Virus record (IMG/VR): IMGVR_UViG_3300023202_000034
Coordinates: 1 to 64,000 of that record
Source: a virus
Direction: 5' to 3' (one strand)
DNA length: 64,000 bases
Position numbers and translations under genes: made by a program
Notes under the pieces: model-generated
What the model saw: only the letters and a program-made list of their open reading frames with translations
The model's database searches: none
Told to the model about the DNA's origin: nothing
Shown here: piece after piece, positions 1 to 64,000 of the stretch
How positions within the stretch are numbered: the stretch's first letter is position 1
Layout of the letters: each line of letters begins with the position of its first letter

Positions 1-1438
1 TCTGCAGTTGGGGCCCTGAGTTGGGGTTGAACACCATACGTTTATTTACACGGTATTCATTCCAATCTTTGGGCAGAATCTTGTCCGGATTCTTGGCTTT
101 ACCTTTGCGGTCAGCGTAGTCTTTCTCCCAAGCCAGTAGAGTTAATCGGTCTTCCAGAGAAACGATCAACGGGTGTTGAGCAAAGATAGCCTCCTGCTCA
201 TGCATGATTTTTTCAAGGACAGTTCTGGCCTCCTGTACCCGTTCCGGATTCAGGGGCATGCCTGAGAGCTCTACCTGAGTGATCACTTTCTGTGAAGGCA
301 TCATCAGGGTCTTGTAGAGTTCTTCCTGTTGGTCTGACACCATGATCGGGTAGTACTTGTCGAACACATAGTTCGTGCACACACCGTCAATAAGGTTGTA
401 TTCCAGCAGGTCTGGCAGCGGGATCTTCAGGACGTTGGTGATCTCTGCCTGAGCCCAATTGCCGGCATACTCCTGAGCCAGGTCTTTCAGGCTGAGTTCG
501 TTACCGGCACAACTGTTGGTGGCCAGGTACGCAATGATTTTTGTGTCTTGGATTCGCTGATACATCAGATGCAAACCGTGGAGTAGCCCGGCTGTGTCCA
601 GCAGGTTGTCCATCCACAGGTTGTAGATCAGTACCTTGGTATCAAAGGGTGAGTTGTGGTATTTCAGCGTGCCTTTGTAGTTCTCGAAGAACCAACGCAG
701 CAGCCAGCGTACCTTGTGATTGGGGACCATCTTGCCGTAGTACCCGTCTTCGGTGGGTTCCTCAAACGGCTGGTAATCGACCGGGAAAGCAATCCCTGAG
801 TGCTGATCCCAACTGAACGTAATGGTGGCAATCCCGGCTTCTTCAAAGCGCAGGCTGGCGGTTTCAACGTCACAAGCCAATGAGGGATAATCCATCAGCT
901 TGGTCAGCCAGGCTTTGACATCCTCAAGCATCATCGGGTAGTGAGCATCTTTGAGAATGTCTTTACCTAATTGGTTTGTCTGGCCCAGAACGGTGGTGGT
1001 CAGAGCGTTCAGACTCATAACCATCTTGGCTTCGTTCTTCGGATCGTAAATCAGAGATTTGTGATTAACCCCCAGGATTACGGTGAAGTGTTCGTAACCT
1101 TCAATGACACAAGGCAAGGCATAGCCCAGATGCTTTTGGGCAGTCTGGGATTTGGTGAGTGCCTTGAAGTACTCGGCGTCTGCACAGTACAGGAACTTGG
1201 CACCCACACTGTCCAAGGCAGGAAGTAGCTGTTCCAGATATTCAAGAATAAATTTCTTGGGGGCTTTACCTTTCTCGTTGTAAGCCAAGGTGAACGAAAT
1301 GATTTGGTCTCGGGGAACCCCTGCAGCAGTGAGTGGGTTCACATAACTGCTCTGGATTTCCAGGGTATTAAATGCGGCCGCTTTAATAAGCAGCGCCACT
1401 GGATACGTGGCTGATTGATCAAATACCAAGTGGCGCAT
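1..1438 (-). CDS. DNA polymerase, family A (N-terminal 479 codons, cut by window edge)
   Basis: This is the replicative DNA polymerase of the N4/T7 family A type, and only its N-terminal part is inside the window. The frame is open from ATG at 1438 to base 1 without a stop. The 3'-5' proofreading exonuclease domain is recognisable: DVET at residues 190-193 supplies the first acidic metal ligands, YHNSPFD at 260-266 the second motif, and YNLID further on the YxxxD third motif. A GAGGAA Shine-Dalgarno precedes the start. The polymerase palm and finger domains must lie beyond the left edge. It follows the helicase and a 176-aa gene on the same strand, so it probably belongs to the same replication transcript. 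Confidence 0.9.
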   Translation of the reverse strand, partial: MRHLVFDQSATYPVALLIKAAAFNTLEIQSSYVNPLTAAGVPRDQIISFTLAYNEKGKAPKKFILEYLEQLLPALDSVGAKFLYCADAEYFKALTKSQTAQKHLGYALPCVIEGYEHFTVILGVNHKSLIYDPKNEAKMVMSLNALTTTVLGQTNQLGKDILKDAHYPMMLEDVKAWLTKLMDYPSLACDVETASLRFEEAGIATITFSWDQHSGIAFPVDYQPFEEPTEDGYYGKMVPNHKVRWLLRWFFENYKGTLKYHNSPFDTKVLIYNLWMDNLLDTAGLLHGLHLMYQRIQDTKIIAYLATNSCAGNELSLKDLAQEYAGNWAQAEITNVLKIPLPDLLEYNLIDGVCTNYVFDKYYPIMVSDQQEELYKTLMMPSQKVITQVELSGMPLNPERVQEARTVLEKIMHEQEAIFAQHPLIVSLEDRLTLLAWEKDYADRKGKAKNPDKILPKDWNEYRVNKRMVFNPNSGPQLQ

Positions 1439-1483
1439 AAGGCAATTCCTCATATTGATATAAAGTGAAGCAAGTGAAGCGGG

Positions 1484-2014
1484 TTATATCAACAAGTTTA
1501 ACACCATCCGTTGTTTCATTAATTCAATCGGAATGGTGTTCTTTTGTTTAATAGCCTCTGCTTGTTGAACTGTTATTTCTTCTGCACGACATACACAACT
1601 GTCAATCAGCTCCTGAATAGCAGGATGCACAGAAGAGGGGAATAATTTGAAGTAATCTGGCAAATGCTCTGAAGCGTTTAATACCTGAGTAATATAGTTC
1701 ATTACATAAGGCAACTCTTCATTGTTTAACTTGCTCTTATCTGCCAGGTACTCCTCCATTAAGGATTCCAGAGAGTCATGCAATTCATTAATGGGCAGAG
1801 GAAAAGGGGGTTTGCTGGCAGGGTCGTTATACACCTTGCCATTGTAGCGGAAACACGGTTGGCCATTACGAAAAAGAAGAGAGTTCTTAATTACAATGGC
1901 TTTCAATCGCTGTTCAAACTGCCTTTTAGTGGGTTCATACAGGTGGTTGTAGATTTTGTCCAATATACGCTGCTTGGTAGCAGCGTCGTATTGGAGTTCA
2001 GTGTCGTGACTCAT
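1484..2014 (-). CDS. hypothetical protein between helicase and DNA polymerase
   Basis: A 176-aa protein that I do not recognise. It is mostly helical, with a charged N-terminal half and a Cys pair (SCVCRAEE) near residue 140. Its ATG overlaps the stop of the upstream helicase gene by 4 nt (ATGA), so the two are probably translationally coupled. Its position between helicase and DNA polymerase suggests a replication accessory role, but no motif supports a specific function. Confidence 0.75.
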   Translation of the reverse strand: MSHDTELQYDAATKQRILDKIYNHLYEPTKRQFEQRLKAIVIKNSLLFRNGQPCFRYNGKVYNDPASKPPFPLPINELHDSLESLMEEYLADKSKLNNEELPYVMNYITQVLNASEHLPDYFKLFPSSVHPAIQELIDSCVCRAEEITVQQAEAIKQKNTIPIELMKQRMVLNLLI

Positions 2015-3258
2015 ATCAGATCGCCTGTAAAGAAGACCTTATACCGTGCACGAGATACTGCAACGTAAAGCATACGGGCTACCTGATTGGTATCACGGCA
2101 TTTCTTAACGTCGTCCAGATCAATGAACACAGCGTTGTATGTTGAGCCTTGAGACTTGTTGATGGTGCATGCGTAAGCTGCACGCAAATCAATCCAGGCT
2201 CGGTTAATGTCGGAAACAACATCAAACTGGTTTTCCTCTTTGGCCAGGTTGACACGCTTTTTCTTGTCATCCGGGTTGGTAGGCATGAACGCCGTATGGC
2301 GATTGTCCAAGGTGTACTCAAAACCAGGCACATCATGTTCTTCGGCAGGTGTCATCGAAGTAATGCGCACCATTTGATCGGTCTTGATCTGACAATCCCG
2401 GGTATGGATGTAAGCATTGCAGACCGCGTAATCCCCTTCAGAGAACTGAGGACTGCCTTTGACCAGGTTACGGATGCCATGGTTATAACCAATGACGGTC
2501 TTGTTGGTCCAAGCCAGTACCTTGGAATCCCGGTCGGTCCAGTCCGGACGGTTGAATTCTTTAACGATCTCCGCTTCAAAAGCTTCCCGGGGCAACCATT
2601 GAATATGTTGACCATCGGGTTTGAATGAGAAGAACTCGCCAGTATTGACCGTGTTCCGGAAAGCTGTAGACAGATCAATGATCGGGTTTCCCTTGGCTTG
2701 GCGAACCACTTCGGTCAACTCTGCTGTAGGGAAGCCTGCGTTAAACACGGGTACCTGTGACGACTTTACAGGGGTCAGCTGGGCAGGGTCTCCGATGAAC
2801 ATGATCTTACAGTTCTCGGTACGCTTGAAAATCAGGTCCAGCAAATGGGAATCCACATAGCTGGCTTCGTCAATAATGATCAATGCGTTGCGGACGATCT
2901 CTGCTTTGGGCGCCGGCACCAGCGTACTGACCTGAGTCACGTAGTTCTTTTCAACACGCAGCCCGAGAACGGACTGGATGGTACGCACTTGTTGCTTTGC
3001 AGCCAGCTCAAAGGCTTCTGCTGCTTTGTTGGTGGTAGCGGTTAGAACCAGTTCCATGTTCTTCTGTTTTGGGTCAACCAAAGCCAAGGTACGGAACAGT
3101 TTTGAGATCTGCTCGATGAGGTATTCAACCAGCGTGGTTTTACCAGTACCGGCATAACCTTTCAGGACAAATACGTGTTCGTTGGGGTCAATGACAAACT
3201 GAGCGAAGCCCTCATAGGCCGCTTGTTGCCCTGTGGTAAGTTGCAATGCTGCGCCCAT
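2011..3258 (-). CDS. SF1 (Dda/RecD2-like) DNA helicase
   Basis: A 415-aa ATP-dependent DNA helicase of superfamily 1, presumably acting at the phage replication fork. Visible motifs in order are the Walker A GYAGTGKTT near residue 36, Walker B IIIDEAS near 128, motif III IGDPAQLTPV near 155, and a C-terminal NKSQGSTY...VAVSRAR, which is motif V/VI of SF1B helicases. The length fits phage Dda-like helicases. The N-terminal TTGQQAAYEGF resembles the Q-motif region of that family. An AAGGAG site precedes the ATG. It is placed ahead of the DNA polymerase. Confidence 0.9.
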   Translation of the reverse strand: MGAALQLTTGQQAAYEGFAQFVIDPNEHVFVLKGYAGTGKTTLVEYLIEQISKLFRTLALVDPKQKNMELVLTATTNKAAEAFELAAKQQVRTIQSVLGLRVEKNYVTQVSTLVPAPKAEIVRNALIIIDEASYVDSHLLDLIFKRTENCKIMFIGDPAQLTPVKSSQVPVFNAGFPTAELTEVVRQAKGNPIIDLSTAFRNTVNTGEFFSFKPDGQHIQWLPREAFEAEIVKEFNRPDWTDRDSKVLAWTNKTVIGYNHGIRNLVKGSPQFSEGDYAVCNAYIHTRDCQIKTDQMVRITSMTPAEEHDVPGFEYTLDNRHTAFMPTNPDDKKKRVNLAKEENQFDVVSDINRAWIDLRAAYACTINKSQGSTYNAVFIDLDDVKKCRDTNQVARMLYVAVSRARYKVFFTGDLI

Positions 3259-3270
3259 GAGGGAGTCTCC

Positions 3271-3618
3271 TTATACGAAATCGGCTACTGCTTCTTCCAA
3301 TGGGAGCAGTCCTTTTTCAATTCGTGGAATATCATTTGGATACACATTCAGAAGGTTGGCCATCTTGATAGACAGGTACTCTGAATGTGGCATGATTTTG
3401 GTGGTCAGCAGGTCGCTGTCATTCAAGGAATTCAGGGGCAGAATCTTGTGATCACGGCTGTAACTACCTTCCAGAAGTTCTGCAGATTCCAGTGCCTCGA
3501 CCAGCTGCATTCCGGCTTTGTAGGGCAAAACCAGTTGCTTGTTGTAGTCGAGCCGAAACACCATGAAATGGGGTTCGGGTTTTTTGGAAGCTAGTTTTCT
3601 TGCTTCATTAAGATCCAT
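3271..3618 (-). CDS. hypothetical protein upstream of helicase
   Basis: A 115-aa protein without a recognised domain. It has a Lys/Arg-rich N-terminus (EARKLASKK) and an acidic C-terminus. It lies 12 nt upstream of the helicase start and downstream of the VWA-domain gene in the same direction. A TAGGAG Shine-Dalgarno lies just before the ATG. It is probably co-transcribed with the helicase. Confidence 0.7.
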   Translation of the reverse strand: MDLNEARKLASKKPEPHFMVFRLDYNKQLVLPYKAGMQLVEALESAELLEGSYSRDHKILPLNSLNDSDLLTTKIMPHSEYLSIKMANLLNVYPNDIPRIEKGLLPLEEAVADFV

Positions 3619-3646
3619 ATTTTACTCCTAAGCCATAAAGCAATAA

Positions 3647-3661
3647 GGCCCCGGAGGGGCC
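3647..3661 (-). terminator. UCC-triloop hairpin after the HExxH/VWA gene
   Basis: In the coding sense the sequence is GGCCCC-TCC-GGGGCC, a perfect 6-bp stem with a three-base loop, directly after the stop codon of the upstream gene. A moderately T-rich run (TTATTGCTTTAT) follows, so it may be a weak intrinsic terminator or a 3'-end stabiliser. The same UCC loop recurs at 8811, 10415, 13576 and 52304. Confidence 0.55.
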
Positions 3662-4777
3662 CTATTGAATGTCGTAATGAATGACTTTACCGAATGGTGC
3701 CTCCCATTTCGGGTTGTCGTGGATAACCCAGACCACGGGTACACCTGGGTCGAAGGAGGCCGGACGGAAATACCCGTCAGTAAACACCACCAGTACATCT
3801 GGCTTGTTCTCTTGGCCCCATTTCATGACAGGGTCAATTGCGGTACCTCCACGGCCACGGAAGTTGATTCGCATCAGTTCCTGAGCAGTACGGATGGTAT
3901 CGGTCTGGAACACCCGGGTATCAAACTGAACCAGCTTGAGAGACTTGGGCTTGACCGTTTTCAGTACGCTGTAGCTGTCGCCTACGAACTGCTTGGTTTC
4001 CTTATCAGAGACGGAACCCGACATATCAAAGGCAAAGGCCACGTCACCGAGGGCTTCGGAATACGCCGAAGGCAGAATGTGGTCGGGCAGGTAACGTCGA
4101 TTGGGTTTACGGAAGCTGTAGTCGGACTTCAACATACTGTTGAAGTACTTCTTCAGAATCCGATCCCAGGGGAGCTTGGGGTTGACCAGGGAATCGATGT
4201 ACACCTGAAGCTCCCCTGGGATACTCCCAGGGTCATCACCGGCCATACCGGCTGCGACAGAGGCCTTAACAAGAATGTCATCCATCTTGTCTTTCAGATC
4301 CTGTGCAGCACCGGGACTTCCGGAAGGCACAACATCCTGATTAAAGTCAGGAGGGGGATCAGGAATCAGCTGATAGACTTGCATGGAAGACAGCCCATCG
4401 TACTGATGATCCAGGCAACCACCTGGAGGTAATTCAAAACCAGAGTGATCCAGCATGTTGTTGATCACAAAATCCTGAGCTTGATTCAGTTTTTTGGGAT
4501 TGAGATCAGGACGGTGGAACATTTCGTTCAGATGATCGAATGCTGGGTGCCAGGTTTCATGGAGCATCAGGCCCAGTTGCTGTGCCGGGGTCAATGACAG
4601 AAACCACCCGGGGTTGTATTCGATGTACTTGCCGTCAGTCTGTGCCATTGGAATCTTGTCATTGAACCGATGGATCAACGAGAAGCAGACCGTGGTAATA
4701 AAGGTACAGTTTTTGCGGGCCATAAGCTGAATCTTGGCTTTGTCCAACGCTTTTTGTGCAGCTGCAAGTTGATCCAT
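3662..4777 (-). CDS. N4 gp25-like protein: HExxH metallopeptidase-like plus VWA domain
   Basis: A 371-aa protein with two parts. The N-terminal half contains LMLHETWHPAFDH near residues 92-104, a zincin-type HExxH motif as in DUF2201-type putative metallopeptidases. The C-terminal half is a von Willebrand A-like domain with the MIDAS motif DMSGS near 250 and later GGTA and FTDG elements. This matches the VWA partner that accompanies the MoxR-type AAA+ ATPase (gp24) in N4-like phages. That ATPase gene lies upstream here with three small genes between. By analogy with MoxR/VWA pairs it may act in complex remodelling during replication or assembly. The actual role is not established by this sequence. 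Confidence 0.85.
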   Translation of the reverse strand: MDQLAAAQKALDKAKIQLMARKNCTFITTVCFSLIHRFNDKIPMAQTDGKYIEYNPGWFLSLTPAQQLGLMLHETWHPAFDHLNEMFHRPDLNPKKLNQAQDFVINNMLDHSGFELPPGGCLDHQYDGLSSMQVYQLIPDPPPDFNQDVVPSGSPGAAQDLKDKMDDILVKASVAAGMAGDDPGSIPGELQVYIDSLVNPKLPWDRILKKYFNSMLKSDYSFRKPNRRYLPDHILPSAYSEALGDVAFAFDMSGSVSDKETKQFVGDSYSVLKTVKPKSLKLVQFDTRVFQTDTIRTAQELMRINFRGRGGTAIDPVMKWGQENKPDVLVVFTDGYFRPASFDPGVPVVWVIHDNPKWEAPFGKVIHYDIQ

Positions 4778-4784
4778 GAAGGGG

Positions 4785-5252
4785 TTACTCCGGGTTAATC
4801 AGTTGCTTGGTAAGGAAGAGCTTAGAATTGCGTTCCTGGTTATCCCAGGGGATGACTTGGATACCTTTAATACGTTCGCGTACAAGGTCAGCCAAGGCAT
4901 TGTAATCGTGTAGAACCGTTTCCAGTTCCATAATAGGCACAGACAAGTCTTCATCATAAAGAACGACGGCGACTTGCTCTCCCTGGGCATCGTAGCGGTT
5001 ATATTGATAACCTTCGGAATACTCATCGCCGCTTCCCCAAACACTGTCAAAGGGGATGCCCAGTTTTTCTAAATCAGGTAGGAAGGGTAATTCACCATAA
5101 TTAACTTTTTCAAAGCCAAAGACCACAGTTTGAGAGTCTTCAGGATCGTTATACACGTTCTCTTCAGTAATTCCGTAGTCTTCCAAGAAGGGGTGTGCTT
5201 TTTCTACGTGGGTTCTCAGGAGCTTGAGTTGTACGTAAGTACGGTCTCCCAT
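4785..5252 (-). CDS. hypothetical protein, member of a local paralogous trio (1)
   Basis: A 155-aa acidic protein of unknown function. The central GIPFDSVWGSGDEYSEGYQY and the end TKQLINPE resemble the two neighbouring proteins at 5256-5633 and 5641-5994, which have VPYVAHNDTTGSTGYARF and WIPFDLVYPTGEK at the corresponding place and end in LKLINLIKE and LRLINPPNPE. The three appear to be tandem diverged paralogues lying between the VWA and AAA+ genes. No catalytic motif is visible. Confidence 0.7.
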   Translation of the reverse strand: MGDRTYVQLKLLRTHVEKAHPFLEDYGITEENVYNDPEDSQTVVFGFEKVNYGELPFLPDLEKLGIPFDSVWGSGDEYSEGYQYNRYDAQGEQVAVVLYDEDLSVPIMELETVLHDYNALADLVRERIKGIQVIPWDNQERNSKLFLTKQLINPE

Positions 5253-5255
5253 GTA

Positions 5256-5633
5256 TTACTCCTTGATCAGGTTAATTAGCTTGAGGGTAGCCCACTCTTT
5301 TCTAAGACGGACCTGTTGAGCCCAGTCAGAGGTAATGAGGCCTTGCTTGCGAGCGCCAACTCGGTAGTGATGTTGCTCATTAAACCGGGCATAACCGGTA
5401 CTTCCGGTGGTGTCGTTATGTGCAACATAAGGCACTTTCTCAGAAACCAGCGTACCCAGCACCTCTTGGACGCGAGCAGTCCTAGTTCGTAGACGTACAG
5501 AAATGAGTGTCTGTAACGGTGAGACGTTGCCGTACTTCACCGCTGCGCCCAGACCATTTACAGCTCTAACCAGATAATCAGAATGCTCTCGATGCACATA
5601 CAAGCGCACCGAGACTAGCCTTTGCTTTTCCAT
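5256..5633 (-). CDS. hypothetical protein, paralogous trio (2)
   Basis: A 125-aa basic protein of unknown function. It is the most basic member of the trio, while its left neighbour is acidic. The shared features are a beta-strand-rich N-terminus (LVSVRLYV), the central VPYxxxxDTTGSTGY element and the terminal TLKLINLIKE. It is separated by 3 nt from the next gene of the trio, in an operon-like arrangement. Confidence 0.7.
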   Translation of the reverse strand: MEKQRLVSVRLYVHREHSDYLVRAVNGLGAAVKYGNVSPLQTLISVRLRTRTARVQEVLGTLVSEKVPYVAHNDTTGSTGYARFNEQHHYRVGARKQGLITSDWAQQVRLRKEWATLKLINLIKE

Positions 5634-5640
5634 GGTTGGG

Positions 5641-5994
5641 TTATTCAGGATTAGGTGGATTAATCAATCGAAGTGTTTTCAACACACTTCGGATCTTCCA
5701 TTGGTTTTCCCAGGACATATCCAGCTCATCTACCATTTCATTGGTGATCAACTCATAGCGCCCGTCTGGACGGCACCTCCGGCTTGTTTTCTCGCCTGTT
5801 GGGTATACAAGATCAAAGGGAATCCAGTCATGGTGAAGTATCCGCAGAGCAGACACGAACCCATATTCTCTGGGGTAAATACGTAGCTTGCGAGTACCAT
5901 CAAGCCCTGGGAGGTGGTCATAAAACCTCATGGAAGGATACGCTTCAGCCAGTTTTCGCTTGACTGTCCAATAACACTCCTGAGGTAGTGTCAA
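5641..5994 (-). CDS. hypothetical protein, paralogous trio (3); start uncertain
   Basis: The third trio member, with the shared WIPFDLVYP and C-terminal TLRLINPPNPE elements. The frame is open up to an ATG at 6066 that overlaps the stop of the ATPase gene. However, the extra N-terminal residues would be encoded by two strong hairpins (6020-6033 and 6036-6051) and are low-complexity, so I do not trust that start. An in-frame TTG at 5994 (117 aa) gives a protein aligned with its paralogues. An internal ATG in ...YPSMRFYD is a third option. Confidence 0.5.
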   Translation of the reverse strand: MTLPQECYWTVKRKLAEAYPSMRFYDHLPGLDGTRKLRIYPREYGFVSALRILHHDWIPFDLVYPTGEKTSRRCRPDGRYELITNEMVDELDMSWENQWKIRSVLKTLRLINPPNPE

Positions 5995-6019
5995 AGATCC
6001 TGCAGGACTTGACGGTGAA

Positions 6020-6051
6020 CACCCCAAGGGGTGATGGGGGCTTACGCCCCC
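6020..6051 (-). terminator. two adjacent stem-loops after the gp24-like gene
   Basis: Between the ATPase stop and the next gene there are two back-to-back hairpins: GGGGGC-GTAA-GCCCCC (6036-6051) and CACCCC/GGGGTG (6020-6033). There is no long U-tract, so they may be attenuators or mRNA-stabilising structures rather than a strong terminator. They also argue that the long-ATG version of the downstream gene is not its real start. Confidence 0.45.
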
Positions 6052-6065
6052 TCTCACCCGAGCCA

Positions 6066-7946
6066 TCAGAACAGCTCAGTAGCGTTCCGTGTAACCCAAT
6101 CCTGTACCGCTTTGTTTTGCAGTAGGGGTTTCTTTCTACGGACAATTTCCCGCAGACAGGTCACCTGAAACTCAACAGGAATACGCTGAACGAATTCCAT
6201 CAGAGGTCCGATGTTCACTTCGGTTGCGTTATGCGCAATGGTACCGGTCAATGCATACAGCACGTCCGGTTCTTCTGGGACTGTGACACCCATCGGATTG
6301 GCCGCAATTTGCGGTACGGTCAGCAGCTGGCGGTAGATCTGTGAGTAACCGAAGAACTCCCGGGCTACACCTTCAGAGATGGTGCCAGCCAGCAGTGGCA
6401 GCAGGTCACGTTCAATACGCTCTTCGCTTTTGATAATCCGTGAGCAGAATTCCCAGGTTCTGGGACTGGCGTAGGTTTTGTCATCATGATCCGGTTGGAA
6501 TCGGTACAGGTTGTCTGGCTTGTACTTGATGTACGATGTGATCCGGTGATCAATGCCGTTGGACGTTGCCCATTCAATCCACTGATCTACATCCACAGCC
6601 AGTTCCAGGTGAACCAGTCGTGACTGCAAGGCTGTGCTCATCTCTTCAACCATGGCGTTGTCCGTGTCCAGGTTACCAGCACAGGCAATGGCACAGTTCT
6701 TGTGAATGTTGAATTCACCGATCTGTTTGTCCAGCACCACTTTGTAAGCGGCTTTCTGTACCGAGCGATCAGCGTGATTCATTTCATCCAGTAACAGAAG
6801 CCAGCCAGCATACTCGTGAACGTACTCAGTACCTTTTTCATCCTTACGGAGTTCGGTTGGCAGAGCGTCACCTTCCAGTGGGAATGTACTCATCGGCAGA
6901 TAGCTGGCACGACGGGCTTCTTTATCGATGTGCGGAAATCCTAAACCTTATGTTCGAGGAAGGTCGCAACACCTTCCCCCGTTCTCTTATGAACTGCTGC
7001 ATATCACTATGCAGAGCAGACTATATCAACACCCTCTGTTTACACAGGTGGGGTGGCTACCGTTTCGAGCACCATTGGCTTGTGCTCTACTCCCTCATGG
7101 GATAGTCGTTCGGCATATTATCCAAGACTGTCCCAAAGATACGCCCTGTACCGTCGATTCTTTACCTTGTTCAAATAGCTCTGAGTAATACCAAATTTGG
7201 TCGCGGTGCCTTTGACACTAGCGCCTTGCTTGATTTCTCGGAGAGCGTCTAATAGTTCAGAATCTGAGTATTTCGCTTTATGGTGGGCCTGGCCAAGTGA
7301 AACCAAACCACTCTGTAAAGCGTGGGTGTAATTCTTTCTTTGGGTAACGATCTCTAGGTTACTGACTGCGTTGTTGCTAGGGTTTCCATCAAGGTGGTTG
7401 ATGACCTTACCCTCAACGCTTCCTAGATATGCACTGGCAACCAAGCGATGTACAAGCCCGTAACTCGCAATCATCCAATACTGATTTTTGGATCTAGCGT
7501 TATTCACTTTCTGGGGCTTGAGTTGGCGTAGGTTACCTTGCTTGGTCGAGAAGATATTACCTTCACGATCGGCGTAGATACCGTTGTGCATCGTTTCCTG
7601 CATAGTCGTTACCTCCTGTGTTTGTTAAATAATAAACACAACGACTATAGAAGTCAATTTTGGAATTTAGCACGGGATTGTCCTCACCATTATGTGGGCG
7701 GAGTTTCCCCGTTTAGGTAGCTTTCGACACAGAATTTCTCCTGTGAAGCCCTTATTAGTTAAGGTCGGTTGGATCACACTGAGCCAGTCGCAGATCGATC
7801 AGCTTCAGGTTGAATTGTTTGGCAATGGCTTTGAATAGCTCAGACTTACCACAACCAGGAGAGCCTGCCAGGAACGGTACCAGACCGACTTTGATGGCCC
7901 GGATAATAAGATCGTGGGCCTGGTTCATGTTTACGGGAGTTGTCAT
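6066..7946 (-). CDS. N4 gp24-like AAA+ (MoxR-type) ATPase, split by a group I intron
   Basis: This 354-aa MoxR-type AAA+ ATPase is encoded by two exons, 7762-7946 and 6066-6945. Exon 1 carries Walker A (AGSPGCGKSE, residues about 27-36) and ends within the sensor-like PTDL motif. Exon 2 carries GFPHID, Walker B LLLLDEMNHAD, sensor 1 CAGNLDTD and the arginine-finger region TALQSRLVH. Joining after GACCT and before TTTAGGA gives DPTDLLGFP, the conserved MoxR signature. The combined exon length is 1065 nt (355 codons), exactly in frame. The intervening 816 nt has group I features and an HNH endonuclease gene. It is probably the partner of the VWA protein at 3662-4777. Confidence 0.85.
6946..7761 (-). 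mobile_element. group I intron in the gp24-like gene, carrying an HNH endonuclease
   Basis: This 816-nt intervening sequence is on the coding strand of the ATPase gene. The 5' exon ends in U (GACCT) and the intron ends in G (ATAAGG), as in group I introns. A P1-like helix can be drawn between exon CCU plus intron U and AGGG ten bases downstream, with a U-G pair at the splice site. Near the 3' end the core elements GACTATCCC (about 7098-7106) and GATATAGTC (7019-7027) give the P7/P3 signature. The flanking GAACTGCTGCAT..ATGCAG segment is nearly identical to the thyX intron. It encodes the endonuclease at 7118-7603. Confidence 0.85.
7118..7603 (-). CDS. HNH homing endonuclease inside the gp24-like intron
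   Basis: A 161-aa HNH-type endonuclease. The motif region reads VHRLVASAYLG...VINHLDGNPSNNAVSNLEIV (about residues 50-85), where H, N and H are in the positions expected for intron-encoded HNH enzymes such as I-HmuI relatives. A C-terminal helix-turn-helix-like segment (ASVKGTATKFGITQSYLNKV) probably contacts DNA. It starts at ATG 7603 behind a perfect AGGAGGT ribosome-binding site. Its expected role is to cut intron-less alleles of the ATPase gene and so spread the intron. Confidence 0.88.
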   Translation of the reverse strand: MQETMHNGIYADREGNIFSTKQGNLRQLKPQKVNNARSKNQYWMIASYGLVHRLVASAYLGSVEGKVINHLDGNPSNNAVSNLEIVTQRKNYTHALQSGLVSLGQAHHKAKYSDSELLDALREIKQGASVKGTATKFGITQSYLNKVKNRRYRAYLWDSLG

Positions 7947-7958
7947 GTGAATGTTTCC

Positions 7959-8780
7959 TTAACTGGCTTCAAGAAGTGAGAGTTTCTTCTGGAAAGTGAC
8001 TTGTTTGGCACGGCGATCAGGTAGATCTCCGTAAATGAAATACTGGTGAATCAGGGTGTTAATCATTCGCACACCCAGGGTGTTCTGTTCGTAGTTGTCT
8101 TTGAGCACCTGAGAAATGCGATCAACAACCACAGGGCGTTTTACGTCCTCAAACAGTTCCAGGTAGTTGTCCAGTAGCGGACTGGTTTCCAGGATGTTGA
8201 GCATATCCTCCAGAGACAGTTTCTCCAGAGCAAACGTCAGACCAACTCGGCCCAGGAACTCGGTTTTTATTCCGAACTCTCGCAGGGCATCCAGGTCAAT
8301 GTCTTCCTGACCGTTGAAGGCGCCGGCAAAGATGAACAGAACGTTCTTCACACTGGCTTGGTGATACTTGCCGTAGTCACCAAAGACACTGGCGGTGTCA
8401 CTTTCGAGTACCTTGAGGAACTCGTTCTGGACACCGTTGGTGGTCTCGTGAGCCAGTTCTGAATTAGAGTTCCCTGAGATAAACAGCTTGTCGAACTCAT
8501 CCACAAAGCAGACCACAAGACGGTCTGCATGCATCATCAATGGCGACAAGGCCTTACTGAGGCTGTTACCGGCTGTACCTTCTTTGGTCAGCTGAGCTGC
8601 GTTGACTTCCAGAAAGCCCAGATCCAACTCTTCAACGAGCTGCTGAATCGTGTGGCTTTTACCGGAACCAGAGGGACCTGTCAGGATTGCGTGAGGACGG
8701 ATAATGCCTTGCGACGATTTGTGAATAGTCAGCACTCGCCGCAGACCGGCAATGGTCTGTGCGTTGGTTTGGGTTTTCAT
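7959..8780 (-). CDS. AAA+ ATPase
   Basis: A 273-aa AAA+ ATPase with Walker A GPSGSGKSH near residue 35, Walker B VVCFVDEFDKLF near 98-106, a sensor-1-like FIFAGAFNG near 165 and an arginine-finger-like segment IKTEFLGRVGL near 190, which is the FtsH/ClpX/Lon-type layout. The start at ATG 8780 is chosen because AAGGA lies 7 nt upstream. A longer in-frame start at 8807 has no Shine-Dalgarno. The gene lies immediately upstream of the gp24-like ATPase. The specific substrate is unknown. Confidence 0.82.
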   Translation of the reverse strand: MKTQTNAQTIAGLRRVLTIHKSSQGIIRPHAILTGPSGSGKSHTIQQLVEELDLGFLEVNAAQLTKEGTAGNSLSKALSPLMMHADRLVVCFVDEFDKLFISGNSNSELAHETTNGVQNEFLKVLESDTASVFGDYGKYHQASVKNVLFIFAGAFNGQEDIDLDALREFGIKTEFLGRVGLTFALEKLSLEDMLNILETSPLLDNYLELFEDVKRPVVVDRISQVLKDNYEQNTLGVRMINTLIHQYFIYGDLPDRRAKQVTFQKKLSLLEAS

Positions 8781-8810
8781 GGAGATTTCCTTGAGAGATA
8801 AATGCAAACA

Positions 8811-8825
8811 GCGCCCGGAGGGTGC
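8811..8825 (-). terminator. UCC-triloop hairpin after 8826-9185 gene
   Basis: The coding-sense stem GCACCC-TCC-GGGCGC (6 bp, one G-U pair) directly follows a stop codon. The downstream TGTTTGCATTTATC is only mildly T-rich. It has the same loop as at 3647, 10415, 13576 and 52304. Confidence 0.45.
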
Positions 8826-9185
8826 CTACCACCAGGGCCAGTAGAAGACTTCTCGACCTTCTTTTAGTGCTTCTTCAATCTTGTCGCAGATGTCTGAAAG
8901 CTCTCTCATATCGTCTTGTTGGTCTTCGAGTTCTTCCTCATTGTTAGGCTCTTCAGTAGGCGTAAATGCCCTCATCATAGCCAACTCATGTTCCTCGATA
9001 ACTAACTCAACTGTGTTGAAGTCTTCAATCTCTTCAGGGTACATATCACCCATGTATTCGTTGAGTGAGTAGAACTTTCGGAAGTAGCCCAATTCAGTAG
9101 ATTTATAAGGATCTTCTCCTGTGATTAGAGCTTCGGCTTTCTCTTCAGAGGTCTTTTTAGCAAGCCAATACATATCAAGTCCCAT
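8826..9185 (-). CDS. conserved phage protein (MGLDMYW type)
   Basis: A 119-aa strongly acidic protein beginning MGLDMYWLAKK, the opening typical of a widespread family of small phage proteins of unknown function. The C-terminal half is a Glu/Asp-rich probable coiled coil, ending FYWPWW. Its ATG lies inside the last codons of the upstream small gene (overlap of 11 nt). An AAGGAGATA ribosome-binding site lies within that gene. Confidence 0.75.
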   Translation of the reverse strand: MGLDMYWLAKKTSEEKAEALITGEDPYKSTELGYFRKFYSLNEYMGDMYPEEIEDFNTVELVIEEHELAMMRAFTPTEEPNNEEELEDQQDDMRELSDICDKIEEALKEGREVFYWPWW

Positions 9186-9345
9186 TTGATATCTCCTTCA
9201 AAAGACTGTTGTGGTAGGTCATCAACAGGACGTACATCTCGTTGAGATTAGAGATAGGCACCTGGTCGAGAATGAACTCAGCAGCTTCGTCGAGACTGTC
9301 CATCTCTGGGTAAATGGTTTGGGGTATGGGTTTGATTTCAGGCAT
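9175..9345 (-). CDS. small hypothetical protein, 56 aa
   Basis: A short gene in the space between 9338 and 9185. Translation from ATG 9345 gives 56 aa starting MPEIKPIPQTIYPEMDSLDE and ending LLKEISNGT. It overlaps the stop of the preceding gene by 8 nt and the start of the next by 11 nt, the tight packing seen throughout this operon. The function is unknown. Without it this would be the only uncoded gap in the segment. Confidence 0.65.
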   Translation of the reverse strand: MPEIKPIPQTIYPEMDSLDEAAEFILDQVPISNLNEMYVLLMTYHNSLLKEISNGT

Positions 9346-9721
9346 TCATGGCCTCTTTATAGATTATTGCTCTTGCTTGTTGGATGGCTTTCATAGCATT
9401 ACTGAATGCGTACTCATTCATGTTGCACAGGTAAACCAACACATTTGCATGCGAAAGCACGGGAGCTGACAGTGCTTTATCCAGGGTGAAGGCATCCGGT
9501 ATCTGGTGCTTCTCTTTCACCACTGCCAACAGGGATTTATCGTTACCGGAGCATTCAAAGACTTCTCTGGAAGCCAATACACCGCGTTCTTGTAAGACAC
9601 GTTGAATGGTTCTACGGGACAAAGAGTAAGCCATAGCAATGTCTGTCTGGCTTTCTTCTTTGTTTATAAAACGATCAACAACGTCGGATTTCTCTTGTTC
9701 ATTTAAGCAAGTAACAAGCAT
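9338..9721 (-). CDS. helix-turn-helix protein
   Basis: A 127-aa protein with a resolvase/transposase-type HTH near residues 22-46 (ESQTDIAMAYSLSRRTIQRV), so DNA binding is likely. The C-terminal part is helical and carries no catalytic motif. It could be a small transcriptional regulator of the middle genes, or a remnant of the DNA-binding part of an endonuclease. It lies in a run of overlapping small genes. Confidence 0.7.
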   Translation of the reverse strand: MLVTCLNEQEKSDVVDRFINKEESQTDIAMAYSLSRRTIQRVLQERGVLASREVFECSGNDKSLLAVVKEKHQIPDAFTLDKALSAPVLSHANVLVYLCNMNEYAFSNAMKAIQQARAIIYKEAMNA

Positions 9722-9737
9722 GGTTATACCCTCGGGT

Positions 9738-10226
9738 TTATACAGTCAAAATCTCAGTTTTCTGAGGATTTAGTATATCGGTAGGAATAAAGGAGACTTC
9801 TTGTTTGAACTTCTCAAAGTTCTCTTCGGTACGTCGAAAACATTCAACAGACTCTGAGTAATACCCGTTTGATGTTCCATACCACCGGATAGTTACACCA
9901 CCTTTGGCAGTGTCAAACTTGTAGTAGGTCCAGGTATACGACTCATCTTCTTCTTCTGTTCTTGTGTGTGGAACAAGTAACGTGAATGCTTCATGGTAGT
10001 TGCTGACTTCTTCAGCATTAATTAACGGACTACCAATTAAGTCATCCAGGTCACCACAAATATCCTCGATTTCAACACACTCACAGCAATCTGGTTCGTG
10101 ATGTAAAAGAAAGGCCTGACCGTCTGTTGTAATAAATACGATTTGGTCACTATCATTTGATACATGAACTGACTTCAGGGTGAGTCCCTTCATAACATTC
10201 ACATCCACTTGGTCTTTATAATCCAT
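9738..10226 (-). CDS. conserved phage protein of unknown function
   Basis: A 162-aa acidic protein. The string DCCECVEIEDICGDLDDLIG and the later WYGTSNGYYSESVE are characteristic of a small-protein family common in phages and bacteria (I believe a DUF7448-type family, number uncertain). Its function is unknown. It is the first gene after a pair of terminators (10294-10404), so it probably has its own promoter. A 6-bp triloop hairpin lies 32 nt upstream of the ATG. Confidence 0.7.
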   Translation of the reverse strand: MDYKDQVDVNVMKGLTLKSVHVSNDSDQIVFITTDGQAFLLHHEPDCCECVEIEDICGDLDDLIGSPLINAEEVSNYHEAFTLLVPHTRTEEEDESYTWTYYKFDTAKGGVTIRWYGTSNGYYSESVECFRRTEENFEKFKQEVSFIPTDILNPQKTEILTV

Positions 10227-10257
10227 AAAAGGGCTCCAATACTTGACTGACTCAAAC

Positions 10258-10272
10258 CCAGGCGAAGCCTGG
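10258..10272 (-). promoter_or_regulatory. GC-rich triloop hairpin upstream of 9738-10226 gene
   Basis: The coding-sense sequence is CCAGGC-TTC-GCCTGG, a perfect 6-bp stem with a 3-nt loop. It has the geometry of the candidate virion-RNAP promoters at 13932-15789 but lacks their GGCC stem and TGNNRTGG downstream block. It lies between a terminator and the first gene of the next transcript, so a promoter function is possible but unproven. Confidence 0.35.
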
Positions 10273-10293
10273 ATCTGCTAAGAGTTCTCTAAA

Positions 10294-10336
10294 AGTGAAA
10301 AAGCTCAGCCACCTCTCGATTGAGAAGTGACTGAGC
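10294..10336 (-). terminator. intrinsic terminator
   Basis: A long stem GCTCAG..CTTCTC-AATC-GAGAGG..CTGAGC with few mismatches is followed in the coding sense by TTTTTCACTTTT. This is a convincing rho-independent terminator. Together with the one at 10368-10404 it isolates the RNAP1-RNAP2 transcript from downstream genes. Confidence 0.8.
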
Positions 10337-10367
10337 ATCTGGGGTGGAATCAACTAAGGGGAGAAGT

Positions 10368-10404
10368 AAAAAAACGGTGACCAATCCCCTAAGGGACTGG
10401 CCAC
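10368..10404 (-). terminator. intrinsic terminator after the Lar-like gene
   Basis: A 12-bp stem with one bulged G (GTGGCCAGTCCC-TTA-GGGGATTGGTCAC) is followed by CGTTTTTTTAC. It is the first of two tandem terminators ending the transcript that contains RNAP1, RNAP2 and the zinc-ribbon gene. Confidence 0.82.
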
Positions 10405-10414
10405 TCAATCATTC

Positions 10415-10431
10415 GGCGTCCGGAGGACGCC
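10415..10431 (-). other. UCC-triloop hairpin at end of Lar-like gene
   Basis: GGCGTCC-TCC-GGACGCC, a perfect 7-bp stem, begins 7 nt after the stop codon. No U-tract follows, so it is not itself an intrinsic terminator. It may protect the mRNA 3' end or mark RNA processing. Confidence 0.5.
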
Positions 10432-10438
10432 TTAACTT

Positions 10439-10636
10439 TTACTCTTTCTTTGCTTCAGGTCGATGCTCCCATAAGGTTATGGCCATTGAACGGCTATGAC
10501 CAACTGGCCCCGTTGCACTGCACTTATTGCACATTACGTGATGCTCACAGGTATTGGGGTCTACGTAAGACACTCTTAGATCGTCGCCGGTGCAGAACGG
10601 GCATGAGGTATTGGTAAACTTCGTAGTTTCAGGCAT
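10439..10636 (-). CDS. Lar-like zinc-ribbon protein
   Basis: A 65-aa protein with two Cys pairs (SCPFC near residue 12 and MCNKC near 35), then ATGPVGHSRSMAITLWEHR. This is the pattern of Lar-type restriction-alleviation zinc ribbons (CPFCG...C..CGA.GP...A...WN.R). Lar of the Rac prophage modulates type I restriction. Many phage homologues are assigned by the fold alone, so anti-restriction activity is an inference. It lies 6 nt downstream of the RNAP2 stop. Confidence 0.7.
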   Translation of the reverse strand: MPETTKFTNTSCPFCTGDDLRVSYVDPNTCEHHVMCNKCSATGPVGHSRSMAITLWEHRPEAKKE

Positions 10637-10642
10637 AAGTCC

Positions 10643-12201
10643 TCAAGAGAGTCCGTAGTTGGATTGACGAATCAAGTCTCCTAGAACGTCAGATCTTCTT
10701 ACATACTTCACAGGTTGACCATACAGCTGACTCAGGATATCCGAAAGGATTTCAGACTCAGCCAGTTCAGCCATGATTTCCTTATAGTGGAACCGGAGCT
10801 GGTTCATGTTGTTGGCGTGGCACTTAACATCAGTTAATCAGGACGCTACTCCTGACCTTACTTCCCGTGGTAAGTCTCAAACTTTCGTCTGAGTGTCGGA
10901 CTATATCTTCACCCTCGATTTCTCGGTGGGGTGCAAGGCGCTTCGGCCCTCGCTTGAGTGGCCTATGGACATTATTTACCCAGTGGGTATCTCGTCCTAG
11001 TCTCTACACCTTCCAACGTGTTACCACACTGGCTTGGCACGGGATTGGCTTAGGTGTTACCCCTTAGCGTCCCCCGTTTTCACCTCGTTTCATCAGCCTA
11101 TTACTAAGCTGCGGAGCCTAAGATTGACTCATCATGGATACACACAACAGGGAATGGCTTATGGCGTAGGCAGTCATTGACGACCTTGGCCAGTGCCTTC
11201 AGGTGATCAGAATCCAGTGCTTCCAGATCTGCGAAGGTCGCATCATCCAGAATCCGGATATCTGCCATCTTGCTGGTTTCATAACGGCCTTTGAGAATAG
11301 GTACCAGTTCCTTGGTAGTTGCACAGAACTGCTTCTGTTGGCTCTCACCAGTGGCACGTTCCAGTAAGATGATCTCAATGGATTTAGTAGCCCATTCCAT
11401 CAGGTGGCGATCGTAGTTGCATCGACGGATCAGACTCCGTAGGACATACGCATCTATGGAGTGGATAACATTTGCCACGTTGCTTAAGCCAGTCTCTTTA
11501 CCTACGTTCTCCTTGTATCTGTAAGTAAAGGTTGCGTGATCCAGTTCGTCCACTTCAATCCGCTTCTCTACCACATCCATGACTTTCACATGGGCATGGT
11601 AGTTGTCTGGCAGTACCCAGCTGTGAGACAGGGCATAGGGTTGCCAACTTTCCAGCAGATCTTGTAGTAGCTCACAAGCTCCCGGAGCCATTTTCCACAT
11701 GGCTTTGTAGAAGGCATTTAGCTCAGGAGTGTCCTCACCAAAGATCAGCTTTGGTTGTTCTTTGGAGCCATATAAAACCGTCATCGTCGCTTTCTTTACG
11801 TGATCACGCTCACTGGCAGGCAGGTGAGGTACCCACTTGCGCATGATGTTGGTGCACAGCGTGTAGGCATCAGCACGCTGGTTTGGGTTAACCAAGCCAG
11901 TAGCCTCTGCACCACTATGACAGCCTGTGGTAGCTGACATGATCTGCATCCCACTACACACCGCATCAAAGCCAACCATGTGGCCAGTAGGTTCCCCTCT
12001 CTGAGCCTTACGGATGGCCTGCACCGCCTTGAAGTACAGCGGACGTTCCTTCCACTTACCAGTACGGGCATGGCCCAACTGTTCCAATTGCTCAAGATTC
12101 TGTTCAGCCCACTCAATACGTGGTTCAAAGTTCTCTTTATCTAGTCCCCACTGGTTTGCTGCGTCAATCAACAAGTACTCATACCCTGTAAATTCTTGCA
12201 T
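10643..12201 (-). CDS. N4 RNAP2-like RNA polymerase subunit, split by a group I intron
   Basis: This is the catalytic subunit of the phage's middle-gene RNA polymerase, related to T7 RNAP and to N4 RNAP2 (404 aa). It has two exons, 11127-12201 and 10643-10827, giving 1260 nt and 419 aa. Motif A is VGFDAVCSGMQ with the catalytic Asp near 79. Motif B is KKATMTVLYGS near 136-146. Motif C is HDE at 356-358. Joining GATGAGT to TTAAGTGC restores HDEFKCHANNMNQL and then a helical C-terminus ending SNYGLS. The uninterrupted frame instead reads HDESILGSAA and stops. It works with RNAP1 encoded just upstream. Confidence 0.9.
10828..11126 (-). mobile_element. ORF-less group I intron in RNAP2, directly after the catalytic HDE
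   Basis: A 299-nt intervening sequence begins after exon base U (GATGAGT) and ends in G (AACTGATG). It contains GATATAGTCC (10898-10907) and an upstream GACTAGGAC (about 10995-11003), the P3/P7 core signature of group I introns. The GATATAGTC element is also present in the two larger introns of this phage. No ORF longer than a few codons is present, so if mobile it depends on an endonuclease elsewhere. Removal restores the frame exactly. Confidence 0.85.
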
Positions 12202-12219
12202 GTCCTTGCTCCATGATGA

Positions 12220-12450
12220 TTATTGCGTGATTAAATCGAGTAGTAACAAGCGTTTAAGCTCGTCGTTGTAGGCTTGAATGGTGGCTTCTTTGGATACTCG
12301 CAGCTTCCAGTCGTCAGGTAACTGCTGCCCCTCCAGATTGGCTACCCAGACAGACAGTACAGCCACTGTTTTCGGATATTGCTTGAGGAATTGCGTTCGG
12401 TCTTGGTAGACCAGATTGAATACCTCCTGTTCTTCAGGTGATCTATCCAT
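12220..12450 (-). CDS. small hypothetical protein between RNAP1 and RNAP2
   Basis: A 76-aa protein, MDRSPEEQEVFNLVYQDR at the start, rich in Leu and charged residues and probably helical. It overlaps the upstream small gene by 8 nt and lies 18 nt before RNAP2. It is unrecognised. Its location inside the RNAP cluster may indicate a polymerase-associated role, but nothing in its sequence shows this. Confidence 0.65.
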   Translation of the reverse strand: MDRSPEEQEVFNLVYQDRTQFLKQYPKTVAVLSVWVANLEGQQLPDDWKLRVSKEATIQAYNDELKRLLLLDLITQ

Positions 12451-12652
12451 TGCTGATCAGCTCCAACGTTTTGACGTATTTGATTCGATCTTCAAGCCAA
12501 AGGACTTGCCCTCGAATTTCTTGAACATCCCGATGATTGAAGAAACTGGTATCCATATCGTTGATGCAGCGTAACCTGCGTGCTTCTAACCACGCAGAAT
12601 CTCGCTGTAACCAAAAAGAAGGTATGTGTACTTCAGTTGGTTGGGACTCCAT
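12443..12652 (-). CDS. small hypothetical protein overlapping RNAP1 3' end
   Basis: A 69-aa protein from ATG 12652, preceded by GGAG 7 nt upstream, starting MESQPTEVHIPSFW. It overlaps the last 20 nt of RNAP1, which suggests translational coupling. A longer frame exists upstream but would be entirely inside RNAP1 and is rejected. It is Trp/Arg-rich (DSAWLEARRLR). Its function is unknown. Confidence 0.65.
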   Translation of the reverse strand: MESQPTEVHIPSFWLQRDSAWLEARRLRCINDMDTSFFNHRDVQEIRGQVLWLEDRIKYVKTLELISNG

Positions 12653-13544
12653 CGACAATCTCCTGTTCAGCGAACTCCAGCATCGCTTTCTTGAACGCTG
12701 TGCCTTGCGTAGAGATGTGGTATCCCTGCGCGTACATCCGGCCTCGCTTGTCGTACTTGTGGGTGAGGTAAATCTCCCCTGTTTGCTTGGCAATCATCAG
12801 GTAAAACCGATAACTGGCAAGCTTGAAGTTCGTCCATTGTTTCTGTTTCTCAACAGTATCAATGTCAAACGTGGGTTCTTCTTCGATGGTACTGAGGAAG
12901 TTGGTATCAATGCGCAACGGTGTCTGGTTCTGCTTGTTCAGAACATCAAGGCACACGTCTTCGTTGTGGTGGTTTCGAGGGCCCAAGATCACACTGTCGT
13001 CGTGCGTCAGGTAGGCAGATTGCTTGTTCTTGGTCAGGTCTTTAGGACAGCACACCATGGGTGGCAGATACTGGGATTGCTGGATATACCCAATGAGCTT
13101 GCTGCTCAAAGGTATACGGCTCTCGATCATCAAACTGGCATCCACAGATGCTTTGGTGATATCAAAAACATCGGTCATGCACAGGACTGCCATGATCTCA
13201 GCAATGGTCTTGATACCATCTTCCCGGTCACTGAATTGCAGCCGGCCAGCCAGCTGTGCTGTCACACTGGTGAACAACTCAGGGTACTGACAGTAAGCAG
13301 AAGCAATGAAACACTGCATGACCAGATCTTCCAGATCCAGTTTCTGCAACTGAGCAAGTCTCTTCTCCTTGGATTCGTAATACGATTGCACCATCCAATG
13401 TTCAAGCCTGGCAACACCTTCAGCCAGCTTGTCCATCATCTCGGGATTCTCTTCAATCTCCTTGCGAATGTACTTGTCAATGAACTTACGGCTGAACGTG
13501 TATTCATTGACTAACTGAATATCAACAGGACTCATCATTCCCAT
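12633..13544 (-). CDS. N4 RNAP1-like RNA polymerase subunit
   Basis: A 303-aa subunit corresponding to the N-terminal/promoter-side half of a T7-type RNA polymerase, as N4 RNAP1 (269 aa). Near the C-terminus it carries THKYDKRGRMYAQGYHISTQG, the DxRGR block that in T7 RNAP precedes motif A. Motifs A-C are in RNAP2, so the polymerase is split between these two genes. The start at ATG 13544 is supported by CGGAGAG five nt upstream, and the frame extends 18 nt further without a better signal. A terminator at 13561-13590 separates it from the early gene before it. Confidence 0.85.
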   Translation of the reverse strand: MGMMSPVDIQLVNEYTFSRKFIDKYIRKEIEENPEMMDKLAEGVARLEHWMVQSYYESKEKRLAQLQKLDLEDLVMQCFIASAYCQYPELFTSVTAQLAGRLQFSDREDGIKTIAEIMAVLCMTDVFDITKASVDASLMIESRIPLSSKLIGYIQQSQYLPPMVCCPKDLTKNKQSAYLTHDDSVILGPRNHHNEDVCLDVLNKQNQTPLRIDTNFLSTIEEEPTFDIDTVEKQKQWTNFKLASYRFYLMIAKQTGEIYLTHKYDKRGRMYAQGYHISTQGTAFKKAMLEFAEQEIVDGVPTN

Positions 13545-13560
13545 GGTTTCTCTCCGAATC

Positions 13561-13590
13561 AAAAAAGGGACAGAAGCGCCAGGATGGCGC
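13561..13590 (-). terminator. intrinsic terminator between DUF4326 gene and RNAP1
   Basis: The coding-sense stem GCGCCA-TCC-TGGCGC is followed by TTCTGTCCCTTTTTTG. The stem, UCC triloop and T-run make a good rho-independent terminator just upstream of RNAP1. RNAP1 therefore depends on read-through or on a promoter very near its start. Confidence 0.72.
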
Positions 13591-13607
13591 CTCCGTACTG
13601 GAATGGC

Positions 13608-13898
13608 CTATTGCTGCACTTGGCTTGCAGCCCATGCAGCCGCACGTTCAAGCGTATGGCCATGACAGCGTTTAGGTGCACAGAAGCACACCAGATCCTT
13701 ACCATGCAGGGCTGCAAGGTCTTGGACACTGACGCTGCCACTATCAATCTGACTGACTAACATAGCCTCGTATTTCTCACAGACCTCGTCACGATCACCG
13801 TCCCGCCCAATCACAAAGGGGTTGCCCCAGCGGGAACCACGACCGATATAAATTGCGCCTTGCGGAATACCAGAGACGCGTTTATTTAAGACAGACAT
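13608..13898 (-). CDS. DUF4326 family protein
   Basis: A 96-aa protein whose GAIYIGRGSRWGNPF...KYEAML...LHGKDLVCFCAPKRCHGHTL matches the DUF4326 pattern (WGNPF, LVCwC.p..CHgd.L). The conserved Cys/His cluster suggests metal or nucleotide binding. The biochemical function is unknown. GGAG lies 8 nt before the ATG. A candidate hairpin promoter is at 13932-13946, about 35 nt upstream. Confidence 0.8.
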   Translation of the reverse strand: MSVLNKRVSGIPQGAIYIGRGSRWGNPFVIGRDGDRDEVCEKYEAMLVSQIDSGSVSVQDLAALHGKDLVCFCAPKRCHGHTLERAAAWAASQVQQ

Positions 13899-13931
13899 AG
13901 GAAATCTCCACAGTTAATTGATCCCACAGCA

Positions 13932-13946
13932 GCGGCCCATGGCCGC
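13932..13946 (-). promoter_or_regulatory. candidate virion-RNAP early promoter hairpin 1
   Basis: The coding-sense sequence is GCGGCC-ATG-GGCCGC followed by TGCTGTGGGATCAATTAA. The perfect 6-bp stem with 3-nt loop and the downstream TGNNRTGGRA block recur at 14421, 14637, 15269 and 15775, each ahead of a small early gene. N4 virion RNAP recognises 5-7-bp stem, 3-nt loop hairpins, so these are the natural candidates here. Confidence 0.65.
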
Positions 13947-14004
13947 ATGGCAGGGAGCAACAGGCACTGCCTGGGCAAGAGACGTATTCGGAAGGGAGAA
14001 AAAC

Positions 14005-14026
14005 AACAGGCACCCCGAAGGGTGCC
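14005..14026 (-). terminator. UUCG intrinsic terminator after 14038-14370 gene
   Basis: The coding-sense stem GGCACCC-TTCG-GGGTGCC (7 bp with the stable UUCG tetraloop) is followed by TGTTGTTTTTCTCCC. It is a textbook rho-independent terminator. Confidence 0.85.
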
Positions 14027-14037
14027 CGATGGGAAGA

Positions 14038-14370
14038 TTACTTCTTGGCGAGGAACGCCGGCTTGCGCTCAACTTTCTTGGTCACATCCACATAGGTGGA
14101 CGCTTCAGCCAGCGCTTGAAACAACGTCTTCAGGTTCTCAGGCTTCTCATCCAAGAACGCAATAACGTCCTTGTGATCTTCGTTGTCCAGCTTCAGCCAC
14201 GCGGTGGAGAGCTTGACGTTGAAGGTAGAACCATCTTCCTTCTGCATCTCCAAGTTGAAGTTGATCGCACGATCAGACTTCTCGAAATTGCCACGACCAT
14301 TGCCAGAAGACTTGCCATTGAAAGAAGCAACGTTGGTGTTTTCTTGCTGGGATTGCATCATAACTGCCAT
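14038..14370 (-). CDS. early hypothetical protein
   Basis: A 110-aa protein, Asn/Ser/Gly-rich at its N-terminus (MAVMMQSQQENTNVASFNG), then a predicted beta-strand region (RAINFNLEMQKEDGSTFNVKLSTAWLKL) and a basic end. It is unrecognised. It is a monocistronic early unit with a hairpin promoter candidate at 14421 upstream and a UUCG terminator at 14005 downstream. The layout suggests a host-takeover-type gene, which is an inference from position only. Confidence 0.7.
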   Translation of the reverse strand: MAVMMQSQQENTNVASFNGKSSGNGRGNFEKSDRAINFNLEMQKEDGSTFNVKLSTAWLKLDNEDHKDVIAFLDEKPENLKTLFQALAEASTYVDVTKKVERKPAFLAKK

Positions 14371-14420
14371 GTTTAATACCTCGATATTGGTTTGAATTTG
14401 GACATAGGTAGTCCATACCA

Positions 14421-14435
14421 GCGGCCCTTGGCCGC
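14421..14435 (-). promoter_or_regulatory. candidate virion-RNAP early promoter hairpin 2
   Basis: The coding-sense sequence is GCGGCC-AAG-GGCCGC followed by TGGTATGGACTACC. It is the second copy of the GGCC-stem triloop plus TGNNRTGGA element, 50 nt upstream of the 14038-14370 gene. Confidence 0.65.
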
Positions 14436-14468
14436 CAGTCAGTTCAGGTTTACACAGGGAAAGGTGTG

Positions 14469-14600
14469 CTAGTTACTGCCTACCGCAAGAACGGAGTCAC
14501 CACAGCACGGGCAATCACCCTCAGAGAGAACAAATATAGCATCGGTGTAATCCTCACGCCAAGAGCAGCCACAGGTTTGACAGGTGAATACATAAGTCAT
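14469..14600 (-). CDS. small zinc-ribbon-like protein, 43 aa
   Basis: Translation from ATG 14600 gives 43 aa starting MTYVFTCQTCGCSWREDYT and ending in ...CPCCGDSVLAVGSN. Two Cys clusters (CQTCGC and CPCC) spaced about 20 residues apart form a zinc-ribbon-like arrangement. CGGAG lies 8 nt upstream. It has its own upstream hairpin promoter candidate (14637-14653). It is too small for most ORF callers. Its function is unknown, and nucleic-acid or protein binding is plausible. Confidence 0.7.
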   Translation of the reverse strand: MTYVFTCQTCGCSWREDYTDAIFVLSEGDCPCCGDSVLAVGSN

Positions 14601-14636
14601 GGATATATCTCCGAGTATCGGGAACAGTCCCATGAC

Positions 14637-14653
14637 AACGGCCTCTGGCCGCT
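14637..14653 (-). promoter_or_regulatory. candidate virion-RNAP early promoter hairpin 3
   Basis: The coding-sense sequence is AGCGGCC-AGA-GGCCGTT (7 bp with one G-U) followed by TGTCATGGGACTG. It is the third copy of the repeated promoter-like element, located 37 nt upstream of the zinc-ribbon gene. Confidence 0.65.
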
Positions 14654-14773
14654 ATGCACCAAAGCCGTGCATTATATGTAGACACCTACATGTTTCTTTT
14701 CATAAACGTAAAGCATTGTAAAACGTGCTAACTCATTGAAATGGCAATACCTCGAAAGAATGAATGAATGGGA

Positions 14774-14795
14774 TTTGTGAGATATGTCTCACAAA
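14774..14795. promoter_or_regulatory. 22-bp palindrome, operator-like
   Basis: TTTGTGAGA-TATG-TCTCACAAA is a perfect 9-bp inverted repeat with a 4-nt spacer, in the 233-nt untranslated stretch between the terminator at 14818 and the gene at 14600. On the minus strand a TATAAT box lies about 100 nt further downstream. It could be a repressor or activator operator, or an RNA hairpin. It lacks a T-run, so it is probably not a terminator. Confidence 0.4.
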
Positions 14796-14810
14796 GAGTG
14801 TCTGACATAA

Positions 14811-14835
14811 AAAGACAGACCACCCGAAGGTGGTC
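14811..14835 (-). terminator. UUCG intrinsic terminator after TM-protein gene
   Basis: GACCACC-TTCG-GGTGGTC (coding sense, 7 bp) is followed by TGTCTTTTTATG. The stem begins at the stop codon of the gene at 14834-15028. Confidence 0.85.
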
Positions 14836-15028
14836 AAAGTTTGGTCACACGAGACTTGGCATCCAGTACAGACTGGTTCAGCTGCCTCTGGAGCTTAAGC
14901 TCTTTCTGGTATTCACGACGTTCGATGTATGCACACACACAGAACACCACCAGACAGCCTACACCAAGGACTACTAAATCAGCGGGAGTGAGCCACCCCA
15001 AAGACAGGAGTGGCTTTGCTTCCCACAT
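14834..15028 (-). CDS. small membrane protein
   Basis: A 64-aa protein with one clear transmembrane helix (LVVLGVGCLVVFCVCAYI, about residues 18-36), followed by a highly charged helical tail (ERREYQKELKLQRQL). It is coupled to the upstream gene by a TGATG overlap. It is an early-expressed inner-membrane protein of unknown function. Superinfection exclusion or takeover is possible but not shown. Confidence 0.65.
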   Translation of the reverse strand: MWEAKPLLSLGWLTPADLVVLGVGCLVVFCVCAYIERREYQKELKLQRQLNQSVLDAKSRVTKL

Positions 15029-15213
15029 CAGCAGGTACCAAAGCGAGTAGGACGAACGTAGTCATAGGAGACTGCGTAATTGAGGTCGTCTGTCTCATGG
15101 GTCTCGTTGAAGTCTTCCAGTTCAACTCTCTCAAGATTGTTGATATGGAGGACTGCACCAGAATCATCAAGAATGGTGATGTGATAACGGAGTTCAGAAG
15201 TAGGATTTGCCAT
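15028..15213 (-). CDS. small early acidic protein
   Basis: A 61-aa protein from ATG 15213 (MANPTSELRYHITILDD), with GGAG 9 nt upstream. An upstream in-frame ATG at 15264 exists but lies next to the hairpin promoter and has no clear ribosome-binding site. It is acidic and beta-strand rich. It is unrecognised. Confidence 0.6.
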   Translation of the reverse strand: MANPTSELRYHITILDDSGAVLHINNLERVELEDFNETHETDDLNYAVSYDYVRPTRFGTC

Positions 15214-15268
15214 GGGATAGTTCTCCACTAGGTATTGGTTGAATGAGAGAAGGTTTCTCTCCATCCCA

Positions 15269-15283
15269 GTGGCCTTTGGCCAC
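15269..15283 (-). promoter_or_regulatory. candidate virion-RNAP early promoter hairpin 4
   Basis: The coding-sense sequence is GTGGCC-AAA-GGCCAC followed by TGGGATGGAGAG. The outer base pairs differ from copies 1 and 2 but covary (GC/GC to GT/AC), which supports a paired structure. It precedes the 15028-15213 gene. Confidence 0.65.
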
Positions 15284-15518
15284 AAGAGTATCGGTAATGT
15301 ATGGCCATGCTTCGCATGACCTACTCAGCCTATCGGCTTCGTATCGGTACGAGGATTGAGAGAGTTAAGGTATCGGAATTGGAAATGGGAGATGAGATCA
15401 ACAGACCAAGCAGTGTATTCACTCAGATTTCCCTCACTCTTATTCTCATAAGGATCTGACTCATCCCCTCTTGTGCAGGGTGATAGGTACTAACTCCCCT
15501 TGTGTCATGTCTGTAGTA

Positions 15519-15544
15519 AAAAACTAGACTCCCCGAAGGGAGTC
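15519..15544 (-). terminator. UUCG intrinsic terminator after 15550-15741 gene
   Basis: GACTCCC-TTCG-GGGAGTC (coding sense) is followed by TAGTTTTTTACT. It is a strong rho-independent terminator that makes the first early gene a separate unit. Confidence 0.85.
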
Positions 15545-15549
15545 AGAGG

Positions 15550-15741
15550 TTAGCTGTTAGTCATCTCAGCTAGGCGCTTGGCACGCTCGTCTTCGAGGTC
15601 TGTGATGTAGGCATCAGTGGACTTCTTGACGAACTTACCGGTGGACTCGAATGCCTCAGCATACTCAGCTGTACCATTGGCAACAGCTGTTACTGAACGG
15701 AAGAGTGCAAGTACGAAGGTCTTGGTAGCAGTGCGGATCAT
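15550..15741 (-). CDS. first early gene, small hypothetical protein
   Basis: A 63-aa protein, MIRTATKTFVLALFRSVTAV at the start, an amphipathic or weakly hydrophobic N-terminal helix followed by a charged helix (TDLEDERAKRLAEM). TAGGAG lies upstream. It is the minus-strand gene closest to the divergent region and sits behind promoter-like hairpin 5, so it is likely to be among the first genes expressed. Its function is unknown. Confidence 0.65.
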   Translation of the reverse strand: MIRTATKTFVLALFRSVTAVANGTAEYAEAFESTGKFVKKSTDAYITDLEDERAKRLAEMTNS

Positions 15742-15774
15742 GGTGATCTCCTATGATTAATTGATTCCACAACA

Positions 15775-15789
15775 GTGGCCTCTGGCCAT
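15775..15789 (-). promoter_or_regulatory. candidate virion-RNAP early promoter hairpin 5
   Basis: The coding-sense sequence is ATGGCC-AGA-GGCCAC followed by TGTTGTGGAATCAATTAATC. The downstream flank matches copy 1 over about 14 bases (TGTGG.ATCAATTAA). It is placed upstream of the first early gene. Confidence 0.65.
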
Positions 15790-15928
15790 AGAGAGTGGGG
15801 TAGGGTCACAGGAAACTCAGATGTACTAGATAGGGGGGGGTAGTTTGGATTTGTGTCCGCCAGGCGTCAGTAATACGGTCGTACCCATTTTATGTTTTTT
15901 CATCATAAGTCTGATCATTTTTTAACCA

Positions 15929-15940
15929 GTTCAATTTGAA
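15929..15940 (+). promoter_or_regulatory. GTTCAATT element in the divergent region
   Basis: GTTCAATTTGAA lies about 70 nt upstream of the first late gene. The 8-mer GTTCAATT recurs as an inverted pair (20931-20938 and 20972-20979) upstream of the portal gene. It may be a late promoter or activator site. The surrounding sequence is AT-rich, without a clear -35/-10 pair. Confidence 0.3.
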
Positions 15941-16007
15941 ATAAATATGCAATTCTCCCTGGTCTTTTATTTAATCAATCTCGTTACTTACTTATTACGA
16001 GGTTGTT

Positions 16008-16463
16008 ATGGATGGGTTGTTGAAATTAGCGCGGTTTGATCGACTGGATGAAGGAGTATTTGGGAAGTTAATCTTTCCTGATGGTTGGTGGTGTTATACC
16101 GTTGAACGCCCTTGGTTGGATAATAAACCAATGGTCTCTTGTATTCCTGATGGTGTTTACTTTCTTGGTTTGAGATATTCTCCTACAGTGCAGCGGATTA
16201 CCCGTGGCCGTTATAGCGAAGGATGGGAGATTCAAGATGTACCTGGTCGATCTTTTATTATGGTTCACCCCGCTAATTGGCCTACTGATCTTAATGGTTG
16301 CGTTGGTGTTGGTAAGGATTACACTGAGCTGCAAGGCAGGGATGGTAAGCTTCATAAGGCTGTTACAGAGAGTCAGTCAACGTTTGATGAAGTAATGCGC
16401 CGATTGGAAGAGCGTAGCTCCTGGGAATTGGATATTTATACGGAAGTGGTTGAGTATCCGTAA
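16008..16463 (+). CDS. DUF5675 family protein
   Basis: A 151-aa protein with the family pattern: CYTVERPWLDNKPMVSCIPDGVY near residues 29-52, then GRSFIMVHPANWPTDLNGCVGVG near 85-105. DUF5675 proteins are common in phages, often near packaging or lysis genes. The conserved Cys/His/Asp residues are suggestive of an enzyme, but the reaction is not established. ACGAGG precedes the ATG. It is the first gene of the rightward late block and is closed by a terminator. Confidence 0.8.
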   Translation: MDGLLKLARFDRLDEGVFGKLIFPDGWWCYTVERPWLDNKPMVSCIPDGVYFLGLRYSPTVQRITRGRYSEGWEIQDVPGRSFIMVHPANWPTDLNGCVGVGKDYTELQGRDGKLHKAVTESQSTFDEVMRRLEERSSWELDIYTEVVEYP

Positions 16464-16486
16464 GTGTGTTTATTGGTTTCTGTATG

Positions 16487-16511
16487 AGCCCCTTATTTAG
16501 GGGCTTTTTTA
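16487..16511 (+). terminator. intrinsic terminator after DUF5675 gene
   Basis: AGCCCC-TTATTTA-GGGGCT is followed by TTTTTATTTATG. It is a clear rho-independent terminator, so the terminase transcript downstream needs its own promoter or read-through. Confidence 0.85.
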
Positions 16512-16575
16512 TTTATGCAAACCAGATAAGAAATCAATATAGTCGGTGCATATTGTTTCTATTTGGAGCTGCATT

Positions 16576-17268
16576 GTGGATGCCTTAACCATTGATCAGT
16601 TTAAGCAGGCCCTTCCTGCAAATCTGAAGAAGTCGGTTAACCAAGAGTTGATCGATCAGATTAATACCAAGCTGAATAACCCTGATATGTATGAGACCTA
16701 CCGGGATAATCTCCTGGGGTATGTGCATGTGATGAAGGAGGGGAAGTTCAAGGTCTCCAGTTATATTGATGCGGTGAAGTACGTCAGTTTTAAGCTGATG
16801 GGTAAAACCAACATCGATGCATTCTCAGTTACTTTCCCCGACAAGATTGCCAAGTGGCAAGCCAACGGTGTGGCCAGTAAGGATATTGCCTCCTATGTCA
16901 CGGCGTACAACAAGTCGAAGCTGGTCAATCTGATCTATGAGCAGACCCTGACCCCTTTCTGGGTGTTGAACCAGGATATCTACCAACGGGCTATCAATAC
17001 ACAGTGTGAGCTGATGGAGCATGCACAGAGTGAATTGGTACGTACCCAGGCTGCGAATTCTCTGCTTACCCAGTTGAAGCCGCCCGAAACCCGGAAGGTT
17101 GAACTGGATATTGGTATGAAGGCCGATAGCTCCATTGATGCCCTACGTGCCGCTACCCAGGCCCTGGCTGAGCAACAACGGGAGATGATTCAGAACGGTG
17201 GCATGAATGCTCAGGAAGTGGCCCACAGCGGGATCTTGATTGAAGAAGGTGAGGTTGTAAATGAGTGA
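16576..17268 (+). CDS. terminase small subunit (N4 gp69 position)
   Basis: A 230-aa protein immediately upstream of, and overlapping by 8 nt, the large terminase. This is the usual position of the DNA-recognition subunit. I chose GTG 16576 because GGAG lies 7 nt before it. The in-frame ATG at 16546 has no ribosome-binding site. The sequence is helical and charged with a Gln-rich region near the C-terminus (ATQALAEQQREMIQNGG). Assignment is mainly by synteny with N4-like phages. Confidence 0.7.
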   Translation: MDALTIDQFKQALPANLKKSVNQELIDQINTKLNNPDMYETYRDNLLGYVHVMKEGKFKVSSYIDAVKYVSFKLMGKTNIDAFSVTFPDKIAKWQANGVASKDIASYVTAYNKSKLVNLIYEQTLTPFWVLNQDIYQRAINTQCELMEHAQSELVRTQAANSLLTQLKPPETRKVELDIGMKADSSIDALRAATQALAEQQREMIQNGGMNAQEVAHSGILIEEGEVVNE

Positions 17269-19876
17269 GGGCTTCGATCTCGCCCAGGCCTTGAAGGTTG
17301 AGGATTACCTCAATCGGGTGAATTACAGCGTACCGGCCAATTATGTGCCGTCCACTTTTGCACTGGAGTTCGTCAGCTTTATCAAGCTGGTAAACGGAGC
17401 GGATGGGGAAGAGAACAAGACCCCTCTGGTGCATTACTACATGCTGGATACCATGGTGTGTGGTAACCGACGAATTGCCAACCTGTGTCACCGGGGCATT
17501 GCGAAAACCACGGTCATGGGTGAATACCTGATTCTCTACATTGCCACCTATGGTTCTATTCCTGAGTTTGGGGAAGTGGATCTTGCGCTGTACGTGTCGG
17601 ACTCCATTGAGAACGGTGTGAAGAACATGCGCAAGAACTTGGAGTACCGTTGGGAGAACTCTGATTTTCTGCGTGAATACGTTCCCCATAAGCACTTCAC
17701 TGATATCCGGTGGGAGTTCAAGAACGCTGATGGCAAGCTGTTCATCGTCAAAGGGTACGGTGCCAAGGCCCTATCTCTCGATAGCGTGTTGTACACTGCT
17801 ACAGGTACAACAACGATAGGGGAGTGTCAGGTAGGTGATGAAATCTACGGTCCCGATGGGAAACTAACAACGATTACCCGCAAGAGTGAGGTTTTCGACA
17901 AGCCCATGTACCGCCTGACCTTGAGGGATGGTCGCTCTATCAAGGTGTCCGAAGACCATATCAACTCCGTGGTCATCAACACCAACCCCAATAACACAGT
18001 TCGACTGGAAGACGTTGACCTCACAACAAAGGAACTCCTGAACCAACCACTGGTTCATACGAAGAAAGGCAATACCCGGCATCGAGGCACGTCCAGCAAG
18101 AGCCTGGTATTTGTCCGCAACACAGCACCTTTGGTTTATCCCGTCAAAGATCTTCCTGTAGATCCGTACACGCTTGGGGTTATTCTTGGGGACGGACGAA
18201 TCCAGAAACCTTCCTGTTCAGTAGAACTAACCACGCACATAGACGATCTACCTACATACCAGCAAAACATTCCGTATGCGTTTGGCAAGGGACGCTTCGA
18301 CAAGCGCAACCCGAAAACATGGACACAGTCCATCCGTGGGCTTGGTTCTTCATTAAGGGCTTTGGGCTTGGGTGTACATGGTAACGACAAGTTCATCCCT
18401 GAAGAGTATTTTCAGGGGTCGGTTGAACAACGCCTGTCTTTGCTTCAAGGATTAATGGACACAGACGGTACAGTTTCTAAAACAGGTCGTACCTCATTCT
18501 GTAGTGTTTCACCTCAATTGCTTGCAGATACTGAACGGCTGGTCCGTTCGTTGGGCGGTACAGCACAACGGAGTAAGAAACCTTACTGTAGTGAGTTCTG
18601 GCTCAATGAGATGTTGTTCCGTTTACCTCGTAAACAAGATCGTCAACGGTTTGACCGTAAAGCCGATATGGTGGCCGTTGAGTCCATCAATCGTATTGCT
18701 GATGAACCTAGTCAGTGTATTGCGGTGGATAATGAGCAACGGCAGTTTCTAACCGATAACTACTTCCGTACGCACAACACCGGTGTACGGGGTGCCAAGG
18801 AATTGGGTAAACGGCCCCAGCTGGCCCTGCTTGATGACTTGATCTCAGATGAGGATGCCCGGTCAGCAACGGTCATTGCCGCGGTAGAGGATACCGTCTA
18901 CAAGGCGGTGGAATACGCCCTGCACCCGAAGAAGAACATGATGATTTGGTCGGGTACACCGTTTAACGCCCGGGACCCTCTGTATAAAGCTGTGGAGTCT
19001 GGTGCCTGGGCAGTCAATGTGTTCCCGGTTTGTGAAGCGTTTCCGTGTACCCGAGAAGAATTCCGGGGTTCCTGGCCAGACCGTTTCACCTATGACTATG
19101 TGAAGGAACAATACGAGAAGGCCCGCAAGCTGGGGAAAGTGGACACCTTCAACCAGGAATTGATGCTCCGGATTATGTCCGATGAAGATCGGGTAATTCT
19201 GGAACACGATATCCAGTGGTACCGGTTGCGTAATGTTCTGGATAACAAGCACCGTTTCAACTTCTACATCACCACCGACTTTGCCACGTCAGGTAAGCAG
19301 GGCGCGGATTTCTCGGTGATCAGCGTGTGGGCTTACAACAACAACGGGGATTGGTTGTACGTCGACGGTGTCTGTGCCCGCCAAACCATGGACAAGAATA
19401 TCAATGACCTGTTCCGTCTGGCTTCGATTTACCGACCCCAGTCTGTGGGTATTGAAGTCTCCGGTCAGCAGGCTGGTTTCATTCCCTGGATTCAGAATGA
19501 GATGTTGTCCCGGAACGTCTACTTCCCACTGGCCACGGAGGGCAATAAAGGGGCCCCCGGTATCCGTCCGTCAACCAACAAGATGGAACGGTTCAACATC
19601 ATGGTTCCGGTAATCAAGATGCATAAGCTGTTCTTCCCGGAGGAACTCAAAGCCAGCCCCATGTTGCTGGAAGCTATGGATGAAATCATGCTGGTTTCCC
19701 CGGGAGGGATGAAGTCTAAGCATGACGATTTCCTGGATACCATTTCCATGCTTGCAAATATGCCGGCCTGGCGCCCAACAGAGACTGGGGACCTGGTACA
19801 ACAGAGTTCAGACAGTCTGTGGGATCTGGACGACGTAGAAGAAGAGCACGATTCACTCAGTTCGTACATCGTTTGA
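17261..19876 (+). CDS. terL: terminase large subunit with an in-frame intein
   Basis: An 871-aa precursor. Residues 1-169 carry the ATPase domain start, including the Walker-A-like CHRGIAKTT near 78. Residues 170-506 are an intein. Residues 507-871 continue with TGVRG..., Walker B LALLDD, the motif III region MIWSGTPF and the RNase-H-like nuclease acidic residues TTDFATSGKQGADFS and the C-terminal HDDFLDT. Removal of the intein gives a 534-aa terminase, a normal length for N4 gp68 homologues, and joins KGYGAK to TGVRGAKELG. The enzyme packages and cuts the concatemeric genome. Confidence 0.93.
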   Translation: MSEGFDLAQALKVEDYLNRVNYSVPANYVPSTFALEFVSFIKLVNGADGEENKTPLVHYYMLDTMVCGNRRIANLCHRGIAKTTVMGEYLILYIATYGSIPEFGEVDLALYVSDSIENGVKNMRKNLEYRWENSDFLREYVPHKHFTDIRWEFKNADGKLFIVKGYGAKALSLDSVLYTATGTTTIGECQVGDEIYGPDGKLTTITRKSEVFDKPMYRLTLRDGRSIKVSEDHINSVVINTNPNNTVRLEDVDLTTKELLNQPLVHTKKGNTRHRGTSSKSLVFVRNTAPLVYPVKDLPVDPYTLGVILGDGRIQKPSCSVELTTHIDDLPTYQQNIPYAFGKGRFDKRNPKTWTQSIRGLGSSLRALGLGVHGNDKFIPEEYFQGSVEQRLSLLQGLMDTDGTVSKTGRTSFCSVSPQLLADTERLVRSLGGTAQRSKKPYCSEFWLNEMLFRLPRKQDRQRFDRKADMVAVESINRIADEPSQCIAVDNEQRQFLTDNYFRTHNTGVRGAKELGKRPQLALLDDLISDEDARSATVIAAVEDTVYKAVEYALHPKKNMMIWSGTPFNARDPLYKAVESGAWAVNVFPVCEAFPCTREEFRGSWPDRFTYDYVKEQYEKARKLGKVDTFNQELMLRIMSDEDRVILEHDIQWYRLRNVLDNKHRFNFYITTDFATSGKQGADFSVISVWAYNNNGDWLYVDGVCARQTMDKNINDLFRLASIYRPQSVGIEVSGQQAGFIPWIQNEMLSRNVYFPLATEGNKGAPGIRPSTNKMERFNIMVPVIKMHKLFFPEELKASPMLLEAMDEIMLVSPGGMKSKHDDFLDTISMLANMPAWRPTETGDLVQQSSDSLWDLDDVEEEHDSLSSYIV
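17768..18778 (+). mobile_element. TerL intein (337 aa) with LAGLIDADG endonuclease, class-3-like
   Basis: The intein is residues A170-N506 of the TerL precursor. It starts with ALSLDSVLYT, so residue 1 is Ala rather than Cys or Ser. It ends FRTHN with Thr as the +1 residue. Block B is KVSEDH. Two LAGLIDADG motifs, LGVILGDG and LLQGLMDTDG, mark a homing endonuclease. Block F is PSQCIAVDN, with Cys at F:4, and Thr precedes the terminal HN (G:5). This Cys/Thr pair and Ala1 are class 3 features, but the expected Trp at B:12 is Asn here. Confidence 0.88.
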
Positions 19877-19886
19877 GGACAAACCT

Positions 19887-20618
19887 ATGACGCTTCAAGA
19901 AATTTTCGATCAACTTGCCTACGGGGAACTGTCCCAACTGTACGTAAGCGGTGACTCAACCACGGAAGGAATGCGGGAAGCAGACAAACCTCGCATGATT
20001 GCCCACATTCAACTGGCTTTAACGGCGCTACATAAGCGGTTTCTGCTGAAAGAAGGGCACTTCACCATCCCACTGACTGCGGGGAAGAGCACTTACGTAC
20101 TCAAAAGCGCGTTTGCCCAGAGTAATACCGAGTCGGCAGAGCCTATCAAGTACATTGACGATACAGAACGCCCATTTAAGGACGATCTGCTGAAGGTAGA
20201 GCGGGTAATCGACAACTTTGGTAACGAACTGACCCTTAATAAGGTCGGAGATCCGCTGGCATTGCGTACTCCATCGTTTAATACCCTCGTTGTTCCTGAC
20301 TTCAAGGAGCTTCCGGAGGAAGCCAGACCATCCTCACTCAAAATTTACTACAGAGCGGACCATCCCAAGATCAATCCGATCATTGGTCAGTATGTGTCCT
20401 TTACAGAAGAGGTTGATCTACCTATTACGCACCTTGAACCATTGCTTTACTTCGTAGCCAGCCGGGTTATGAACCCTGTTGGTATCTCCGGTGAGTTTCA
20501 CGAGGGCAATAACTACGCAGCTAAGTATGAACAGGCCTGTCAGGTACTGGAAATGCAAGGCTTCGAGATTGATGACGGTGGGGAACGTACAAGGTTTGAA
20601 TCTAATGGGTGGTGTTAA
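19887..20618 (+). CDS. head-tail adaptor-like virion protein
   Basis: A 243-aa protein between terminase and portal. The N-terminal helical segment (TLQEIFDQLAYGELSQLY), the central beta-rich region (KIYYRADHP) and a helix near the C-terminus (FVASRVMNPVGISGE) are consistent with a podophage head-to-tail adaptor that binds below the portal. Assignment rests on position and general composition, not on a diagnostic motif. A terminator follows. Confidence 0.55.
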   Translation: MTLQEIFDQLAYGELSQLYVSGDSTTEGMREADKPRMIAHIQLALTALHKRFLLKEGHFTIPLTAGKSTYVLKSAFAQSNTESAEPIKYIDDTERPFKDDLLKVERVIDNFGNELTLNKVGDPLALRTPSFNTLVVPDFKELPEEARPSSLKIYYRADHPKINPIIGQYVSFTEEVDLPITHLEPLLYFVASRVMNPVGISGEFHEGNNYAAKYEQACQVLEMQGFEIDDGGERTRFESNGWC

Positions 20619-20624
20619 ATAAAA

Positions 20625-20648
20625 GAGGGGGCGAAAGCCCCCTTATTA
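20625..20648. terminator. bidirectional terminator between 19887 gene and minus-strand orphan
   Basis: GGGGGC-GAAA-GCCCCC is followed by TTATTAG on the plus strand, and by TCTTTTATTTA on the minus strand. It can end both convergent transcripts. Confidence 0.75.
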
Positions 20649-20649
20649 G

Positions 20650-20892
20650 TTAGTCGTGTACAAAGTGCCTTTCACGGAATACCGCATCACGACAATGGTA
20701 GATATCCTTTTCATCCAGGTACACCACATAATCCCCTGGGAAGATCGTTTCATACGCTTTGAATACGTACTCTTTCCCCTCAATGAAAATGGCGTAAGTG
20801 CATTCACCCAGATCCTGAATATCATCGCCTGCTTTAACCCGATAAGCCGTGCGGATAACTGGTTTGCTTTCGTACTCTTTAAACCCTTCCAT
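20650..20892 (-). CDS. minus-strand orphan small protein within the late block
   Basis: An 80-aa protein, MEGFKEYESKPVIRTAYRV at the start, then PGDYVVYLDEKDIYHC. The SKPVxRxAY opening and the 'PGDxVVxL' segment are typical of a family of small proteins of unknown function found in many phages. It is the only leftward gene between 16008 and 42911. It shares the terminator at 20625 and has a separate upstream region, like a moron acquired independently. Confidence 0.7.
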   Translation of the reverse strand: MEGFKEYESKPVIRTAYRVKAGDDIQDLGECTYAIFIEGKEYVFKAYETIFPGDYVVYLDEKDIYHCRDAVFRERHFVHD

Positions 20893-20930
20893 ATATAGTC
20901 CTTGGTTTGTGACTGTTATTCATTTGTGCA

Positions 20931-20979
20931 GTTCAATTTTTATTTCATTACTATGGATTGCAATTGAACACTGCCCGGG
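20931..20979. promoter_or_regulatory. GTTCAATT inverted repeat in the orphan/portal divergent region
   Basis: GTTCAATT (20931-20938) and AATTGAAC (20972-20979) form a perfect 8-bp inverted repeat with a 33-nt AT-rich spacer, placed symmetrically between the divergent start codons at 20892 and 20985. The right arm is very close to the portal start. It is a candidate operator or late-promoter element. The 8-mer is shared with 15929. Confidence 0.4.
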
Positions 20980-20984
20980 AATAA

Positions 20985-23162
20985 ATGTCTATGAATAACG
21001 AGACTACTATTACAGAGAACGATCTCGGAGATATTGAAGTTGAATGGAGTAATCCGCCAACTTTGATGGATCTAAAGAATGATTTGGAAGAAGCAACGCC
21101 ATATCACAGTGGACAAGTCCAACAAATAGATCACTGGTTGGACAACCTTAATGTAAAAGGCAAAGCCAAACCAAAATCAAAGAAAGGACGATCGGAAGTT
21201 CAGCCGCAACTTATCCGTAAACAGGCTGAGTGGCGATACGCGGCACTGTCTGAACCTTTCCTGAGTACCGATGACCTGTTTGAAGTGGCTCCCCGCACCT
21301 GGGAAGACACCTTGGCGGCAAAACAGAACAGCCTGGTCCTGAACCACCAGTTTAATGTCCGGATCAACAAGCAGAAGTTCATTGATGACTACGTTCGCAC
21401 CGGCGTTGACGAAGGAACCATCATTGTCCGGACGGGTTGGCAGTACGAAGAAGAGACCTACGAGGAAGAAGAACCGGTTGTTGCACTGGTTCCCAACCCT
21501 GGTATGGGTCAGCTCTTTGAAGAACTCAATGTTCTCAGGCAAACCAATCCCAATGAATACTTCACCATGGTTCCGGATGAGCTTCAGCGTGCGCACGAAG
21601 CCTACCTGGAAGAAGGGGTTGCTTACGAGCCACAGCTAACGGGTGAATCCGAGACCGTGGAACGTACCCGGGTGGTCAAGAACTGCCCGACTCTGGAAGT
21701 GGTGGACTATCACAACGCCTACATGGACCCCACCGCGCAAGGCGATGTTTCCAAGTCGAGTTTCTTTGTGTACAGCTTTGAATCGTCCAAGTCTCAACTT
21801 GAGAAAGACGGTCGCTATTTCAACTTGGACAAAATTAACCTTGAAGCCAATACGGTTGTCGGAGATCCGGACCATGCAGCGAGCACTGATGCGAGCAATT
21901 TCAATTTTAGGGACGCGCCCCGTAAAAAGTTTGTCGTTTATGAGTACTGGGGATTTTGGGATATTGATGGTACTGGTGTTGTTAAGCCTATTGTAGCCAG
22001 TTGGGTCGGTAACACTCTGATCCGCCTTGAAGAGAACCCTTACCCAGATAAACAGATTCCCTTTGTTGTTGTGCCCTACTTGCCGGTTCGTAAACAGAAC
22101 TACGGTGAGCCTGACGGTGCGTTGTTGGAAGACAACCAGAAGATCATTGGTGCCGTGACCCGAGGCATGATCGACATTCTCGGTCGCAGTGCCAACGGTC
22201 AGACCGGTATGCGCAAGGATATGCTGGACAGCACCAACAAGCGCAAGTTCGACCGGGGTGACGATTACGAGTTCAACCAGCACGTCGACCCACGGCAGGG
22301 CGTGCACATGCACACCTTCACCGAGATCCCTCAATCTGCCCAGTTCATGTTGCTGCAACAGAACCAGGAAGCGGAATCACTGACCGGTGTGAAAGCCTTC
22401 TCCAGTGGTATCTCAGGGGAAGCCCTGGGTGAGGTAGCTGCTGGTGTACGCGGTGCACTGGACGCAGCCTCCAAGCGAGAGCTTGGCATTCTCCGACGTC
22501 TGGCCAACGGCATGGTAGAGATCGGTAAGAAGATCGTCTCCATGAACGCTGTGTTTCTCTCTGAAGAAGAAGTGGTCCGGGTAACCAACGACCAGTTCGT
22601 TAAAGTCCGCAGAGAAGAACTATCCGGTGAGTTCGATCTGAAGCTGACTATCTCTACAGCAGAAGAAGACGAGAAGAAAGCACAAGAGTTGGCTTTCATG
22701 ATGCAAACCATGGGTCCAAATGTGGACTTTGGCATCATGAAACAAATGATGGGTAAGATATTCCGTCTTCGCAAAATGCCAGACCTGGCTAAACAGGTTG
22801 AAGAATACGAACCACAACCTGACCCCATGCAACAGCAAATACAACAGTTGGAAATGTTAAAACTCCAAGCTGAGATTGCTGAAATAAATGCAAATGCTGC
22901 AACAAAAGAAACCCAGGCAATACTTAATCAAGCCAAGTCTATTACTGAGCAGGCTAAAGCGCAGAATCTGGGCGCTGATACCGATCAGAAGTCATTGGAT
23001 TTCGTTGAGCAAGAGTCTGGTGTTAAACAAGAACGTGAGTTGCAGAAGCAAGGCGAACAAGCTCGCGCTAATATGCAATTAAAGGCGTTCGACCATAAGT
23101 TAAAACGTGAAGACGAAGTAAATAAGTCTTTTCTACAAAATTATTTGCAAAGTAATCCGTAA
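20985..23162 (+). CDS. portal protein (N4 gp59-like)
   Basis: A 725-aa portal protein, the dodecameric channel for DNA packaging and ejection. Size and position fit N4 gp59 (about 760 aa). The central region DGALLEDNQKIIGAVTRGMID and the SGISGEALGEVAAGVRGALDAASKR segment are characteristic of podophage portals. The C-terminal 100 residues are Gln/Glu-rich coiled coil (QQQIQQLEML), as in barrel-forming portals. GGGA lies 4 nt before the ATG. A second ATG two codons downstream is an equally possible start. Confidence 0.88.
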   Translation: MSMNNETTITENDLGDIEVEWSNPPTLMDLKNDLEEATPYHSGQVQQIDHWLDNLNVKGKAKPKSKKGRSEVQPQLIRKQAEWRYAALSEPFLSTDDLFEVAPRTWEDTLAAKQNSLVLNHQFNVRINKQKFIDDYVRTGVDEGTIIVRTGWQYEEETYEEEEPVVALVPNPGMGQLFEELNVLRQTNPNEYFTMVPDELQRAHEAYLEEGVAYEPQLTGESETVERTRVVKNCPTLEVVDYHNAYMDPTAQGDVSKSSFFVYSFESSKSQLEKDGRYFNLDKINLEANTVVGDPDHAASTDASNFNFRDAPRKKFVVYEYWGFWDIDGTGVVKPIVASWVGNTLIRLEENPYPDKQIPFVVVPYLPVRKQNYGEPDGALLEDNQKIIGAVTRGMIDILGRSANGQTGMRKDMLDSTNKRKFDRGDDYEFNQHVDPRQGVHMHTFTEIPQSAQFMLLQQNQEAESLTGVKAFSSGISGEALGEVAAGVRGALDAASKRELGILRRLANGMVEIGKKIVSMNAVFLSEEEVVRVTNDQFVKVRREELSGEFDLKLTISTAEEDEKKAQELAFMMQTMGPNVDFGIMKQMMGKIFRLRKMPDLAKQVEEYEPQPDPMQQQIQQLEMLKLQAEIAEINANAATKETQAILNQAKSITEQAKAQNLGADTDQKSLDFVEQESGVKQERELQKQGEQARANMQLKAFDHKLKREDEVNKSFLQNYLQSNP

Positions 23163-23184
23163 AACCGTTTTATATACGTTTAAA

Positions 23185-23208
23185 GCCCACGTATGTGGGC
23201 CCTTTAAT
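23185..23208 (+). terminator. weak terminator after the portal gene
   Basis: GCCCAC-GTAT-GTGGGC is followed by CCTTTAATTAAAT. The U-tract is short, so partial read-through into the capsid genes is likely. Confidence 0.6.
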
Positions 23209-23232
23209 TAAATAACCAACGCGGAAGTACTT

Positions 23233-23577
23233 ATGAGCACCAATGAAATCCAAGAGATTGAACTGAACATTAAAGAAGCCAAGAAGTTTGTTGACCTGGG
23301 TAAATCACTCGAGCGTCTTCAATCCAATCGTGACTTCAAAAAGGTGGTTGAAGAAAGCTTCTTCAAAGACGAAGCGGTTCGTCTGGTTCACCTGAAGTCC
23401 AATCCTGCGATGCAACGTCCCGAGCAACAGGCTGCTGTTGATTCGGACATTCGTGCCATTGGTACCTTTGCCCAGTTCCTCGACACCATCTACATGCGTG
23501 CCGATCACGCAGCCAAGGCGATTGAAGCCGACGAAGAATCGCTGGAAGAACTTCGTGCAGAGGGTGCTGAAGAATGA
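23233..23577 (+). CDS. hypothetical late protein upstream of scaffold
   Basis: A 114-aa, mostly helical acidic protein with coiled-coil character (KEAKKFVDLGKSLERLQ). Its stop overlaps the next gene's ATG by 4 nt. N4-like phages have a small gene at this place between portal and scaffold (gp58 position). No motif reveals a role. Co-expression with scaffold and capsid suggests head assembly. Confidence 0.65.
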   Translation: MSTNEIQEIELNIKEAKKFVDLGKSLERLQSNRDFKKVVEESFFKDEAVRLVHLKSNPAMQRPEQQAAVDSDIRAIGTFAQFLDTIYMRADHAAKAIEADEESLEELRAEGAEE

Positions 23578-24755
23578 GTGAGACAGCCGTAGACAACGCG
23601 CAGTCTGCCGGGGAACTCCCGGACATTTACTCCATGAGTGACGAGGAACTGATGAACCTCGATCCGAGCCAGTTTAATGAGTATGAGGCTCATGAGCAGG
23701 AGGACGTGTCCGAGGAACCCCCGGCAGACGAGGCAGTAGACGCAGAGGATGCGGACGACCTTCTCACTGACGATCCCGGTGAAGAGGAAGAGACCGAGGC
23801 AGACGACGCCGGCGAAGCCGAAGCGGAGGAAGCCGAGGAATCAGAAAACGAAGAAGAAGGTGAGACCGAATCCGAAGAAGGTGAGGAAGAAAAGGACGAG
23901 AAAGAAGAGTCCGACACCACGGATTACGAAGCGGAGTACAAGAAGATCCTGGCTCCGTTCAAGGCCAACGGTAAAGAGATGCAAGTCGAGTCTGTTGACG
24001 AGGCCATCCAGCTTATGCAGATGGGTGCCAACTACAACAAAAAGATGAGCGCTCTTAAACCGCACCTGAAAACTCTGAAGGTACTGGAAAAGAATAGCCT
24101 TCTGAGTGATGACAAGATTGGTTTCCTGGTAGACCTCGCTAACCGCGATCCCAAAGCCATTGGAAAACTGATCAAGGACAGTGGGCTCGACCCACTGGAT
24201 ATGGATGTTGAAGCAAGCAGTGACTATGTCCCGAAGAAGCATACGGTCAGTGACCAGGAACTTGCTTTGGATGATGTTCTGGATTCCATTCAGGATTCAG
24301 CCAAGTACAGCGAGACTGTGGAACTGGTCAGGCAATGGGACGAGCCCAGCAAGAAAGCCGCGGCAGAAGCTCCTCAACTGCTACAGGTCATTAACCAACA
24401 CATGGAAAACGGTGTGTATGGCGTGATCAGCACGGAGCTTGAACGTCAACGTGTGCTGGGGAAATTGAACGGTTTGTCTGATCTGGAAGCGTACAAGCAG
24501 GTTGGTGACAGCATTCAAGAGCGAGGTGGTTTTGACCATCTGTTTGCCAAGGAAGAGCAGAGGCAACAAGACCCCACGCCAGCGAAGCGACTCCCACCCA
24601 AGCAGAAGCGAGAAGATCCCAAGCTGAAGGAAAAGCGGCGTGCTGCAGCTCCGAGCAAAGGTGCACCCGCTAAGTCGAAGATCCCGGCGGATTTCAATCC
24701 CCTGGCGATGTCCGACGAAGAGTTTGAGAAACACTTTAACCAAAAACTTCTGTGA
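23574..24755 (+). CDS. scaffolding-like protein (N4 gp57 position)
   Basis: A 393-aa protein directly before the major capsid gene. Residues about 35-115 are extremely acidic (long runs of Glu/Asp/Ser), followed by a helical middle (MQMGANYNKKMSALKPHLKTL) and a basic Lys/Pro-rich segment near the C-terminus (PPKQKREDPKLKEKRRAAAPSKG) before a final DEEFEKHFNQKLL. An acidic, helical body with a basic capsid-binding tail is typical of scaffolding proteins. The assignment rests on this and on synteny. Confidence 0.75.
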   Translation: MSETAVDNAQSAGELPDIYSMSDEELMNLDPSQFNEYEAHEQEDVSEEPPADEAVDAEDADDLLTDDPGEEEETEADDAGEAEAEEAEESENEEEGETESEEGEEEKDEKEESDTTDYEAEYKKILAPFKANGKEMQVESVDEAIQLMQMGANYNKKMSALKPHLKTLKVLEKNSLLSDDKIGFLVDLANRDPKAIGKLIKDSGLDPLDMDVEASSDYVPKKHTVSDQELALDDVLDSIQDSAKYSETVELVRQWDEPSKKAAAEAPQLLQVINQHMENGVYGVISTELERQRVLGKLNGLSDLEAYKQVGDSIQERGGFDHLFAKEEQRQQDPTPAKRLPPKQKREDPKLKEKRRAAAPSKGAPAKSKIPADFNPLAMSDEEFEKHFNQKLL

Positions 24756-24771
24756 TATTTAAGGATAGCTT

Positions 24772-25941
24772 ATGAGTCGTCAATATAACGATCCCGCTGG
24801 TGGTTCCCCGTCTAACATCGGTAACCAGTTCAATGAATTCTACTGGCAGAAGCAGGCCCTGATTGAAGCCAAAAAGGAGCAGTACTTCTCTCCGCTGGCG
24901 GATACCACGGCTATGCCGAAGCACTTCGGTAAGAAGATCAAAAAGTACCACTACCTGCCGCTGCTCGACGACGCCAACGTCAATGACCAGGGTATCGACG
25001 CCTCCGGTGCGACCATTGCCAATGGTAACCTTTACGGTTCCAGCAAGGATATCGGCACCATCCCGGGCAAGATGCCTGTGCTGTCTGAAACTGGCGGTCG
25101 TGTTAACCGTGTTGGTTTCAAGCGTAAGGAACTGGAAGGTTCCATCGAGAAGTTCGGCTTCTTCGATGAGTACACCCAGGAGTCCATGGACTTCGATACC
25201 GATGCGGACCTGATGCAGCACATCAACCGCGAAATGGTATTCGGTGCCAACGAAATGACCGAAGACCTTCTGCAGATTGACCTGATCAACTCTGCTGGTC
25301 TCATCAAGTTCGCCGGTGCTGCCACTGACGTACCTGAAGTGAACGCTACTGCTGTCGTGACTTACAGCGACCTGCTGCGTCTGTCTATCGACCTGGACAA
25401 CAACCGCACACCGAAGATGACCAAGGTTGTGACCGGTACCCGTCTGGTGGATACCAAAACCATCCCGGCCGCTCGTGTCATGTACATCGGTTCCGAGCTG
25501 CAGCCGACCATCGAAGCGATGACCGACCTGCACGGCAATCCGGCCTTCATCCCGGTTCAGAAGTACGCCGCTGGCGGCACTGTCCTGAACGGTGAGATCG
25601 GTACCGTGGGTTACTTCCGCATCGTGGTTGTGCCCGAGATGATGAAGTGGGAAGCCGCTGGTGCGGATGCGACTGGTAACGACACTCACTGGGCCACTGC
25701 AAACAAGTTCGACGTGTTCCCGATGCTGGTTGTAGGTGATGGCTCCTTCACCACCATTGGCTTCCTGACCGATGGTAAGACTGTGAAGTTCAAGATCACC
25801 CACAAGAAGCCGGGTACTGAGACTGCTGACCGCAATGATCCGTATGGCGAAATAGGCTTTATGTCCATCAAGTGGTACTACGGCTTCATGGTTCTGCGTC
25901 CTGAGCGTCTGGCTGTGCAGTACACCGCTGCCACCCTTTGA
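24772..25941 (+). CDS. major capsid protein (N4 gp56 family)
   Basis: A 389-aa major capsid protein. The opening region [22 protein letters not shown] followed by [20 protein letters not shown] is characteristic of the N4-gp56 family, whose members are about 400 aa with an HK97-like fold. Codon usage is strongly biased toward C-ending codons, more so than in neighbours, as expected for a highly expressed gene. AAGGATAGCTT precedes the ATG. A terminator-like hairpin follows. Confidence 0.92.
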
Positions 25942-25963
25942 GGGTAGTAGTTAAGCGGTAACC

Positions 25964-25987
25964 GGGAGGGGTCGAAAGGCCCCTTCC
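25964..25987 (+). terminator. hairpin after the capsid gene
   Basis: GGGAGGGG-tcgaaagg-CCCCTTCC forms a GC-rich stem without a good U-tract. It may be a leaky terminator or an mRNA 3'-end stabiliser that raises capsid expression relative to downstream genes. Confidence 0.5.
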
Positions 25988-26012
25988 AATCCAAACCAAG
26001 AGAAGGCATCCC

Positions 26013-26555
26013 ATGAGCGAAGTTGAAAACGTAGTAGACACCCAGGAATCCGAACTTGAAGCACTGAAGCTGCGTGCAGACCAGCTTGGCCTCAAGTACC
26101 ACCCCAGCATTGGCCTGGAGAAACTCCGTGAAAAGGTCAACGAAGAATTGAACAAACCCACCGAAGGCGTAGAAGGCGGCGACGTCTCTCATGCTGCGGT
26201 GAACAAAGGTGCACGGAATGAAGCCCTGGCTCTGAAGCGAGTGCGCATTACCTGCATGAACCCCAACAAAAAGGAATGGGAAGGCGAAGTATTCTGCGCC
26301 GGCAACTCCCAGATCGGTACCGTTCGAAAGATGGTCCCCTTTGAAGCGGAATTCCACGTTCCAGACATTCTGCTGAAGATGATCAAGCGCCGGATGTACC
26401 AAACCTTCGTGACGGTAAAAACCCCGAACGGCGGTAAGATCAAGCGCGGCAAGCTGGTTCGTGAATTCGCCGTGGAAGAGCTCGAGCCTCTGACGGAGAA
26501 AGAGCTGGCGGAACTGAAGCAGCGTCAGTTGATGGCAGCCGGTCAGGCTGAGTAA
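26013..26555 (+). CDS. conserved virion-region protein with HeH/LEM-like N-terminus
   Basis: A 180-aa protein. Residues 10-48 (ELEALKLRADQLGLKYHPSIG..KLREKV) resemble a HeH/LEM-type helix-extension-helix. The second half is beta-rich and basic (VRITCMNPNKKEWEGEVFCAGN...RRMYQTFVTVKT). Similar proteins follow the capsid gene in N4-like phages. It is probably a head-associated or decoration protein, though the function is not proven by any motif. Confidence 0.65.
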   Translation: MSEVENVVDTQESELEALKLRADQLGLKYHPSIGLEKLREKVNEELNKPTEGVEGGDVSHAAVNKGARNEALALKRVRITCMNPNKKEWEGEVFCAGNSQIGTVRKMVPFEAEFHVPDILLKMIKRRMYQTFVTVKTPNGGKIKRGKLVREFAVEELEPLTEKELAELKQRQLMAAGQAE

Positions 26556-26577
26556 CGGGTAACCCAGGGTAGACAGT

Positions 26578-27306
26578 ATGACGTCAGTGACATTAGATCA
26601 GCTTACCGAGTCTAAAATTGAAGGTACCGGTGTCTTCGACAAACTCATGCAAGCGGTGGAAGCGCACATTCACCAGGAGTTTGGGAAGAACCGGATCAAG
26701 GGCCCGGAGTACTCGACTGTCTACCTTGGGGCTCTTCAGAGCACCCTGGATCAGTCGATCCGCTTTCTGTTGGATAAAGACGATGCCTTGCTCAAAGCCA
26801 AACAGGCAGAGTTGATTGATAAACAGATCGAAGAACTTACCGCTCGGATTGCGTTGATCCAACAGCAGACCGCGAATGCGTTGACCGAAAACGCCACCAT
26901 GCTCAAACAGCAGGACAAGCTGGATGCAGAAGTAGCATTGATCGGTGCACAGAAACTGAAGACCGATGAAGAAATTTTGAGTCTGCAGGAAGGTCAGCTT
27001 AAAACCGCAGCTGAAACTGCACTCCTGGATCAGAAGAAAGTCACTGAAGAGGCCCAGATTTCGGGTGAGGGTGTGGACGCTGATTCAGTCATCGGCAAGC
27101 AGAAAGCACTTTATCAGGCACAGTCTGATGGGTATGAGAAAGATGCTCAGCAGAAAGCCGTGAAGCAAATGCTGGACACCTGGAACGTACGTAAAACAGC
27201 AGACCCCTTCGGTACTGTCGAAACTCCTGATACCAAGCTGGAACCTCTATACATTGGACGTGCTGTAACCAAACTCATGGAAGGTATTGGCGTTGATATG
27301 AGCTAA
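26578..27306 (+). CDS. coiled-coil virion protein
   Basis: A 242-aa protein. Residues 80-170 form a long Gln/Leu/Glu-rich coiled coil (LIDKQIEELTARIALIQQQT). The N-terminus is globular (EAHIHQEFGKNRIKGPEY). It is probably a structural or assembly component such as a tail or internal core protein. It is followed by a strong terminator, so it ends a transcription segment. Confidence 0.65.
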   Translation: MTSVTLDQLTESKIEGTGVFDKLMQAVEAHIHQEFGKNRIKGPEYSTVYLGALQSTLDQSIRFLLDKDDALLKAKQAELIDKQIEELTARIALIQQQTANALTENATMLKQQDKLDAEVALIGAQKLKTDEEILSLQEGQLKTAAETALLDQKKVTEEAQISGEGVDADSVIGKQKALYQAQSDGYEKDAQQKAVKQMLDTWNVRKTADPFGTVETPDTKLEPLYIGRAVTKLMEGIGVDMS

Positions 27307-27332
27307 GTCCCTGAACAGGGTGTGTAAACGAA

Positions 27333-27357
27333 GGACAGCTCCGGCTGTCCTTTTTTG
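27333..27357 (+). terminator. intrinsic terminator (UCCG loop)
   Basis: GGACAGC-TCCG-GCTGTCC is followed by TTTTTTGT, a 7-bp stem with a UNCG-type tetraloop. It is very convincing. Confidence 0.88.
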
Positions 27358-27371
27358 TAAGAGGGCACGGT

Positions 27372-29723
27372 ATGGGACTATTCAGTAGTAAAAAGAAGAA
27401 GGTTGTCGGAACCAGCGTCACCCGAGTCATCGAAGACGAGGATATTCCTTCCAACGCCAAGGAGAGTGTGATTGCCGCTATTATGCGTGGCGAGTCTGTT
27501 GGTGACATGATTCTGGAAGATCGTATCAATGGGCGTGTTCCCCACTTCGAGCAGGCATACGCATTTGCCAAATCCGACAATTATGTGTTCGGGGTACCTG
27601 ACGAAGAGATCAGTGAAACCAGCTCAGCAAGACTTGCTGTGCAGCAGCAGATCACTGCAGAACAATCCAGCAATGTTCAGCTTTGGTACTACCGACTGCT
27701 TCCCATGAACTTCCTGCACATGGCTTGGGAAACGTTATTTACCCAATACCAGTACGACCCGTTCACCAACAAGCTCGGCACCAAGACAACAGAAAAAGGC
27801 ACGGACGTCTATGTGAAAGACCTGGTGGTATCACTCACCGGTACAGCCGAGGATTACCCCGAATTATCCCTTATCAACTGGGATACGCACCCCCAGGACC
27901 GTTACAGCCTGAGCAGGGGAGACACCCCGACTGAAACCAGAACACCTGTCTTTCTGTTTGAGCAGTCACAGAATGAGTTCCGTGTGGAGATCGAGTGGCT
28001 GGAGGAGGGTTCTGGTACACCAACGGATGGGTATACGGCGCCAGCACTAAGTCAAGCTGTTGTACTACAGGGTGGTTATACTGCCTCACCTTTAAGTCAG
28101 GCAGTTGTCTTGAGCGAATCAGGTACCGGAAGTACGCCAGGGGATGAACCAACCATTCAGACCGAAGTATGGGTTCTACCAATTCCCGCTGTGGATATGG
28201 CACAGCTCTACCACCAAGTGGCATACCGTAACCTAGGAAACAACGCAGAAGGTTATTGGACCTACGCGCAAGGCGTAGGCACCTATCCAGCAATAGACAA
28301 CGCAGGCAATACCACAACCATTGTGGAAACGGATTATATGCCGTTCATGTTTTTCATAAGTGATGGCGTTCTATTGGGCTCTGAAGGCCGGGAAAACACT
28401 CCGGAGTACCGGAGTATGCAACTTATGCTCAGATACATGAGCATGGACTTCAGAGAAGTCTGCGACAACATGGCAGAGAATCCAGACATTGCTGATGTAC
28501 GTCAAGGCGCTATGATCTTTGGGATTCCTATGGATTCAGAAGATCCAGATGAACTGGTCTACCTTTATCGACACTTACGCCACTTGTATGACACCACCAC
28601 GCCAGTGACTGAAGTAACAACCGGAGATGCACAGTATTCCATTGGTTTCACCGACGCGGACTTCCGGATTGATCTGGATTACGCCGGCATTGTGGTCGAA
28701 ACCAAGACAGGTAACGTCGGTGAAGTCGGTTCTGTAAAACGGACGATTGGGAATTACTCGGTACAGGAAACAAAGACCATAGATACCCGGGATGGTCCGG
28801 AGACTGAGGTCGTTACACGTACTTACGACAAGTTGACTCTACAATACCAGGAGACTGCAAACTCGTATCAGGAACTCACGATCTACAACCCGAGCATGGT
28901 GTACTTCGTGGAAGGGAATCGGGCGGTATATGTCAACCTGTCCGATGACGAGGGACGGCTTCTGCTCCCAATGTGTAAACCAATCATCAACACATTCAGT
29001 TACAACCAAAAGGAGAAGTTGTACCTCCGTTCGTTGCACTTCGTCTTTAACTCCCTCGTGGTGGTGAAAGTGAAGTGGTACCAGACCGGAATCTTCAAGG
29101 CGTTTCTGGTGGTAGTGGCTATTGTCATCACAGTACTAAGTGCTGGAACGGCAATACCGGCTATTGCGGGTTTCCTGGGAATCTCAACGTTAGCCGCGGT
29201 GGTGGTCTTCGTCATTATCAGTATTGCGATGTCCTTTGTCTTCCGTCTGGTGGTCAAGGAACTTGGTTTACAGAATAGTATTATTGCTGCAGTCGTATTG
29301 GTTGTTCTGGCTGCGCTTGCAGGAATGAACGGTACAGAGTTCTTTGGTTTTGTTGATGCACAGATGTTGCTTATGATGGGTAACGGGCTTGCGCAGGGTG
29401 TTGGTAAATATGCTGGAGAACTCGTTAATGAATATAATCAAAAATACGAACAGTTTGAAGATTTACTGGACAATAGGACAAAGGAACTAAAAGCAGCTGA
29501 GGAACTATTAGGCGGAGGGATTGATATAGATCCCTTTGAGTTTATCGGGCTACAGCCGTTATTTATCCCCGGAGAAACGCCTGATTTGTTTTATCAAAGA
29601 ACAGTGCATTCCGGTAACATTGGAACATTGGCTTATGAATATTTACACAGTTACTTTGATGTAAACCTCCAATTACCAACCATTTCAGATTCTTTGGGAG
29701 AGTTATATGACCGGAACCGTTAA
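27372..29723 (+). CDS. large virion protein with transmembrane segments (putative ejection protein)
   Basis: A 783-aa protein. Residues about 1-560 are soluble and rich in Thr/Glu/Asp. Residues about 573-660 hold three or four hydrophobic helices (FLVVVAIVITVLSAGTAIPAIAGFLG, LAAVVVFVIISIAMSFVF, IIAAVVLVVLAALAGM). The remainder is a helical tail. A hydrophobic cluster in a large structural-region protein next to internal virion genes suggests a protein ejected into or through the inner membrane. A short Ala/Leu/Gln-rich direct repeat occurs near residue 225 (APALSQAVVLQGGY then ASPLSQAVVL). Confidence 0.6.
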   Translation: MGLFSSKKKKVVGTSVTRVIEDEDIPSNAKESVIAAIMRGESVGDMILEDRINGRVPHFEQAYAFAKSDNYVFGVPDEEISETSSARLAVQQQITAEQSSNVQLWYYRLLPMNFLHMAWETLFTQYQYDPFTNKLGTKTTEKGTDVYVKDLVVSLTGTAEDYPELSLINWDTHPQDRYSLSRGDTPTETRTPVFLFEQSQNEFRVEIEWLEEGSGTPTDGYTAPALSQAVVLQGGYTASPLSQAVVLSESGTGSTPGDEPTIQTEVWVLPIPAVDMAQLYHQVAYRNLGNNAEGYWTYAQGVGTYPAIDNAGNTTTIVETDYMPFMFFISDGVLLGSEGRENTPEYRSMQLMLRYMSMDFREVCDNMAENPDIADVRQGAMIFGIPMDSEDPDELVYLYRHLRHLYDTTTPVTEVTTGDAQYSIGFTDADFRIDLDYAGIVVETKTGNVGEVGSVKRTIGNYSVQETKTIDTRDGPETEVVTRTYDKLTLQYQETANSYQELTIYNPSMVYFVEGNRAVYVNLSDDEGRLLLPMCKPIINTFSYNQKEKLYLRSLHFVFNSLVVVKVKWYQTGIFKAFLVVVAIVITVLSAGTAIPAIAGFLGISTLAAVVVFVIISIAMSFVFRLVVKELGLQNSIIAAVVLVVLAALAGMNGTEFFGFVDAQMLLMMGNGLAQGVGKYAGELVNEYNQKYEQFEDLLDNRTKELKAAEELLGGGIDIDPFEFIGLQPLFIPGETPDLFYQRTVHSGNIGTLAYEYLHSYFDVNLQLPTISDSLGELYDRNR

Positions 29724-30249
29724 CCCTATGCAGGCGCTTGCTATGGCAAGCCCAAATTACACCCCTGTTTCTACCTTTGATCTGGGAACCAGTCCCTATG
29801 ACTTTGGTTATGGGAATTATACCAACCCAAATTTCTCACCTGTTGCTACGGCATCCCCGGTAAGTGCTGCCACATCGGTACCTGTGGCGGACATTTCCCA
29901 ACAGTTGGCGTCTTTTGGATCTGCAGTACCGGCTGGCGCTGAACCGACCACGATGCAAACCTTGTTTGGCGGCAAACTAGCGGATGGTAGTACCCAGATG
30001 GGAATGATTCCTGCTGGTTTGGGGACTGCTAACTCATTGCTGTCCGGCTGGCTTGGTATGAAACAGTATGGATTGGCCAAGAAGCAGATCAACTCATCCA
30101 TTGATATGAGCAAGCGTAACTTCAACGCCCAGGCCAATACGATCAACTCCCAACTGGAAGACCGTCAGCGGTACCGTGCCATGACACAGCCTGGTGCTAA
30201 CCAAGACGTTGCCAGCTATATGGCGAAGTACGGAGTGCAGAAGGTATGA
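29707..30249 (+). CDS. internal virion protein-like
   Basis: A 180-aa protein overlapping the previous gene by 17 nt and the next by 4 nt. A low-complexity Ser/Thr/Pro-rich N-terminal half is followed by KKQINSSIDMSKRNFNAQANTIN, a K/Q-rich amphipathic helix as seen in small podophage internal core proteins. The role is inferred from position. Confidence 0.6.
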   Translation: MTGTVNPMQALAMASPNYTPVSTFDLGTSPYDFGYGNYTNPNFSPVATASPVSAATSVPVADISQQLASFGSAVPAGAEPTTMQTLFGGKLADGSTQMGMIPAGLGTANSLLSGWLGMKQYGLAKKQINSSIDMSKRNFNAQANTINSQLEDRQRYRAMTQPGANQDVASYMAKYGVQKV

Positions 30250-31562
30250 GCAATCCTATCACTTGGCGTAATGTTAACGGCCCGGATCTTCGATCCGGTG
30301 CCGCCATTCTTGGGCAAGCCCAGCAGAGCTTTGATAAAGCGTTCTCGGGTGCCCAGGGCGTTATCAATGATTGGCAAGGCATTCAGGAGGCCAACCAAGC
30401 CAACACCATTGACAAGAACACTGAGCAATTCCTGAATACGATCAACCAACGTTACCGTGATCCAGCTGCCTTGGAGCAAGCCAGACAATCGGGTGAGCTG
30501 GATGCTCTGCGTCAGCAGTATGGTCAGTATGGTTTGGACACTGATAAAACGAACGTCGCAGCCATTGATTCTATTCTGGGACAACGACGTACCCAGCGTA
30601 AGGAAAACCAAGAGTACTCTGATTTCGAGACTCGCTTGGGTAACCGTGCAGCCAGGGATGCACATGACGTGGCGATTGCTGAAGGTCGCTTTGAGGACGC
30701 GGCCAAGATACGGTCTGAGAACGAGTTTCTCAACGAAGGCGGTATGGCTCAGGCACAAACCAGTGCACAGCATGCTGAAGAGAATCTGAACTGGACCCGG
30801 GAGCAGCGGAACAATACCCGACAGGATCGTGCAGAAACCCAACAACAGAAAGCAATCCGGAAGCAGGGTGAGGCCTTGGCTGCTGACGCATTCCTGCGTA
30901 TGAGCGAACCAGGGGCCAATGCCACCCAGATCAGGAACAGTCTGGTTTCAGACCTGATGTCAGTTCCAGGAATGACTATGGGCATGGCCACGGAAATGGC
31001 AACCAATGCGGACAACACCGATTATCTGACCTCACAATTGTCCAAGCGTGATCAGGCAGGGTTGGACAAAGGTTTGGCAGGAATTGAGAAGGAACTCAGC
31101 AAAAATGAGTTTTACCAGTGGGAGACCTCCAAAGAGTCACCCGCCGAGGCTGCAAACCGCGTAATCCAAAGCGCGCAAGCTAAGATCGACGACGGTTGGG
31201 ACCAGGAAGAAATCCATGATTTTGCGTTGGTTGCGATGACACAAGGCTTTGACTTGGGTACAGGCACGAAGATGCCTCTTCCCCCTGCCGCTGTGGAGTT
31301 CGTTATCAACCATCCGGATGTGGGTTCACTTTGGAACGGAAACCCAGATGATCATGTAAAGCGCTTGATCACCGACAACCCCTACTGGAAGAAGAAACTG
31401 GACGAAGCTGCACAGGGTAAGATTGACAAAAAGACGTATCAGGCCGAGTATTTAAAGAACACCCTGGGGAACGCCGAGCAGTTACAGGCAATGGACGCCC
31501 GCAGGAAAGACGGAGATCCGGTTGGTTGGTTCCTCGAAAGCATCAAGAACCGGGAACAGTAA
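30246..31562 (+). CDS. internal virion protein (N4 gp52 position)
   Basis: A 438-aa, Gln/Ala/Asn-rich and almost entirely helical protein. Segments such as QAQQSFDKAFSGAQGVIND and TREQRNNTRQDRAETQQQ are typical of podophage ejected core proteins. It lies two genes before the virion RNAP, as gp52 does in N4. A UUCG terminator follows. Confidence 0.65.
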   Translation: MSNPITWRNVNGPDLRSGAAILGQAQQSFDKAFSGAQGVINDWQGIQEANQANTIDKNTEQFLNTINQRYRDPAALEQARQSGELDALRQQYGQYGLDTDKTNVAAIDSILGQRRTQRKENQEYSDFETRLGNRAARDAHDVAIAEGRFEDAAKIRSENEFLNEGGMAQAQTSAQHAEENLNWTREQRNNTRQDRAETQQQKAIRKQGEALAADAFLRMSEPGANATQIRNSLVSDLMSVPGMTMGMATEMATNADNTDYLTSQLSKRDQAGLDKGLAGIEKELSKNEFYQWETSKESPAEAANRVIQSAQAKIDDGWDQEEIHDFALVAMTQGFDLGTGTKMPLPPAAVEFVINHPDVGSLWNGNPDDHVKRLITDNPYWKKKLDEAAQGKIDKKTYQAEYLKNTLGNAEQLQAMDARRKDGDPVGWFLESIKNREQ

Positions 31563-31569
31563 ACTGAGG

Positions 31570-31590
31570 GCCCTCTTCGGAGGGCTTTTT
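31570..31590 (+). terminator. UUCG intrinsic terminator
   Basis: GCCCTC-TTCG-GAGGGC is followed by TTTTTCTTTC. It separates the structural operon from the small membrane protein and the virion RNAP. Confidence 0.85.
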
Positions 31591-31610
31591 CTTTCACAAG
31601 GGGATACCTC

Positions 31611-31919
31611 ATGCGAGGATTTATTACCTCGGTTGTAGTGCTGGCAAGCATTGGTGCTGTGCTTTATGGTGGCACTTACTACCTGACAATGCAGATAGAC
31701 ACTCTCTACTCCGATCTTGCCAATTCTATTGGTTTGATCTATTTAATGATTGCACCGGCTTATTTGGTTGTTCAATTTATCCTTGTTCCATTGTATCGTC
31801 GTGCAACAAAAGAACTGACCATTAGGGATTTGCACAAGTACAAAACACTGCTGGATAACGGACTTATTTCCGAATCAGAATACAACCAAAGAGTTGGTGA
31901 ATTAAAGAAGTCTTTGTAA
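31611..31919 (+). CDS. small membrane protein with SHOCT-like C-terminus
   Basis: A 102-aa protein with two hydrophobic helices (ITSVVVLASIGAVLYGGTYYL and LIYLMIAPAYLVVQFILV), then LHKYKTLLDNGLISESEYNQRVGELKKSL, which fits the SHOCT short C-terminal domain (L..L.d.GlIse.Ef...k..LL). Membrane localisation is clear and the role is unknown. It lies just upstream of the virion RNAP. Confidence 0.65.
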   Translation: MRGFITSVVVLASIGAVLYGGTYYLTMQIDTLYSDLANSIGLIYLMIAPAYLVVQFILVPLYRRATKELTIRDLHKYKTLLDNGLISESEYNQRVGELKKSL

Positions 31920-31970
31920 TTAAATACAGTCTCTCCTTGTTTTAAATATCGCAACAAATCCTATTCTATT

Positions 31971-32005
31971 TATAATGCCTCAATGGTTTAAAACTGTTGA
32001 GGCAT
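31971..32005 (+). promoter_or_regulatory. TATAAT box overlapping an RBS-sequestering hairpin ahead of vRNAP
   Basis: A perfect TATAAT (31971-31976) overlaps the left arm of a 9-bp hairpin, ATGCCTCAA (31975-31983) pairing with TTGAGGCAT (31997-32005). The right arm contains GAGG, the only Shine-Dalgarno of the vRNAP gene, 7 nt from its ATG at 32010. Read-through RNA would hide the ribosome-binding site, while RNA started about 7 nt after TATAAT would lack the left arm. No good -35 box is present. Confidence 0.55.
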
Positions 32006-32009
32006 TTAG

Positions 32010-35000
32010 ATGGATATAATGGATGAACTTGGTTCCCTTCTTAACGATAAAAGCACGCCTCTTGATCGCGTAATACAACGGCGGAATCAGAAAGAGCAAG
32101 ATGTTATTGATGCCGCGTTTAAAAACGTTGAAGCCCTGGATCGCATACATAAAGCCAACGAACGTCGGTTGCAGCCGGATGCCCAAGTAGGTGCACTGGG
32201 CACAGACTCTGATACGGTTCGTTTAGGTGTCGGTGGTGCAATGAGTGGTACAGGTTCTGTGCTTGCAGCTCCTGGCTGGATACTGGACCAGGCCGGTCAA
32301 CTTATTGAATCTGGTTTAATGGCAGCAGGTCTGGAAGATCAAGTACGCGCAGTCAACCAGAAGTTTGTTGATTGGGGTATCTCCGCACCCAGTGAGGCCT
32401 TCAAAGGTGTAGGCGGTTGGCTGAAAGAAGGCGGTCAAGAACTCCAGAAAGCCGTGGATGCTTCCACACAATACTCCTTTGACCAGAGTACACCTACTGG
32501 TGACATCACCGATACGTCCAGTTGGTCATTGGGCGAGAACCCTTCTCTGGAAGGTTATGGTTTGCAGCTGACGAAGATCCTGGGGGAGTTTGCTCCGCAG
32601 GCAGCAGGCCTGGTAGCCCGAAGTCCAGAGAAAGCCATGCAGATCATGGGTGCTATTGGTGGTCTGCAAGCCGGTGAAGGTCAAGCCTCTGACACCGTGG
32701 ATGCCATTATGCAGATGGATGAAGCCACGCTCACAGAAGCTTCTGACCTGTACCGGGAACTGCGCGAAGACACCCCAGAACTTACCCACGAACAAGCCCA
32801 GCAGGAAGTTGCACGTACCGCAGGTGCTGCGTCTTTCATGGGGGGTGCTTTGGTAGGTACAGCGGGTGGTGCAGCCACCGGTTATATCCTCAAACCTCTT
32901 CAAGGCAAACTGCAAGGCAACGTTCTGGGACGTGCTACAAAATCCGTAGGTCTGTCTGCCGGCGAAGAAGCTCTGCAAGAAGTGGGCGAGACCGTTACCG
33001 GACGTGCAGCAAGTAATCTGGCTGCCGGTATGGACCGAGACCTGACCGAAGGTACTTTCGGTGATGCGGTACTGGGTGGTTCCTTTGGCGGTGGTTTGGG
33101 TGCACTGGGTACCACGGCCGATGAAGTAGGACGTATTGCTGAGAAAGTCTCAGCAGCCATGCCTCAGACTGATTTCAGTACCAAAGAGAAAGACATTGTT
33201 GCGGCAGCAGAGTCTGGCAACATCGATAAGTTCCTTGATCCAGAAGACAAGAAGAACTACTCCCCCCTGAATGCCCTTGGCGCCATGGTCATTCGTGCCC
33301 GTCGTGATGATGTGCCGGAAGCTGAAAAGCGTGAACTGAAAGCTTCTATGCAGAACATGATCACCACGCTGGAGCAGGATGCCGTCAAACTGCAACGCCA
33401 GATTGATCAGCATCTTCCTGAAACTATTGAGTCCACGCGGCAGAAACTTCAAACCCGGGAACAGAAGCTGGCAACAGCCGAGACTGAACAGGAACGTGTT
33501 CAGCTACGTGATGACATTGAGTTCCTGAAAGAATCCCTGGATGCCATTGAGAACGTTGATCCCAAGCGCATTAAAGCCATGGAGGCTGAGCTTAAGGGGA
33601 TCAACTCTCAGATCAGTGAAGCTCAGGCCATGTTTTCCCAGGTCCCAGGAGCAGAGGCCACTGCAGACGATGTGGATGCCCTGAAAGCCACTGCCGGCAT
33701 TACCCCAACAGATGCACCGGTATCGTCTACAGAACGTACCCAGGCCGCTAAAGAGCTGACCATAGTGGCTATGCAGAATCCGGATTTGCTGAGTACACAG
33801 GACGTTGAAACCCTGGTAGGGGATGACACCAATGGCTTGTCAGAAGATGACCGACAGTTCCTGCGTACTCTGTCCCAAGCACAGCTTGCCGCGAATCTGG
33901 CTCAAGACATGACCGGAGCACGCCGAGGCGTCATGCAAGGCACAGACGGTTTTATAGGCATTCGCCAGTATCAAGCACGCATGGCCAATGCTGTTAGGGC
34001 CAAAAATGACACGGTGGCCAAAGCCCAGCTCACTGGTTTGCGCAAGTTCCGGGAAAGTCATGAAGCCAAGGCTAACGTATTTGAGAAGGCACTGGAGCAA
34101 ACCAATAAGACTGGTAAGCCGGTGATTGTTGCCCGGGGCAAAGGACACACTGATTGGAAAATCACCCAGCGTAAGTCGTTGACCGATACTTTCCGGAACT
34201 TCGGGGCTATCCGTATTCGCCCAGACTCTACACGGTTGGTGGCTACCGTTGCACAAGAGAGGGAAGCTCTGAAGGCCGCTGAAGCCATGTTAAATGCAGC
34301 CTATACCTTGGGCTTCTCTCAGAACGCATCCGTCACAGAACAGCCGGAGGCTGTCTCCGACACGCCAGAATCCACTGAATCTCCAGTAGCAGAGGAAACC
34401 GTCAATGAGTCAGAGCAAAGCGAAGCGCCCGAACCGGAATCCGTGGAAGCAACACCAGAAACGTCTGAAGCAGAGCCAGAGCCGACGCAGGCAGCAGAAC
34501 CTGTTGCAGAGCCCACACTCAGAGAGCGGGTTGAACAACCTGAGTCAGGTACTGACGGAGAGGTAGAGGCTGAGCTGGAACCGGTAAACCCGGAACCTGA
34601 ATCAGAGGTACCGACCGAGGCGGGCGAAGTCCGCTACGAGGAAGGTACCTTGGCTGTGTTTAAACAAAAAGCAGCAGCAATCACCGGCAAGTTAACCGAT
34701 GAAGCCTTCCGTAAACTCAACCTGGTTCGGCAGTACTTTACCCAAACCAGTAAGAAAGACTCGGATGTGACTGAACGGCCCTTGGTAGTTCAGAAGGATT
34801 TCCTGTCTGCGTTGATTCAGGATGAATCCGTTGCCGATCTGTTCGTGGATGCACGACGCTACGGTAGTTTTGACGGTTCTGGTTTGTCTGAAGCGCAGTA
34901 TGCCGCCATACGTGACTTTGCATCCAAGGCAAAAGACTGGAACGAATATCTGGAAACAGAACTGATTAACTACGATATCAAGGAACAGTTCTACTATCGT

Positions 35001-38000
35001 GATCTGTTCCACCATCTGCGTGATGGTCAGCCAACCGAGGAGAACATCAAGACAGCGATCTCTTATGCGGCATACTCTTGGCTGATTGATAACGCCAGCA
35101 GACCAGCACTGGCCACCGACGAAGAGATCAATACCATCCTGCATCGTCGTCCGGAACACGAAGTCATAGACACTGAGCGGGCTGAGTTTGGTTATATCGG
35201 CACCTCGGACAAGTTGGTGATCAATACGCTGGGTCAAAAGGTGGTTCAGGCATTAGGTATTCGTGGTACCAAGGATACACCAGCTAACCTGGTGTCCCAG
35301 CTTGAGTCGTCTTTGGGTGTCTACGCTATGCAGTTGCTGGCGGAACAAGAGTTGGTTGAGCGTCACCAGGTTACGAGTGCTTCGTTCTCCAGGGAACCCG
35401 GTGATGCAGACGACGCGACCATCTCGGGGGACTATGTTACACACCCGTTTGTTCGTCTGGCTCGTAAAGAGAACCTCAAGCCGGTTGACGTAATTGAAGC
35501 CATTGGTGTAGCCAACCGTAATACTCAGAGTATTCTGAGCCACCTTATGGGTGTGGAGTCTGGCTCTTTTGAACCGGAGTTTGTGGAGCCTGAATTTAAC
35601 CAGGCGTTCACCAAAGGCACCAAGCAACGGGTACCCAAGCGACAGCAGAAGATTGAAGCCAAGAAAGGTAAATACGCCTATCAGGTACGCAGCACCATGT
35701 TTGGTTTGTGGGATGCACTGGACCTGGGTACCAAACGAACCATCGTAGGTGTAAAGGATCTTGACAACAAAGCCGTGCACAAGGTCAACAAGCTGAGTGC
35801 TGAAGGATTCAACGAAGGCCTTGACCGTGAGATTTTCCTGTTCGACGAATTCGCCAGCAAGGAAGAGCACCGGAACCGTCCGTTCTGGTTAATTGGTAAT
35901 ATCTGGAAGCAGCAACGTGTAGGTCTGAAGAGTAACACCATCAACCCGCAAGCCAGCAAGATCCATCGTTTCCTGGTTTCCATGACAGGATGGAAAGTGT
36001 CTGTAGACACTCGCCTGGATTCACCCAGTAACCGGATGTTCCGACTGAACGTAGCTACTGGCCTGGGTATCAAGACGGATAAACAGGCTGTAGAGACTTC
36101 TCTGAAGCGACTAGATGAGAAGCTGAATGACAATCCAATCTTGCTGGATGCTGTAGAGGTCATTAAGCAGAATCTGCTGGGCGAACCACTCTCCGAAGCA
36201 GAGCAGGCTACCCTGGTGGAGGCAGTCAGGGTGGGCGGTGAAGCCATGCACACGATGGATGCTCTGTTGGGTCTGGCACAGTGGGAGCTGGCCGTTGATA
36301 ACGGAGAATCCAGTTTTGAAACCGATATGATGCTGGAAATCGACGGTGTTACCAACGGCCCCATGCTGGCACAACTCCAGTTGGGTGCAGCACCTTCTGC
36401 CGGGGAACTGAACGAGATCCTGAACAAAGGTGGCATGTACGAGCTGGGCAGTGATTACACCAACTTCAATACCTGGAAAGAAGAAGCCAAGCAACCTGAC
36501 CTGTACGAAACCCTGGCCAAAGACATTGCCGAAGCAATGCAGGCGGTGATTCAGGGAGCCGATGCCTGGAAAGCACAGAACTTTGTTTCTCTGAACCGCT
36601 TCATGGACGGGCTGTTTGACGCTAACAGTAAGAAAGTGACCATCGGACGTAACGCGGTGAAGACTCCGCTTACAGCCATGGTGTTTGGTTCTTCAATCAA
36701 CAACGCCATTAAGAGTATGGCGGAAGAGTTTGTTCAGGGTATCTACGATCGAATTGAAGCAGATGCCAATTTACCAGAAGGTGAACGTTCTGCTGCAACC
36801 AAAGAAACCCTCAAGCACATCAACGCACTGTTGAAACCTGGTTTCAAGAAAGGGGTTACCCCACTCTCTGAGAACATGACGACTGATCAGTTGCTGGAGT
36901 TCACCTTTGATAAGGAGCAACTGAAAACGATCAACGACATGTTCCGCTGGAACGTTGGCAAGCATGTTGAAGGTGTGATGGAACATCGCTTTGGTTTGTT
37001 CATGGGACGTAGAAGGGAGCTGAACCGGGGTGCACAGTTGGCCTTCTACCTGTATGACACTGTGTATCAGTACTACCGTGAAAAAGTAATCAAGGAGTTG
37101 GTTAACTCTGGAGATATCCCGGTCAACGTAACCAAGAACGGTAACACACTGTATCGATATGACCTGACCTCAGCACAAGAGCAGTTGGTGGAGCAGCGTG
37201 TACGTGCGGCCATGCCTATGGTACATACCCCACTGTCCAAAGACAGCAAAGACCTGGGTGCTGGCTTGTTCATCGGCAAGACTGAGCGCAGTGTGGCAAA
37301 GGATGCAGACACAGCCTACACCCAGAAAGTGGAATTCAAAAAGCGTAAAGATAAAACACGGTACGTCGACGGCCGCGGCATGAAACGTCAGATGGTCGAC
37401 CCGGGTATAGCCACCCTGATCATGATGATTCACTCATCGGATAGCGCCATTTCTTCCTATGCGGCAGAACAGTTACAAGCCCTGAACATCCACGATGCTC
37501 ATGGTTTGAGTCTGAACGATGCAGCCGAAGGCGGAAAGAACCTGAACAAGGCGACGTATGAAGTCATGCGTGACTACTCGGCGCCATTGGAAATCCATGA
37601 GGCACTGGTTCGGACAATTCGTGGTTTGAAGTCGCTGGGTGAGGATCTGGTATCTGATCCGGAACTGCGTGAGCGGTTTGTTGCCTTGTCTCAAGAGCTA
37701 CACAAATCCAAACTGAACGGGCTCATTGAGCCGGTTGATGATATCAACCCAGATAACGGGGACGTTTTCCGGTACATCCTGAAGCAGACTGAACGTGCTG
37801 CGTTCGCTTCTGAGTACACCAAACTGCAGAACATGGCTCAGTCCAAAGCGTATAACCAGTACGCCTTTGAAGGTGGGGAATACTTAGTAACAGATGCAGA
37901 TCGTGCCAAAGCTTTGGAAAACCTTGATGCGTTGGATGCTCGTCCAGCTAACAAAGGTGACCGGGATCTCATGGAAGTTCTTTACTCGCTGTTCCCAGGC

Positions 38001-41000
38001 AATGAAGCCTACTCTGCAGAGATTGCGGCTGAGCGTGAAGCGAAAGCGATGGACCCTGAGTCTCTGGCTTCACAGGAAGAAATCGCTGCAGCACTGGACC
38101 TGTGGTTGGCTGACCTCAGTTCTGATGCCGTGAAAGAGCTTACTGGTAACGGTGTGATTGGTGAGGCCCTGATCCAGAAAGGTAGGAACCTCCGGTATAT
38201 CGGCCACCAGTTCAGCTTGCATGGAAACCTGAACCAGGTGTTGGAAGAGTATCTGGATGGTGAAGCCAACGACCCGTTTTCGGAACTGGCTACCTTCAAG
38301 AAGGAATTGATTGCCCGTCTGCGCAACTACTCAGTAAGCACAAAAGACGTGCGATCTGCACCGGCCTCTACCGTGTCTAACTTGATTGATGCGCTGAACA
38401 GTAACAGCGTGATTCAGGCCAATTCGGAGCTCTCTCAGGATCTGGTACTGGTGCAGCAAACGATCAACAGCGGTGTGTATGACGTTGTCGCCAGTATCGA
38501 AAAGATGCTGCCGACAGAACGTGCACAGCAAGTGCTGGCCACACTGAATCGTTATTACAACAGTGGTCGGGAACATCGGTTTGGGCTCCTGGGTGCACCA
38601 TACCTTTCTCAGGACTCGGAGTTGGTTGCGTTTCTGGAGAAGAACCCGCAGACGACCACCAAGGAATTGATTGGTGCCATGAAGTCGGCCCTGAAGAAAC
38701 GGAACAAAACGAGTGGACTGTCCCAATACGACCGCTTCATCAACCAAATGCTGAATCTGTTGTCAGGCTCGCTGCCAGGAGATACCAAGGTAGAACTGCT
38801 GACTGCGAACTCTGAAACCGCATTTGGTTACGCCTCCATGGAGATTGTGGAAGCATCGGCGGCATACTTGCCGGGAGTGGGCATCATGGTGAAAAACACC
38901 GATTTCCAAAACGCTTCCGTTACCTACGAAACCCTGACGCACGAGATGATTCATGCGGCGGTTGTGGGGATTACCCGCAAAGCATTGCAGGGTGGGACGG
39001 TTATCCGTGGGGAAGAGTTGGTCACCGAGCAGGTGGTAAGTGACGAAACGGTTCAACTGGTCAAAGAACTGGAAGCCCTGCACGGCGAAGCCAAGAGATT
39101 CCTGGAAGAGCAGGGCGGTGCTTTGGCAAGCCGTTGGGCCTATGCCACCAGCAACCTGGATGAGTTCATTGCCTTCGGTATGTCCAACCAGGATTTCCAG
39201 AATGACGTATTGAAGAAACTTACCGTTGCCGATAAAGGTCGGGGCAACAAGCTGATCGACGGTATGACTGCGTTCATCAACAAACTGGTGGGCATCCTGT
39301 TCGGTAAGAACGCGCCGGCAGATAAGCGCAATGGTTTGTACCAGATGGTGGCGAACACCACTGCCCTTATGAAAGCGGCTCGGGAAGACGCGCAGAAGAC
39401 GCGTGGTATGGAGCTTCCAAAAGGTAAGCCGGAAGTTATTGCCATGCAGGGGCCGGACCCATTGGAGGAAGCCAAGACACTGACCAATGAGCAGGTGTTT
39501 GATCGACTGGCGGGTAACGCGCTGTCAGCGGATCGTCAGACTCACCTCAAAGAACTGCTCAACAGTATTGTTGAGAAACTCCATGGGCCTATGGGTGCCC
39601 TGGGTGCTCAGTTGCGTCAGGAAGCTGCCTACGGACCGGAGGACCGCTACCTTGAGAACCTGGTGAATGGAACTCTGCCGTTCTACTCCCGGACCCTTGG
39701 GGCTGAGCTGAAGATGACTCAGGCTGAAGGGTTTGTATTGGAGCAGGTTGAAATGACAGTGCGTGAAGCCCTGAACAGTGACCGTGCTGCGTATGAAGGT
39801 ATGGCCAAGTTGTTCCGGGAAGCACGGACACAGATTCGTCCGGAAGATCTGCCGGCCGGCGCACACAAGTTTATCTTCACACCTCAGAAGCAGGACGGTG
39901 AATCCACCTCAGATTACCTGAGTCGATTTGCTGCCCTGTCCCTGGTGTACAAACCACTGAACGACAAGATGCAGTTTGCCACGGCAAAGACGGTCCCGAG
40001 CTTGCGAGGCAAAAAACTGGGTGAAATCGTCAAGACGCTCTTTGCCCGCATATTAGAAATCCTGAACGGAAAGATGACCAACACCTTTGCCGGTCAACAA
40101 GCGGATGCCAAGGCAGTCAGCCTGGTGCGTCAGCTGGTGAACAATGAGGCCAAGTACCGGGAATCCGCAGCACTGAGAAAACAAACCTTGGACAACGCTG
40201 AGAAGGGTGCTTTCCAGAAGCTTTCCGATGCAGCCAGGGAAAAGGCAACCCAGTTTGCGGAATCCAACCCGATTGCCAATAACAGTAACGTGTTTGTGCG
40301 TTCTTTCGGAGTGATAACTTCAGCTGTGGCCAATGACCGTGTGCGGGAACTGTTCGACGGATTGGAAGATGTCAGGAACAAGATCTATGCCGGCCAACGC
40401 CAGGGCATCTGGGCAGCAGTGGCTACGGAATTCAAAGGTGCCAATGAGACCAACCTGACCGCGCATCAGCTGTTGCGTATTGCCAAACACAATGAGCAGA
40501 CGCGTAAAATCGTTAAGGAACAGATAGCCAAAGGGGTACTGGAAAGCTTCGATCCAAACCACAAACTAACTGACCTGGAAAAGAAATCCCTGACCAAGGT
40601 GCTGTTGCGTACTGATATGACGGCACTGCTGGGTGATGGTGATTCTGGTTTGGGTACCTACGACCTGACGACGCTGACACGCATGGTTTCCGATGAACAA
40701 TTTCTGGATTCCGAGATCAAGAAACTGGAGAAGGCCATTGCCCGGGAGCAAAGTAACACCCGGTACTATGTGGCCCAAGCCAGAAACACCGGGTACTTCC
40801 TGGCAACGGGACGGAATGCCAGCGCCAACCTGATGCAGAACGCACATAGCATTGTGTACCTGACAGGTACCGGTAACAAACGTAACAAGCCCAGCTTTTC
40901 ACACGCAAAGACTCTGGAACCCATGGTGGATCGTCTGATCTCCCTGAACGCGTTGAAATATACCGATGGGGAACTGCGAGACGTTGCGGCCAATGTCATG

Positions 41001-42911
41001 AAACGTGAGCTGTCCCGGGGCACTGAAAGCGGTATCGAGATGGTTCTGAAAACGCATGAGCGGCTGAAGCGTGAAGCCATGGACAAGCTGTTTGATGACG
41101 GCCCTGCGTTGTTCCGTAAAGGCTACACCAAGGAAATATACGATCCGTACAAGGAGGTAGTACTGGCGCCGGTGAGTGAGCGGGACGATCTGATCAAGCG
41201 TGGGTATGTCCCAGGAGCTGTTCTGGAGCAAGATCCTGCGGACCCGGATCGTCACAATCCCAAGCAGTTGTTCGTGATGCACGATGCAGGGCTCAAGAGC
41301 CGAGTGACAGGAATCTATTCAAATACCGACATGCGGGTACGGGGTACCACCATTCACTCTGGTTTGCAGTCGGTGTCCGGTGAAGGGCTGGTCAGCGTCC
41401 GTCAGGATATGAATACTCAGGTTGCTGCAGCACTGAATTCAGATATCCAGGCATTGTTTACGGCACCGGATAATTACAATCCTGAGCGGGTAACCGGTGC
41501 CAGGATGGCACCTGTCGTCAACAACATGGGCCAGATTGTGAACTATCGGTACATGATGCAGGAGAAAACAAAAGACCTACTGTTGAACCGTAACAATGCC
41601 CTGGAAGAGATTCTGGGTGGTATGGCGGCCAACATCGTAGACAAGGTCTCCAGTCGGGAGCATAACAACCGTGCGGTTGAAGCCATGCATCAACAGTTCC
41701 GGGAAGAGTCTCCGTTACGTCCGCATGCGTTTGTTCGGGTAAGTGCAGAGAGTGAAGACCCTACCGTGCGTGAAGCATGGAATCTGATACCTGAAGGTAC
41801 CAAGCATCATATTCGTAAAGTGTGGGGAAGAAATGAAATGTGGGTAAGGGCAGATCTGTATGACCTGCATTTTGGGTACCGCAAGCTGAGCTTGACAGAC
41901 CCCTGGAAGGTGGCAGAGGACGAGCGTTCTGTCCAGCAAGCCATGGTGGTTGCGACGTTTGAAGCGTTCCTGGGTAAGAAAGCCGCAATGCGCCTGGCGA
42001 AGGCTGAGAACATTTGGGAGGAGTTGGTACGGGAAGTGAAAGATATCTGGGTGATCAAGAGTGTGGTTACCTTGATTGTCAACATCAGCAGTAACGTCAC
42101 TGAGTTGTTCTGGTTTGGGGTGAACCCACGCAACATGCTCCGGGATCACCGGGAAGCGTTGCAAGGTATCTTGTCATACCAGCGGGACTCCAACGAGAAA
42201 ATCCAGTTGGAGAACATGCTGGCGTCTGGTTACATGACTCAGCCCCCTGAAGAAATTCAGGCTCGCCTGGTTGAGCTGGAAGATTCCATTAACCGGAACC
42301 CAGTGAAGGAACTGGTCGATGCAGGCATCTTCCAAACCATTGTTGAAGACGTAGATGCAGAATCCAGTGATTACAGCTACAAGTCCAGACTGTTCCGGAG
42401 AGTTCAGGGGCTGACGGACAAGCTACCAGAGACAGTAACTGCTACAGGTAAAACACTCTATATGGCCCATGACACTCCGCTGTATAAGCTGATGTACCAG
42501 GGAACGTCTTTGAGTGACTTCACCGCCCGTTATGTGCTGTACAAGCACCTGACTACTCGTGATGTAGAACCTATGGCCAAGGAAGAGGCCATCCAGACCA
42601 TCGTAGACGCCTTTGTGAACTACGACATTCCGACACACAAGGGTTTACAGTACATTAACGATATGGGGATCATTCCTTTCACCAAGTACTACATCCGGAT
42701 TCAGAAGGTACTGATGACGTTGTACCGGGAGAACCCAGCCAGAGCATTGGCAGTAGCAACCTTTGGTTGGTTCTTCGACAGCATGGGTGTACTGACAGAC
42801 TCCGGTATCTGGAACAAGGCAGACAACCCACTGGGTAATGGCGCCTTTGACTACATTGATGCAGTAGGTGACATTGGTACAATCAAAGCAGCAATGTCTA
42901 TTGCAGGGTAG
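32010..42911 (+). CDS. giant virion RNA polymerase (N4 gp50-like, 3,633 aa)
   Basis: This is the RNA polymerase packaged in the capsid and injected to transcribe early genes. The T7-type catalytic centre lies in the middle: a DTR block (VDTRLDSPSNRMF) near residue 1330, motif A LEIDGVTNG near 1443, motif B RNAVKTPLTAMVFG near 1547 (R-x3-K-x7-FG), and motif C IHDAHG near 1827. N-terminal to it are Gly/Ala-rich hydrophobic helices (200-310) and a long acidic linker (about 775-890). C-terminal to it, near 2312, is LTHEMIHAA, a HExxH zincin-like motif with DEFIAFG further on. The C-terminal 1,200 residues are probably used for injection. N4 vRNAP is about 3,500 aa. Confidence 0.92.
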   Translation: MDIMDELGSLLNDKSTPLDRVIQRRNQKEQDVIDAAFKNVEALDRIHKANERRLQPDAQVGALGTDSDTVRLGVGGAMSGTGSVLAAPGWILDQAGQLIESGLMAAGLEDQVRAVNQKFVDWGISAPSEAFKGVGGWLKEGGQELQKAVDASTQYSFDQSTPTGDITDTSSWSLGENPSLEGYGLQLTKILGEFAPQAAGLVARSPEKAMQIMGAIGGLQAGEGQASDTVDAIMQMDEATLTEASDLYRELREDTPELTHEQAQQEVARTAGAASFMGGALVGTAGGAATGYILKPLQGKLQGNVLGRATKSVGLSAGEEALQEVGETVTGRAASNLAAGMDRDLTEGTFGDAVLGGSFGGGLGALGTTADEVGRIAEKVSAAMPQTDFSTKEKDIVAAAESGNIDKFLDPEDKKNYSPLNALGAMVIRARRDDVPEAEKRELKASMQNMITTLEQDAVKLQRQIDQHLPETIESTRQKLQTREQKLATAETEQERVQLRDDIEFLKESLDAIENVDPKRIKAMEAELKGINSQISEAQAMFSQVPGAEATADDVDALKATAGITPTDAPVSSTERTQAAKELTIVAMQNPDLLSTQDVETLVGDDTNGLSEDDRQFLRTLSQAQLAANLAQDMTGARRGVMQGTDGFIGIRQYQARMANAVRAKNDTVAKAQLTGLRKFRESHEAKANVFEKALEQTNKTGKPVIVARGKGHTDWKITQRKSLTDTFRNFGAIRIRPDSTRLVATVAQEREALKAAEAMLNAAYTLGFSQNASVTEQPEAVSDTPESTESPVAEETVNESEQSEAPEPESVEATPETSEAEPEPTQAAEPVAEPTLRERVEQPESGTDGEVEAELEPVNPEPESEVPTEAGEVRYEEGTLAVFKQKAAAITGKLTDEAFRKLNLVRQYFTQTSKKDSDVTERPLVVQKDFLSALIQDESVADLFVDARRYGSFDGSGLSEAQYAAIRDFASKAKDWNEYLETELINYDIKEQFYYRDLFHHLRDGQPTEENIKTAISYAAYSWLIDNASRPALATDEEINTILHRRPEHEVIDTERAEFGYIGTSDKLVINTLGQKVVQALGIRGTKDTPANLVSQLESSLGVYAMQLLAEQELVERHQVTSASFSREPGDADDATISGDYVTHPFVRLARKENLKPVDVIEAIGVANRNTQSILSHLMGVESGSFEPEFVEPEFNQAFTKGTKQRVPKRQQKIEAKKGKYAYQVRSTMFGLWDALDLGTKRTIVGVKDLDNKAVHKVNKLSAEGFNEGLDREIFLFDEFASKEEHRNRPFWLIGNIWKQQRVGLKSNTINPQASKIHRFLVSMTGWKVSVDTRLDSPSNRMFRLNVATGLGIKTDKQAVETSLKRLDEKLNDNPILLDAVEVIKQNLLGEPLSEAEQATLVEAVRVGGEAMHTMDALLGLAQWELAVDNGESSFETDMMLEIDGVTNGPMLAQLQLGAAPSAGELNEILNKGGMYELGSDYTNFNTWKEEAKQPDLYETLAKDIAEAMQAVIQGADAWKAQNFVSLNRFMDGLFDANSKKVTIGRNAVKTPLTAMVFGSSINNAIKSMAEEFVQGIYDRIEADANLPEGERSAATKETLKHINALLKPGFKKGVTPLSENMTTDQLLEFTFDKEQLKTINDMFRWNVGKHVEGVMEHRFGLFMGRRRELNRGAQLAFYLYDTVYQYYREKVIKELVNSGDIPVNVTKNGNTLYRYDLTSAQEQLVEQRVRAAMPMVHTPLSKDSKDLGAGLFIGKTERSVAKDADTAYTQKVEFKKRKDKTRYVDGRGMKRQMVDPGIATLIMMIHSSDSAISSYAAEQLQALNIHDAHGLSLNDAAEGGKNLNKATYEVMRDYSAPLEIHEALVRTIRGLKSLGEDLVSDPELRERFVALSQELHKSKLNGLIEPVDDINPDNGDVFRYILKQTERAAFASEYTKLQNMAQSKAYNQYAFEGGEYLVTDADRAKALENLDALDARPANKGDRDLMEVLYSLFPGNEAYSAEIAAEREAKAMDPESLASQEEIAAALDLWLADLSSDAVKELTGNGVIGEALIQKGRNLRYIGHQFSLHGNLNQVLEEYLDGEANDPFSELATFKKELIARLRNYSVSTKDVRSAPASTVSNLIDALNSNSVIQANSELSQDLVLVQQTINSGVYDVVASIEKMLPTERAQQVLATLNRYYNSGREHRFGLLGAPYLSQDSELVAFLEKNPQTTTKELIGAMKSALKKRNKTSGLSQYDRFINQMLNLLSGSLPGDTKVELLTANSETAFGYASMEIVEASAAYLPGVGIMVKNTDFQNASVTYETLTHEMIHAAVVGITRKALQGGTVIRGEELVTEQVVSDETVQLVKELEALHGEAKRFLEEQGGALASRWAYATSNLDEFIAFGMSNQDFQNDVLKKLTVADKGRGNKLIDGMTAFINKLVGILFGKNAPADKRNGLYQMVANTTALMKAAREDAQKTRGMELPKGKPEVIAMQGPDPLEEAKTLTNEQVFDRLAGNALSADRQTHLKELLNSIVEKLHGPMGALGAQLRQEAAYGPEDRYLENLVNGTLPFYSRTLGAELKMTQAEGFVLEQVEMTVREALNSDRAAYEGMAKLFREARTQIRPEDLPAGAHKFIFTPQKQDGESTSDYLSRFAALSLVYKPLNDKMQFATAKTVPSLRGKKLGEIVKTLFARILEILNGKMTNTFAGQQADAKAVSLVRQLVNNEAKYRESAALRKQTLDNAEKGAFQKLSDAAREKATQFAESNPIANNSNVFVRSFGVITSAVANDRVRELFDGLEDVRNKIYAGQRQGIWAAVATEFKGANETNLTAHQLLRIAKHNEQTRKIVKEQIAKGVLESFDPNHKLTDLEKKSLTKVLLRTDMTALLGDGDSGLGTYDLTTLTRMVSDEQFLDSEIKKLEKAIAREQSNTRYYVAQARNTGYFLATGRNASANLMQNAHSIVYLTGTGNKRNKPSFSHAKTLEPMVDRLISLNALKYTDGELRDVAANVMKRELSRGTESGIEMVLKTHERLKREAMDKLFDDGPALFRKGYTKEIYDPYKEVVLAPVSERDDLIKRGYVPGAVLEQDPADPDRHNPKQLFVMHDAGLKSRVTGIYSNTDMRVRGTTIHSGLQSVSGEGLVSVRQDMNTQVAAALNSDIQALFTAPDNYNPERVTGARMAPVVNNMGQIVNYRYMMQEKTKDLLLNRNNALEEILGGMAANIVDKVSSREHNNRAVEAMHQQFREESPLRPHAFVRVSAESEDPTVREAWNLIPEGTKHHIRKVWGRNEMWVRADLYDLHFGYRKLSLTDPWKVAEDERSVQQAMVVATFEAFLGKKAAMRLAKAENIWEELVREVKDIWVIKSVVTLIVNISSNVTELFWFGVNPRNMLRDHREALQGILSYQRDSNEKIQLENMLASGYMTQPPEEIQARLVELEDSINRNPVKELVDAGIFQTIVEDVDAESSDYSYKSRLFRRVQGLTDKLPETVTATGKTLYMAHDTPLYKLMYQGTSLSDFTARYVLYKHLTTRDVEPMAKEEAIQTIVDAFVNYDIPTHKGLQYINDMGIIPFTKYYIRIQKVLMTLYRENPARALAVATFGWFFDSMGVLTDSGIWNKADNPLGNGAFDYIDAVGDIGTIKAAMSIAG

Positions 42912-42925
42912 TAAAGAACAATCAG

Positions 42926-42998
42926 GAGCCTCGACACCGGGGCTCTTGATTATCCTCTGATAGAAAGAAGAAAGCCCCCTGTATAGGGGGCTTTCACT
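42926..42998. terminator. convergent terminators between vRNAP and the right minus block
   Basis: There are two stem-loops. The first is GAGCC...GGCTC (42926-42945). The second is a symmetric AAAGCCCCCT-GTAT-AGGGGGCTTT (42971-42994), which has A-runs on the left and T-runs on the right and so can terminate transcription from both directions. They sit at the meeting point of the two long opposing transcription units. Confidence 0.82.
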
Positions 42999-43012
42999 TT
43001 TCGGTCATACAC

Positions 43013-43195
43013 TTATGTCGTTACATCATCATCTTTATCCGTGAAGAACCAGTAGATCAACAGGGTAATGACAACAGCAATAGCGACGTAGGGGAGTATA
43101 ACCAAAAAGACGGAGATTGCCAGCACGACCAAAGCCACAAAGGCAAGAAGTGCAACAGCAATCACCGTGTAGCTGATCGCTTTAAAGACGGACAT
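43013..43195 (-). CDS. small membrane protein
   Basis: A 60-aa protein, almost wholly hydrophobic, with two predicted transmembrane helices (TVIAVALLAFVALVVLAISVFL and YVAIAVVITLLIYWFF) and an acidic tail DKDDDVTT. A short hydrophobic hairpin like this could be a holin, but it is at the end of the replication block, away from the lysis cassette. The function is open. Confidence 0.6.
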   Translation of the reverse strand: MSVFKAISYTVIAVALLAFVALVVLAISVFLVILPYVAIAVVITLLIYWFFTDKDDDVTT

Positions 43196-43204
43196 TCGTC
43201 CCCC

Positions 43205-43546
43205 TTAGCGGCTGAACAAGCTCATGTCTGATTTCTCAACAGAATCTGTTTGAGAATTGGGCAGAGGCTCGCTTGCTGCTTCTTCCGCGTCAGATTGTTC
43301 TGTTTCGTCAGCTTCAGTTGCTTTAACTTCGTCTGTATTAACGGTTTTGGGCTCAACAACCGCGTCGTCAGCACAGCTGGCAACGAAGCCTGGTGTACCT
43401 TCGGCGCATTCAACTTCGGCACTAAGGCCTGAGTCTTTGCGGCCCATGGTGAACGAGATGTTACTCACCGGTCGGGCAACACCCTGACTGGCCAGAAACA
43501 TGGCGATGGCTTCTTCAATGTCTTTTTGCTTAAGACGGATTTCCAT
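43205..43546 (-). CDS. hypothetical acidic protein with SLFSR tail
   Basis: A 113-aa protein. An N-terminal helix (LKQKDIEEAIAMFLASQG) is followed by a disordered Glu/Asp/Ser-rich tail ending DMSLFSR. It overlaps the RuvC-like gene by 17 nt. The terminal SLF-x-x resembles the end of the SSB at 45349 (TSLFAQ), which may reflect a shared binding partner. The function is unknown. Confidence 0.65.
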   Translation of the reverse strand: MEIRLKQKDIEEAIAMFLASQGVARPVSNISFTMGRKDSGLSAEVECAEGTPGFVASCADDAVVEPKTVNTDEVKATEADETEQSDAEEAASEPLPNSQTDSVEKSDMSLFSR

Positions 43547-44150
43547 AAACGAGGTCTCTCATTTTGTCTGCGTTAACAGGGGTGGCTTGAATAAAGGGGA
43601 GGATGTTCAGGAATTCAGTGGTCTGAAGTCCTGCCTCAATAGCACCGATGGCATCAGCCATGTGCTCGGCCTTGGAGGCACTGACGGAGGTAACCCCGTT
43701 TCGTGTCACCATTGGCCAGTTAGCGTTGGGATGGAGCTTCACAGCTCGATCAATGATTTCGGCTTTGGAGGCAGTCTTACTGCCCACCGTGGCCAGTTTG
43801 ACTTCAGTCGGGGTCACCTCAAAGAACTGAATACCCTGGGCACGTAAGGCACCCAGGACACCGACACAGATGCCATAGGAAGCCATGGCTCTGGCAGACT
43901 GGCTACCCACCGGGACTTCCACGAAAACACACTGTACGTCTTGAGAAGCCAGTGCAGCCTTGAAGGCCAACTGTCTTGCTCGCTCCAGATCTTTACTGTT
44001 TTGCCTGACCGTTTTACCGGTGGCGAAATCAGGATTGATCAGATCCAGGGTGTGTACCGTCAGCTTCTTGGTTTCGGTGTCATAGTGGCCTTTGGCCAGT
44101 CCCCAATTGTTCAGGGACGGGTCGAAACCACAGACGGTTATTAAGCTCAT
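43530..44150 (-). CDS. RuvC-like Holliday junction resolvase
   Basis: A 206-aa protein with the RuvC/RNase-H fold signature: CGFDPSLNNWGLA at residues 7-19 (first catalytic Asp), VFVEVPVG near 78 (Glu) and the C-terminal KAEHMADAIGAIEAG with the closing acidic residues. It would resolve branched replication intermediates before packaging. The start is ATG 44150, overlapping the stop of the HNH gene (ATGA), with GGAG supplied by the HNH gene. The first eight residues MSLITVCG duplicate the first eight encoded at 44701 (MSLISVLG) with different codons. Confidence 0.82.
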   Translation of the reverse strand: MSLITVCGFDPSLNNWGLAKGHYDTETKKLTVHTLDLINPDFATGKTVRQNSKDLERARQLAFKAALASQDVQCVFVEVPVGSQSARAMASYGICVGVLGALRAQGIQFFEVTPTEVKLATVGSKTASKAEIIDRAVKLHPNANWPMVTRNGVTSVSASKAEHMADAIGAIEAGLQTTEFLNILPFIQATPVNADKMRDLVYGNPS

Positions 44151-44701
44151 ACGGTACTCCAGGTTCTTCCGGACTTGATCGCACTTATTGCGGCATCTGT
44201 CACACCAAATTTGTCTGCAAACGCTCGACCCATACCACGCTTCCAATGGGGTAAGGCTGATTTAATTTCAGCAACCTGGATTTGGGTTAGTGTTGCTTTT
44301 GCGATCGCTTCACCACGTGCTTGAGTACCGTGGTTGCAACGATCTTCAGCGTTCGATTTGACAGTATCCCAGCGAAGATTTCCTGGAGTATTGTTTTGTG
44401 CCTTACCATCGTTATGACATGCCTGAGCATCAGGAAAAGGACGTTGACCTTTGAAAGCCAGCAATACCAATACGTGTACCGGTACCCACTTTGGTGATTC
44501 ACCATCGGGCGCTACTGCAGCACGTAGGTACTTCTTACCTTTACTATTACTCAAGTTGAGCATGTGAGGTTCCGTACTTAAGCCTCCCCGACCATTACGG
44601 CTTTTGTATGATCGGATGCGTCCAAGAGAAGACGCCTCATACCCAGTAAAGCCAGGTATAGGGCGCCACTCTTCCATCCCTAATACAGAGATCAGACTCA
44701 T
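44147..44701 (-). CDS. HNH endonuclease fused to a duplicated RuvC-gene start
   Basis: A 184-aa frame. From residue 9 it is a standard NUMOD4-HNH enzyme: MEEWRPIPGFTGYEASSLGRI (NUMOD4), VHVLVLLAFKG...ACHNDGKAQNNTPGNLRWDT (HNH), then a C-terminal HTH-like QVAEIKSALPHWKRGMGRAFADKFGVTDAAI. Residues 1-8 (MSLISVLG) are not part of the HNH family but match the start of the downstream RuvC-like protein. Their ATG overlaps the upstream gene's stop as the original RuvC start probably did. This is an intron-less homing endonuclease inserted at the eighth codon. Confidence 0.85.
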   Translation of the reverse strand: MSLISVLGMEEWRPIPGFTGYEASSLGRIRSYKSRNGRGGLSTEPHMLNLSNSKGKKYLRAAVAPDGESPKWVPVHVLVLLAFKGQRPFPDAQACHNDGKAQNNTPGNLRWDTVKSNAEDRCNHGTQARGEAIAKATLTQIQVAEIKSALPHWKRGMGRAFADKFGVTDAAISAIKSGRTWSTV

Positions 44702-44958
44702 GACAGTTTACCGCTCTGCGGGTTGCCAACTGTGTTTGGCGGGATTTCCAGGTACCCTTCTTCAAAGGCCTTCTTGGGAGACCAGGAATGGTACTCATCC
44801 GACGTGCCTTTGTAATAAATCACATGGTAACCGTCAGCCGAGGAGTCGACTTTCCCGGGTAACGGGAAGGGACGTACATTGGCTACAAAGTCCCCCAATG
44901 TCATGGGCTCTGCGTGAACCTGTTTGATTGACTGGTAGCGTTTCAGATTGCCGCTCAT
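44698..44958 (-). CDS. hypothetical protein
   Basis: An 86-aa protein with GYHVIYYKGTSDEYHSWSPKKAFEEGYLEI, the pattern of a small phage family in which a Tyr-rich segment is followed by WSPK-x-AFEE. The function is unknown. It overlaps the Gp49-family gene upstream and the duplicated RuvC start downstream by 4 nt each. Confidence 0.7.
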   Translation of the reverse strand: MSGNLKRYQSIKQVHAEPMTLGDFVANVRPFPLPGKVDSSADGYHVIYYKGTSDEYHSWSPKKAFEEGYLEIPPNTVGNPQSGKLS

Positions 44959-45290
44959 ACGATTGGTTTCTCCCCATTCAGTTGAGCGTACAGTCTATAC
45001 CCTTCCAGCTCCCACAGTCGCTTGCTGACCTGTTCCCGGGCATTACGCTCAGCAATCGTCCGTCCCAGCTCTGCATCAAAGTTTTCTGGTGATACACAGG
45101 CACTGTGACCGGTTGCCAGGTAAAACTTCTGATCCAGATAGGCATGACAGAACGTGCTAGTCGTTCCGGCAGGCTGAGAAAAGAAAAAAGATACACGACT
45201 CATCATGGTAAAGATGTGGTCTACCGTAACCCGGGGAGCAGTCAGACCCTTGTCCTGAATCTCCTGCTCTACTGCTTGATCGTTCGACAT
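44955..45290 (-). CDS. Gp49/Gp66-family phage protein
   Basis: A 111-aa protein. The pattern LTAPRVTVDHIF...TFCHAYLDQKFYLATGHSACVSPENFDAELGRTIAERNA...LWELEGYRL matches the family named after N4 gp49 and Sf6 gene 66. It is widespread in tailed phages, and its molecular function is unknown. Its presence near the RuvC-like gene and SSB agrees with N4 gene order. Confidence 0.85.
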   Translation of the reverse strand: MSNDQAVEQEIQDKGLTAPRVTVDHIFTMMSRVSFFFSQPAGTTSTFCHAYLDQKFYLATGHSACVSPENFDAELGRTIAERNAREQVSKRLWELEGYRLYAQLNGEKPIV

Positions 45291-45316
45291 CGGGTTTCCT
45301 CAGTCGGTGAATGTCA

Positions 45317-45334
45317 GGGGCTGATATCAGCCCC
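45317..45334. other. 18-bp perfect palindrome after the SSB gene
   Basis: GGGGCTGATATCAGCCCC is perfectly self-complementary. As RNA it would form a stem with a tight loop. It lies between the SSB stop and the Gp49 gene and has no U-tract on either side. It may be a processing or stabilising structure, or a protein-binding site. Confidence 0.4.
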
Positions 45335-45348
45335 CGTGGATTCAGAGA

Positions 45349-46110
45349 TTACTGAGCAAACAGACTGGTTGGCTGCGCCTTATTGGCCGTGGCCGCAGCT
45401 GCCATTGGGGCACCTGCTTTGGGTGCGCCGGCGGTGCCTGAAACACCTTTGGAACGATCACGAACTTGACCGGCCCACTTCTGTTCCCAGGTGTTGTAGA
45501 ACACGGCTTCTGTAGCGCCACCCTGTATTTCCATAACAGTCTTCTTGTCATGGTCTTCCAGTGCACAGAAGAACTTATCGATCTCGTTCTTCTCGATGGT
45601 TTCGCCCGTTGCGTGATACTCACCGTCAGTACCCTTCTGGGACTTGTCTTCAATCTGCTTGAAGATAGCGACGTACACTTCTTTGCCCAGCAGATCCATC
45701 AGCATATCCACAGAAGTAGGTACTTCTGCTTTGGCTTCTGGGCTGTAGAGATTGATGGTTTTCTTCTCAGTGTCCATCGCGGCAATTTCCTGGCCGGTGG
45801 TCAGCTGGCACAGGCTGTTGGCCAGGTTGAAGCCAGGCAGATACTGCTTGTCACCGTTCTTGTCGATGAAGAAGTTCTTATTGCCTTTGGCATCACCGGA
45901 AGCCATCCACAAGGTTTGGCGGACTTCACGACCGGCGCTGGTCATCAGGTGCAGTTTCAGGCCCAGGGCGCCACCAGCAGACTTCTGCAGGTAAGCCAGG
46001 GTAATGGTGGTCTTGTAGATCGCGGTATCCAGTGGGCTAAAGTCACCGCCTACAACGTCCTTTTCGCCTTGAATTTCATCAGAGGTAGTCAGGTTAGAGA
46101 GAAGGCTCAT
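45349..46110 (-). CDS. single-stranded DNA-binding protein (N4 gp45-like)
   Basis: A 253-aa protein by position and length equivalent to N4 SSB (265 aa), which is needed for replication and also activates late transcription by host RNA polymerase. An N-terminal OB-type region (ITLAYLQKSAGGALGLKLHLMTSAG) is followed by a helical part and a flexible Ala/Gly/Pro tail ending QPTSLFAQ. If the late-activation role is conserved, it would link this block to the rightward late genes. Confidence 0.75.
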   Translation of the reverse strand: MSLLSNLTTSDEIQGEKDVVGGDFSPLDTAIYKTTITLAYLQKSAGGALGLKLHLMTSAGREVRQTLWMASGDAKGNKNFFIDKNGDKQYLPGFNLANSLCQLTTGQEIAAMDTEKKTINLYSPEAKAEVPTSVDMLMDLLGKEVYVAIFKQIEDKSQKGTDGEYHATGETIEKNEIDKFFCALEDHDKKTVMEIQGGATEAVFYNTWEQKWAGQVRDRSKGVSGTAGAPKAGAPMAAAATANKAQPTSLFAQ

Positions 46111-46169
46111 AATGATATTCCTTTGGTTTCAATGATTTCGGGTTTTGGTTTTGTGAGTGGTGCCGGGGG

Positions 46170-46532
46170 TTACCCGGCTACCTTGTCGACACGTTGCTGA
46201 GCATGAGAATCGGTGTAGCTCAGGGAGTGGTAACGCTTCGACAGTTTGGTGATGTTAGCTTCCAGGGTTTCTTCCCGGGTAATACCGAGGCGGGACCGCA
46301 ATCCTTCCATGTAGAATTCCAGGTCACCCAGTTCCTCAATGACGTTGTCACGATCCAATGGCTTGCGATAGATCACGGCTTTCTTGACCGCATCCAGCAA
46401 TTCACCGGATTCGCCGGCAATGCCTACCGCCATGTGGAGGTTGTGGGCGTCGTCACCGGTCAGTTCCCGGGCAATGGTGTCACCGTATTTGGCCAGGGCT
46501 TGAACCAATTCAGGATGGGTAATCTGGGTCAT
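46170..46532 (-). CDS. MazG-like nucleotide pyrophosphohydrolase
   Basis: A 120-aa all-helical MazG-type NTP pyrophosphatase. The metal-binding pattern is complete: AGESGELLDAVKK (ExxE) near residues 35-47 and VIEELGDLEFYM (ExxD) near 62-73. Phage MazG enzymes hydrolyse non-canonical or alarmone-related nucleotides. It overlaps the ATPase gene upstream by 4 nt and belongs to the nucleotide/replication block. Confidence 0.85.
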   Translation of the reverse strand: MTQITHPELVQALAKYGDTIARELTGDDAHNLHMAVGIAGESGELLDAVKKAVIYRKPLDRDNVIEELGDLEFYMEGLRSRLGITREETLEANITKLSKRYHSLSYTDSHAQQRVDKVAG

Positions 46533-47275
46533 GCTGCGGCTTCCTCGTCGTAGTACTCATGCAAGCGGTTCAGTACCAGCTGGCAGTCGTTGTTGATGAA
46601 GGTTTCCTTGGTATCCCACAGGCCCAGTGGTCCACGGAGCCGTTCGTTGACGGTCTCTTTGGTGAGTCGGGTCTGGAATACGTACTTGATACCCAGGTTC
46701 TCTTCTTCTGGCGTATACGTCAGGAGGGAGTTCTGGTAGTCCTTCAGATCCTTGATCTTGACCTTCTTGGCGGCAATGATGCAGGAGAAGTAACTCTCGA
46801 TGCCGTTGTTTTTGAGCGAACCTTGCACCGGTACTTTGGTCTCCATGACCATATCTTTATCGTTCAGGGTGGCCAGGGTGTGCGCTGTGAAGATCACGTT
46901 CTTGGTAGACCTGGCTACATGCTGCTGCATCAGGCGCTTGAAGAATTGAGCGAAGTCGCCCCAGGCCTTACGCCCATCGGCAGACGGTGCCACATACAGA
47001 GACACATACATGTCCAGCATGTAGGTCAGAGAATCCACCACAATGGTGTGGATCTCCGGCATGGTTTCTGCAACCTGGAAGGCCTCTTCAATCTGGTGCG
47101 GATCGGTGATCACGTACTTCTTAAATTTGCTACGAAAAGGTAGCTTCTTTCCGGATTCGGTGTTGAGGTACATCACACCTTCGGGGTCTTTGAGTCCCAT
47201 AAGAGACGTAGACTTACCCGCAGATGATTCACCACACACCAGAACCAGGTTGTCATTGACTTGGTTTTGGGACAT
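46529..47275 (-). CDS. RecA-fold P-loop ATPase (N4 gp44-position / Sak4-like)
   Basis: A 248-aa P-loop ATPase. Walker A is CGESSAGKSTS near residues 14-24, Walker B is TIVVDSLTY near 78-86, and VIFTAHTLA near 128 resembles motif III/sensor of RecA-like cores. Phage proteins of this type (AAA_24/Sak4-like) support single-strand annealing with the cognate SSB, which is encoded two genes downstream. Here it is placed between primase and SSB as N4 gp44 is. Confidence 0.75.
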   Translation of the reverse strand: MSQNQVNDNLVLVCGESSAGKSTSLMGLKDPEGVMYLNTESGKKLPFRSKFKKYVITDPHQIEEAFQVAETMPEIHTIVVDSLTYMLDMYVSLYVAPSADGRKAWGDFAQFFKRLMQQHVARSTKNVIFTAHTLATLNDKDMVMETKVPVQGSLKNNGIESYFSCIIAAKKVKIKDLKDYQNSLLTYTPEEENLGIKYVFQTRLTKETVNERLRGPLGLWDTKETFINNDCQLVLNRLHEYYDEEAAA

Positions 47276-47346
47276 ATATCCTCCGAGGATATGAGTGAAA
47301 GGGGTTGAGGCCTGTAGACGGTAAACCCGTACAGGTAAGGGTCCGG

Positions 47347-47802
47347 CTAATTGTCAAACCAGAACACAACACGCTGGCGGTCAGGGTCCCCGTCGAGGCC
47401 TTGAATAATGTCCTGCAGATAACCGGCCAAGGCTTGTGCGTGCTCTTCGCTGCTGATCAACAGTTCAGCTGCTTTGTTGAGCAGTTCACGCTTGGTCAGA
47501 TGGTTTGGTGAGTGAGCATCACCTTCCCAGCGTCGATAAAGCCGGTCAGTGTGATCTGATGCGTCATCAGGCCAGCCTTTGATCTCGAAAGAGAAAGGCC
47601 ATTCTGTGCGTACACCCGGATGCAGTAAGCCAAACAGCCAGTAGTTCCGGCCGTCATGTTGGGCTTGGTCCATATCAAACCAGCCCTCTTCATCAGGGTC
47701 TTCTGGATCGTCCTTCTCAACAGTAAAGGTGTCTGCTGCGTCGGCAATCCAATGGTCGTTCTCGTCCAGCGTTTCGCTGTACATGTGAATGTCACAGCCC
47801 AT
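47347..47802 (-). CDS. conserved phage protein (MGCDIH type)
   Basis: A 151-aa acidic protein starting MGCDIHMYSETLDENDHW, a distinctive opening shared by many phage and bacterial proteins of unknown function. It also has GRNYWLFGLLHPGVRTEWPFS. The start at 47802 is preferred over the longer in-frame ATG (47826) because AAAGGA lies just upstream. The function is not known. Confidence 0.75.
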   Translation of the reverse strand: MGCDIHMYSETLDENDHWIADAADTFTVEKDDPEDPDEEGWFDMDQAQHDGRNYWLFGLLHPGVRTEWPFSFEIKGWPDDASDHTDRLYRRWEGDAHSPNHLTKRELLNKAAELLISSEEHAQALAGYLQDIIQGLDGDPDRQRVVFWFDN

Positions 47803-47829
47803 GAGTTTTCCTTTTGGTGGATTCATGAA

Positions 47830-47844
47830 GGGGCCGAAGGCCCC
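47830..47844 (-). other. triloop hairpin after the primase gene
   Basis: The coding-sense sequence is GGGGCC-TTC-GGCCCC, a 6-bp perfect stem. It follows the primase stop without a T-run. It is similar in form to the other gene-end triloop hairpins. Confidence 0.45.
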
Positions 47845-47858
47845 CTCACGAACTGGGT

Positions 47859-50021
47859 TTATGCTGCGCGTTTAGCCAGGGCTTTACCCACGGTCACCAT
47901 GATGGTGCCAATGATTTCAGCCTCGTCCAGCTTGTCAGCCAGCTTGTCGTTCAGATCCATGACACGTCGCTGGATCTCTGAGTAGTCCTGTCCGCCGTCT
48001 ACCAGGATCATGGCAAAGCGCATCAACTGGTTGTTGCGGTTACCGTCACCGGTGGTGTTGATCACCCAACGCTCGAGATTGTCCAGAGACTGTTGATCCT
48101 GAATCTGACGCTTGCGCTCTTCGTTCTTGCTGGTTTTCGGAATGAACGGCAGGACGTCCAGTAGCTCACCTTCGCTGTACTCGTAGTGACCTGCATGAGA
48201 CAGCCACTTACGGGCGCGTTGGCCTACTTGTGAATCCACTTCAAACGGAAGCCATTCAAAGATGTTCTTCATGAACTCCTTGAAGTCTTTCGCGTCCAGC
48301 TTCAGCTCGTAGTTGGTGGGAATGATGATCCGGAAGCGGTCTTCACCGTTTTCGCCGTGACGTTTTGTGGTGTAGATCATGTACTTCAGATCTTTCAGGA
48401 CTGTCCGAACCAGAGCCAGGGAAGTTCCGTGGTCCACGTCTACAACAATCAGATTGAACCCGGGCAAGCAGTTGTCTTCCTGACGGTGCCCACCGGTGAC
48501 GTGGTGGTTAATCCAGTGCAATCCCTGGCTTTGCGTCAGGATGTGCAGCTTGTCCCAGGGCGCATACTCGTTCTTGTAGCCTTGGGCAATGTCCGTGGAG
48601 TAGCTCACCGTCAGCTTGTTGAGGTCCGTTGAATCCAGAGTCTCACCCCGGAGGAACTCAATGCTGCTGTCAAACCGCTTCTTGATGATGATGTTGTTCT
48701 TGTAACCCCAGGCAATGGCCAGGTTCAGGAGATCCCGTTGCTGGTTTCCTGCTTTGGGGTAGAACGCCAGATCCTCTACCAGATCGGCTTGTGTCACTTC
48801 ATCCCGGTTGTTGGCCATGTACTTGGCCAGTTTCACGTAGGAACGGTCACGGTTCTGGATACGACTGAAAGCTTCACCGGATTCTTCGGCTGAGCGGATA
48901 GCGGCCTTGTAATGTTCAGGCAGAATTTCCGGACTCTCGTCGATGAAGGCGTAAGCACCGGCCAGTTTCATGGCCTTGAAGAATCGTTGACGCATCTCTG
49001 AGCGTGCCAGGTCCTGATGCAGTGGCAAGTGGTGAGCTCGAAGAGCACAGTCGTTCTCGTACTGGTAGTACAGCAGGGCGGTTTCGTCCGGTACGATCAG
49101 TTGCTTGTGCGCATTGATCATGTTGGACAGTTTGCCCAGATGCTTGGCAGCTTCCGCCAGAGAGGTGTCCTGTTCCATGCTCTTGGCTTTGGCGACTTTT
49201 TCAGCTGGGGAGAGCAGGTCGGGATCTTCCATCACAACGTCGTCATTGACGAAGCCAAAGAAGCAGCGACGTGCGTAACCCATACCCAACAAGTTGTTGA
49301 ACACTTCTTCAGTACGGCCACCATCGAGCAGGCCTTGAGGCACACCAAACAACATCATGTTGGTTGGGGTAATGCCCTGGATTTCTTCGTTCCGGATCGA
49401 CTCTGTGGTGTTTTTCACCAACTTCTGTTTCACCTTCCCGTCAAACAGTTCCAGGAACAATCCCATAATGTCGATGTTGCCAATCAGGTTGGCGCCAATT
49501 TCATCCACCTGGAAGTTCATGGCACCACCGTTGGCCATCAGCAGCATGTTGCGTTGCTGTTTAATCGCCGGTGCAGTACCCGAGTCAAAGCTGAACAGCA
49601 TCGTGCCGTGGCTTTCAAACTCACGACGTACCCGCTCGGCTTCTTCGTCCGGGTCCTTGTTCTTACGTGCCGCACGTTCCAAAGCCAGCTTGGGGATGTT
49701 CATTTCCGCCAGCAGTGGCATGGTCTGGTTGACGAACATGGTGCGGAACTGGTGGATGACCTCGTCTTCAATAATGGCGGTGGAGTGTCCTTTACCAAAA
49801 CCAGAAGGTGCCAGGTTGATCATGAATGCGTTGACCGGCTGAGGGGCTTTACCCTCTTGCTTGATCATGGTGCGCATCATGGAGGCCACGATGGTCAGGT
49901 AGTAGTTCACATGGTTTCGGAAGAAGGAAGTTTCCTTGGTTCCGATTCGGTTACAGATGCTGGTCACCAACCGTTCTGCGAACGGGAAGTGATCCAGGTT
50001 GTCGTAGTCAATCTCGCTCAT
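47859..50021 (-). CDS. N4 gp43-like primase (ATPase-like N-terminus, AEP-like C-terminus)
   Basis: A 720-aa replication protein. The N-terminal half has a loop NLAPSGFGKGHSTA near residue 72 and FQVDEIGANL near 180, resembling a degenerate P-loop domain of the DUF3987 kind. The C-terminal part contains FNLIVVDVDHGTSL near 505 (the DxD of archaeo-eukaryotic primases), YTTKRHGENGEDRFRIIIP near 535-553 and a basic segment QRARKWLSHAGHY. This AEP pattern points to primase activity, as proposed for N4 gp43. It lies downstream of the nuclease gene and upstream of the ATPase/MazG/SSB genes. Confidence 0.75.
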   Translation of the reverse strand: MSEIDYDNLDHFPFAERLVTSICNRIGTKETSFFRNHVNYYLTIVASMMRTMIKQEGKAPQPVNAFMINLAPSGFGKGHSTAIIEDEVIHQFRTMFVNQTMPLLAEMNIPKLALERAARKNKDPDEEAERVRREFESHGTMLFSFDSGTAPAIKQQRNMLLMANGGAMNFQVDEIGANLIGNIDIMGLFLELFDGKVKQKLVKNTTESIRNEEIQGITPTNMMLFGVPQGLLDGGRTEEVFNNLLGMGYARRCFFGFVNDDVVMEDPDLLSPAEKVAKAKSMEQDTSLAEAAKHLGKLSNMINAHKQLIVPDETALLYYQYENDCALRAHHLPLHQDLARSEMRQRFFKAMKLAGAYAFIDESPEILPEHYKAAIRSAEESGEAFSRIQNRDRSYVKLAKYMANNRDEVTQADLVEDLAFYPKAGNQQRDLLNLAIAWGYKNNIIIKKRFDSSIEFLRGETLDSTDLNKLTVSYSTDIAQGYKNEYAPWDKLHILTQSQGLHWINHHVTGGHRQEDNCLPGFNLIVVDVDHGTSLALVRTVLKDLKYMIYTTKRHGENGEDRFRIIIPTNYELKLDAKDFKEFMKNIFEWLPFEVDSQVGQRARKWLSHAGHYEYSEGELLDVLPFIPKTSKNEERKRQIQDQQSLDNLERWVINTTGDGNRNNQLMRFAMILVDGGQDYSEIQRRVMDLNDKLADKLDEAEIIGTIMVTVGKALAKRAA

Positions 50022-50032
50022 AACAGCTCCGG

Positions 50033-51010
50033 CTAGAGGATCAGTGAACCGTCCGCAATCAGAGCGTCTTTCTGTGAACAGACACTAAATGCAGGACAGT
50101 ATTTACACGCCACAACTTCACCAGGCTTCTCCACCACGATGCCGACGTTCTTATCCGCGGCTAAGCGGGCGTAGGCTTCTTGCTGGTTATCGAAGTTCTT
50201 GGTGCTGCGGCTCATTTTTTCAGGGTTCTTGTAGTACTTCCACTGAGGGGCTTTTCTCCACAGTTCTTTGTCTGTACAGAGCGGGATCTGATCTTCCGGG
50301 GCATCCTTGTAGAAGTCGATCTGCTGCAGCTTCTTGACCACAAACTGCTCGGTCTCTTTCAGACTCATCAGAGGAAAAGCCACAGAGACAATCTGGTTTG
50401 GTGGATACCCAGGTTCACGAGACCTGGCGGATTGCCAATCCATGAAGATGTAATGAATCCGCATCTGGTCACTGGTGATGATGTCTGGGGACAACCACCG
50501 GTAGATGCTGCCCTGCAGGATGTAGTCTTCATCTTTGGTGCTGTTGATGAAGGTGAACACCGACGTGGATTTGAAATCCTCCACCTGACCTTCGGCTACG
50601 AAGTCGTACTTACCGGATATCCGGACACCGTTAATGTCCTTGTAGCGACGTTGCTCCATGTACACAGGAACAATGTCCGGGTCTTGGGCCAAGTCTTCTG
50701 GTGAGGGGTTGACCCGCACACGGTCGATCAGCCGCTTGGGGTAGCCCAACTCAGTGAGGGCAACCTGATAGTTGTCTTTCCAGGCACGCTCAATACCGTC
50801 ATGAATGGCATTACCCAGTCGAGACTTCACCAGGTTGGACACATCCGTAATGGATTCAGACGGCGGTACCCGTCCAGCCAGAATGATTTGTCTCAGTGGT
50901 TTAATCAGGGCGGTTGCAGAAACGGTTTGATCGTCATGATCGTAATGATCCGTTGCCAAAAACACAGCAACAGCTAAGGGTATATTCCCCTCGTTGATGT
51001 ATTTACGCAT
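50033..51010 (-). CDS. RecB/Cas4-like PD-(D/E)xK exonuclease
   Basis: A 325-aa nuclease. GVRISGKYDFVAEGQVEDFKSTS near residues 128-150 gives the D...ExK-like catalytic core. IHDGIERAW near 70 provides the upstream His. The C-terminal VVACKYCPAFSVCSQKD holds three Cys like the Fe-S cluster motif of Cas4/AddB-type nucleases. It probably processes DNA ends during replication, recombination or host DNA degradation. Confidence 0.8.
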   Translation of the reverse strand: MRKYINEGNIPLAVAVFLATDHYDHDDQTVSATALIKPLRQIILAGRVPPSESITDVSNLVKSRLGNAIHDGIERAWKDNYQVALTELGYPKRLIDRVRVNPSPEDLAQDPDIVPVYMEQRRYKDINGVRISGKYDFVAEGQVEDFKSTSVFTFINSTKDEDYILQGSIYRWLSPDIITSDQMRIHYIFMDWQSARSREPGYPPNQIVSVAFPLMSLKETEQFVVKKLQQIDFYKDAPEDQIPLCTDKELWRKAPQWKYYKNPEKMSRSTKNFDNQQEAYARLAADKNVGIVVEKPGEVVACKYCPAFSVCSQKDALIADGSLIL

Positions 51011-51050
51011 GGGTTAAGTCCTTGAATGAAATACACGGGGTAATATCCCG

Positions 51051-51296
51051 TTATTGTGGGAGGTTGTAAGCTTTAATGATTGTAGGTTCCAGTACTTCAC
51101 CAAACCAATTGAAGTAACGTACCTCCGTTAAGTATTGGTCTTTGGTAAGTACTACTCTTTCACCGGGGACTAGGATTCGGTAATACCGGTATTGTCCCTT
51201 AACTGTTAACAAGCAATAGCCTGTAGTAAATCGAGGGGTATACCGGTACAGAAAATCACATCCACGGTTAAACTTTCGGATAATTAAACGGAGCAT
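51051..51296 (-). CDS. hypothetical protein
   Basis: An 81-aa very basic, Tyr/Arg-rich protein (MLRLIIRKFNRGCDFLYRYTPRF). It is unrecognised. It overlaps the upstream gene by one base (51296). A small hairpin CGGG/CCCG follows at 51029-51043. Confidence 0.6.
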   Translation of the reverse strand: MLRLIIRKFNRGCDFLYRYTPRFTTGYCLLTVKGQYRYYRILVPGERVVLTKDQYLTEVRYFNWFGEVLEPTIIKAYNLPQ

Positions 51297-51736
51297 TACG
51301 CTTCCTGTGACAGTGCTCGCGTCTCAATGGCCACCATACGCTGACCGAAGTGAGCTACCTTCTGTGCATTCCTCAGCGGAGTATCTCCAGGTTTGCCGTT
51401 ACCAAAGCGATCCGCACATTTGCGCCAGATAGCCTTGAAGGCTTCTCCTTCCTGGAAGGTCATGCCGAGGGCTTCGATGATATCTTCACACTCAGCCGTA
51501 TAGGCCTTAAGGCGCTTGGGGTGGGTAATGTCCACGAGCCAGTAGTCATTATCACCACCAGAGGATTGCTTAGCTTCTAGCAATACACCGGTGTTTCCTT
51601 GACTGAAACTACGTGTGTTTGATTTGTTGGTTTGCCGTTGTGTAGGTGCTTCTTTCATTAAGCACTCTACGCAGTAATCCAGATCGTGCATCGGATTTAT
51701 TTCATGGGAACAACCAATGTTTTTACATTGCGGCAT
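51296..51736 (-). CDS. zinc-finger-bearing conserved phage protein
   Basis: A 146-aa protein. The N-terminus has CKNIGCSHEINPMHDLDYCVEC, a four-Cys zinc finger. The second part, YWLVDITHPKRLKAYTAECEDIIEALGMTFQEGEAFKAIWR, matches a family of small phage proteins with a conserved nucleotide-metabolism-block location. The function is unknown. Confidence 0.7.
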   Translation of the reverse strand: MPQCKNIGCSHEINPMHDLDYCVECLMKEAPTQRQTNKSNTRSFSQGNTGVLLEAKQSSGGDNDYWLVDITHPKRLKAYTAECEDIIEALGMTFQEGEAFKAIWRKCADRFGNGKPGDTPLRNAQKVAHFGQRMVAIETRALSQEA

Positions 51737-51773
51737 GGTTTACCTGTATATATCGAGCAGGGGAGTTGCTTAT

Positions 51774-52166
51774 TTAAACAGAAAAATGATCCTCAAGGAA
51801 AGGTAAAACAAACTTGACTGCTCTTAAATACTTTTGAGCCTGCTTTTTACCTAAATCAGTCATGGTTTGTATTTCACGAACATTTATCATCTCGATACAT
51901 TGAAGGATGTTATAGAGACGGTTTATGTTCAATGGCCTGGAATCATTACTGTCCAGTCGTGATGCAGCATCAATCCACTCAGCCACTTCGCACCCAGGTG
52001 TGTTGGGCCGAACAAATTGCATCGGAACCAGTACGGTGTTGGGTACGTTGGAGGCTCGTGGTTGCTTCTGCGTGTTCGCCTTACCGGCGTAACGTATCCG
52101 GTCAATCCCGGAGTTACCTAACCTCTTGGAAAGGTTAGTCATTTCGATGATTGGGGCAATATGCAT
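51774..52166 (-). CDS. hypothetical protein downstream of GIY-YIG insertion
   Basis: A 130-aa protein from ATG 52166 (MHIAPIIEMTNLSKRLG). The frame is open further upstream to 52259, but that part runs through the 12-bp stem-loop at 52198-52250 and is unlikely to be coding. The C-terminal region (ILQCIEMINVREIQTMTDLGKKQAQKYL) looks like an HTH. Possible DNA-binding protein, unproven. Confidence 0.55.
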   Translation of the reverse strand: MHIAPIIEMTNLSKRLGNSGIDRIRYAGKANTQKQPRASNVPNTVLVPMQFVRPNTPGCEVAEWIDAASRLDSNDSRPLNINRLYNILQCIEMINVREIQTMTDLGKKQAQKYLRAVKFVLPFLEDHFSV

Positions 52167-52197
52167 AGGGTCTTCTGTAAAACGCCTCTTATATATA

Positions 52198-52250
52198 GGG
52201 GGTAATTCCCCCAGGTCCTCCGGTCTGTCAGACCTGAAGGAATTACCCCC
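52198..52250. other. large stem-loop left of the GIY-YIG gene
   Basis: A perfect 12-bp stem GGGGGTAATTCC/GGAATTACCCCC encloses an inner CAGGTC/GACCTG stem or, alternatively, GGTCT/AGACC. Together with hairpins CCACCC/GGGTGG and 52304-52318 it fills the space between the GIY-YIG gene and the next coding region. It may be a structured RNA, a terminator without T-run, or part of a mobile cassette end. Confidence 0.5.
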
Positions 52251-52303
52251 GCTTCGCATCTCTTCTGCTCATCTACCTTCCACCCTTCTGGGTGGTGCAT
52301 TCA

Positions 52304-52318
52304 CTGCCCGGAGGGCAG
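52304..52318 (-). other. UCC-triloop hairpin after the GIY-YIG gene
   Basis: The coding-sense sequence is CTGCCC-TCC-GGGCAG, a perfect 6-bp stem just after the stop codon. No T-run follows. It is the fifth member of the UCC-triloop set. Confidence 0.5.
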
Positions 52319-52324
52319 CTAACC

Positions 52325-52708
52325 CTACTTTGCAAGAGGAAAGAAGGTTTCTGCTTGTTTCATGGCTTCAAGGAAATGCTCTTTGAATTCGCTGCTAAAC
52401 CATTCGGTAGTACCCTTACTGGGTACAGCCTCGAAGAAGTTATTGATCGTTGTCAGGATTCTGGCTTCAACTTCTACAGCATCCTGAAACATTTCAGTAA
52501 CCGCAACAAGCTGAACAGAGTTCCTTGGTCTATTTGAATTATACGCTAGTAACCTCTTGTGAAGGTTGGATGTTCTTCCGATCTTGATATAGTCAGGTTC
52601 GGTACAATCATGGACCATGTAGATGAACCCCCGATTGTCTGGGGGTACTACAAAGCTCTCTGTTGAGATTGCAACCAGAGGGTTTCCATCTTCTCGTAGA
52701 TAACGCAT
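52325..52708 (-). CDS. GIY-YIG family endonuclease (T5orf172-like)
   Basis: A 127-aa protein. GFIYMVHDCTEPDYIKIGRTSNLHKRL near residues 27-53 shows the GIY-YIG variant (F-I-Y ... I-K-I-G-R-T) of T5orf172-type nucleases, followed by EVEARILTTINNFFEA with the conserved Glu. ATG 52708 is preferred, with GGAG 7 nt upstream. A TTG start further upstream would extend it by 7 residues. It is flanked on both sides by 12-bp-stem hairpins, so it looks like an independent mobile cassette between NrdJ and the next gene. Confidence 0.78.
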   Translation of the reverse strand: MRYLREDGNPLVAISTESFVVPPDNRGFIYMVHDCTEPDYIKIGRTSNLHKRLLAYNSNRPRNSVQLVAVTEMFQDAVEVEARILTTINNFFEAVPSKGTTEWFSSEFKEHFLEAMKQAETFFPLAK

Positions 52709-52724
52709 GTACTTACTCCGTGAT

Positions 52725-52762
52725 GGCAATAGCCCCTACCGCTCCGCTTCGGGGCTATTGCC
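52725..52762. other. large stem-loop right of the GIY-YIG gene
   Basis: GGCAATAGCCCC pairs perfectly with GGGGCTATTGCC (12 bp) around a 14-nt loop. A second, smaller hairpin (CACCC/GGGTG) lies between it and the NrdJ stop codon. It mirrors the 12-bp stem on the left side of the gene. Confidence 0.5.
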
Positions 52763-52801
52763 TGGTTCGGTCACCCGCTCCTGGGTGTCAACTATCATGG
52801 C

Positions 52802-55800
52802 TTAGATTTCGCAGGCACCCCCACTGCACGCCTGAGCGCCGGTGGTATTGATATCGACATACTTGGGTTGTGTGAGTACCGCGGTAAAGTCGATGGGCTT
52901 CAGAGACCGCTCAATGGCCTTCCAGCGGTGCAGGTTGTACACGTCCTTGAGGCAATCGGTGGTGGCCTGGAGGTCACCTGAGAAATACCGTTCTGCAAAT
53001 TGCAGCGCACGACGTACCCAGTCCCGCTTCAGAAGATCGTGAGAGCCATGCTGCGACAGGTTCTTACCTTTCTCCGTGGCTTCAAAGCAGGCTGCCCAGA
53101 GGTCACTGTTGAAGGCATGCAGGCCATCGACCAGCAAACCCGAGGCAAACATGGCGGCATCACCGTACTTGGTATAGATCTCATCACCGGTCAGGACTTC
53201 CTGGAACGGGGCTTGGGGATACGCCTTGTCGCCGCCTTTGGCCAGCAGGGATACCCCGGCAAACCACTGACGATTGTCGTACAGATACTGCTCGACCTCG
53301 TCCCAGTCATCGACTGAAATGGTATTGGAGACGTTGTGACGTAGACGTTTATCCACGCAGAACTCATCCGCAGTACCATACTCTACCCAGAACTGTTGGG
53401 CTTTCTTGACATAATCCAGTTGCTTCACACCCAACAGATCCCGTTTGAAAATGGAACCTTCCTTGGCAATCAGCGGGAAGCTGACCATCTTATCGGTACC
53501 GGTGGCCGACCAAACAGAGTCTTCAACCATTTCCGGATTCTGGCGGATGATCTCTTGCAGGCCTTCATCCATTTCGTTCATCTGCATGTTGCGGAAGAAG
53601 CGAGGTGAGTGTTCACCGTGAATACCTGAGGAGGTCCCGAGCATGACGGAGGCATTACCACTGGGCTTGACACAAGTTGTCCGTGCGGCCGGGTTGATAC
53701 CTAACAGTTTGGCCATGATCTCATTGGTTTTGCGGACTTCCAGGGCGCCGGCTTGCATGTTGAACTCGTCGAACAGTACGTCCGGGTTGTTCATCCAGCC
53801 AGTGATGGAGACACCAATAAGGGCTTCACGTTCTACAATGGACTGGGTAACCCCGTCATCGTCCATGTGAGGAAAGTGGGTGTACCCAGCTTGCAGTGTA
53901 CCGATGATGGAGCCAGCTTTGGCTGCAATCAAAAGATCTTCCAGGGTGTTGCACTTGGAACCGTTGATTTCGGAGAGGTTACACATCTGCCAGCCAGAAC
54001 GGCCTTGTGCATCGTAGCCTCGCATACCGATTTCAACACAGGGATTGAATACAAATTCCAGATCTTCTGTGAAGATAAAACCAGGCTCACCAAAGTCACG
54101 GACAGACTTCATGATGTGAGCCCACTCTTCCCGGGTCAGCTCGTCACGCTTGAGAACGACGGAGTTGTTGGATCGTCCCCGTTGTGGGTTCTCGTTGAAC
54201 CAGTTACCGGTCTTGGCGTTCAACATCTCCTGATCGTCTTTGCTGAACATACAGATGGTGGCTGATCGACGTACACCGCCACTGAGGACCGCATCAGCCA
54301 GGTGCATGACAATGTCGTACACATGGATGGGTCTGAGGCGATTACCTTCTCTGGTGGCTCTCTGGAGCAGTTCTTCGACCTTTGTCAGAGAACTCCGTAA
54401 ACCATCAGGTCCGGGTGCTTTGAAGCCACCGGAAATCAGTGCACCTTTTGGACGAATCAAGCCATAGTCAAAGTTGACGTGATAACCCTGGTACTCTGGT
54501 TTGGGGGCATCGGATTCCAGGAAAGAAGAGATCAGGGCATGCACTGCATCTTTCCAGCCTTCAATACTGTCCTCAATGACGAACAGCTTACTCTCGGAAC
54601 TGCGTGCTTTGATGTTGGGCAACTTGGCAACGTGGTGCTTCTGCACGGAGAAGCCAGCACCTGTACCGCATAACAGCAGATATAGAGCCTGACCAAAGAA
54701 GATCGATCGATCGGCGTAGGTCGCTGCACAGTTACCTGTTACCACTCCGTTGGGCATGATGAACGAACGGTCTTGATTTACTTCTAAGCACCAGGCAATA
54801 CCGGATTTTACGGCTGGCTCGATTGCTTTGACCTTCCAGCCTGCATTGTATTTGGAGCCCATATTATCTGAAGTACGGAAACTAATTGTGTAAGGACGTT
54901 TTCCTAAGTTGGTTTGCTGATCAGTAAGATCAGTCTCAGAAATAATCCAGACTCCAGCGATAGGGAAACATTTACGTATAAAATCAATGTGATCCGTATC
55001 TGAGCATTGAATTGAAGTGTACCGGGTACCGTGGTTATTACGGCTTTTCTCACCATCTGCTTGAAGATAACCGGCAACAAATGCTCGGACCATCTCAGGG
55101 GAATCTACAGAAGGATCTGGGGCGGTTTTTAGGTAGGTACCCGTGTAAGCATACGCATCACCTTTTAGCGAATCGTGCGTCCCTGTTTTGAAGCCCATTT
55201 CCTCAAAACGTTCTACAAACCGAGCATCTTTTCCACAAAGCCTGATCATGGAGTAAGTATGTGTCCCGTTTTTCTTAACACGGGTACCGTCCCCATAGAC
55301 CATCCCATAACACCAGTAAAGGCGTTCTGTAGGTGTTGCTAAGTCGTAATCAAACTCACCGAATGCGTTTTGAGGTTTCAGTAGGTTATCGCCTACTGAA
55401 AGGGTGGTGGTTTCAGAACCATCCTTGAGTAACCATCTGTGGTCAGATGTAGCAAAAACTTCCGTTTCATTAGTTCCTTTACAGAGGGTGATGCGGTTAA
55501 ATTTTTGATGCCCGTAGGAGCGGACAATTGCTTTTTGCCACTTACCTGTGTGGGAAGCAACAACCACTTCTTCACCGTCCTTACAATCACGAAAAGACCT
55601 GACACCTGCAGAGGTTACGAACTGCTCGGCTTCGTCAAAACAGTTGTAGACCTTGGCTTCGTGCTTGAAGATCTGATCACCACCAAACTGCAGTGTCCGT
55701 TGTGCCGCCAGCAGACGCTGGTCGAGATAGGCGTCTTCAGCAAACTGGATCATTTCTTCCAGTTCTGGTGTCATACGGTCTGCGTACTTTGTGCGGTGCA

Positions 55801-55957
55801 TGTTCATGACACGCTTGACTGCTTGTTCCCAACTTTCAAACGCTGCTACATCTTCTTGCCAACGGGAATAGTCCATAAAGAACTTGGCATCCTGCATCAT
55901 GGTTTGACCAATGCCCTTGGCAATAGGCGATTTATCAAACGAAAGGATTTCTCCCAT
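52802..55957 (-). CDS. nrdJ: class II (adenosylcobalamin) ribonucleoside-triphosphate reductase with intein
   Basis: A 1,051-aa precursor. Without the intein (residues 106-409) it is a 747-aa monomeric B12-dependent RTPR, as in Lactobacillus leichmannii (about 739 aa). Visible features are FGGDQIFKHEAKVYN joined to CAATYADRSIFFGQALYLLLCGTGAGFS, the NPCVE motif with the thiyl-radical Cys and following CNLSEIN, GVRRSATI, KPSGNASVMLGTSSGIHGEHSPR, and the C-terminal swinging-arm pair CSGGAC. It makes dNTPs for phage replication without oxygen dependence, provided the host supplies cobalamin. ThyX lies just upstream. Confidence 0.92.
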   Translation of the reverse strand: MGEILSFDKSPIAKGIGQTMMQDAKFFMDYSRWQEDVAAFESWEQAVKRVMNMHRTKYADRMTPELEEMIQFAEDAYLDQRLLAAQRTLQFGGDQIFKHEAKVYNCFDEAEQFVTSAGVRSFRDCKDGEEVVVASHTGKWQKAIVRSYGHQKFNRITLCKGTNETEVFATSDHRWLLKDGSETTTLSVGDNLLKPQNAFGEFDYDLATPTERLYWCYGMVYGDGTRVKKNGTHTYSMIRLCGKDARFVERFEEMGFKTGTHDSLKGDAYAYTGTYLKTAPDPSVDSPEMVRAFVAGYLQADGEKSRNNHGTRYTSIQCSDTDHIDFIRKCFPIAGVWIISETDLTDQQTNLGKRPYTISFRTSDNMGSKYNAGWKVKAIEPAVKSGIAWCLEVNQDRSFIMPNGVVTGNCAATYADRSIFFGQALYLLLCGTGAGFSVQKHHVAKLPNIKARSSESKLFVIEDSIEGWKDAVHALISSFLESDAPKPEYQGYHVNFDYGLIRPKGALISGGFKAPGPDGLRSSLTKVEELLQRATREGNRLRPIHVYDIVMHLADAVLSGGVRRSATICMFSKDDQEMLNAKTGNWFNENPQRGRSNNSVVLKRDELTREEWAHIMKSVRDFGEPGFIFTEDLEFVFNPCVEIGMRGYDAQGRSGWQMCNLSEINGSKCNTLEDLLIAAKAGSIIGTLQAGYTHFPHMDDDGVTQSIVEREALIGVSITGWMNNPDVLFDEFNMQAGALEVRKTNEIMAKLLGINPAARTTCVKPSGNASVMLGTSSGIHGEHSPRFFRNMQMNEMDEGLQEIIRQNPEMVEDSVWSATGTDKMVSFPLIAKEGSIFKRDLLGVKQLDYVKKAQQFWVEYGTADEFCVDKRLRHNVSNTISVDDWDEVEQYLYDNRQWFAGVSLLAKGGDKAYPQAPFQEVLTGDEIYTKYGDAAMFASGLLVDGLHAFNSDLWAACFEATEKGKNLSQHGSHDLLKRDWVRRALQFAERYFSGDLQATTDCLKDVYNLHRWKAIERSLKPIDFTAVLTQPKYVDINTTGAQACSGGACEI
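54731..55642 (-). mobile_element. NrdJ intein (304 aa) with LAGLIDADG endonuclease
   Basis: The intein covers C106-N409 of the precursor. It begins CFDEAEQFVTSAG and ends GVVTGN, with Cys as +1. Block B is FATSDHRW. LAGLIDADG motifs are CYGMVYGDG and VAGYLQADG. Block F/G is WCLEVNQDRSFIMPNGVVTGN. The penultimate residue is Gly in place of the usual His, a known but less common variant. It interrupts the gene directly before the conserved NC-AATYADRS core. Confidence 0.88.
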
Positions 55958-55982
55958 AAATAACTCCTGAAAGGTATGAGAT

Positions 55983-56008
55983 AAAAAAGGGCCAGAGATT
56001 TCTGGCCC
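55983..56008 (-). terminator. intrinsic terminator between thyX and nrdJ
   Basis: GGGCCAGA-AATC-TCTGGCCC is followed in the coding sense by TTTTTTATCTC. It separates the thyX transcript from nrdJ, which therefore probably has a promoter close to its own start. Confidence 0.82.
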
Positions 56009-56059
56009 TATAAGGGAACGGACTATGTAATCAGAAGTAAAACAGGTTTGCCTGTTTAT

Positions 56060-57628
56060 TTAGTCTACAAGTGCCGACCAAGAGACTGGATAAAGTGGTC
56101 TGATAATCTCATCCCATTGTTTAGCCAGGTCTTGGATTTCTTTTTGGGCATGAGCATCACTGCGTTGAATATACGCGTTGGCCCAGGCATAGAGTGAGCC
56201 GGTTACCCAGTAGGTTGTAAGCATGGATTGAGGCAGAACCATCCTGGCCTGTTCGGGGGCAATGCCGCGATTGATCATCTGGGTATAGAGCAGGCGAGCG
56301 TCTTCAACGAAGTTCTCATACTCGGACTTCCAGTACCCCTGTTGAGTGTCGGAGACACCTCCACCACTACCTTGCTTAATGCCACCGACTGGACGGGCAC
56401 GCCAGACTTCCGGCTCGTGAAACTCCGGCGTATCATCCACATAGCGACGACTTATCTCGTTATAGGTGAAACCAACCATGTGTTTGACTTTATCTTCGAT
56501 GGGGAGCGTTAATCCCCACCCGTTCTCTTATGAACTGCTGCATGTTTCCATGCAGAAGAGACTATATCATCACCCTATTTCTAGGGGCTGGGCGCTTCCA
56601 CCAGACTTCTGGTGTACTTCCTCACGGAATAGTCGTTGAACCTTCTCTGCAAGTTCTACAGAGCTTGGCTGCTGATTGCCCTCGTCTTTCTCGTTAGGGG
56701 TTTCCAGCAATTCACCCAGTTCTTCCTCTATGAATTGCTTCATAGGGCGGCTTAAGCTGTATTCGCCTTTAGCTTGATCAAACTCAATAAGACCCATTTT
56801 GACCAACGACATAGACAGTGTTTCAAGCTGTGCATGTACGTTTCGGTGGTGGGCCATATTGTCACAGAGGTACAGATTTGTTGGTCTGAAGTCCTCTTTG
56901 TCACCGTTTACATGATGTACCTTTTCCTGTTTGGTAACTAATCGACCAATAAGATCGCTCATTACCAGACGATGGACAGGCATGTATCCATGGTTTGTGT
57001 TGGTTTTACCTACCCACACCATCGGGTAACCGTCTGAGTGCGTATAGATATTGCCAATGTTCTTGGGCTGTTGTTTGTACCCTTTATTCCAGGGTGTCTT
57101 TCCCAAGTTGGTCAGTTTGTTGCTACAACGGTAACAACGGTGAACGTCTTTTTTATAAGCGTTCCAGTAACTGACACGTTTTTCATCACCACAGTCATCA
57201 CATATACGGGTAACTTGATCGCCGGCTCTATCTTTCAACATACTACTTTTCCTTTGTTTGTTGCTTGATAAATGAGCCTAGCATAGCTATCGACAAATAA
57301 CAGAAGTTTACCGTTGCCTGGCTACAAAGATCGGGACGGTTTCCCGCATGGAGATCATGGCGTGAGAGAACGGTGTCCAATGAGTGGGCATGTTCTTGGC
57401 CCACTTGAGCGTGGCTTCAATTTCTTCACAGGCATACGGATTTTCTGTCTGGTCTTTAAGGCGATCAATTGCATTGTCCCAATCGGACTTCATACATCCA
57501 CGGGCCAGGAATTGAATTAAGCCATAATCCTTTTCAGTCAATTCTTTGGATACAGCGTTGAAGGAGACCCTTGCGGCGTTCGTGACTGTTAAATCCGACC
57601 CCATATGGTCTAAGTACTCAGCTAACAT
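56060..57628 (-). CDS. thyX: flavin-dependent thymidylate synthase ThyX, split by a group I intron
   Basis: Exons 57310-57628 and 56060-56487 join to 747 nt (248 aa). Exon 1 ends VPIFVARQR and exon 2 supplies FKHMVGFTYNEISRRYV. Joined, they give ARQRFKHMVGFTYNEISRRY, the ThyX signature region (RQ.FRHR..S.NE.S.RY). The unspliced frame stops directly after ARQR. C-terminal residues PQSMLTTYWVTGSLYAW belong to the dUMP/FAD-binding region. The enzyme makes dTMP from dUMP with FAD and methylene-tetrahydrofolate. The start ATG at 57628 lies inside the end of an HNH gene and appears to be a recoded replacement of an older start at 58274. Confidence 0.9.
56488..57309 (-). mobile_element. group I intron in thyX, carrying an HNH endonuclease
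   Basis: An 822-nt intron. The 5' exon ends in U (CAACGGT) and the intron ends in G (GATAAAG). The core elements GACTATTCC (about 56626-56634) and GATATAGTCT (56559-56568) are present. The segment CGTTCTCTTATGAACTGCTG is shared base for base with the gp24-like intron, as is a neighbouring ATGCAG. The endonuclease gene at 56570-57241 reaches into this core. Confidence 0.87.
56570..57241 (-). CDS. HNH endonuclease inside the thyX intron
   Basis: A 223-aa protein. The N-terminal zinc ribbon RICDDCGDEKR...HRCYRCSNK (four Cys) is followed by a HNH core: VHRLVMSDLIGR...EKVHHVNGDKEDFRPTNLYLCDN near residues 95-130. The long C-terminal extension (about 85 residues) is not typical and ends in codons that overlap the intron core. 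It probably drives homing of the intron into thyX. Confidence 0.85.
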   Translation of the reverse strand: MLKDRAGDQVTRICDDCGDEKRVSYWNAYKKDVHRCYRCSNKLTNLGKTPWNKGYKQQPKNIGNIYTHSDGYPMVWVGKTNTNHGYMPVHRLVMSDLIGRLVTKQEKVHHVNGDKEDFRPTNLYLCDNMAHHRNVHAQLETLSMSLVKMGLIEFDQAKGEYSLSRPMKQFIEEELGELLETPNEKDEGNQQPSSVELAEKVQRLFREEVHQKSGGSAQPLEIG

Positions 57629-58154
57629 AATACAATCCTCTTACTACTTTGTTGATAACAGTACGGGATACTCCATACTGTTCAGTGAGTTGTTTGGTAA
57701 ATCCTCTAGGTGCTCTCTTACCGTTTAGTGAGGCGTAGGCGGCTTTAATTTCCTGGACTTGCGCAAGAGATAATTTGGCGTTACGGGGTGTTATCCCTTG
57801 AGCAGCTCGGGCCTTTTGGGCTGCTTGCTTACGGGAAAGTGGACACTTATCCATCTGGTTTTGTGAACTACTTCCAAGAAGGATATTGTCCTTGCTGAAA
57901 TCGAGAGTGTCCCCATTCCTGTGACGCACTTGTATATTTTCTACAAATGCAGCTTCACCATAAAACTGGTATGCAGCAAACTGGTGTATAGGAATGCCAT
58001 AAACCATCCCTCCCCAGTTAGTAGAGAACGTGGGGTACCGTTGTTTACCATGGCAACCAATTTTCAAAGGACCTTTTGGACCGATGAGTTGGTTCCCCTC
58101 TACACGATATCCTCGGGCTACAGCTTCTACGATGCGTTGTTGTGTTTTCGTCAT
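57618..58154 (-). CDS. free-standing HNH endonuclease inserted at the thyX start
   Basis: A 178-aa HNH-type protein. IPIHQFAAYQFYG...IQVRHRNGDTLDFSKDNILLGSSSQN near residues 55-100 is the HNH core, and KQLTEQYGVSRTVINKVVRGLYYVS near the end is a helix-turn-helix. Its stop codon lies within thyX (11-nt overlap), and it contributes the thyX Shine-Dalgarno AGAGG. Upstream of it (58206-58274) is an orphan copy of the thyX first codons. GGAG precedes its own ATG. Confidence 0.82.
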   Translation of the reverse strand: MTKTQQRIVEAVARGYRVEGNQLIGPKGPLKIGCHGKQRYPTFSTNWGGMVYGIPIHQFAAYQFYGEAAFVENIQVRHRNGDTLDFSKDNILLGSSSQNQMDKCPLSRKQAAQKARAAQGITPRNAKLSLAQVQEIKAAYASLNGKRAPRGFTKQLTEQYGVSRTVINKVVRGLYYVS

Positions 58155-58205
58155 AATAAATCTCCAGAGTGTCGAAGCTATAATGCAGAGTTTACAACAA
58201 CAAAG

Positions 58206-58274
58206 CTAAATTATTATGGCTGCGTTCACGGTTGTAAGGTCTGATCCCATATGATCGAGGTATTCAGCAAGCAT
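58206..58274 (-). pseudogene. orphan 5' fragment of thyX (22 codons)
   Basis: ATG 58274 starts MLAEYLDHMGSDLTTVNAA, then three Ile codons and a stop at 58206. The functional thyX starts MLAEYLDHMGSDLTVTNAA. Seventeen of 19 residues agree, yet 8 of the first 14 codons differ, all synonymously. The orphan therefore looks like the original gene start, cut off by insertion of the HNH gene, while the present thyX start is a recoded substitute. Confidence 0.8.
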
Positions 58275-58380
58275 TGTGTATTACCTGTTTGGTTTGATTA
58301 GAGACTCCTGCATAAAAAACAGCAAGCCATTAAAGTAGGGGGTAACATAACCAGTATTGATTTTGGGTCGGAGACTATAT

Positions 58381-58740
58381 ATGACTACCCCTTTATTTGA
58401 AATATACCGTGGTGATGATTATGCCTTTCGGGTCATTATCAAGGATGAAACTGGTACGCCTGTTGATATAACAGGTTGGGAATTCATGGCAACCATGAAA
58501 ATTGATTTCACCAAAGGTGATGAAGAAGCTCCGGTGAAAGTAAATATTGGTCCTATGTCAGGTACAGGTGCTGAACAAGGTGTTTGTTTCCTAGTACTTC
58601 CGCATGAACAGACACAAAATCTTTTGGCACCATCGGTGTACTTCTTCGATCTGCAGCGTGTCTTCAATGGAATCGTGACCACCGTAATTAAAGGACGTGT
58701 ACGTGTTCATGAAGACATCAGTCGGAGGACGGAAGCATGA
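58381..58740 (+). CDS. tail/fibre attachment protein (BppU-N-like)
   Basis: A 119-aa protein from ATG 58381, with GGAG 7 nt upstream. The layout FEIYRGDDYAFRVIIKDETGTPVDITGWEFMATMKID...GVCFLVLPHEQT...VYFFDLQRVFNG resembles the N-terminal domain of baseplate upper proteins (BppU_N), an Ig-like module that links receptor-binding proteins to the tail. It is the first gene of the rightward tail-fibre unit and overlaps the next by 4 nt. Confidence 0.65.
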   Translation: MTTPLFEIYRGDDYAFRVIIKDETGTPVDITGWEFMATMKIDFTKGDEEAPVKVNIGPMSGTGAEQGVCFLVLPHEQTQNLLAPSVYFFDLQRVFNGIVTTVIKGRVRVHEDISRRTEA

Positions 58741-59801
58741 GTACAGTTCAGGATATTGAAGTTCAATTCGCTGTCCCGGCTATGGATGTACAGACTGGTA
58801 CCTACGGCAAGATCGTTCTGACCGCTGTACTGCAGACAGTCCCTGCAGAAACTGTGATCTATAACGAGGAGCTGCGTCAGTACATTGAGAACATTAAGCT
58901 GGAGATTTCTGAATCTGTTGAGAAGATCACTCAGGATCTGTCGGTCGATGTAACTGGTCGATTAGGTTACCGTTTTACTGTGAACTCTCAGGCTGGCAGC
59001 TCCTATACCTTGACGCTGGAGGATGAAGGTACCTTGGTTCGGATGACTTCCAGTCAGGAAAACCAGGTGATTATTCCTGATGAAGCAACCGTTCCTTTTG
59101 AAGTGGGAACCATTGTAAATCTTCGTCGATCTGGGATAGGTGAGACTGTCGTTGTTCCTGCACCCGGCGTGGTAGTAAATACTCCTGATAGTACGATGAA
59201 GATCGACGACAAGAATCTGGGGGTAGGGCTGGTCAAAGTCGGTCCGGATGAGTGGGATCTGGTGAAGTCTTTCACCGGTGTACCCATGAGTGAGGTTACG
59301 CAACTTATCGATGATATCGAGGGTGCAATCACTGCACAGGATGAAGCGCAGACTGCCCTGGATGACAGGGTTTCGGATATCAATGATACCCTGGCATCTA
59401 CGATTGACACTGTGAATCAAACGCTGACTGAGTCTGTCAACAGTGCCATTGCCAAAGTGGAGAAAGCCATAGAGGACTTGGGTAACGTAGCAACACTTTC
59501 ACAGTTTGGGAGTCTGAAAGACGATACCGGCTACCAAAGACTGCCTGGTGGGTTGATTTTGCAATGGGGTAAGACCGCGTTACTCAATAAAGATGAAATG
59601 GTGACTGTCTTACTGCCAGTATCTTTTCCGAATAAAGCATTGAATGCACAAGCTACAACAAACAGTACGACTACCGATGACAATGATGCAATTGCTCGTG
59701 TGATCTCTTTTACTTCCACAAACATACGTGTACGTAACGAAGGGGCGAATAGAAAATCTTCGTCCTCAGCAGTAATTCACTGGTTTGCGGTAGGGTATTG
59801 A
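58737..59801 (+). CDS. tail fibre protein
   Basis: A 354-aa protein with a helical N-terminal portion, a middle beta-domain (GYRFTVNSQAGSSYTLTLEDEGTLVRM) and a long alpha-helical coiled coil (about residues 190-250, TALDDRVSDINDTLASTIDTV). It ends in a compact domain with LPGGLILQWGKTALLNKDEMVTVLLPVSF and AVIHWFAVGY, the 'W-G-x...FPxxF...W-xAxG' signature of phage tail-fibre tip domains. It probably recognises a host receptor. Confidence 0.75.
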   Translation: MSTVQDIEVQFAVPAMDVQTGTYGKIVLTAVLQTVPAETVIYNEELRQYIENIKLEISESVEKITQDLSVDVTGRLGYRFTVNSQAGSSYTLTLEDEGTLVRMTSSQENQVIIPDEATVPFEVGTIVNLRRSGIGETVVVPAPGVVVNTPDSTMKIDDKNLGVGLVKVGPDEWDLVKSFTGVPMSEVTQLIDDIEGAITAQDEAQTALDDRVSDINDTLASTIDTVNQTLTESVNSAIAKVEKAIEDLGNVATLSQFGSLKDDTGYQRLPGGLILQWGKTALLNKDEMVTVLLPVSFPNKALNAQATTNSTTTDDNDAIARVISFTSTNIRVRNEGANRKSSSSAVIHWFAVGY

Positions 59802-59802
59802 T

Positions 59803-61494
59803 ATGGACCAAGTAACGAATCTTCAGTATTCCGTTACCGGCCCCAACGGTGTCCTGATTACCTGGGATGTGGTTACAGGTGCAACCGAATACCTGGTAGA
59901 AATCCGCCAAAATAACGAGGAGCTGTTTTCTCAGACCGTGACGGTACCGGAGGTACCCTATGACCTAATCACCTTTGGTGAGTTGTACGAGGTCTTAGTG
60001 AAGGCGACAGACGGTACCGAAACCAGTGACCAGAAACGGTTGGTGGTGTATCTGGCTACTTCTTCCTGGCTTCCTCGTGTCACGGATCTGGCTTACACAG
60101 AACTGGGTACCCGAGATGGGTTTATTGTTACCTGGGGACCTTCTCAAGCAGCCACCAGTTATCGGCTGATTGCTGAGACCTATGGTGACAGCCCTGTGGT
60201 GGTCTATGACGGGGTAGCTACCAGTCCTTTCACCTTAAATGGTTTGGCAGAAGAAACCTTGTACAGGGTGACGGTGATTCCGGTTAACGGGGCAGTGGAA
60301 GGTATTGCTGCAACGGTTGTTGGCTGGATTGCTCCTGTGGTGGATTCTTCGAGGAACAAGAAGACCAGTCATTTGTTGTTCCCGGCAGAGGTGCAAGCAG
60401 ACTACCGATTACTGTACCGACAGAATATCGAGAATATGCGTCCGCTTCGTGAAGACGAGAGATACTGGCGATTTGTTGATCATTTTGATTTTATTGATGG
60501 ACCTCCTGAAATTGGGGAGGTATACACCAAAGAGAACATTACTTGGAGGGTGGCTCTGAAAGGCGGGCCTTCAGGTGATAACTCGACTATTTACGTTACT
60601 AAGTTAGGTGAACGTGATAGTGAAAACGTGTCTCAAGACATTTACACACACACCGCTGCAATAGATGCTGTCTCATTAGAATTTGACCAAAATGGGCGGT
60701 TGCTGATTTTATTTGAATCTCTCGGGGAGATTTTTCTTTATTGGTATGATCCATTAGAAGAGCAGACTGTTCTTAAATCTTTTGGATTTGGACGCACTCC
60801 TGTTGCTTGTACAGATAATTACTGGAGATTGGGAGGGTCAGCAGCTTCTGAACGGTTCATGTTCTTCGTGGAAGACCCCAGTCGCAAAATCGTAGCCTAC
60901 CGTCAGTTGGATCGGTATGACGTGAAATACGTTATAAACCCTGAAGATTCTCGTGAGGTCCTGGAGTTGCTACAAGTCAGCAAAACCTTGGATGGCGGGT
61001 TAGCCGTTGTAGCAGCAGTACAAGAAGTTGATGGTTCCGTTGTGCAAGTTGTCTGGGTATCTCGTGAAAATGGTGCAAACTCTAAGCATGTTAACTCGGA
61101 TCGAGATATTTGGAGTGCTGCTACGATGCAGCTATCTTCAGGGGCTGTCTCACAATTCTCAGTATATGATGCGCGTAATGCGATACACCCTGTTAGAAGT
61201 ACTGCAGGTTTGTCGTTCAATTCAGGTGTGTTTAATTTAATAGACTCTGTTGTAAATATTGGTAAGCCTGGAGGCAGCTACCAAGGTACCCATGAGAGTG
61301 CTGAAATGTTCTTCAATCAACCTGTCTTTACTTTGTATAATGTAAGTAAGAAAGCAAGCTTACTAAGTGCAGAGGAGCTGCAACTCAGTGCTGGACAAAT
61401 TACTCTTTATACTGAATTTGTAGACATAAGCCTCAATGACTCGGCAGCCATGACATTTGAGTCAGGATCGCTTAACAACTTTTCAATTTCCTAA
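59803..61494 (+). CDS. tail protein with two fibronectin type III domains
   Basis: A 563-aa protein. Two FN3 modules are visible at residues about 1-88 (VTNLQYSVTGPNGVLITWDV) and 95-185 (VTDLAYTELGTRDGFIVTWGP). A region of repeated beta-strands (about 215-430) might be a propeller, followed by a beta-rich C-terminus. It is probably an exposed appendage involved in host surface binding. It starts one base after the previous stop. Confidence 0.7.
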   Translation: MDQVTNLQYSVTGPNGVLITWDVVTGATEYLVEIRQNNEELFSQTVTVPEVPYDLITFGELYEVLVKATDGTETSDQKRLVVYLATSSWLPRVTDLAYTELGTRDGFIVTWGPSQAATSYRLIAETYGDSPVVVYDGVATSPFTLNGLAEETLYRVTVIPVNGAVEGIAATVVGWIAPVVDSSRNKKTSHLLFPAEVQADYRLLYRQNIENMRPLREDERYWRFVDHFDFIDGPPEIGEVYTKENITWRVALKGGPSGDNSTIYVTKLGERDSENVSQDIYTHTAAIDAVSLEFDQNGRLLILFESLGEIFLYWYDPLEEQTVLKSFGFGRTPVACTDNYWRLGGSAASERFMFFVEDPSRKIVAYRQLDRYDVKYVINPEDSREVLELLQVSKTLDGGLAVVAAVQEVDGSVVQVVWVSRENGANSKHVNSDRDIWSAATMQLSSGAVSQFSVYDARNAIHPVRSTAGLSFNSGVFNLIDSVVNIGKPGGSYQGTHESAEMFFNQPVFTLYNVSKKASLLSAEELQLSAGQITLYTEFVDISLNDSAAMTFESGSLNNFSIS

Positions 61495-61506
61495 AGGAAT
61501 ACGCAT

Positions 61507-62532
61507 ATGATGATAAATAACCCATTTAAGATGAATGGCCTTTACGGAATTACCGTAAAGGACAGAGAAGGCCAATTGGTTGCTGGAAAACAGCTAGGCA
61601 TAACAAGTAATACGGTGACTTATAACGGGATTCTAGAATTCTTTTTTGGGCAGCGTATGGCGGGTGGCCTTGTGTGTAAAGTTGGTACAGGGAGTACAGA
61701 AACATCTGTTTTAAGTACTAACTTATCAAACGCCATAAACAGTTATTCTCCTACTACGTCTCCCACGACTACTGAACGTACTACTTGTGAAGTAGACAAT
61801 GGGGATGGCACCTCTACATTTACGTATGAATACGCTTTTGCTTTTAACCTTGGCCAAATTGTAGGTACGATCACTGAAGTTGGAGTAGTCGTCAGTGACA
61901 GAGCCTACTACCCGCTTCTTTGCGGTCAGCTTATTAAGGATGAGTTTGGTAATCCTACTTCAATAACGTTGCTTGAAGAAGAACAGTTAATTGTTACCTA
62001 TGTTATGGAGTTCACAGTACCTAATGCCCCAACAATTGTGGGCACCGGTACAGTTACTGATGCAAATGAAGCAGTGATTGGTTATACAGTCTGGGCACAA
62101 CCTTATTTTATATATCCTAAAGGTACTTCGAATGGTTCCAATTATTTACTCAGAATACGCGATGGGTATAGGTCTGCTAGTTTTAGATATAACAGTTTTA
62201 TCGGATCTGATGGTCAATGCTTTTACGTAAAACTCTTTCAAACTGTTAACGCTTCAAGGGAACTCGTATTAGATCCTACACGCGTTGTAATATCCCACGA
62301 TAAGTTGACGGTTGCTCCAGGTGATTTTGCTTCTAACGACATTAAGTATATTGGTTTGTTTGGAGGTTCCAGATCTAACTCAGTTTCAGATTATCATGTT
62401 GATCTGGTAACTAGAGAGGTTGTACAACGCAACAATTCACACACTGCTTTTCTAGTTGAATTTGATACTCCTATATCTAAATCCAGTGCAGAAGCACTTA
62501 CTTACGATTTCTCTGTAGAGATGCCTCTGTAA
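61507..62532 (+). CDS. tail tip / fibre protein
   Basis: A 341-aa, Thr/Ser/Tyr-rich beta protein. The N-terminal NGLYGITVKDREGQLVAGKQLGITSNTVTYNGILEFFFGQRM followed by KVGTGSTETSV resembles N-termini of phage tip proteins. The gene is AT-richer than those before 61100, which suggests more recent exchange. AAAGGA precedes the ATG. Confidence 0.6.
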   Translation: MMINNPFKMNGLYGITVKDREGQLVAGKQLGITSNTVTYNGILEFFFGQRMAGGLVCKVGTGSTETSVLSTNLSNAINSYSPTTSPTTTERTTCEVDNGDGTSTFTYEYAFAFNLGQIVGTITEVGVVVSDRAYYPLLCGQLIKDEFGNPTSITLLEEEQLIVTYVMEFTVPNAPTIVGTGTVTDANEAVIGYTVWAQPYFIYPKGTSNGSNYLLRIRDGYRSASFRYNSFIGSDGQCFYVKLFQTVNASRELVLDPTRVVISHDKLTVAPGDFASNDIKYIGLFGGSRSNSVSDYHVDLVTREVVQRNNSHTAFLVEFDTPISKSSAEALTYDFSVEMPL

Positions 62533-62540
62533 AGTGGGCA

Positions 62541-62852
62541 ATGCTTATGATTGATTTATCCATGTTTCAAGAAGTGGAATACCCCTTACCAGATATACCG
62601 GTAAGGGGTAAGCCTATTGTGGGGCAGGAAGTGTTAGGTATACTGAATAACAAGTACCAGTTTGCAGTCCCTCTAAATTTAGCACCTGCAAATGCCTGGG
62701 CAGTTTCCCCAAACAACGCACAAGCGGCTATATATACAACGCGTTTTAATGGGTTGATCTTCAATGCCAAGTGGCAGAGTACTGCTTCTACATGTTTAAC
62801 ATACTGGCAATGGGGGCCTGGGCAATGGGCTCATGAGGTACCTGAAGAGTGA
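62541..62852 (+). CDS. hypothetical tail-region protein
   Basis: A 103-aa protein with PVRGKPIVGQEVLGILNNKYQFAVP and a Trp-rich end (YWQWGPGQWAHEV). It is unrecognised. A start two codons later (ATG 62547) is equally possible. Its TGA overlaps the GTG start of the next gene. It is probably part of the fibre operon. Confidence 0.55.
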   Translation: MLMIDLSMFQEVEYPLPDIPVRGKPIVGQEVLGILNNKYQFAVPLNLAPANAWAVSPNNAQAAIYTTRFNGLIFNAKWQSTASTCLTYWQWGPGQWAHEVPEE

Positions 62853-63076
62853 CTGTACAAATTACCAATAATGCAACGACAGAGATAGGTAATCCTATAG
62901 ACCGGGTTGCTATCTTTGATTGGATAACTTGTGAGTTAATTGCCTTGGTTTTCCCAGACAGTAATGGGGATTGGTTTGTAAATATTTCTGCAGGTACTTA
63001 TGGAATTACATATATTGCAGATTCACATGCTCCACAAACACATGGACCGTACATAATAGAGGAACCAGCACCATGA
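62849..63076 (+). CDS. hypothetical tail-region protein, GTG start
   Basis: A 75-aa beta-rich protein beginning at GTG 62849 (VTVQITNNATTE), overlapping the upstream stop by 4 nt. The segment TYGITYIADSHAPQTHGPY looks like a small Ig-like or carboxypeptidase-regulatory-like fold. Its own stop overlaps the ATG of the membrane protein that follows. Confidence 0.55.
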   Translation: MTVQITNNATTEIGNPIDRVAIFDWITCELIALVFPDSNGDWFVNISAGTYGITYIADSHAPQTHGPYIIEEPAP

Positions 63077-63264
63077 TCGAATCCGTTGTAAATAACGCAG
63101 GAGAGCTTCTGCAAACCGCCTCTTATATCGTGGCAGCAGCTGCTTTGATTGCAGCCATGACCAAGAACGAATCCGATAACCGGTGGGTGGCACGTACCCG
63201 TAAAGTTCTGGATATCCTGGCTTTGAACATTGGTAATGCCAAGAACGAGAAGTCCAACAAATGA
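63073..63264 (+). CDS. small membrane protein, holin-like candidate
   Basis: A 63-aa protein with one hydrophobic segment (ELLQTASYIVAAAALIAAM, residues 10-28), then a basic amphipathic region and DILALNIGNAKNEK. Similar short proteins with a '(W/I)LALN(I/V)GxAK' end occur next to spanin genes in other podophages. Holin function is plausible by position but not proven. The stop overlaps the next start. Confidence 0.6.
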   Translation: MIESVVNNAGELLQTASYIVAAAALIAAMTKNESDNRWVARTRKVLDILALNIGNAKNEKSNK

Positions 63265-63470
63265 AACAGACGCTCCTTGCACTCCTGTATCTGATCGCTT
63301 CCTGGTTTGAGCGGGCACGCAAGGAGAACCAATACACCGAGGATCAAGAGGAACGTAATGTATCTGAGAACGATCCTAACGCTTGGTTTGATGCTGAGTT
63401 TAATGCTGACGGTCGGGTGCACAAGCCTGGGCCAGATGCCACCGGAACCCAGCAAACCAACGTTGATTAG
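63261..63470 (+). CDS. membrane-anchored spanin-like protein
   Basis: A 69-aa protein with an N-terminal hydrophobic anchor (LLALLYLIASWFERARK) and a hydrophilic remainder. It overlaps the Rz1-like gene in a different frame, the Rz/Rz1 arrangement. It is much shorter than typical i-spanins and lacks a long periplasmic coiled coil, so its assignment is tentative. Confidence 0.5.
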   Translation: MKQTLLALLYLIASWFERARKENQYTEDQEERNVSENDPNAWFDAEFNADGRVHKPGPDATGTQQTNVD

Positions 63471-63561
63471 AACGGAGGTCCCCGGGCTTCTGTGTTATGA
63501 CCAAGAGAACGCCAGCCGACTGGCTGCGTATATCCAAGCCCTCCAGCGAGGGTACCGGTAA
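63358..63561 (+). CDS. Rz1-like outer-membrane spanin lipoprotein
   Basis: A 67-aa protein from ATG 63358, nested in +1 frame relative to the spanin-like gene. A signal peptide MYLRTILTLGLMLSLMLTVG precedes the lipobox LTVGC, with Cys at residue 21, followed by SLGQMPPEPSKP, a Pro-rich segment as in Rz1. It would link the outer membrane to the inner-membrane spanin at lysis, implying a Gram-negative host. Confidence 0.75.
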   Translation: MYLRTILTLGLMLSLMLTVGCTSLGQMPPEPSKPTLIRTEVPGLLCYDQENASRLAAYIQALQRGYR

Positions 63562-63571
63562 GACCGGACAT

Positions 63572-63597
63572 AGGGCCCCTACGATTGGGGCCCTTTC
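63572..63597. terminator. bidirectional terminator at end of tail/lysis unit
   Basis: AGGGCCCC-TACGATT-GGGGCCCT is followed by TTCTCGTTT on the plus strand. The minus strand reads ATGTCCGG after it, so it is stronger for the plus strand. It lies between convergent genes. Confidence 0.72.
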
Positions 63598-63602
63598 TCG
63601 TT

Positions 63603-63902
63603 TCAGTGCAGTGCGTGCTGGTGGCCCAGTACAGACGAGACAACTTGATCAACGCGTTCTTGTACAGCTTCCGGTGCACAGTACTCTTCCCATTCACGAT
63701 CAGTAAACGGTTCGGCATCTTCGTCGGTCTTCATGTGAGTGATGGAGGTCTGACCAAAGTCTGTGTCACCGGCAATGAGGTGGTCGATCTGGAAGGTGGT
63801 GGTCATCATGGGACGTTCGTACTCGCCGTTCCATCCGCGCATTAAAAGAACTGTGGTACCATGGTGCTCAAGGGTACGGCACCACTCATGAGGATGTGAC
63901 AT
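63603..63902 (-). CDS. hypothetical protein at right edge
   Basis: A 99-aa acidic, His/Trp-rich protein (MSHPHEWCRTLEHHGTTVLLMRGWNG). It is unrecognised. GGAG lies close before the ATG. It probably belongs to a minus-strand unit that begins beyond the window. The remaining 98 nt up to 64000 contain only a short GTATAC inverted repeat (63943-63960). Confidence 0.6.
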   Translation of the reverse strand: MSHPHEWCRTLEHHGTTVLLMRGWNGEYERPMMTTTFQIDHLIAGDTDFGQTSITHMKTDEDAEPFTDREWEEYCAPEAVQERVDQVVSSVLGHQHALH

Positions 63903-64000
63903 AGGGGAATCTCCTGGTCAAATTTTCAGCAAAGAAAAGCGTGTATACCCACATGTATACCTGAGATGTTTTCGCATTCAAGTACATGAATTTTAACCGC

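Follow-up and report, generated by a model that had tools for sequence, protein, structure and literature searches.

Among polymerases that recognize an extruded DNA hairpin, the virion RNA polymerase (vRNAP) of phage N4 is, to our knowledge, the standard example and the only one for which the residues and bases involved in hairpin reading are known. The conserved block and the start of its promoters have been described, as has the rule that the template loop reads 5'-G..A-3' with a central purine; the 5' G and the 3' A of this loop form a sheared pair, and the polymerase contacts positions -10 and -11 in the loop and -8G in the stem (PMC4496689). Hairpin promoters were predicted by inspection in the Pseudomonas phages LIT1, LUZ7, and PEV2 (PMC3715699), and such promoters have also been predicted in CB1-like phages (PMC6027278).

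The window analyzed here comprises 64,000 nucleotides (positions 1 to 64,000 of IMG/VR record IMGVR_UViG_3300023202_000034) of a viral genome of 72,964 bases. The genome is that of a schitovirus: it encodes a giant vRNAP with an N4-type polymerase domain, the small and large subunits of an N4-like RNAPII, a portal, a head protein, a DNA primase, and an exonuclease. Two group I introns (Rfam RF00028) were seen on the minus strand, one (10876-11136) at the end of a truncated frame of the RNAPII large subunit (11104-12201) and the other (56538-56799) upstream of a ribonucleotide reductase gene (52802-55957). An intein-like insert carrying a LAGLIDADG domain splits the gene of the terminase large subunit (17261-19876, plus strand). 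The vRNAP (32010..42911, plus strand; polymerase domain encoded at about 34722-38021) has 3,633 amino acids and contains no cysteine; cysteine-free vRNAPs have been reported for LUZ7 and LIT1 (PMC3715699). The structure predicted for its polymerase domain (mean pLDDT 90.3) matched those of N4 mini-vRNAP, including the promoter-hairpin complexes, with Z scores of 28-29 (29.4 for mini-vRNAP) over approximately 970 residues, while T7-type enzymes gave scores of 20.7 and less, well under that of N4 mini-vRNAP. On this prediction, the domain shares the fold of N4 mini-vRNAP. An exact-peptide search for near relatives of this vRNAP found none; a profile search yielded one that is 63 % identical (L142), on a contig that ends before the early region.

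A preliminary description of the window had listed five repeated GGCC hairpins with a conserved flank as candidate vRNAP promoters. All five are present at the places given: exact matches to GGCCNNNGGCCNNTGNNRTGG were found at 13924-13944, 14413-14433, 14630-14650, 15261-15281, and 15767-15787, in each case on the minus strand. These are also the only matches in the entire genome, and a reversed-pattern control gave none. The core GGCCN3GGCC has seven copies in the window, where 0.74 would be expected; the remaining two copies (44087 and 47832) lie outside the early region and lack the flank. Five hairpins genome-wide combine a stem of at least 5 pairs with a 3-nt loop and with TGG at the offset seen in the elements, and these are the five elements themselves; simulated genomes gave a mean of 0.8. 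When the full motif is considered, the probability that the five elements arose by chance is negligible. The stem has six Watson-Crick pairs in three elements and five in the other two, in which the sixth pair is a G.T wobble (element 3, at 14637) or an A/C mismatch (element 5, at 15775). With this 5-6-bp stem and a 3-nt loop, all five fall within the N4-type range of a 5-7-bp stem and a 3-nt loop, and the loop-closing pair is C:G in each of them. The outer pairs had been said to covary. This holds for one pair (C:G in three copies, T:A in two); with the five copies alone it does not reach significance, 108 of 500 shuffles being equally good. Because one pair only covaries, and not significantly, covariation among the five copies is a weak argument by itself; the case for a putative hairpin rests on the family comparison presented below.

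The early block on the minus strand follows the order element, small gene, terminator, next element. Element 5 (15765..15789), the predicted first early promoter, consists of the hairpin TGGCC-AGA-GGCCA (15776-15788) and CTGTTGTGGAA, with a predicted start near 15768; its gene (15550..15741) specifies 63 amino acids without a family match and is followed by a terminator at 15544-15527. Element 4 (15259..15283), made up of GTGGCC-AAA-GGCCAC (15269-15283) and TGGGATGGAG, has its predicted start near 15262 and serves the gene MANPTSEL... of 61 amino acids (15028..15213), which is overlapped and followed by a 64-amino-acid ORF (14834-15028) and has a terminator at 14835-14818. Element 3 (14628..14652), with the hairpin CGGCC-AGA-GGCCG (14639-14651), TTGTCATGGGA, and a predicted start near 14631, serves a gene for 43 amino acids with CxxC pairs (14469..14600). 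No terminator was called between this gene and that of element 2 (14411..14435), in which GCGGCC-AAG-GGCCGC (14421-14435) is joined to TGGTATGGAC and the start is predicted near 14414. The gene served by element 2 (14038..14370; terminator at 14028-14007) codes for 110 amino acids without a family match, and its place matches that of the "RNA polymerase ssDNA-binding cofactor" gene of Kosakonia phage Kc283. Element 1 (13922..13946), with GCGGCC-ATG-GGCCGC (13932-13946), TGCTGTGGGA, and a predicted start near 13925, serves a DUF4326 gene for 96 amino acids (13608..13898) that is followed by a terminator-like site (13596-13570); the gene of the RNAPII small subunit (N4 gp15-like; 12633..13544) lies downstream. 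The DUF4326 gene sits between the last early promoter and RNAPII-1, while in the relative L007 (IMG/VR 3300036466_000366) the equivalent promoter directly precedes RNAPII-1. It had been proposed that each element stands 30-60 nt upstream of a separate gene, which is right. The distance from predicted start to start codon is 27-49 nt for all five. Sigma-70-like sites in the early block were not above chance. The elements themselves were considered as terminators and rejected as such, since no T tract follows them and separate terminators exist; RTGG as a start codon was likewise rejected, being in frame with the downstream gene in two of the five cases only.

The early regions were searched for groups of three or more similar hairpins that share a TG at a common offset. 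In N4 this yielded exactly three T-N-C hairpins, which lie at 95, 564, and 4553, precede genes 1, 2, and 15, respectively, and have G at position 11. These coincide with the experimentally mapped vRNAP promoters P1-P3. In LIT1, hairpins were found where promoters had been predicted in the literature, upstream of genes 12 and 13. The promoter reading is in this way upheld by comparison, not by transcripts, with N4 P1-P3 and the LIT1 sites recovered by the scan; moreover, relatives carry like units before the same genes, with a loop that is lineage-specific. Judged from these comparisons, the five elements are very probably early promoters of a schitovirus that are used by the injected vRNAP, which is supported by their location exclusively upstream of early genes and on a single strand, by the alternating order of the early block, and by the cysteine-free vRNAP gene with its predicted N4-type domain. 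It is quite unlikely that RNAPII, the second phage polymerase, reads them as middle promoters or that both polymerases share them: although they adjoin the RNAPII genes, they are absent before the rest of the genome, the equivalent places in N4 are vRNAP promoters recovered by the same scan, and the middle promoters of N4 have been described as AT-rich (PMC4496689).

The likeness of the five putative vRNAP promoters to N4 P1-P3 includes a 3-nt loop closed by C:G, a stem of at least five pairs, a G at a fixed distance downstream, a homologous vRNAP fold, and a location upstream of early genes, among them those of the RNAPII cofactor and RNAPII. The window differs from N4 in several respects. 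Its template loops (CAT, CTT, TCT, TTT, and TCT) do not have the G..A of N4 and in four of the five cases have no central purine, so that the N4 template loop G-R-A stands against Y-N-T in the window. The -8 base is G in N4 and C in the window, since the second base from the loop in a GGCC stem is C; this stem base also varies among relatives. The distance from loop centre to start is 11 in N4 and 14 for the candidate start in the window, which is taken from the conserved TGG. There are five promoter copies as opposed to three, and their stem energies, calculated with generic DNA parameters, are -4.4 to -6.8 kcal/mol versus -2.4 to -2.7 kcal/mol in N4. The stronger stems may compensate for the absence of an unusually stable loop. 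In short, two N4 sequence rules (the template G-N-A loop and -8G) fail in the window, whereas architecture, position, and polymerase match. The elements are best read as working like N4 vRNAP promoters and as forming a new schitovirus loop class, rather than as strict N4 promoters.

The same architecture, a hairpin with a C:G-closed loop followed by a G at a fixed distance, is common to related early regions. It was analyzed in a sample of 76 non-redundant early regions homologous to RNAPII-1, taken from IMG/VR and from named phages. C:G-closed T-N-C hairpins occur 168 times on the early strand of these regions and 34 times on the opposite strand. GG at position 13 (numbered from the loop's 3' base) follows 107 of the 168 hairpins on the early strand and two of the 34 on the opposite one. 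The data set in which this distance was noticed is also the one used to test it; the opposite strand served as the control. In a test independent of pairing, sites were chosen by CTNCG and GG at 13 alone, with no stem requirement. Stem positions 2, 3, and 4 pair in 67, 64, and 63 % of such sites, respectively, versus 23, 19, and 28 % on the other strand, and pairing is about 30 % at most other offsets. All four types of Watson-Crick pair are present at each of the three positions. The pairing at CTNCG sites is strong evidence, of a comparative kind, that the hairpin has been selected as a structure, with the ends of the loop fixed. It also bears on the highly improbable notion that the elements are double-stranded DNA operators for a dimeric regulator. 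In the window genome they form almost perfect palindromes, with three bases between the arms and a stem that hardly varies, which would suit an operator, but an operator would conserve its arms; in the relatives, pairing persists through free changes of the stem bases, and it is the loop ends and the closing pair that stay constant. In addition, the flank, with TG or GG at a set offset, is present on one side only and so confers direction. Although the elements would fold as RNA and lie close upstream of ribosome-binding sites, it is hardly credible that they are 5'-UTR stem-loops or processing sites in an early transcript: the N4 model puts the start downstream of the hairpin and the hairpin thus outside the RNA, an Rfam search gave no family matches at the elements, and their N4 promoter homologues are DNA hairpins (PMC4496689).

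The search for hairpin sets described above for N4 gave such sets on the early strand in 39 of the 76 loci, N4 P1-P3 included, and on the other strand in one. The sole locus with a minus-strand set, L113, has three C-GTA-G hairpins in the opposite strand sense, at about 2738, 5245, and 5520. A first filter for a GC-rich inner stem missed three loci (L035, L036, and L042), in which the same type of element was recognized by eye. The window fits the broad schitovirus set, with five copies on the early strand, a C:G-closed loop of 3-4 nt, a stem of at least 4 pairs, and TG at 13-14. An exact search of IMG/VR for the motif of the window gave nine single matches; the contigs that carry them have no schitovirus proteins, and the matches are taken as chance.

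Most phages sampled have the N4-type loop T-N-C (template G-N-A). Among them is the type of Pseudomonas phages LIT1, LUZ7, and PEV2, which differs from the window in its T-A-C loop (template G-T-A) and in having G at 13; the LIT1 hairpins have the flank GGGTGG or TGTAATGG, close to the TGNNRTGG of the window, and PA152 has TGGAATGG. A 4-nt T-N-N-C loop is present in seven loci; these are scattered on the RNAPII-1 tree, where no fewer than five changes are required to explain them. An A-T-A or A-C-A loop is found in six loci of the Cbunavirus/Efbeekayvirus group, which form one clade. This non-template A-N-A loop (template T-N-T) of phages such as Kc283, the CB1-like L089, and pKP-BM327-1.2 is the nearest type to the A-N-R of the window. 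It differs from it in being ATA or ACA only, in having G at 13, and in stems such as GCGC, GTGC, and GCCC, and the vRNAPs of the group are 24-27 % identical to that of the window and sit on a separate branch of the tree. The A-N-R loop (template Y-N-T) was found in the window alone among the sampled loci. Its sister and nearest relative, L007, with an RNAPII-1 that is 75 % identical, has a T-N-N-C loop. Like the window, L007 has five elements before homologous early genes and an equal distance from the 5' stem arm to GG. Its hairpins read (A/G)GCC-TA(A/T)C-GGC(T/C) or GAGC-TATC-GCTC, followed by 7 nt and GG, and differ from those of the window in the tetraloop T-A-(A/T)-C and in having G at 13, as numbered from the loop's 3' base. 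In the window this G is at 14, one base beyond its usual place in relatives, which range from 11 to 13.

Copies in one genome have the same loop class, as expected if a single polymerase reads them all. Loop class clusters on the RNAPII-1 tree, with seven changes versus 13.5 after shuffling; labels for a few loci (L035, L036, and L042) were assigned by eye, and loci without a clear set were excluded from the tree. The loop sequence appears to be characteristic of a lineage and to change simultaneously in every copy. Loop classes, a fixed G distance, and concerted switches were not found described in those parts of the open-access literature that were searched.

The preliminary description had also proposed a new specificity for the giant polymerase. 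This is plausible in so far as the loop class and spacing are unique in the sample; the A-N-A loops are a partial precedent. Mapping of the N4 contact residues K114, R119, W129, D901, and R904 onto the vRNAP of the window by alignment was attempted; the N-terminal recognition element and the specificity loop were too divergent for confident alignment to N4, and they differ within the T-N-C group itself. The vRNAPs of both the window and L142 have an unusual specificity loop, "FKK"; nothing was concluded from this, because L036, which has T-N-C loops, has FKK too. On balance, it seems reasonably likely that the vRNAP of the window reads a hairpin with a template loop lacking the G-N-A fold of the solved N4 complexes, and that the loop code of the family (T-N-C, T-N-N-C, A-N-A, and A-N-R) and the start distance have undergone repeated switches, which affected every promoter of a genome jointly and kept pace with the polymerase. 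Such lineage-specific hairpin codes switching in concert are more interesting than the single finding in the window.

A mechanism modeled on N4 can be proposed. Negative supercoiling by host gyrase, with host SSB helping as in N4, would extrude the palindrome during DNA entry. The vRNAP would then bind the template-strand hairpin, with its 5-6 GC-rich pairs, 3-nt loop, and C:G closing pair, and transcription would begin at a set interval beyond the hairpin, close to the G that occupies position 14 as numbered from the loop's 3' base. The transcript would cover one early gene or a small operon, up to its terminator. In this process, the A-N-R loop (template Y-N-T) and the GGCC stem would replace the G-N-A loop that is read by N4 vRNAP. 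Natural promoter variants with repeated loop switches make the reading of the loop testable with natural polymerase-promoter pairs. A family-wide table would give orthogonal pairs of hairpin promoters and polymerases, as well as a simple route for annotating early promoters in schitovirus genomes.

Two further features were observed in the early regions. In 77 early regions of schitoviruses, a direct repeat, CCGATAY-N4-CCGATA, with a spacing of 11 (one turn of DNA), was counted 35 times, in single copy per genome and always on the early strand; the copy in the window is at 15331-15347 (minus strand). It is absent from the regions of N4, LIT1, and PA152 that were examined. The repeat often lies 25-76 nt upstream of one hairpin promoter and is possibly an origin or an activator site. 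In addition, a noncoding block of 45 nt is identical between the window (about 15295-15340, minus strand) and L226 (about 2787-2832), and the surrounding promoter hairpins differ in class between the two. The block contains the palindromes CATGC-GAA-GCATG and AGCC-GATA-GGCT.

Follow-up and report, generated by a model that had tools for sequence, protein, structure and literature searches.

The window, by which we mean the whole 64,000-nucleotide stretch of DNA analysed here, comes from a virus record of 72,964 bases. Judged by its gene content the phage is N4-like, and the named relatives amongst its RuvC matches are N4-like Schitoviridae. On the minus strand a gene of 86 amino acids (44698..44958) is followed by an HNH gene (44147..44701) and then by a RuvC-like gene, the ATG of which lies at 44150. 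The features of the locus are as follows, where L145/L006 is a related contig with an empty site, in which there is no HNH gene before RuvC.

44698..44958, minus strand: preceding gene, the orthologue of which also stands before RuvC in L006; its stop overlaps the ATG of the HNH gene (the original RuvC ATG)
44147..44701, minus strand: HNH gene as read, 184 amino acids; captured RuvC start in frame with a NUMOD4-HNH_3 endonuclease
44673..44701, minus strand: captured original RuvC-like start (ATGAGTCTGATCTCTGTATTAGGGATGGA), 23/29 against the empty site of L145/L006; likely junction ATGGA
44147..44677, minus strand: native HNH endonuclease, probably from Met9 (MEEWRPIPG...)
44157..44160, minus strand: GGAG in the final HNH codons (Trp-Ser), 7-10 nt upstream of the RuvC ATG; likely ribosome-binding site for the restart
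44124..44150, minus strand: replacement RuvC start, codons 1-9 (MSLITVCGF), 52% against L145 over 27 nt
43530..44150, minus strand: RuvC-like gene of the N4 gp46 family; Asp motif DPS immediately past the junction

The HNH open reading frame reads MSLISVLGMEEWRPIPG and the RuvC-like frame reads MSLITVCGFDPSLNNWG, the endonuclease and its target being separate and complete. Pfam places NUMOD4 at HNH residues 10-41 (1.1e-9) and HNH_3 at residues 74-118 (0.00026, barely under the curated cut-off) and, because the NUMOD4 match begins at residue 10, the first eight residues, MSLISVLG, lie outside the domains; the HNH motif columns are invariant in the HNH alignment. An earlier note on this DNA had pointed out that this peptide is matched by MSLITVCG at the beginning of the RuvC-like protein and that all five residues shared after the Met differ in codon, and both observations are borne out by the frames and their codons (HNH/RuvC copy: AGT/AGC, CTG/TTA, ATC/ATA, GTA/GTC and GGG/GGT; the present RuvC codons after the ATG are AGC TTA ATA ACC GTC TGT GGT TTC). 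The two junctions are both ATGA, as had also been described: the stop of the preceding gene overlaps the HNH ATG at 44698-44701, and the HNH stop overlaps the RuvC ATG at 44147-44150. Rfam gave no intron at 44147-44725, the group I introns of the window lying elsewhere (56538-56799 and 10876-11136). The RuvC-like protein has no Pfam match and its name, a putative RuvC-like Holliday junction resolvase, is taken from the annotation of its relatives; it matches 309 phage records, in 307 of which at least 80% is covered, and its DPS motif is invariant in the alignment.

The question of which copy is the original can be addressed with the empty-site contig L006/L145, where the same gene precedes a RuvC-like protein that is 84-86% identical. 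The earlier note had suggested looking in relatives for an HNH-free RuvC gene that overlaps the preceding gene directly, and in L006 the RuvC start, GTG AGT CTG ATC CCC GTG CTG GGG ATG GAC (MSLIPVLGMDPS), sits directly on the preceding gene's stop; the upstream copy in the window, with its ATGA on that stop, is equivalent to it, as the note's claim for it as the original start of RuvC requires. The L145/L006 start is matched at 23/29 nt by the HNH copy and at 16/29 by the present RuvC copy; the upstream copy is therefore the original start and the downstream copy the replacement. The HNH start also keeps the VLGM of the empty-site RuvC, which is missing from the present RuvC, and from nucleotide 30 onward the RuvC gene is back to 74/88 (84%) identity with L145. 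The replacement start resembles that of a second empty lineage, L146 (21/29), more closely than that of L145 (16/29), in keeping with the import of an allele from a diverged phage. ATGGA is common to the empty RuvC (GGG ATG GAC) and the HNH core (ATG GAA GAG TGG) and is the likely left junction in the window, which we infer by comparison because the nearest empty site is just ~84% identical in RuvC.

Pooled over three loci, 24/37 identical residues differ in codon as against 22.1 expected from synonymous saturation, so that ordinary divergence suffices for the differences in the replacement starts. The earlier description of a start that was 'duplicated and recoded' stands insofar as two start copies do lie around the HNH gene; copying followed by recoding is contradicted by this saturation and by the Rexella start described below, and the arrangement is better read as a start displaced and then replaced by a diverged allele. 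Searches for the HNH subfamily did not find a donor phage with the HNH gene and the RuvC start ATGAGCTTAATAACCGTCTGTGG.

The same architecture is found at other RuvC starts. The Erwinia phages Rexella and Frozen, the sole near-isogenic pair of filled and empty sites (Rexella being one record), are identical at 895/899 and 862/867 positions in the flanks and differ by one insertion, after ATGCTCATTCCAGT (nt 14 of RuvC). The Rexella HNH begins with MLIPV, the old start (14/14 nt), and RuvC restarts as ATGAAGATAAGTGTT (MKISV), the protein reading MKISVAGFD, and then continues as in Frozen; MKIS is not a recoded MLIP, although the flanks are >99% identical. In contig L179 the HNH protein is MSLQQSTKPGI followed by QEEWMPIPDF and RuvC restarts as MKLKVCGQDPS at ATGA, the empty relatives L212 (MPLPSPTKPGIRVVGFDPS) and L176 (MPNPPSIKPGMRVVGFDPS) being alignable at the same ATG. 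In the Achromobacter phages JWAlpha and JWDelta the 25 nt that precede the HNH ATG are those that precede the RuvC ATG in the empty Axy04, so that the HNH gene has taken over the start codon only. The left junction lies at about +26, +14 or +33 nt or at the start codon alone, depending on the event, and this variation argues against one ancient event. GGAG or GGAA is embedded before the restart in all RuvC cases, within the TGGAG/TGGAA of the last HNH codons; we dropped it as a special feature, since GGA also occurs in 29/43 broad HNH genes with a close next start.

Several further candidates were set aside. The HNH genes of the Nickievirus phages (nickie, phiK7B1 and hairong) adjoin RuvC but are without a close empty relative, SSU5 being too distant; Xanthomonas phage SAC shows no clear swap, its HNH gene beginning at the overlap where the next gene of L256 begins (ATGGGTGA); and there is no capture in L221, where an HNH gene of the same broad family stands behind RuvC (2488-3136) and overlaps the RuvC stop as ATGA. 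In hairong (L018, 1986-3618) two different tandem HNH genes, all joined by ATGA, precede RuvC and are possibly successive invasions of one start.

The HNH gene is sporadic at a fixed target site for which empty alleles are present: no HNH of this family stands in front of RuvC in 79/80 viral loci (a single-protein scan gave one relative of RuvC and an alignment-based scan gave 80), nor in Frozen. The close subfamily is rare; its close members were seen before RuvC, both in N4-like genomes and in those of the unrelated Nickievirus phages, and a scan of the genome contigs for the subfamily gave none. A survey of HNH N-termini against the downstream gene, as the earlier note had proposed, showed no enrichment of N-terminal duplication between the HNH protein and the next gene across 87 broader NUMOD4/HNH loci, with C-terminal duplication in about 3. 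Visible terminus capture is a minority outcome of HNH insertion. The lack of enrichment is explained by replacement starts that can differ from the old ones, and empty sites are the better test.

A companion case lies at thyX in the same window, most likely the first case to which the earlier note alluded in calling RuvC a second, independent one:

58206..58274, minus strand: unfused remnant of the original thyX start (MLAEYLDHMGSDLTTVNAAIII, then a stop)
57618..58154, minus strand: second HNH gene, in the thyX start; HNH_3, no NUMOD4 match
57572..57628, minus strand: replacement thyX start, codons 1-19; 17/19 residues and 7/19 codons equal to the remnant

The remnant MLAEYLDHMGSDLTTVNAA starts at 58274, ahead of the HNH gene, and the intact thyX restarts at 57628 as MLAEYLDHMGSDLTVTNAARVSF; the pair scores 87, the maximum for shuffled pairs being 38. 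There is here, unlike in the other cases, no fusion between remnant and HNH protein. In six relatives (L226-L231), whose 65-75% identity makes them too remote for a strict empty-site comparison, thyX starts in the ordinary way and no second copy was noticed ahead of it. A group I intron (56538-56799, 100 bits in Rfam) with a second HNH open reading frame (56570..57241) is also present in thyX (window 56538-57628, minus strand), and one gene has therefore been invaded twice, at its start and internally. With Rexella, L179, JWDelta and thyX as independent cases, the contention that a mechanism rather than chance lies behind the architecture holds.

Gene ends show the mirror image. Behind a DnaB-like helicase, mycobacteriophage AFIS encodes an HNH protein that ends with ADPSGRLYAELKFDGSKMEIKDF, which is the exact helicase end of the empty L024, L030, L037 and L050, and the helicase itself now ends with ADPSGRLYAELKFKGETMSIKDYG. 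In prophage L071 it is NinB that has a foreign end, and its native codons, GCATTCGGTGCGCAGCATGGGGTGGAGTTCGC in the empty L250, stand at the end of the HNH gene (a single mismatch over the final 35 nt, compared by eye). L078 (2990-3519), where a NinB-like end, TLHTEARDAA, faces the HNH end TLRQEAMQHAA, is a possible third 3' capture; its score of 34 lies inside the shuffled range (maxima 37 and 43).

A MoxR-like ATPase gene of the window (6066-7946, minus strand) is split around an HNH gene (7118..7603), apparently by a group I intron, the match to which (38 bits, E 6.8e-8) is below the Rfam gathering score. Another group I intron (62.9 bits), at 10876-11136 (minus strand), immediately follows an open frame of 264 codons, which is possibly an RNA polymerase gene. 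Outside the window a DNA polymerase gene is in pieces (G000:C1 70491-72964, locus L003), namely an N-terminal part with an extra tail (..GDTIVEYDGEQITGDVLYEKLTHRTPRDVPSS, then a stop), an HNH gene and a restarted C-terminal part (MLKINSEDNVNIDQLPNTPGFDGH..); a split-intein reading of this polA insert was dropped, as no intein end motifs were seen.

We consider it highly probable that the RuvC-like gene was invaded at its 5' end by an HNH homing gene, which seized the original start and brought a substitute start, by the route of cutting and repair set out here. Comparison with empty sites shows that the original start codon and the codons after it are now the N-terminus of the HNH protein, and for this reason the HNH gene takes the operon place of its target, ATGA-coupled to the preceding gene; the target restarts on new first codons at the HNH stop (ATGA), its normal sequence following directly. 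The element would consist of the HNH gene plus a short stand-in for the start of its target, and the free-standing gene would enter a few codons before the conserved Asp codon or, as here, directly before it. An intact target would be cut or nicked by the endonuclease close to the conserved DPSxxNWG codons. On the target side, the break may then be repaired by homology on a diverged donor already carrying HNH-RuvC, thereby importing the diverged start, and the other side, because that flank of the donor has no homology to the target, would be joined at a microhomology (ATGGA here) whose position varies between events; at 2-5 nt, these microhomologies may be fortuitous. The mirror image of this process would take place at 3' ends. 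After insertion the HNH gene would be translated from the target's own start site, the target would restart by ATGA coupling with TGGAG/TGGAA shortly upstream, and the original site would no longer be intact. Because it carries a rescue, such an element could live in the coding sequence of an important gene without an intron or intein.

The alternatives differ in what they make of the two copies. If the insertion had copied the RuvC start in place, and the downstream copy had then drifted or been selected to change, the near-identical peptides with different codons at RuvC and thyX in the window would be explained, but the starts in Rexella are almost wholly unlike despite flanks that leave no time for drift, and the window's downstream start resembles L146 more than it does its own lineage's empty site; we regard this reading as improbable. 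A stronger claim, compatible with displacement and replacement by homing, is that the replacement start was recoded under selection, conferring immunity to the endonuclease as in engineered home-and-rescue systems. The change of codon at 5/5 shared residues of the window RuvC favours such selection, as does the position of the replaced stretch next to the likely recognition region beside the conserved DPS codons; the codon differences are, however, those given by saturation alone, and insertion by itself may already split the recognition site, so that selected recoding seems to us rather unlikely.

Two further readings would dispense with capture or with mobility. That MSLISVLG is simply the native N-terminus of the HNH protein, resembling RuvC by chance, might be argued from the shortness of the match (5/7 residues after the Met) and from the pair score, which is the top score amongst the 2596 neighbouring-ORF pairs of the window but is tied by one spurious ORF pair. 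HNH homologues nevertheless begin MSEVW (that of JWDelta, 49% identical), MKEEW and MIEEW, so that MSLISVLG is not native to the family, as the earlier note had held, and in the HNH loci examined none natively began MSLI..G before an unrelated gene. A 28-mer of the empty-site RuvC start, compared with both strands of the window, moreover finds its best match exactly at the HNH start (23/28; runner-up 18/28) and independent replicates exist, leaving chance resemblance next to no probability. The occurrence of the same HNH family before RuvC in several unrelated phages could instead indicate a stable accessory of RuvC, forming a coupled two-gene DNA-processing module that is not mobile. We find this very improbable given the sporadic occurrence of the gene, absent from 79/80 viral RuvC loci and from the near-identical Frozen, and the same architecture formed by other HNH families at unrelated genes (thyX, helicase and NinB).

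Homing with terminus replacement has a counterpart in fungal mitochondria, where mobile ORFs replace the 3' ends of genes using LAGLIDADG or GIY-YIG enzymes (PMC3630166, PMC7487136). In Glomus atp6, atp9, cox2 and nad3 an endonuclease ORF near the gene end comes with a substitute C-terminus and the native end is displaced; the inserted ends are 64-81% identical in nucleotides to a sister isolate as against 91-98% for the native ends, with the proteins almost unchanged (PMC3630166). That paper cites Allomyces macrogynus atp6 as a further mobile endonuclease ORF. As in these ORFs, the displaced native terminus is close to the sister and the inserted terminus is diverged (14/14 nt in Rexella, AFIS, and 23/29 against 16/29 in the window). 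In contrast to them, the enzymes here are HNH endonucleases of bacterial viruses, 5' as well as 3' ends are affected, in-frame fusion of the displaced terminus to the endonuclease is usual, and there is ATGA coupling; the element of the window thus works like the fungal mitochondrial mobile ORFs but is not one of them.

Amongst phages, the T4 Mob proteins are free-standing HNH homing endonucleases, likewise encoded without introns beside conserved genes, and mobE overlaps nrdA by start and stop codons (PMC2988022); the passages of that review that were searched do not describe capture and replacement of a target terminus. The JWAlpha paper records two endonuclease genes behind ssb, without remark on start capture (PMC3915230). 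The swap is known at fungal mitochondrial 3' ends; for phages we found no description in the open-licence literature searched, including papers on T4 and Skunavirus endonucleases, and an earlier mention may exist. Like group I introns and inteins with endonuclease genes, the element occupies conserved coding sequence without destroying the gene but, unlike them, it has no splicing element and its target is rescued by a substitute start. The HomeR drive places a nuclease element, together with a re-coded rescue portion, at one end of an essential gene and relies on that gene's own regulation (PMC7968924); that system is synthetic, Cas9-based and built at a 3' end in insects, whereas the present one is natural, and the likeness is a working analogy rather than a relationship.

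Tentatively, and at a little short of an even chance, terminus-swapping may be a general mode of invasion by intron-less phage homing endonucleases. Unrelated HNH families would then settle at either end of replication and recombination genes (RuvC, thyX, a DnaB-like helicase and NinB), fused to the displaced terminus for its start or stop signals and carrying a cleavage-resistant substitute, as a natural home-and-rescue drive. For annotators the finding is a warning that neither such an HNH protein nor its target begins with ancestral residues. It also offers a simple signature, an HNH terminus that matches the empty-site terminus of the neighbouring gene, by which homing targets could be found for many phage HNH genes that are still unassigned. 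Rexella and Frozen are a pair of isolated phages in which the natural counterpart of engineered rescue drives could be tested. The swap extends a process of fungal mitochondria to phages and to gene starts, and it answers the question of how a selfish endonuclease without intron or intein occupies an important gene: it takes the start or the end and pays with a substitute.
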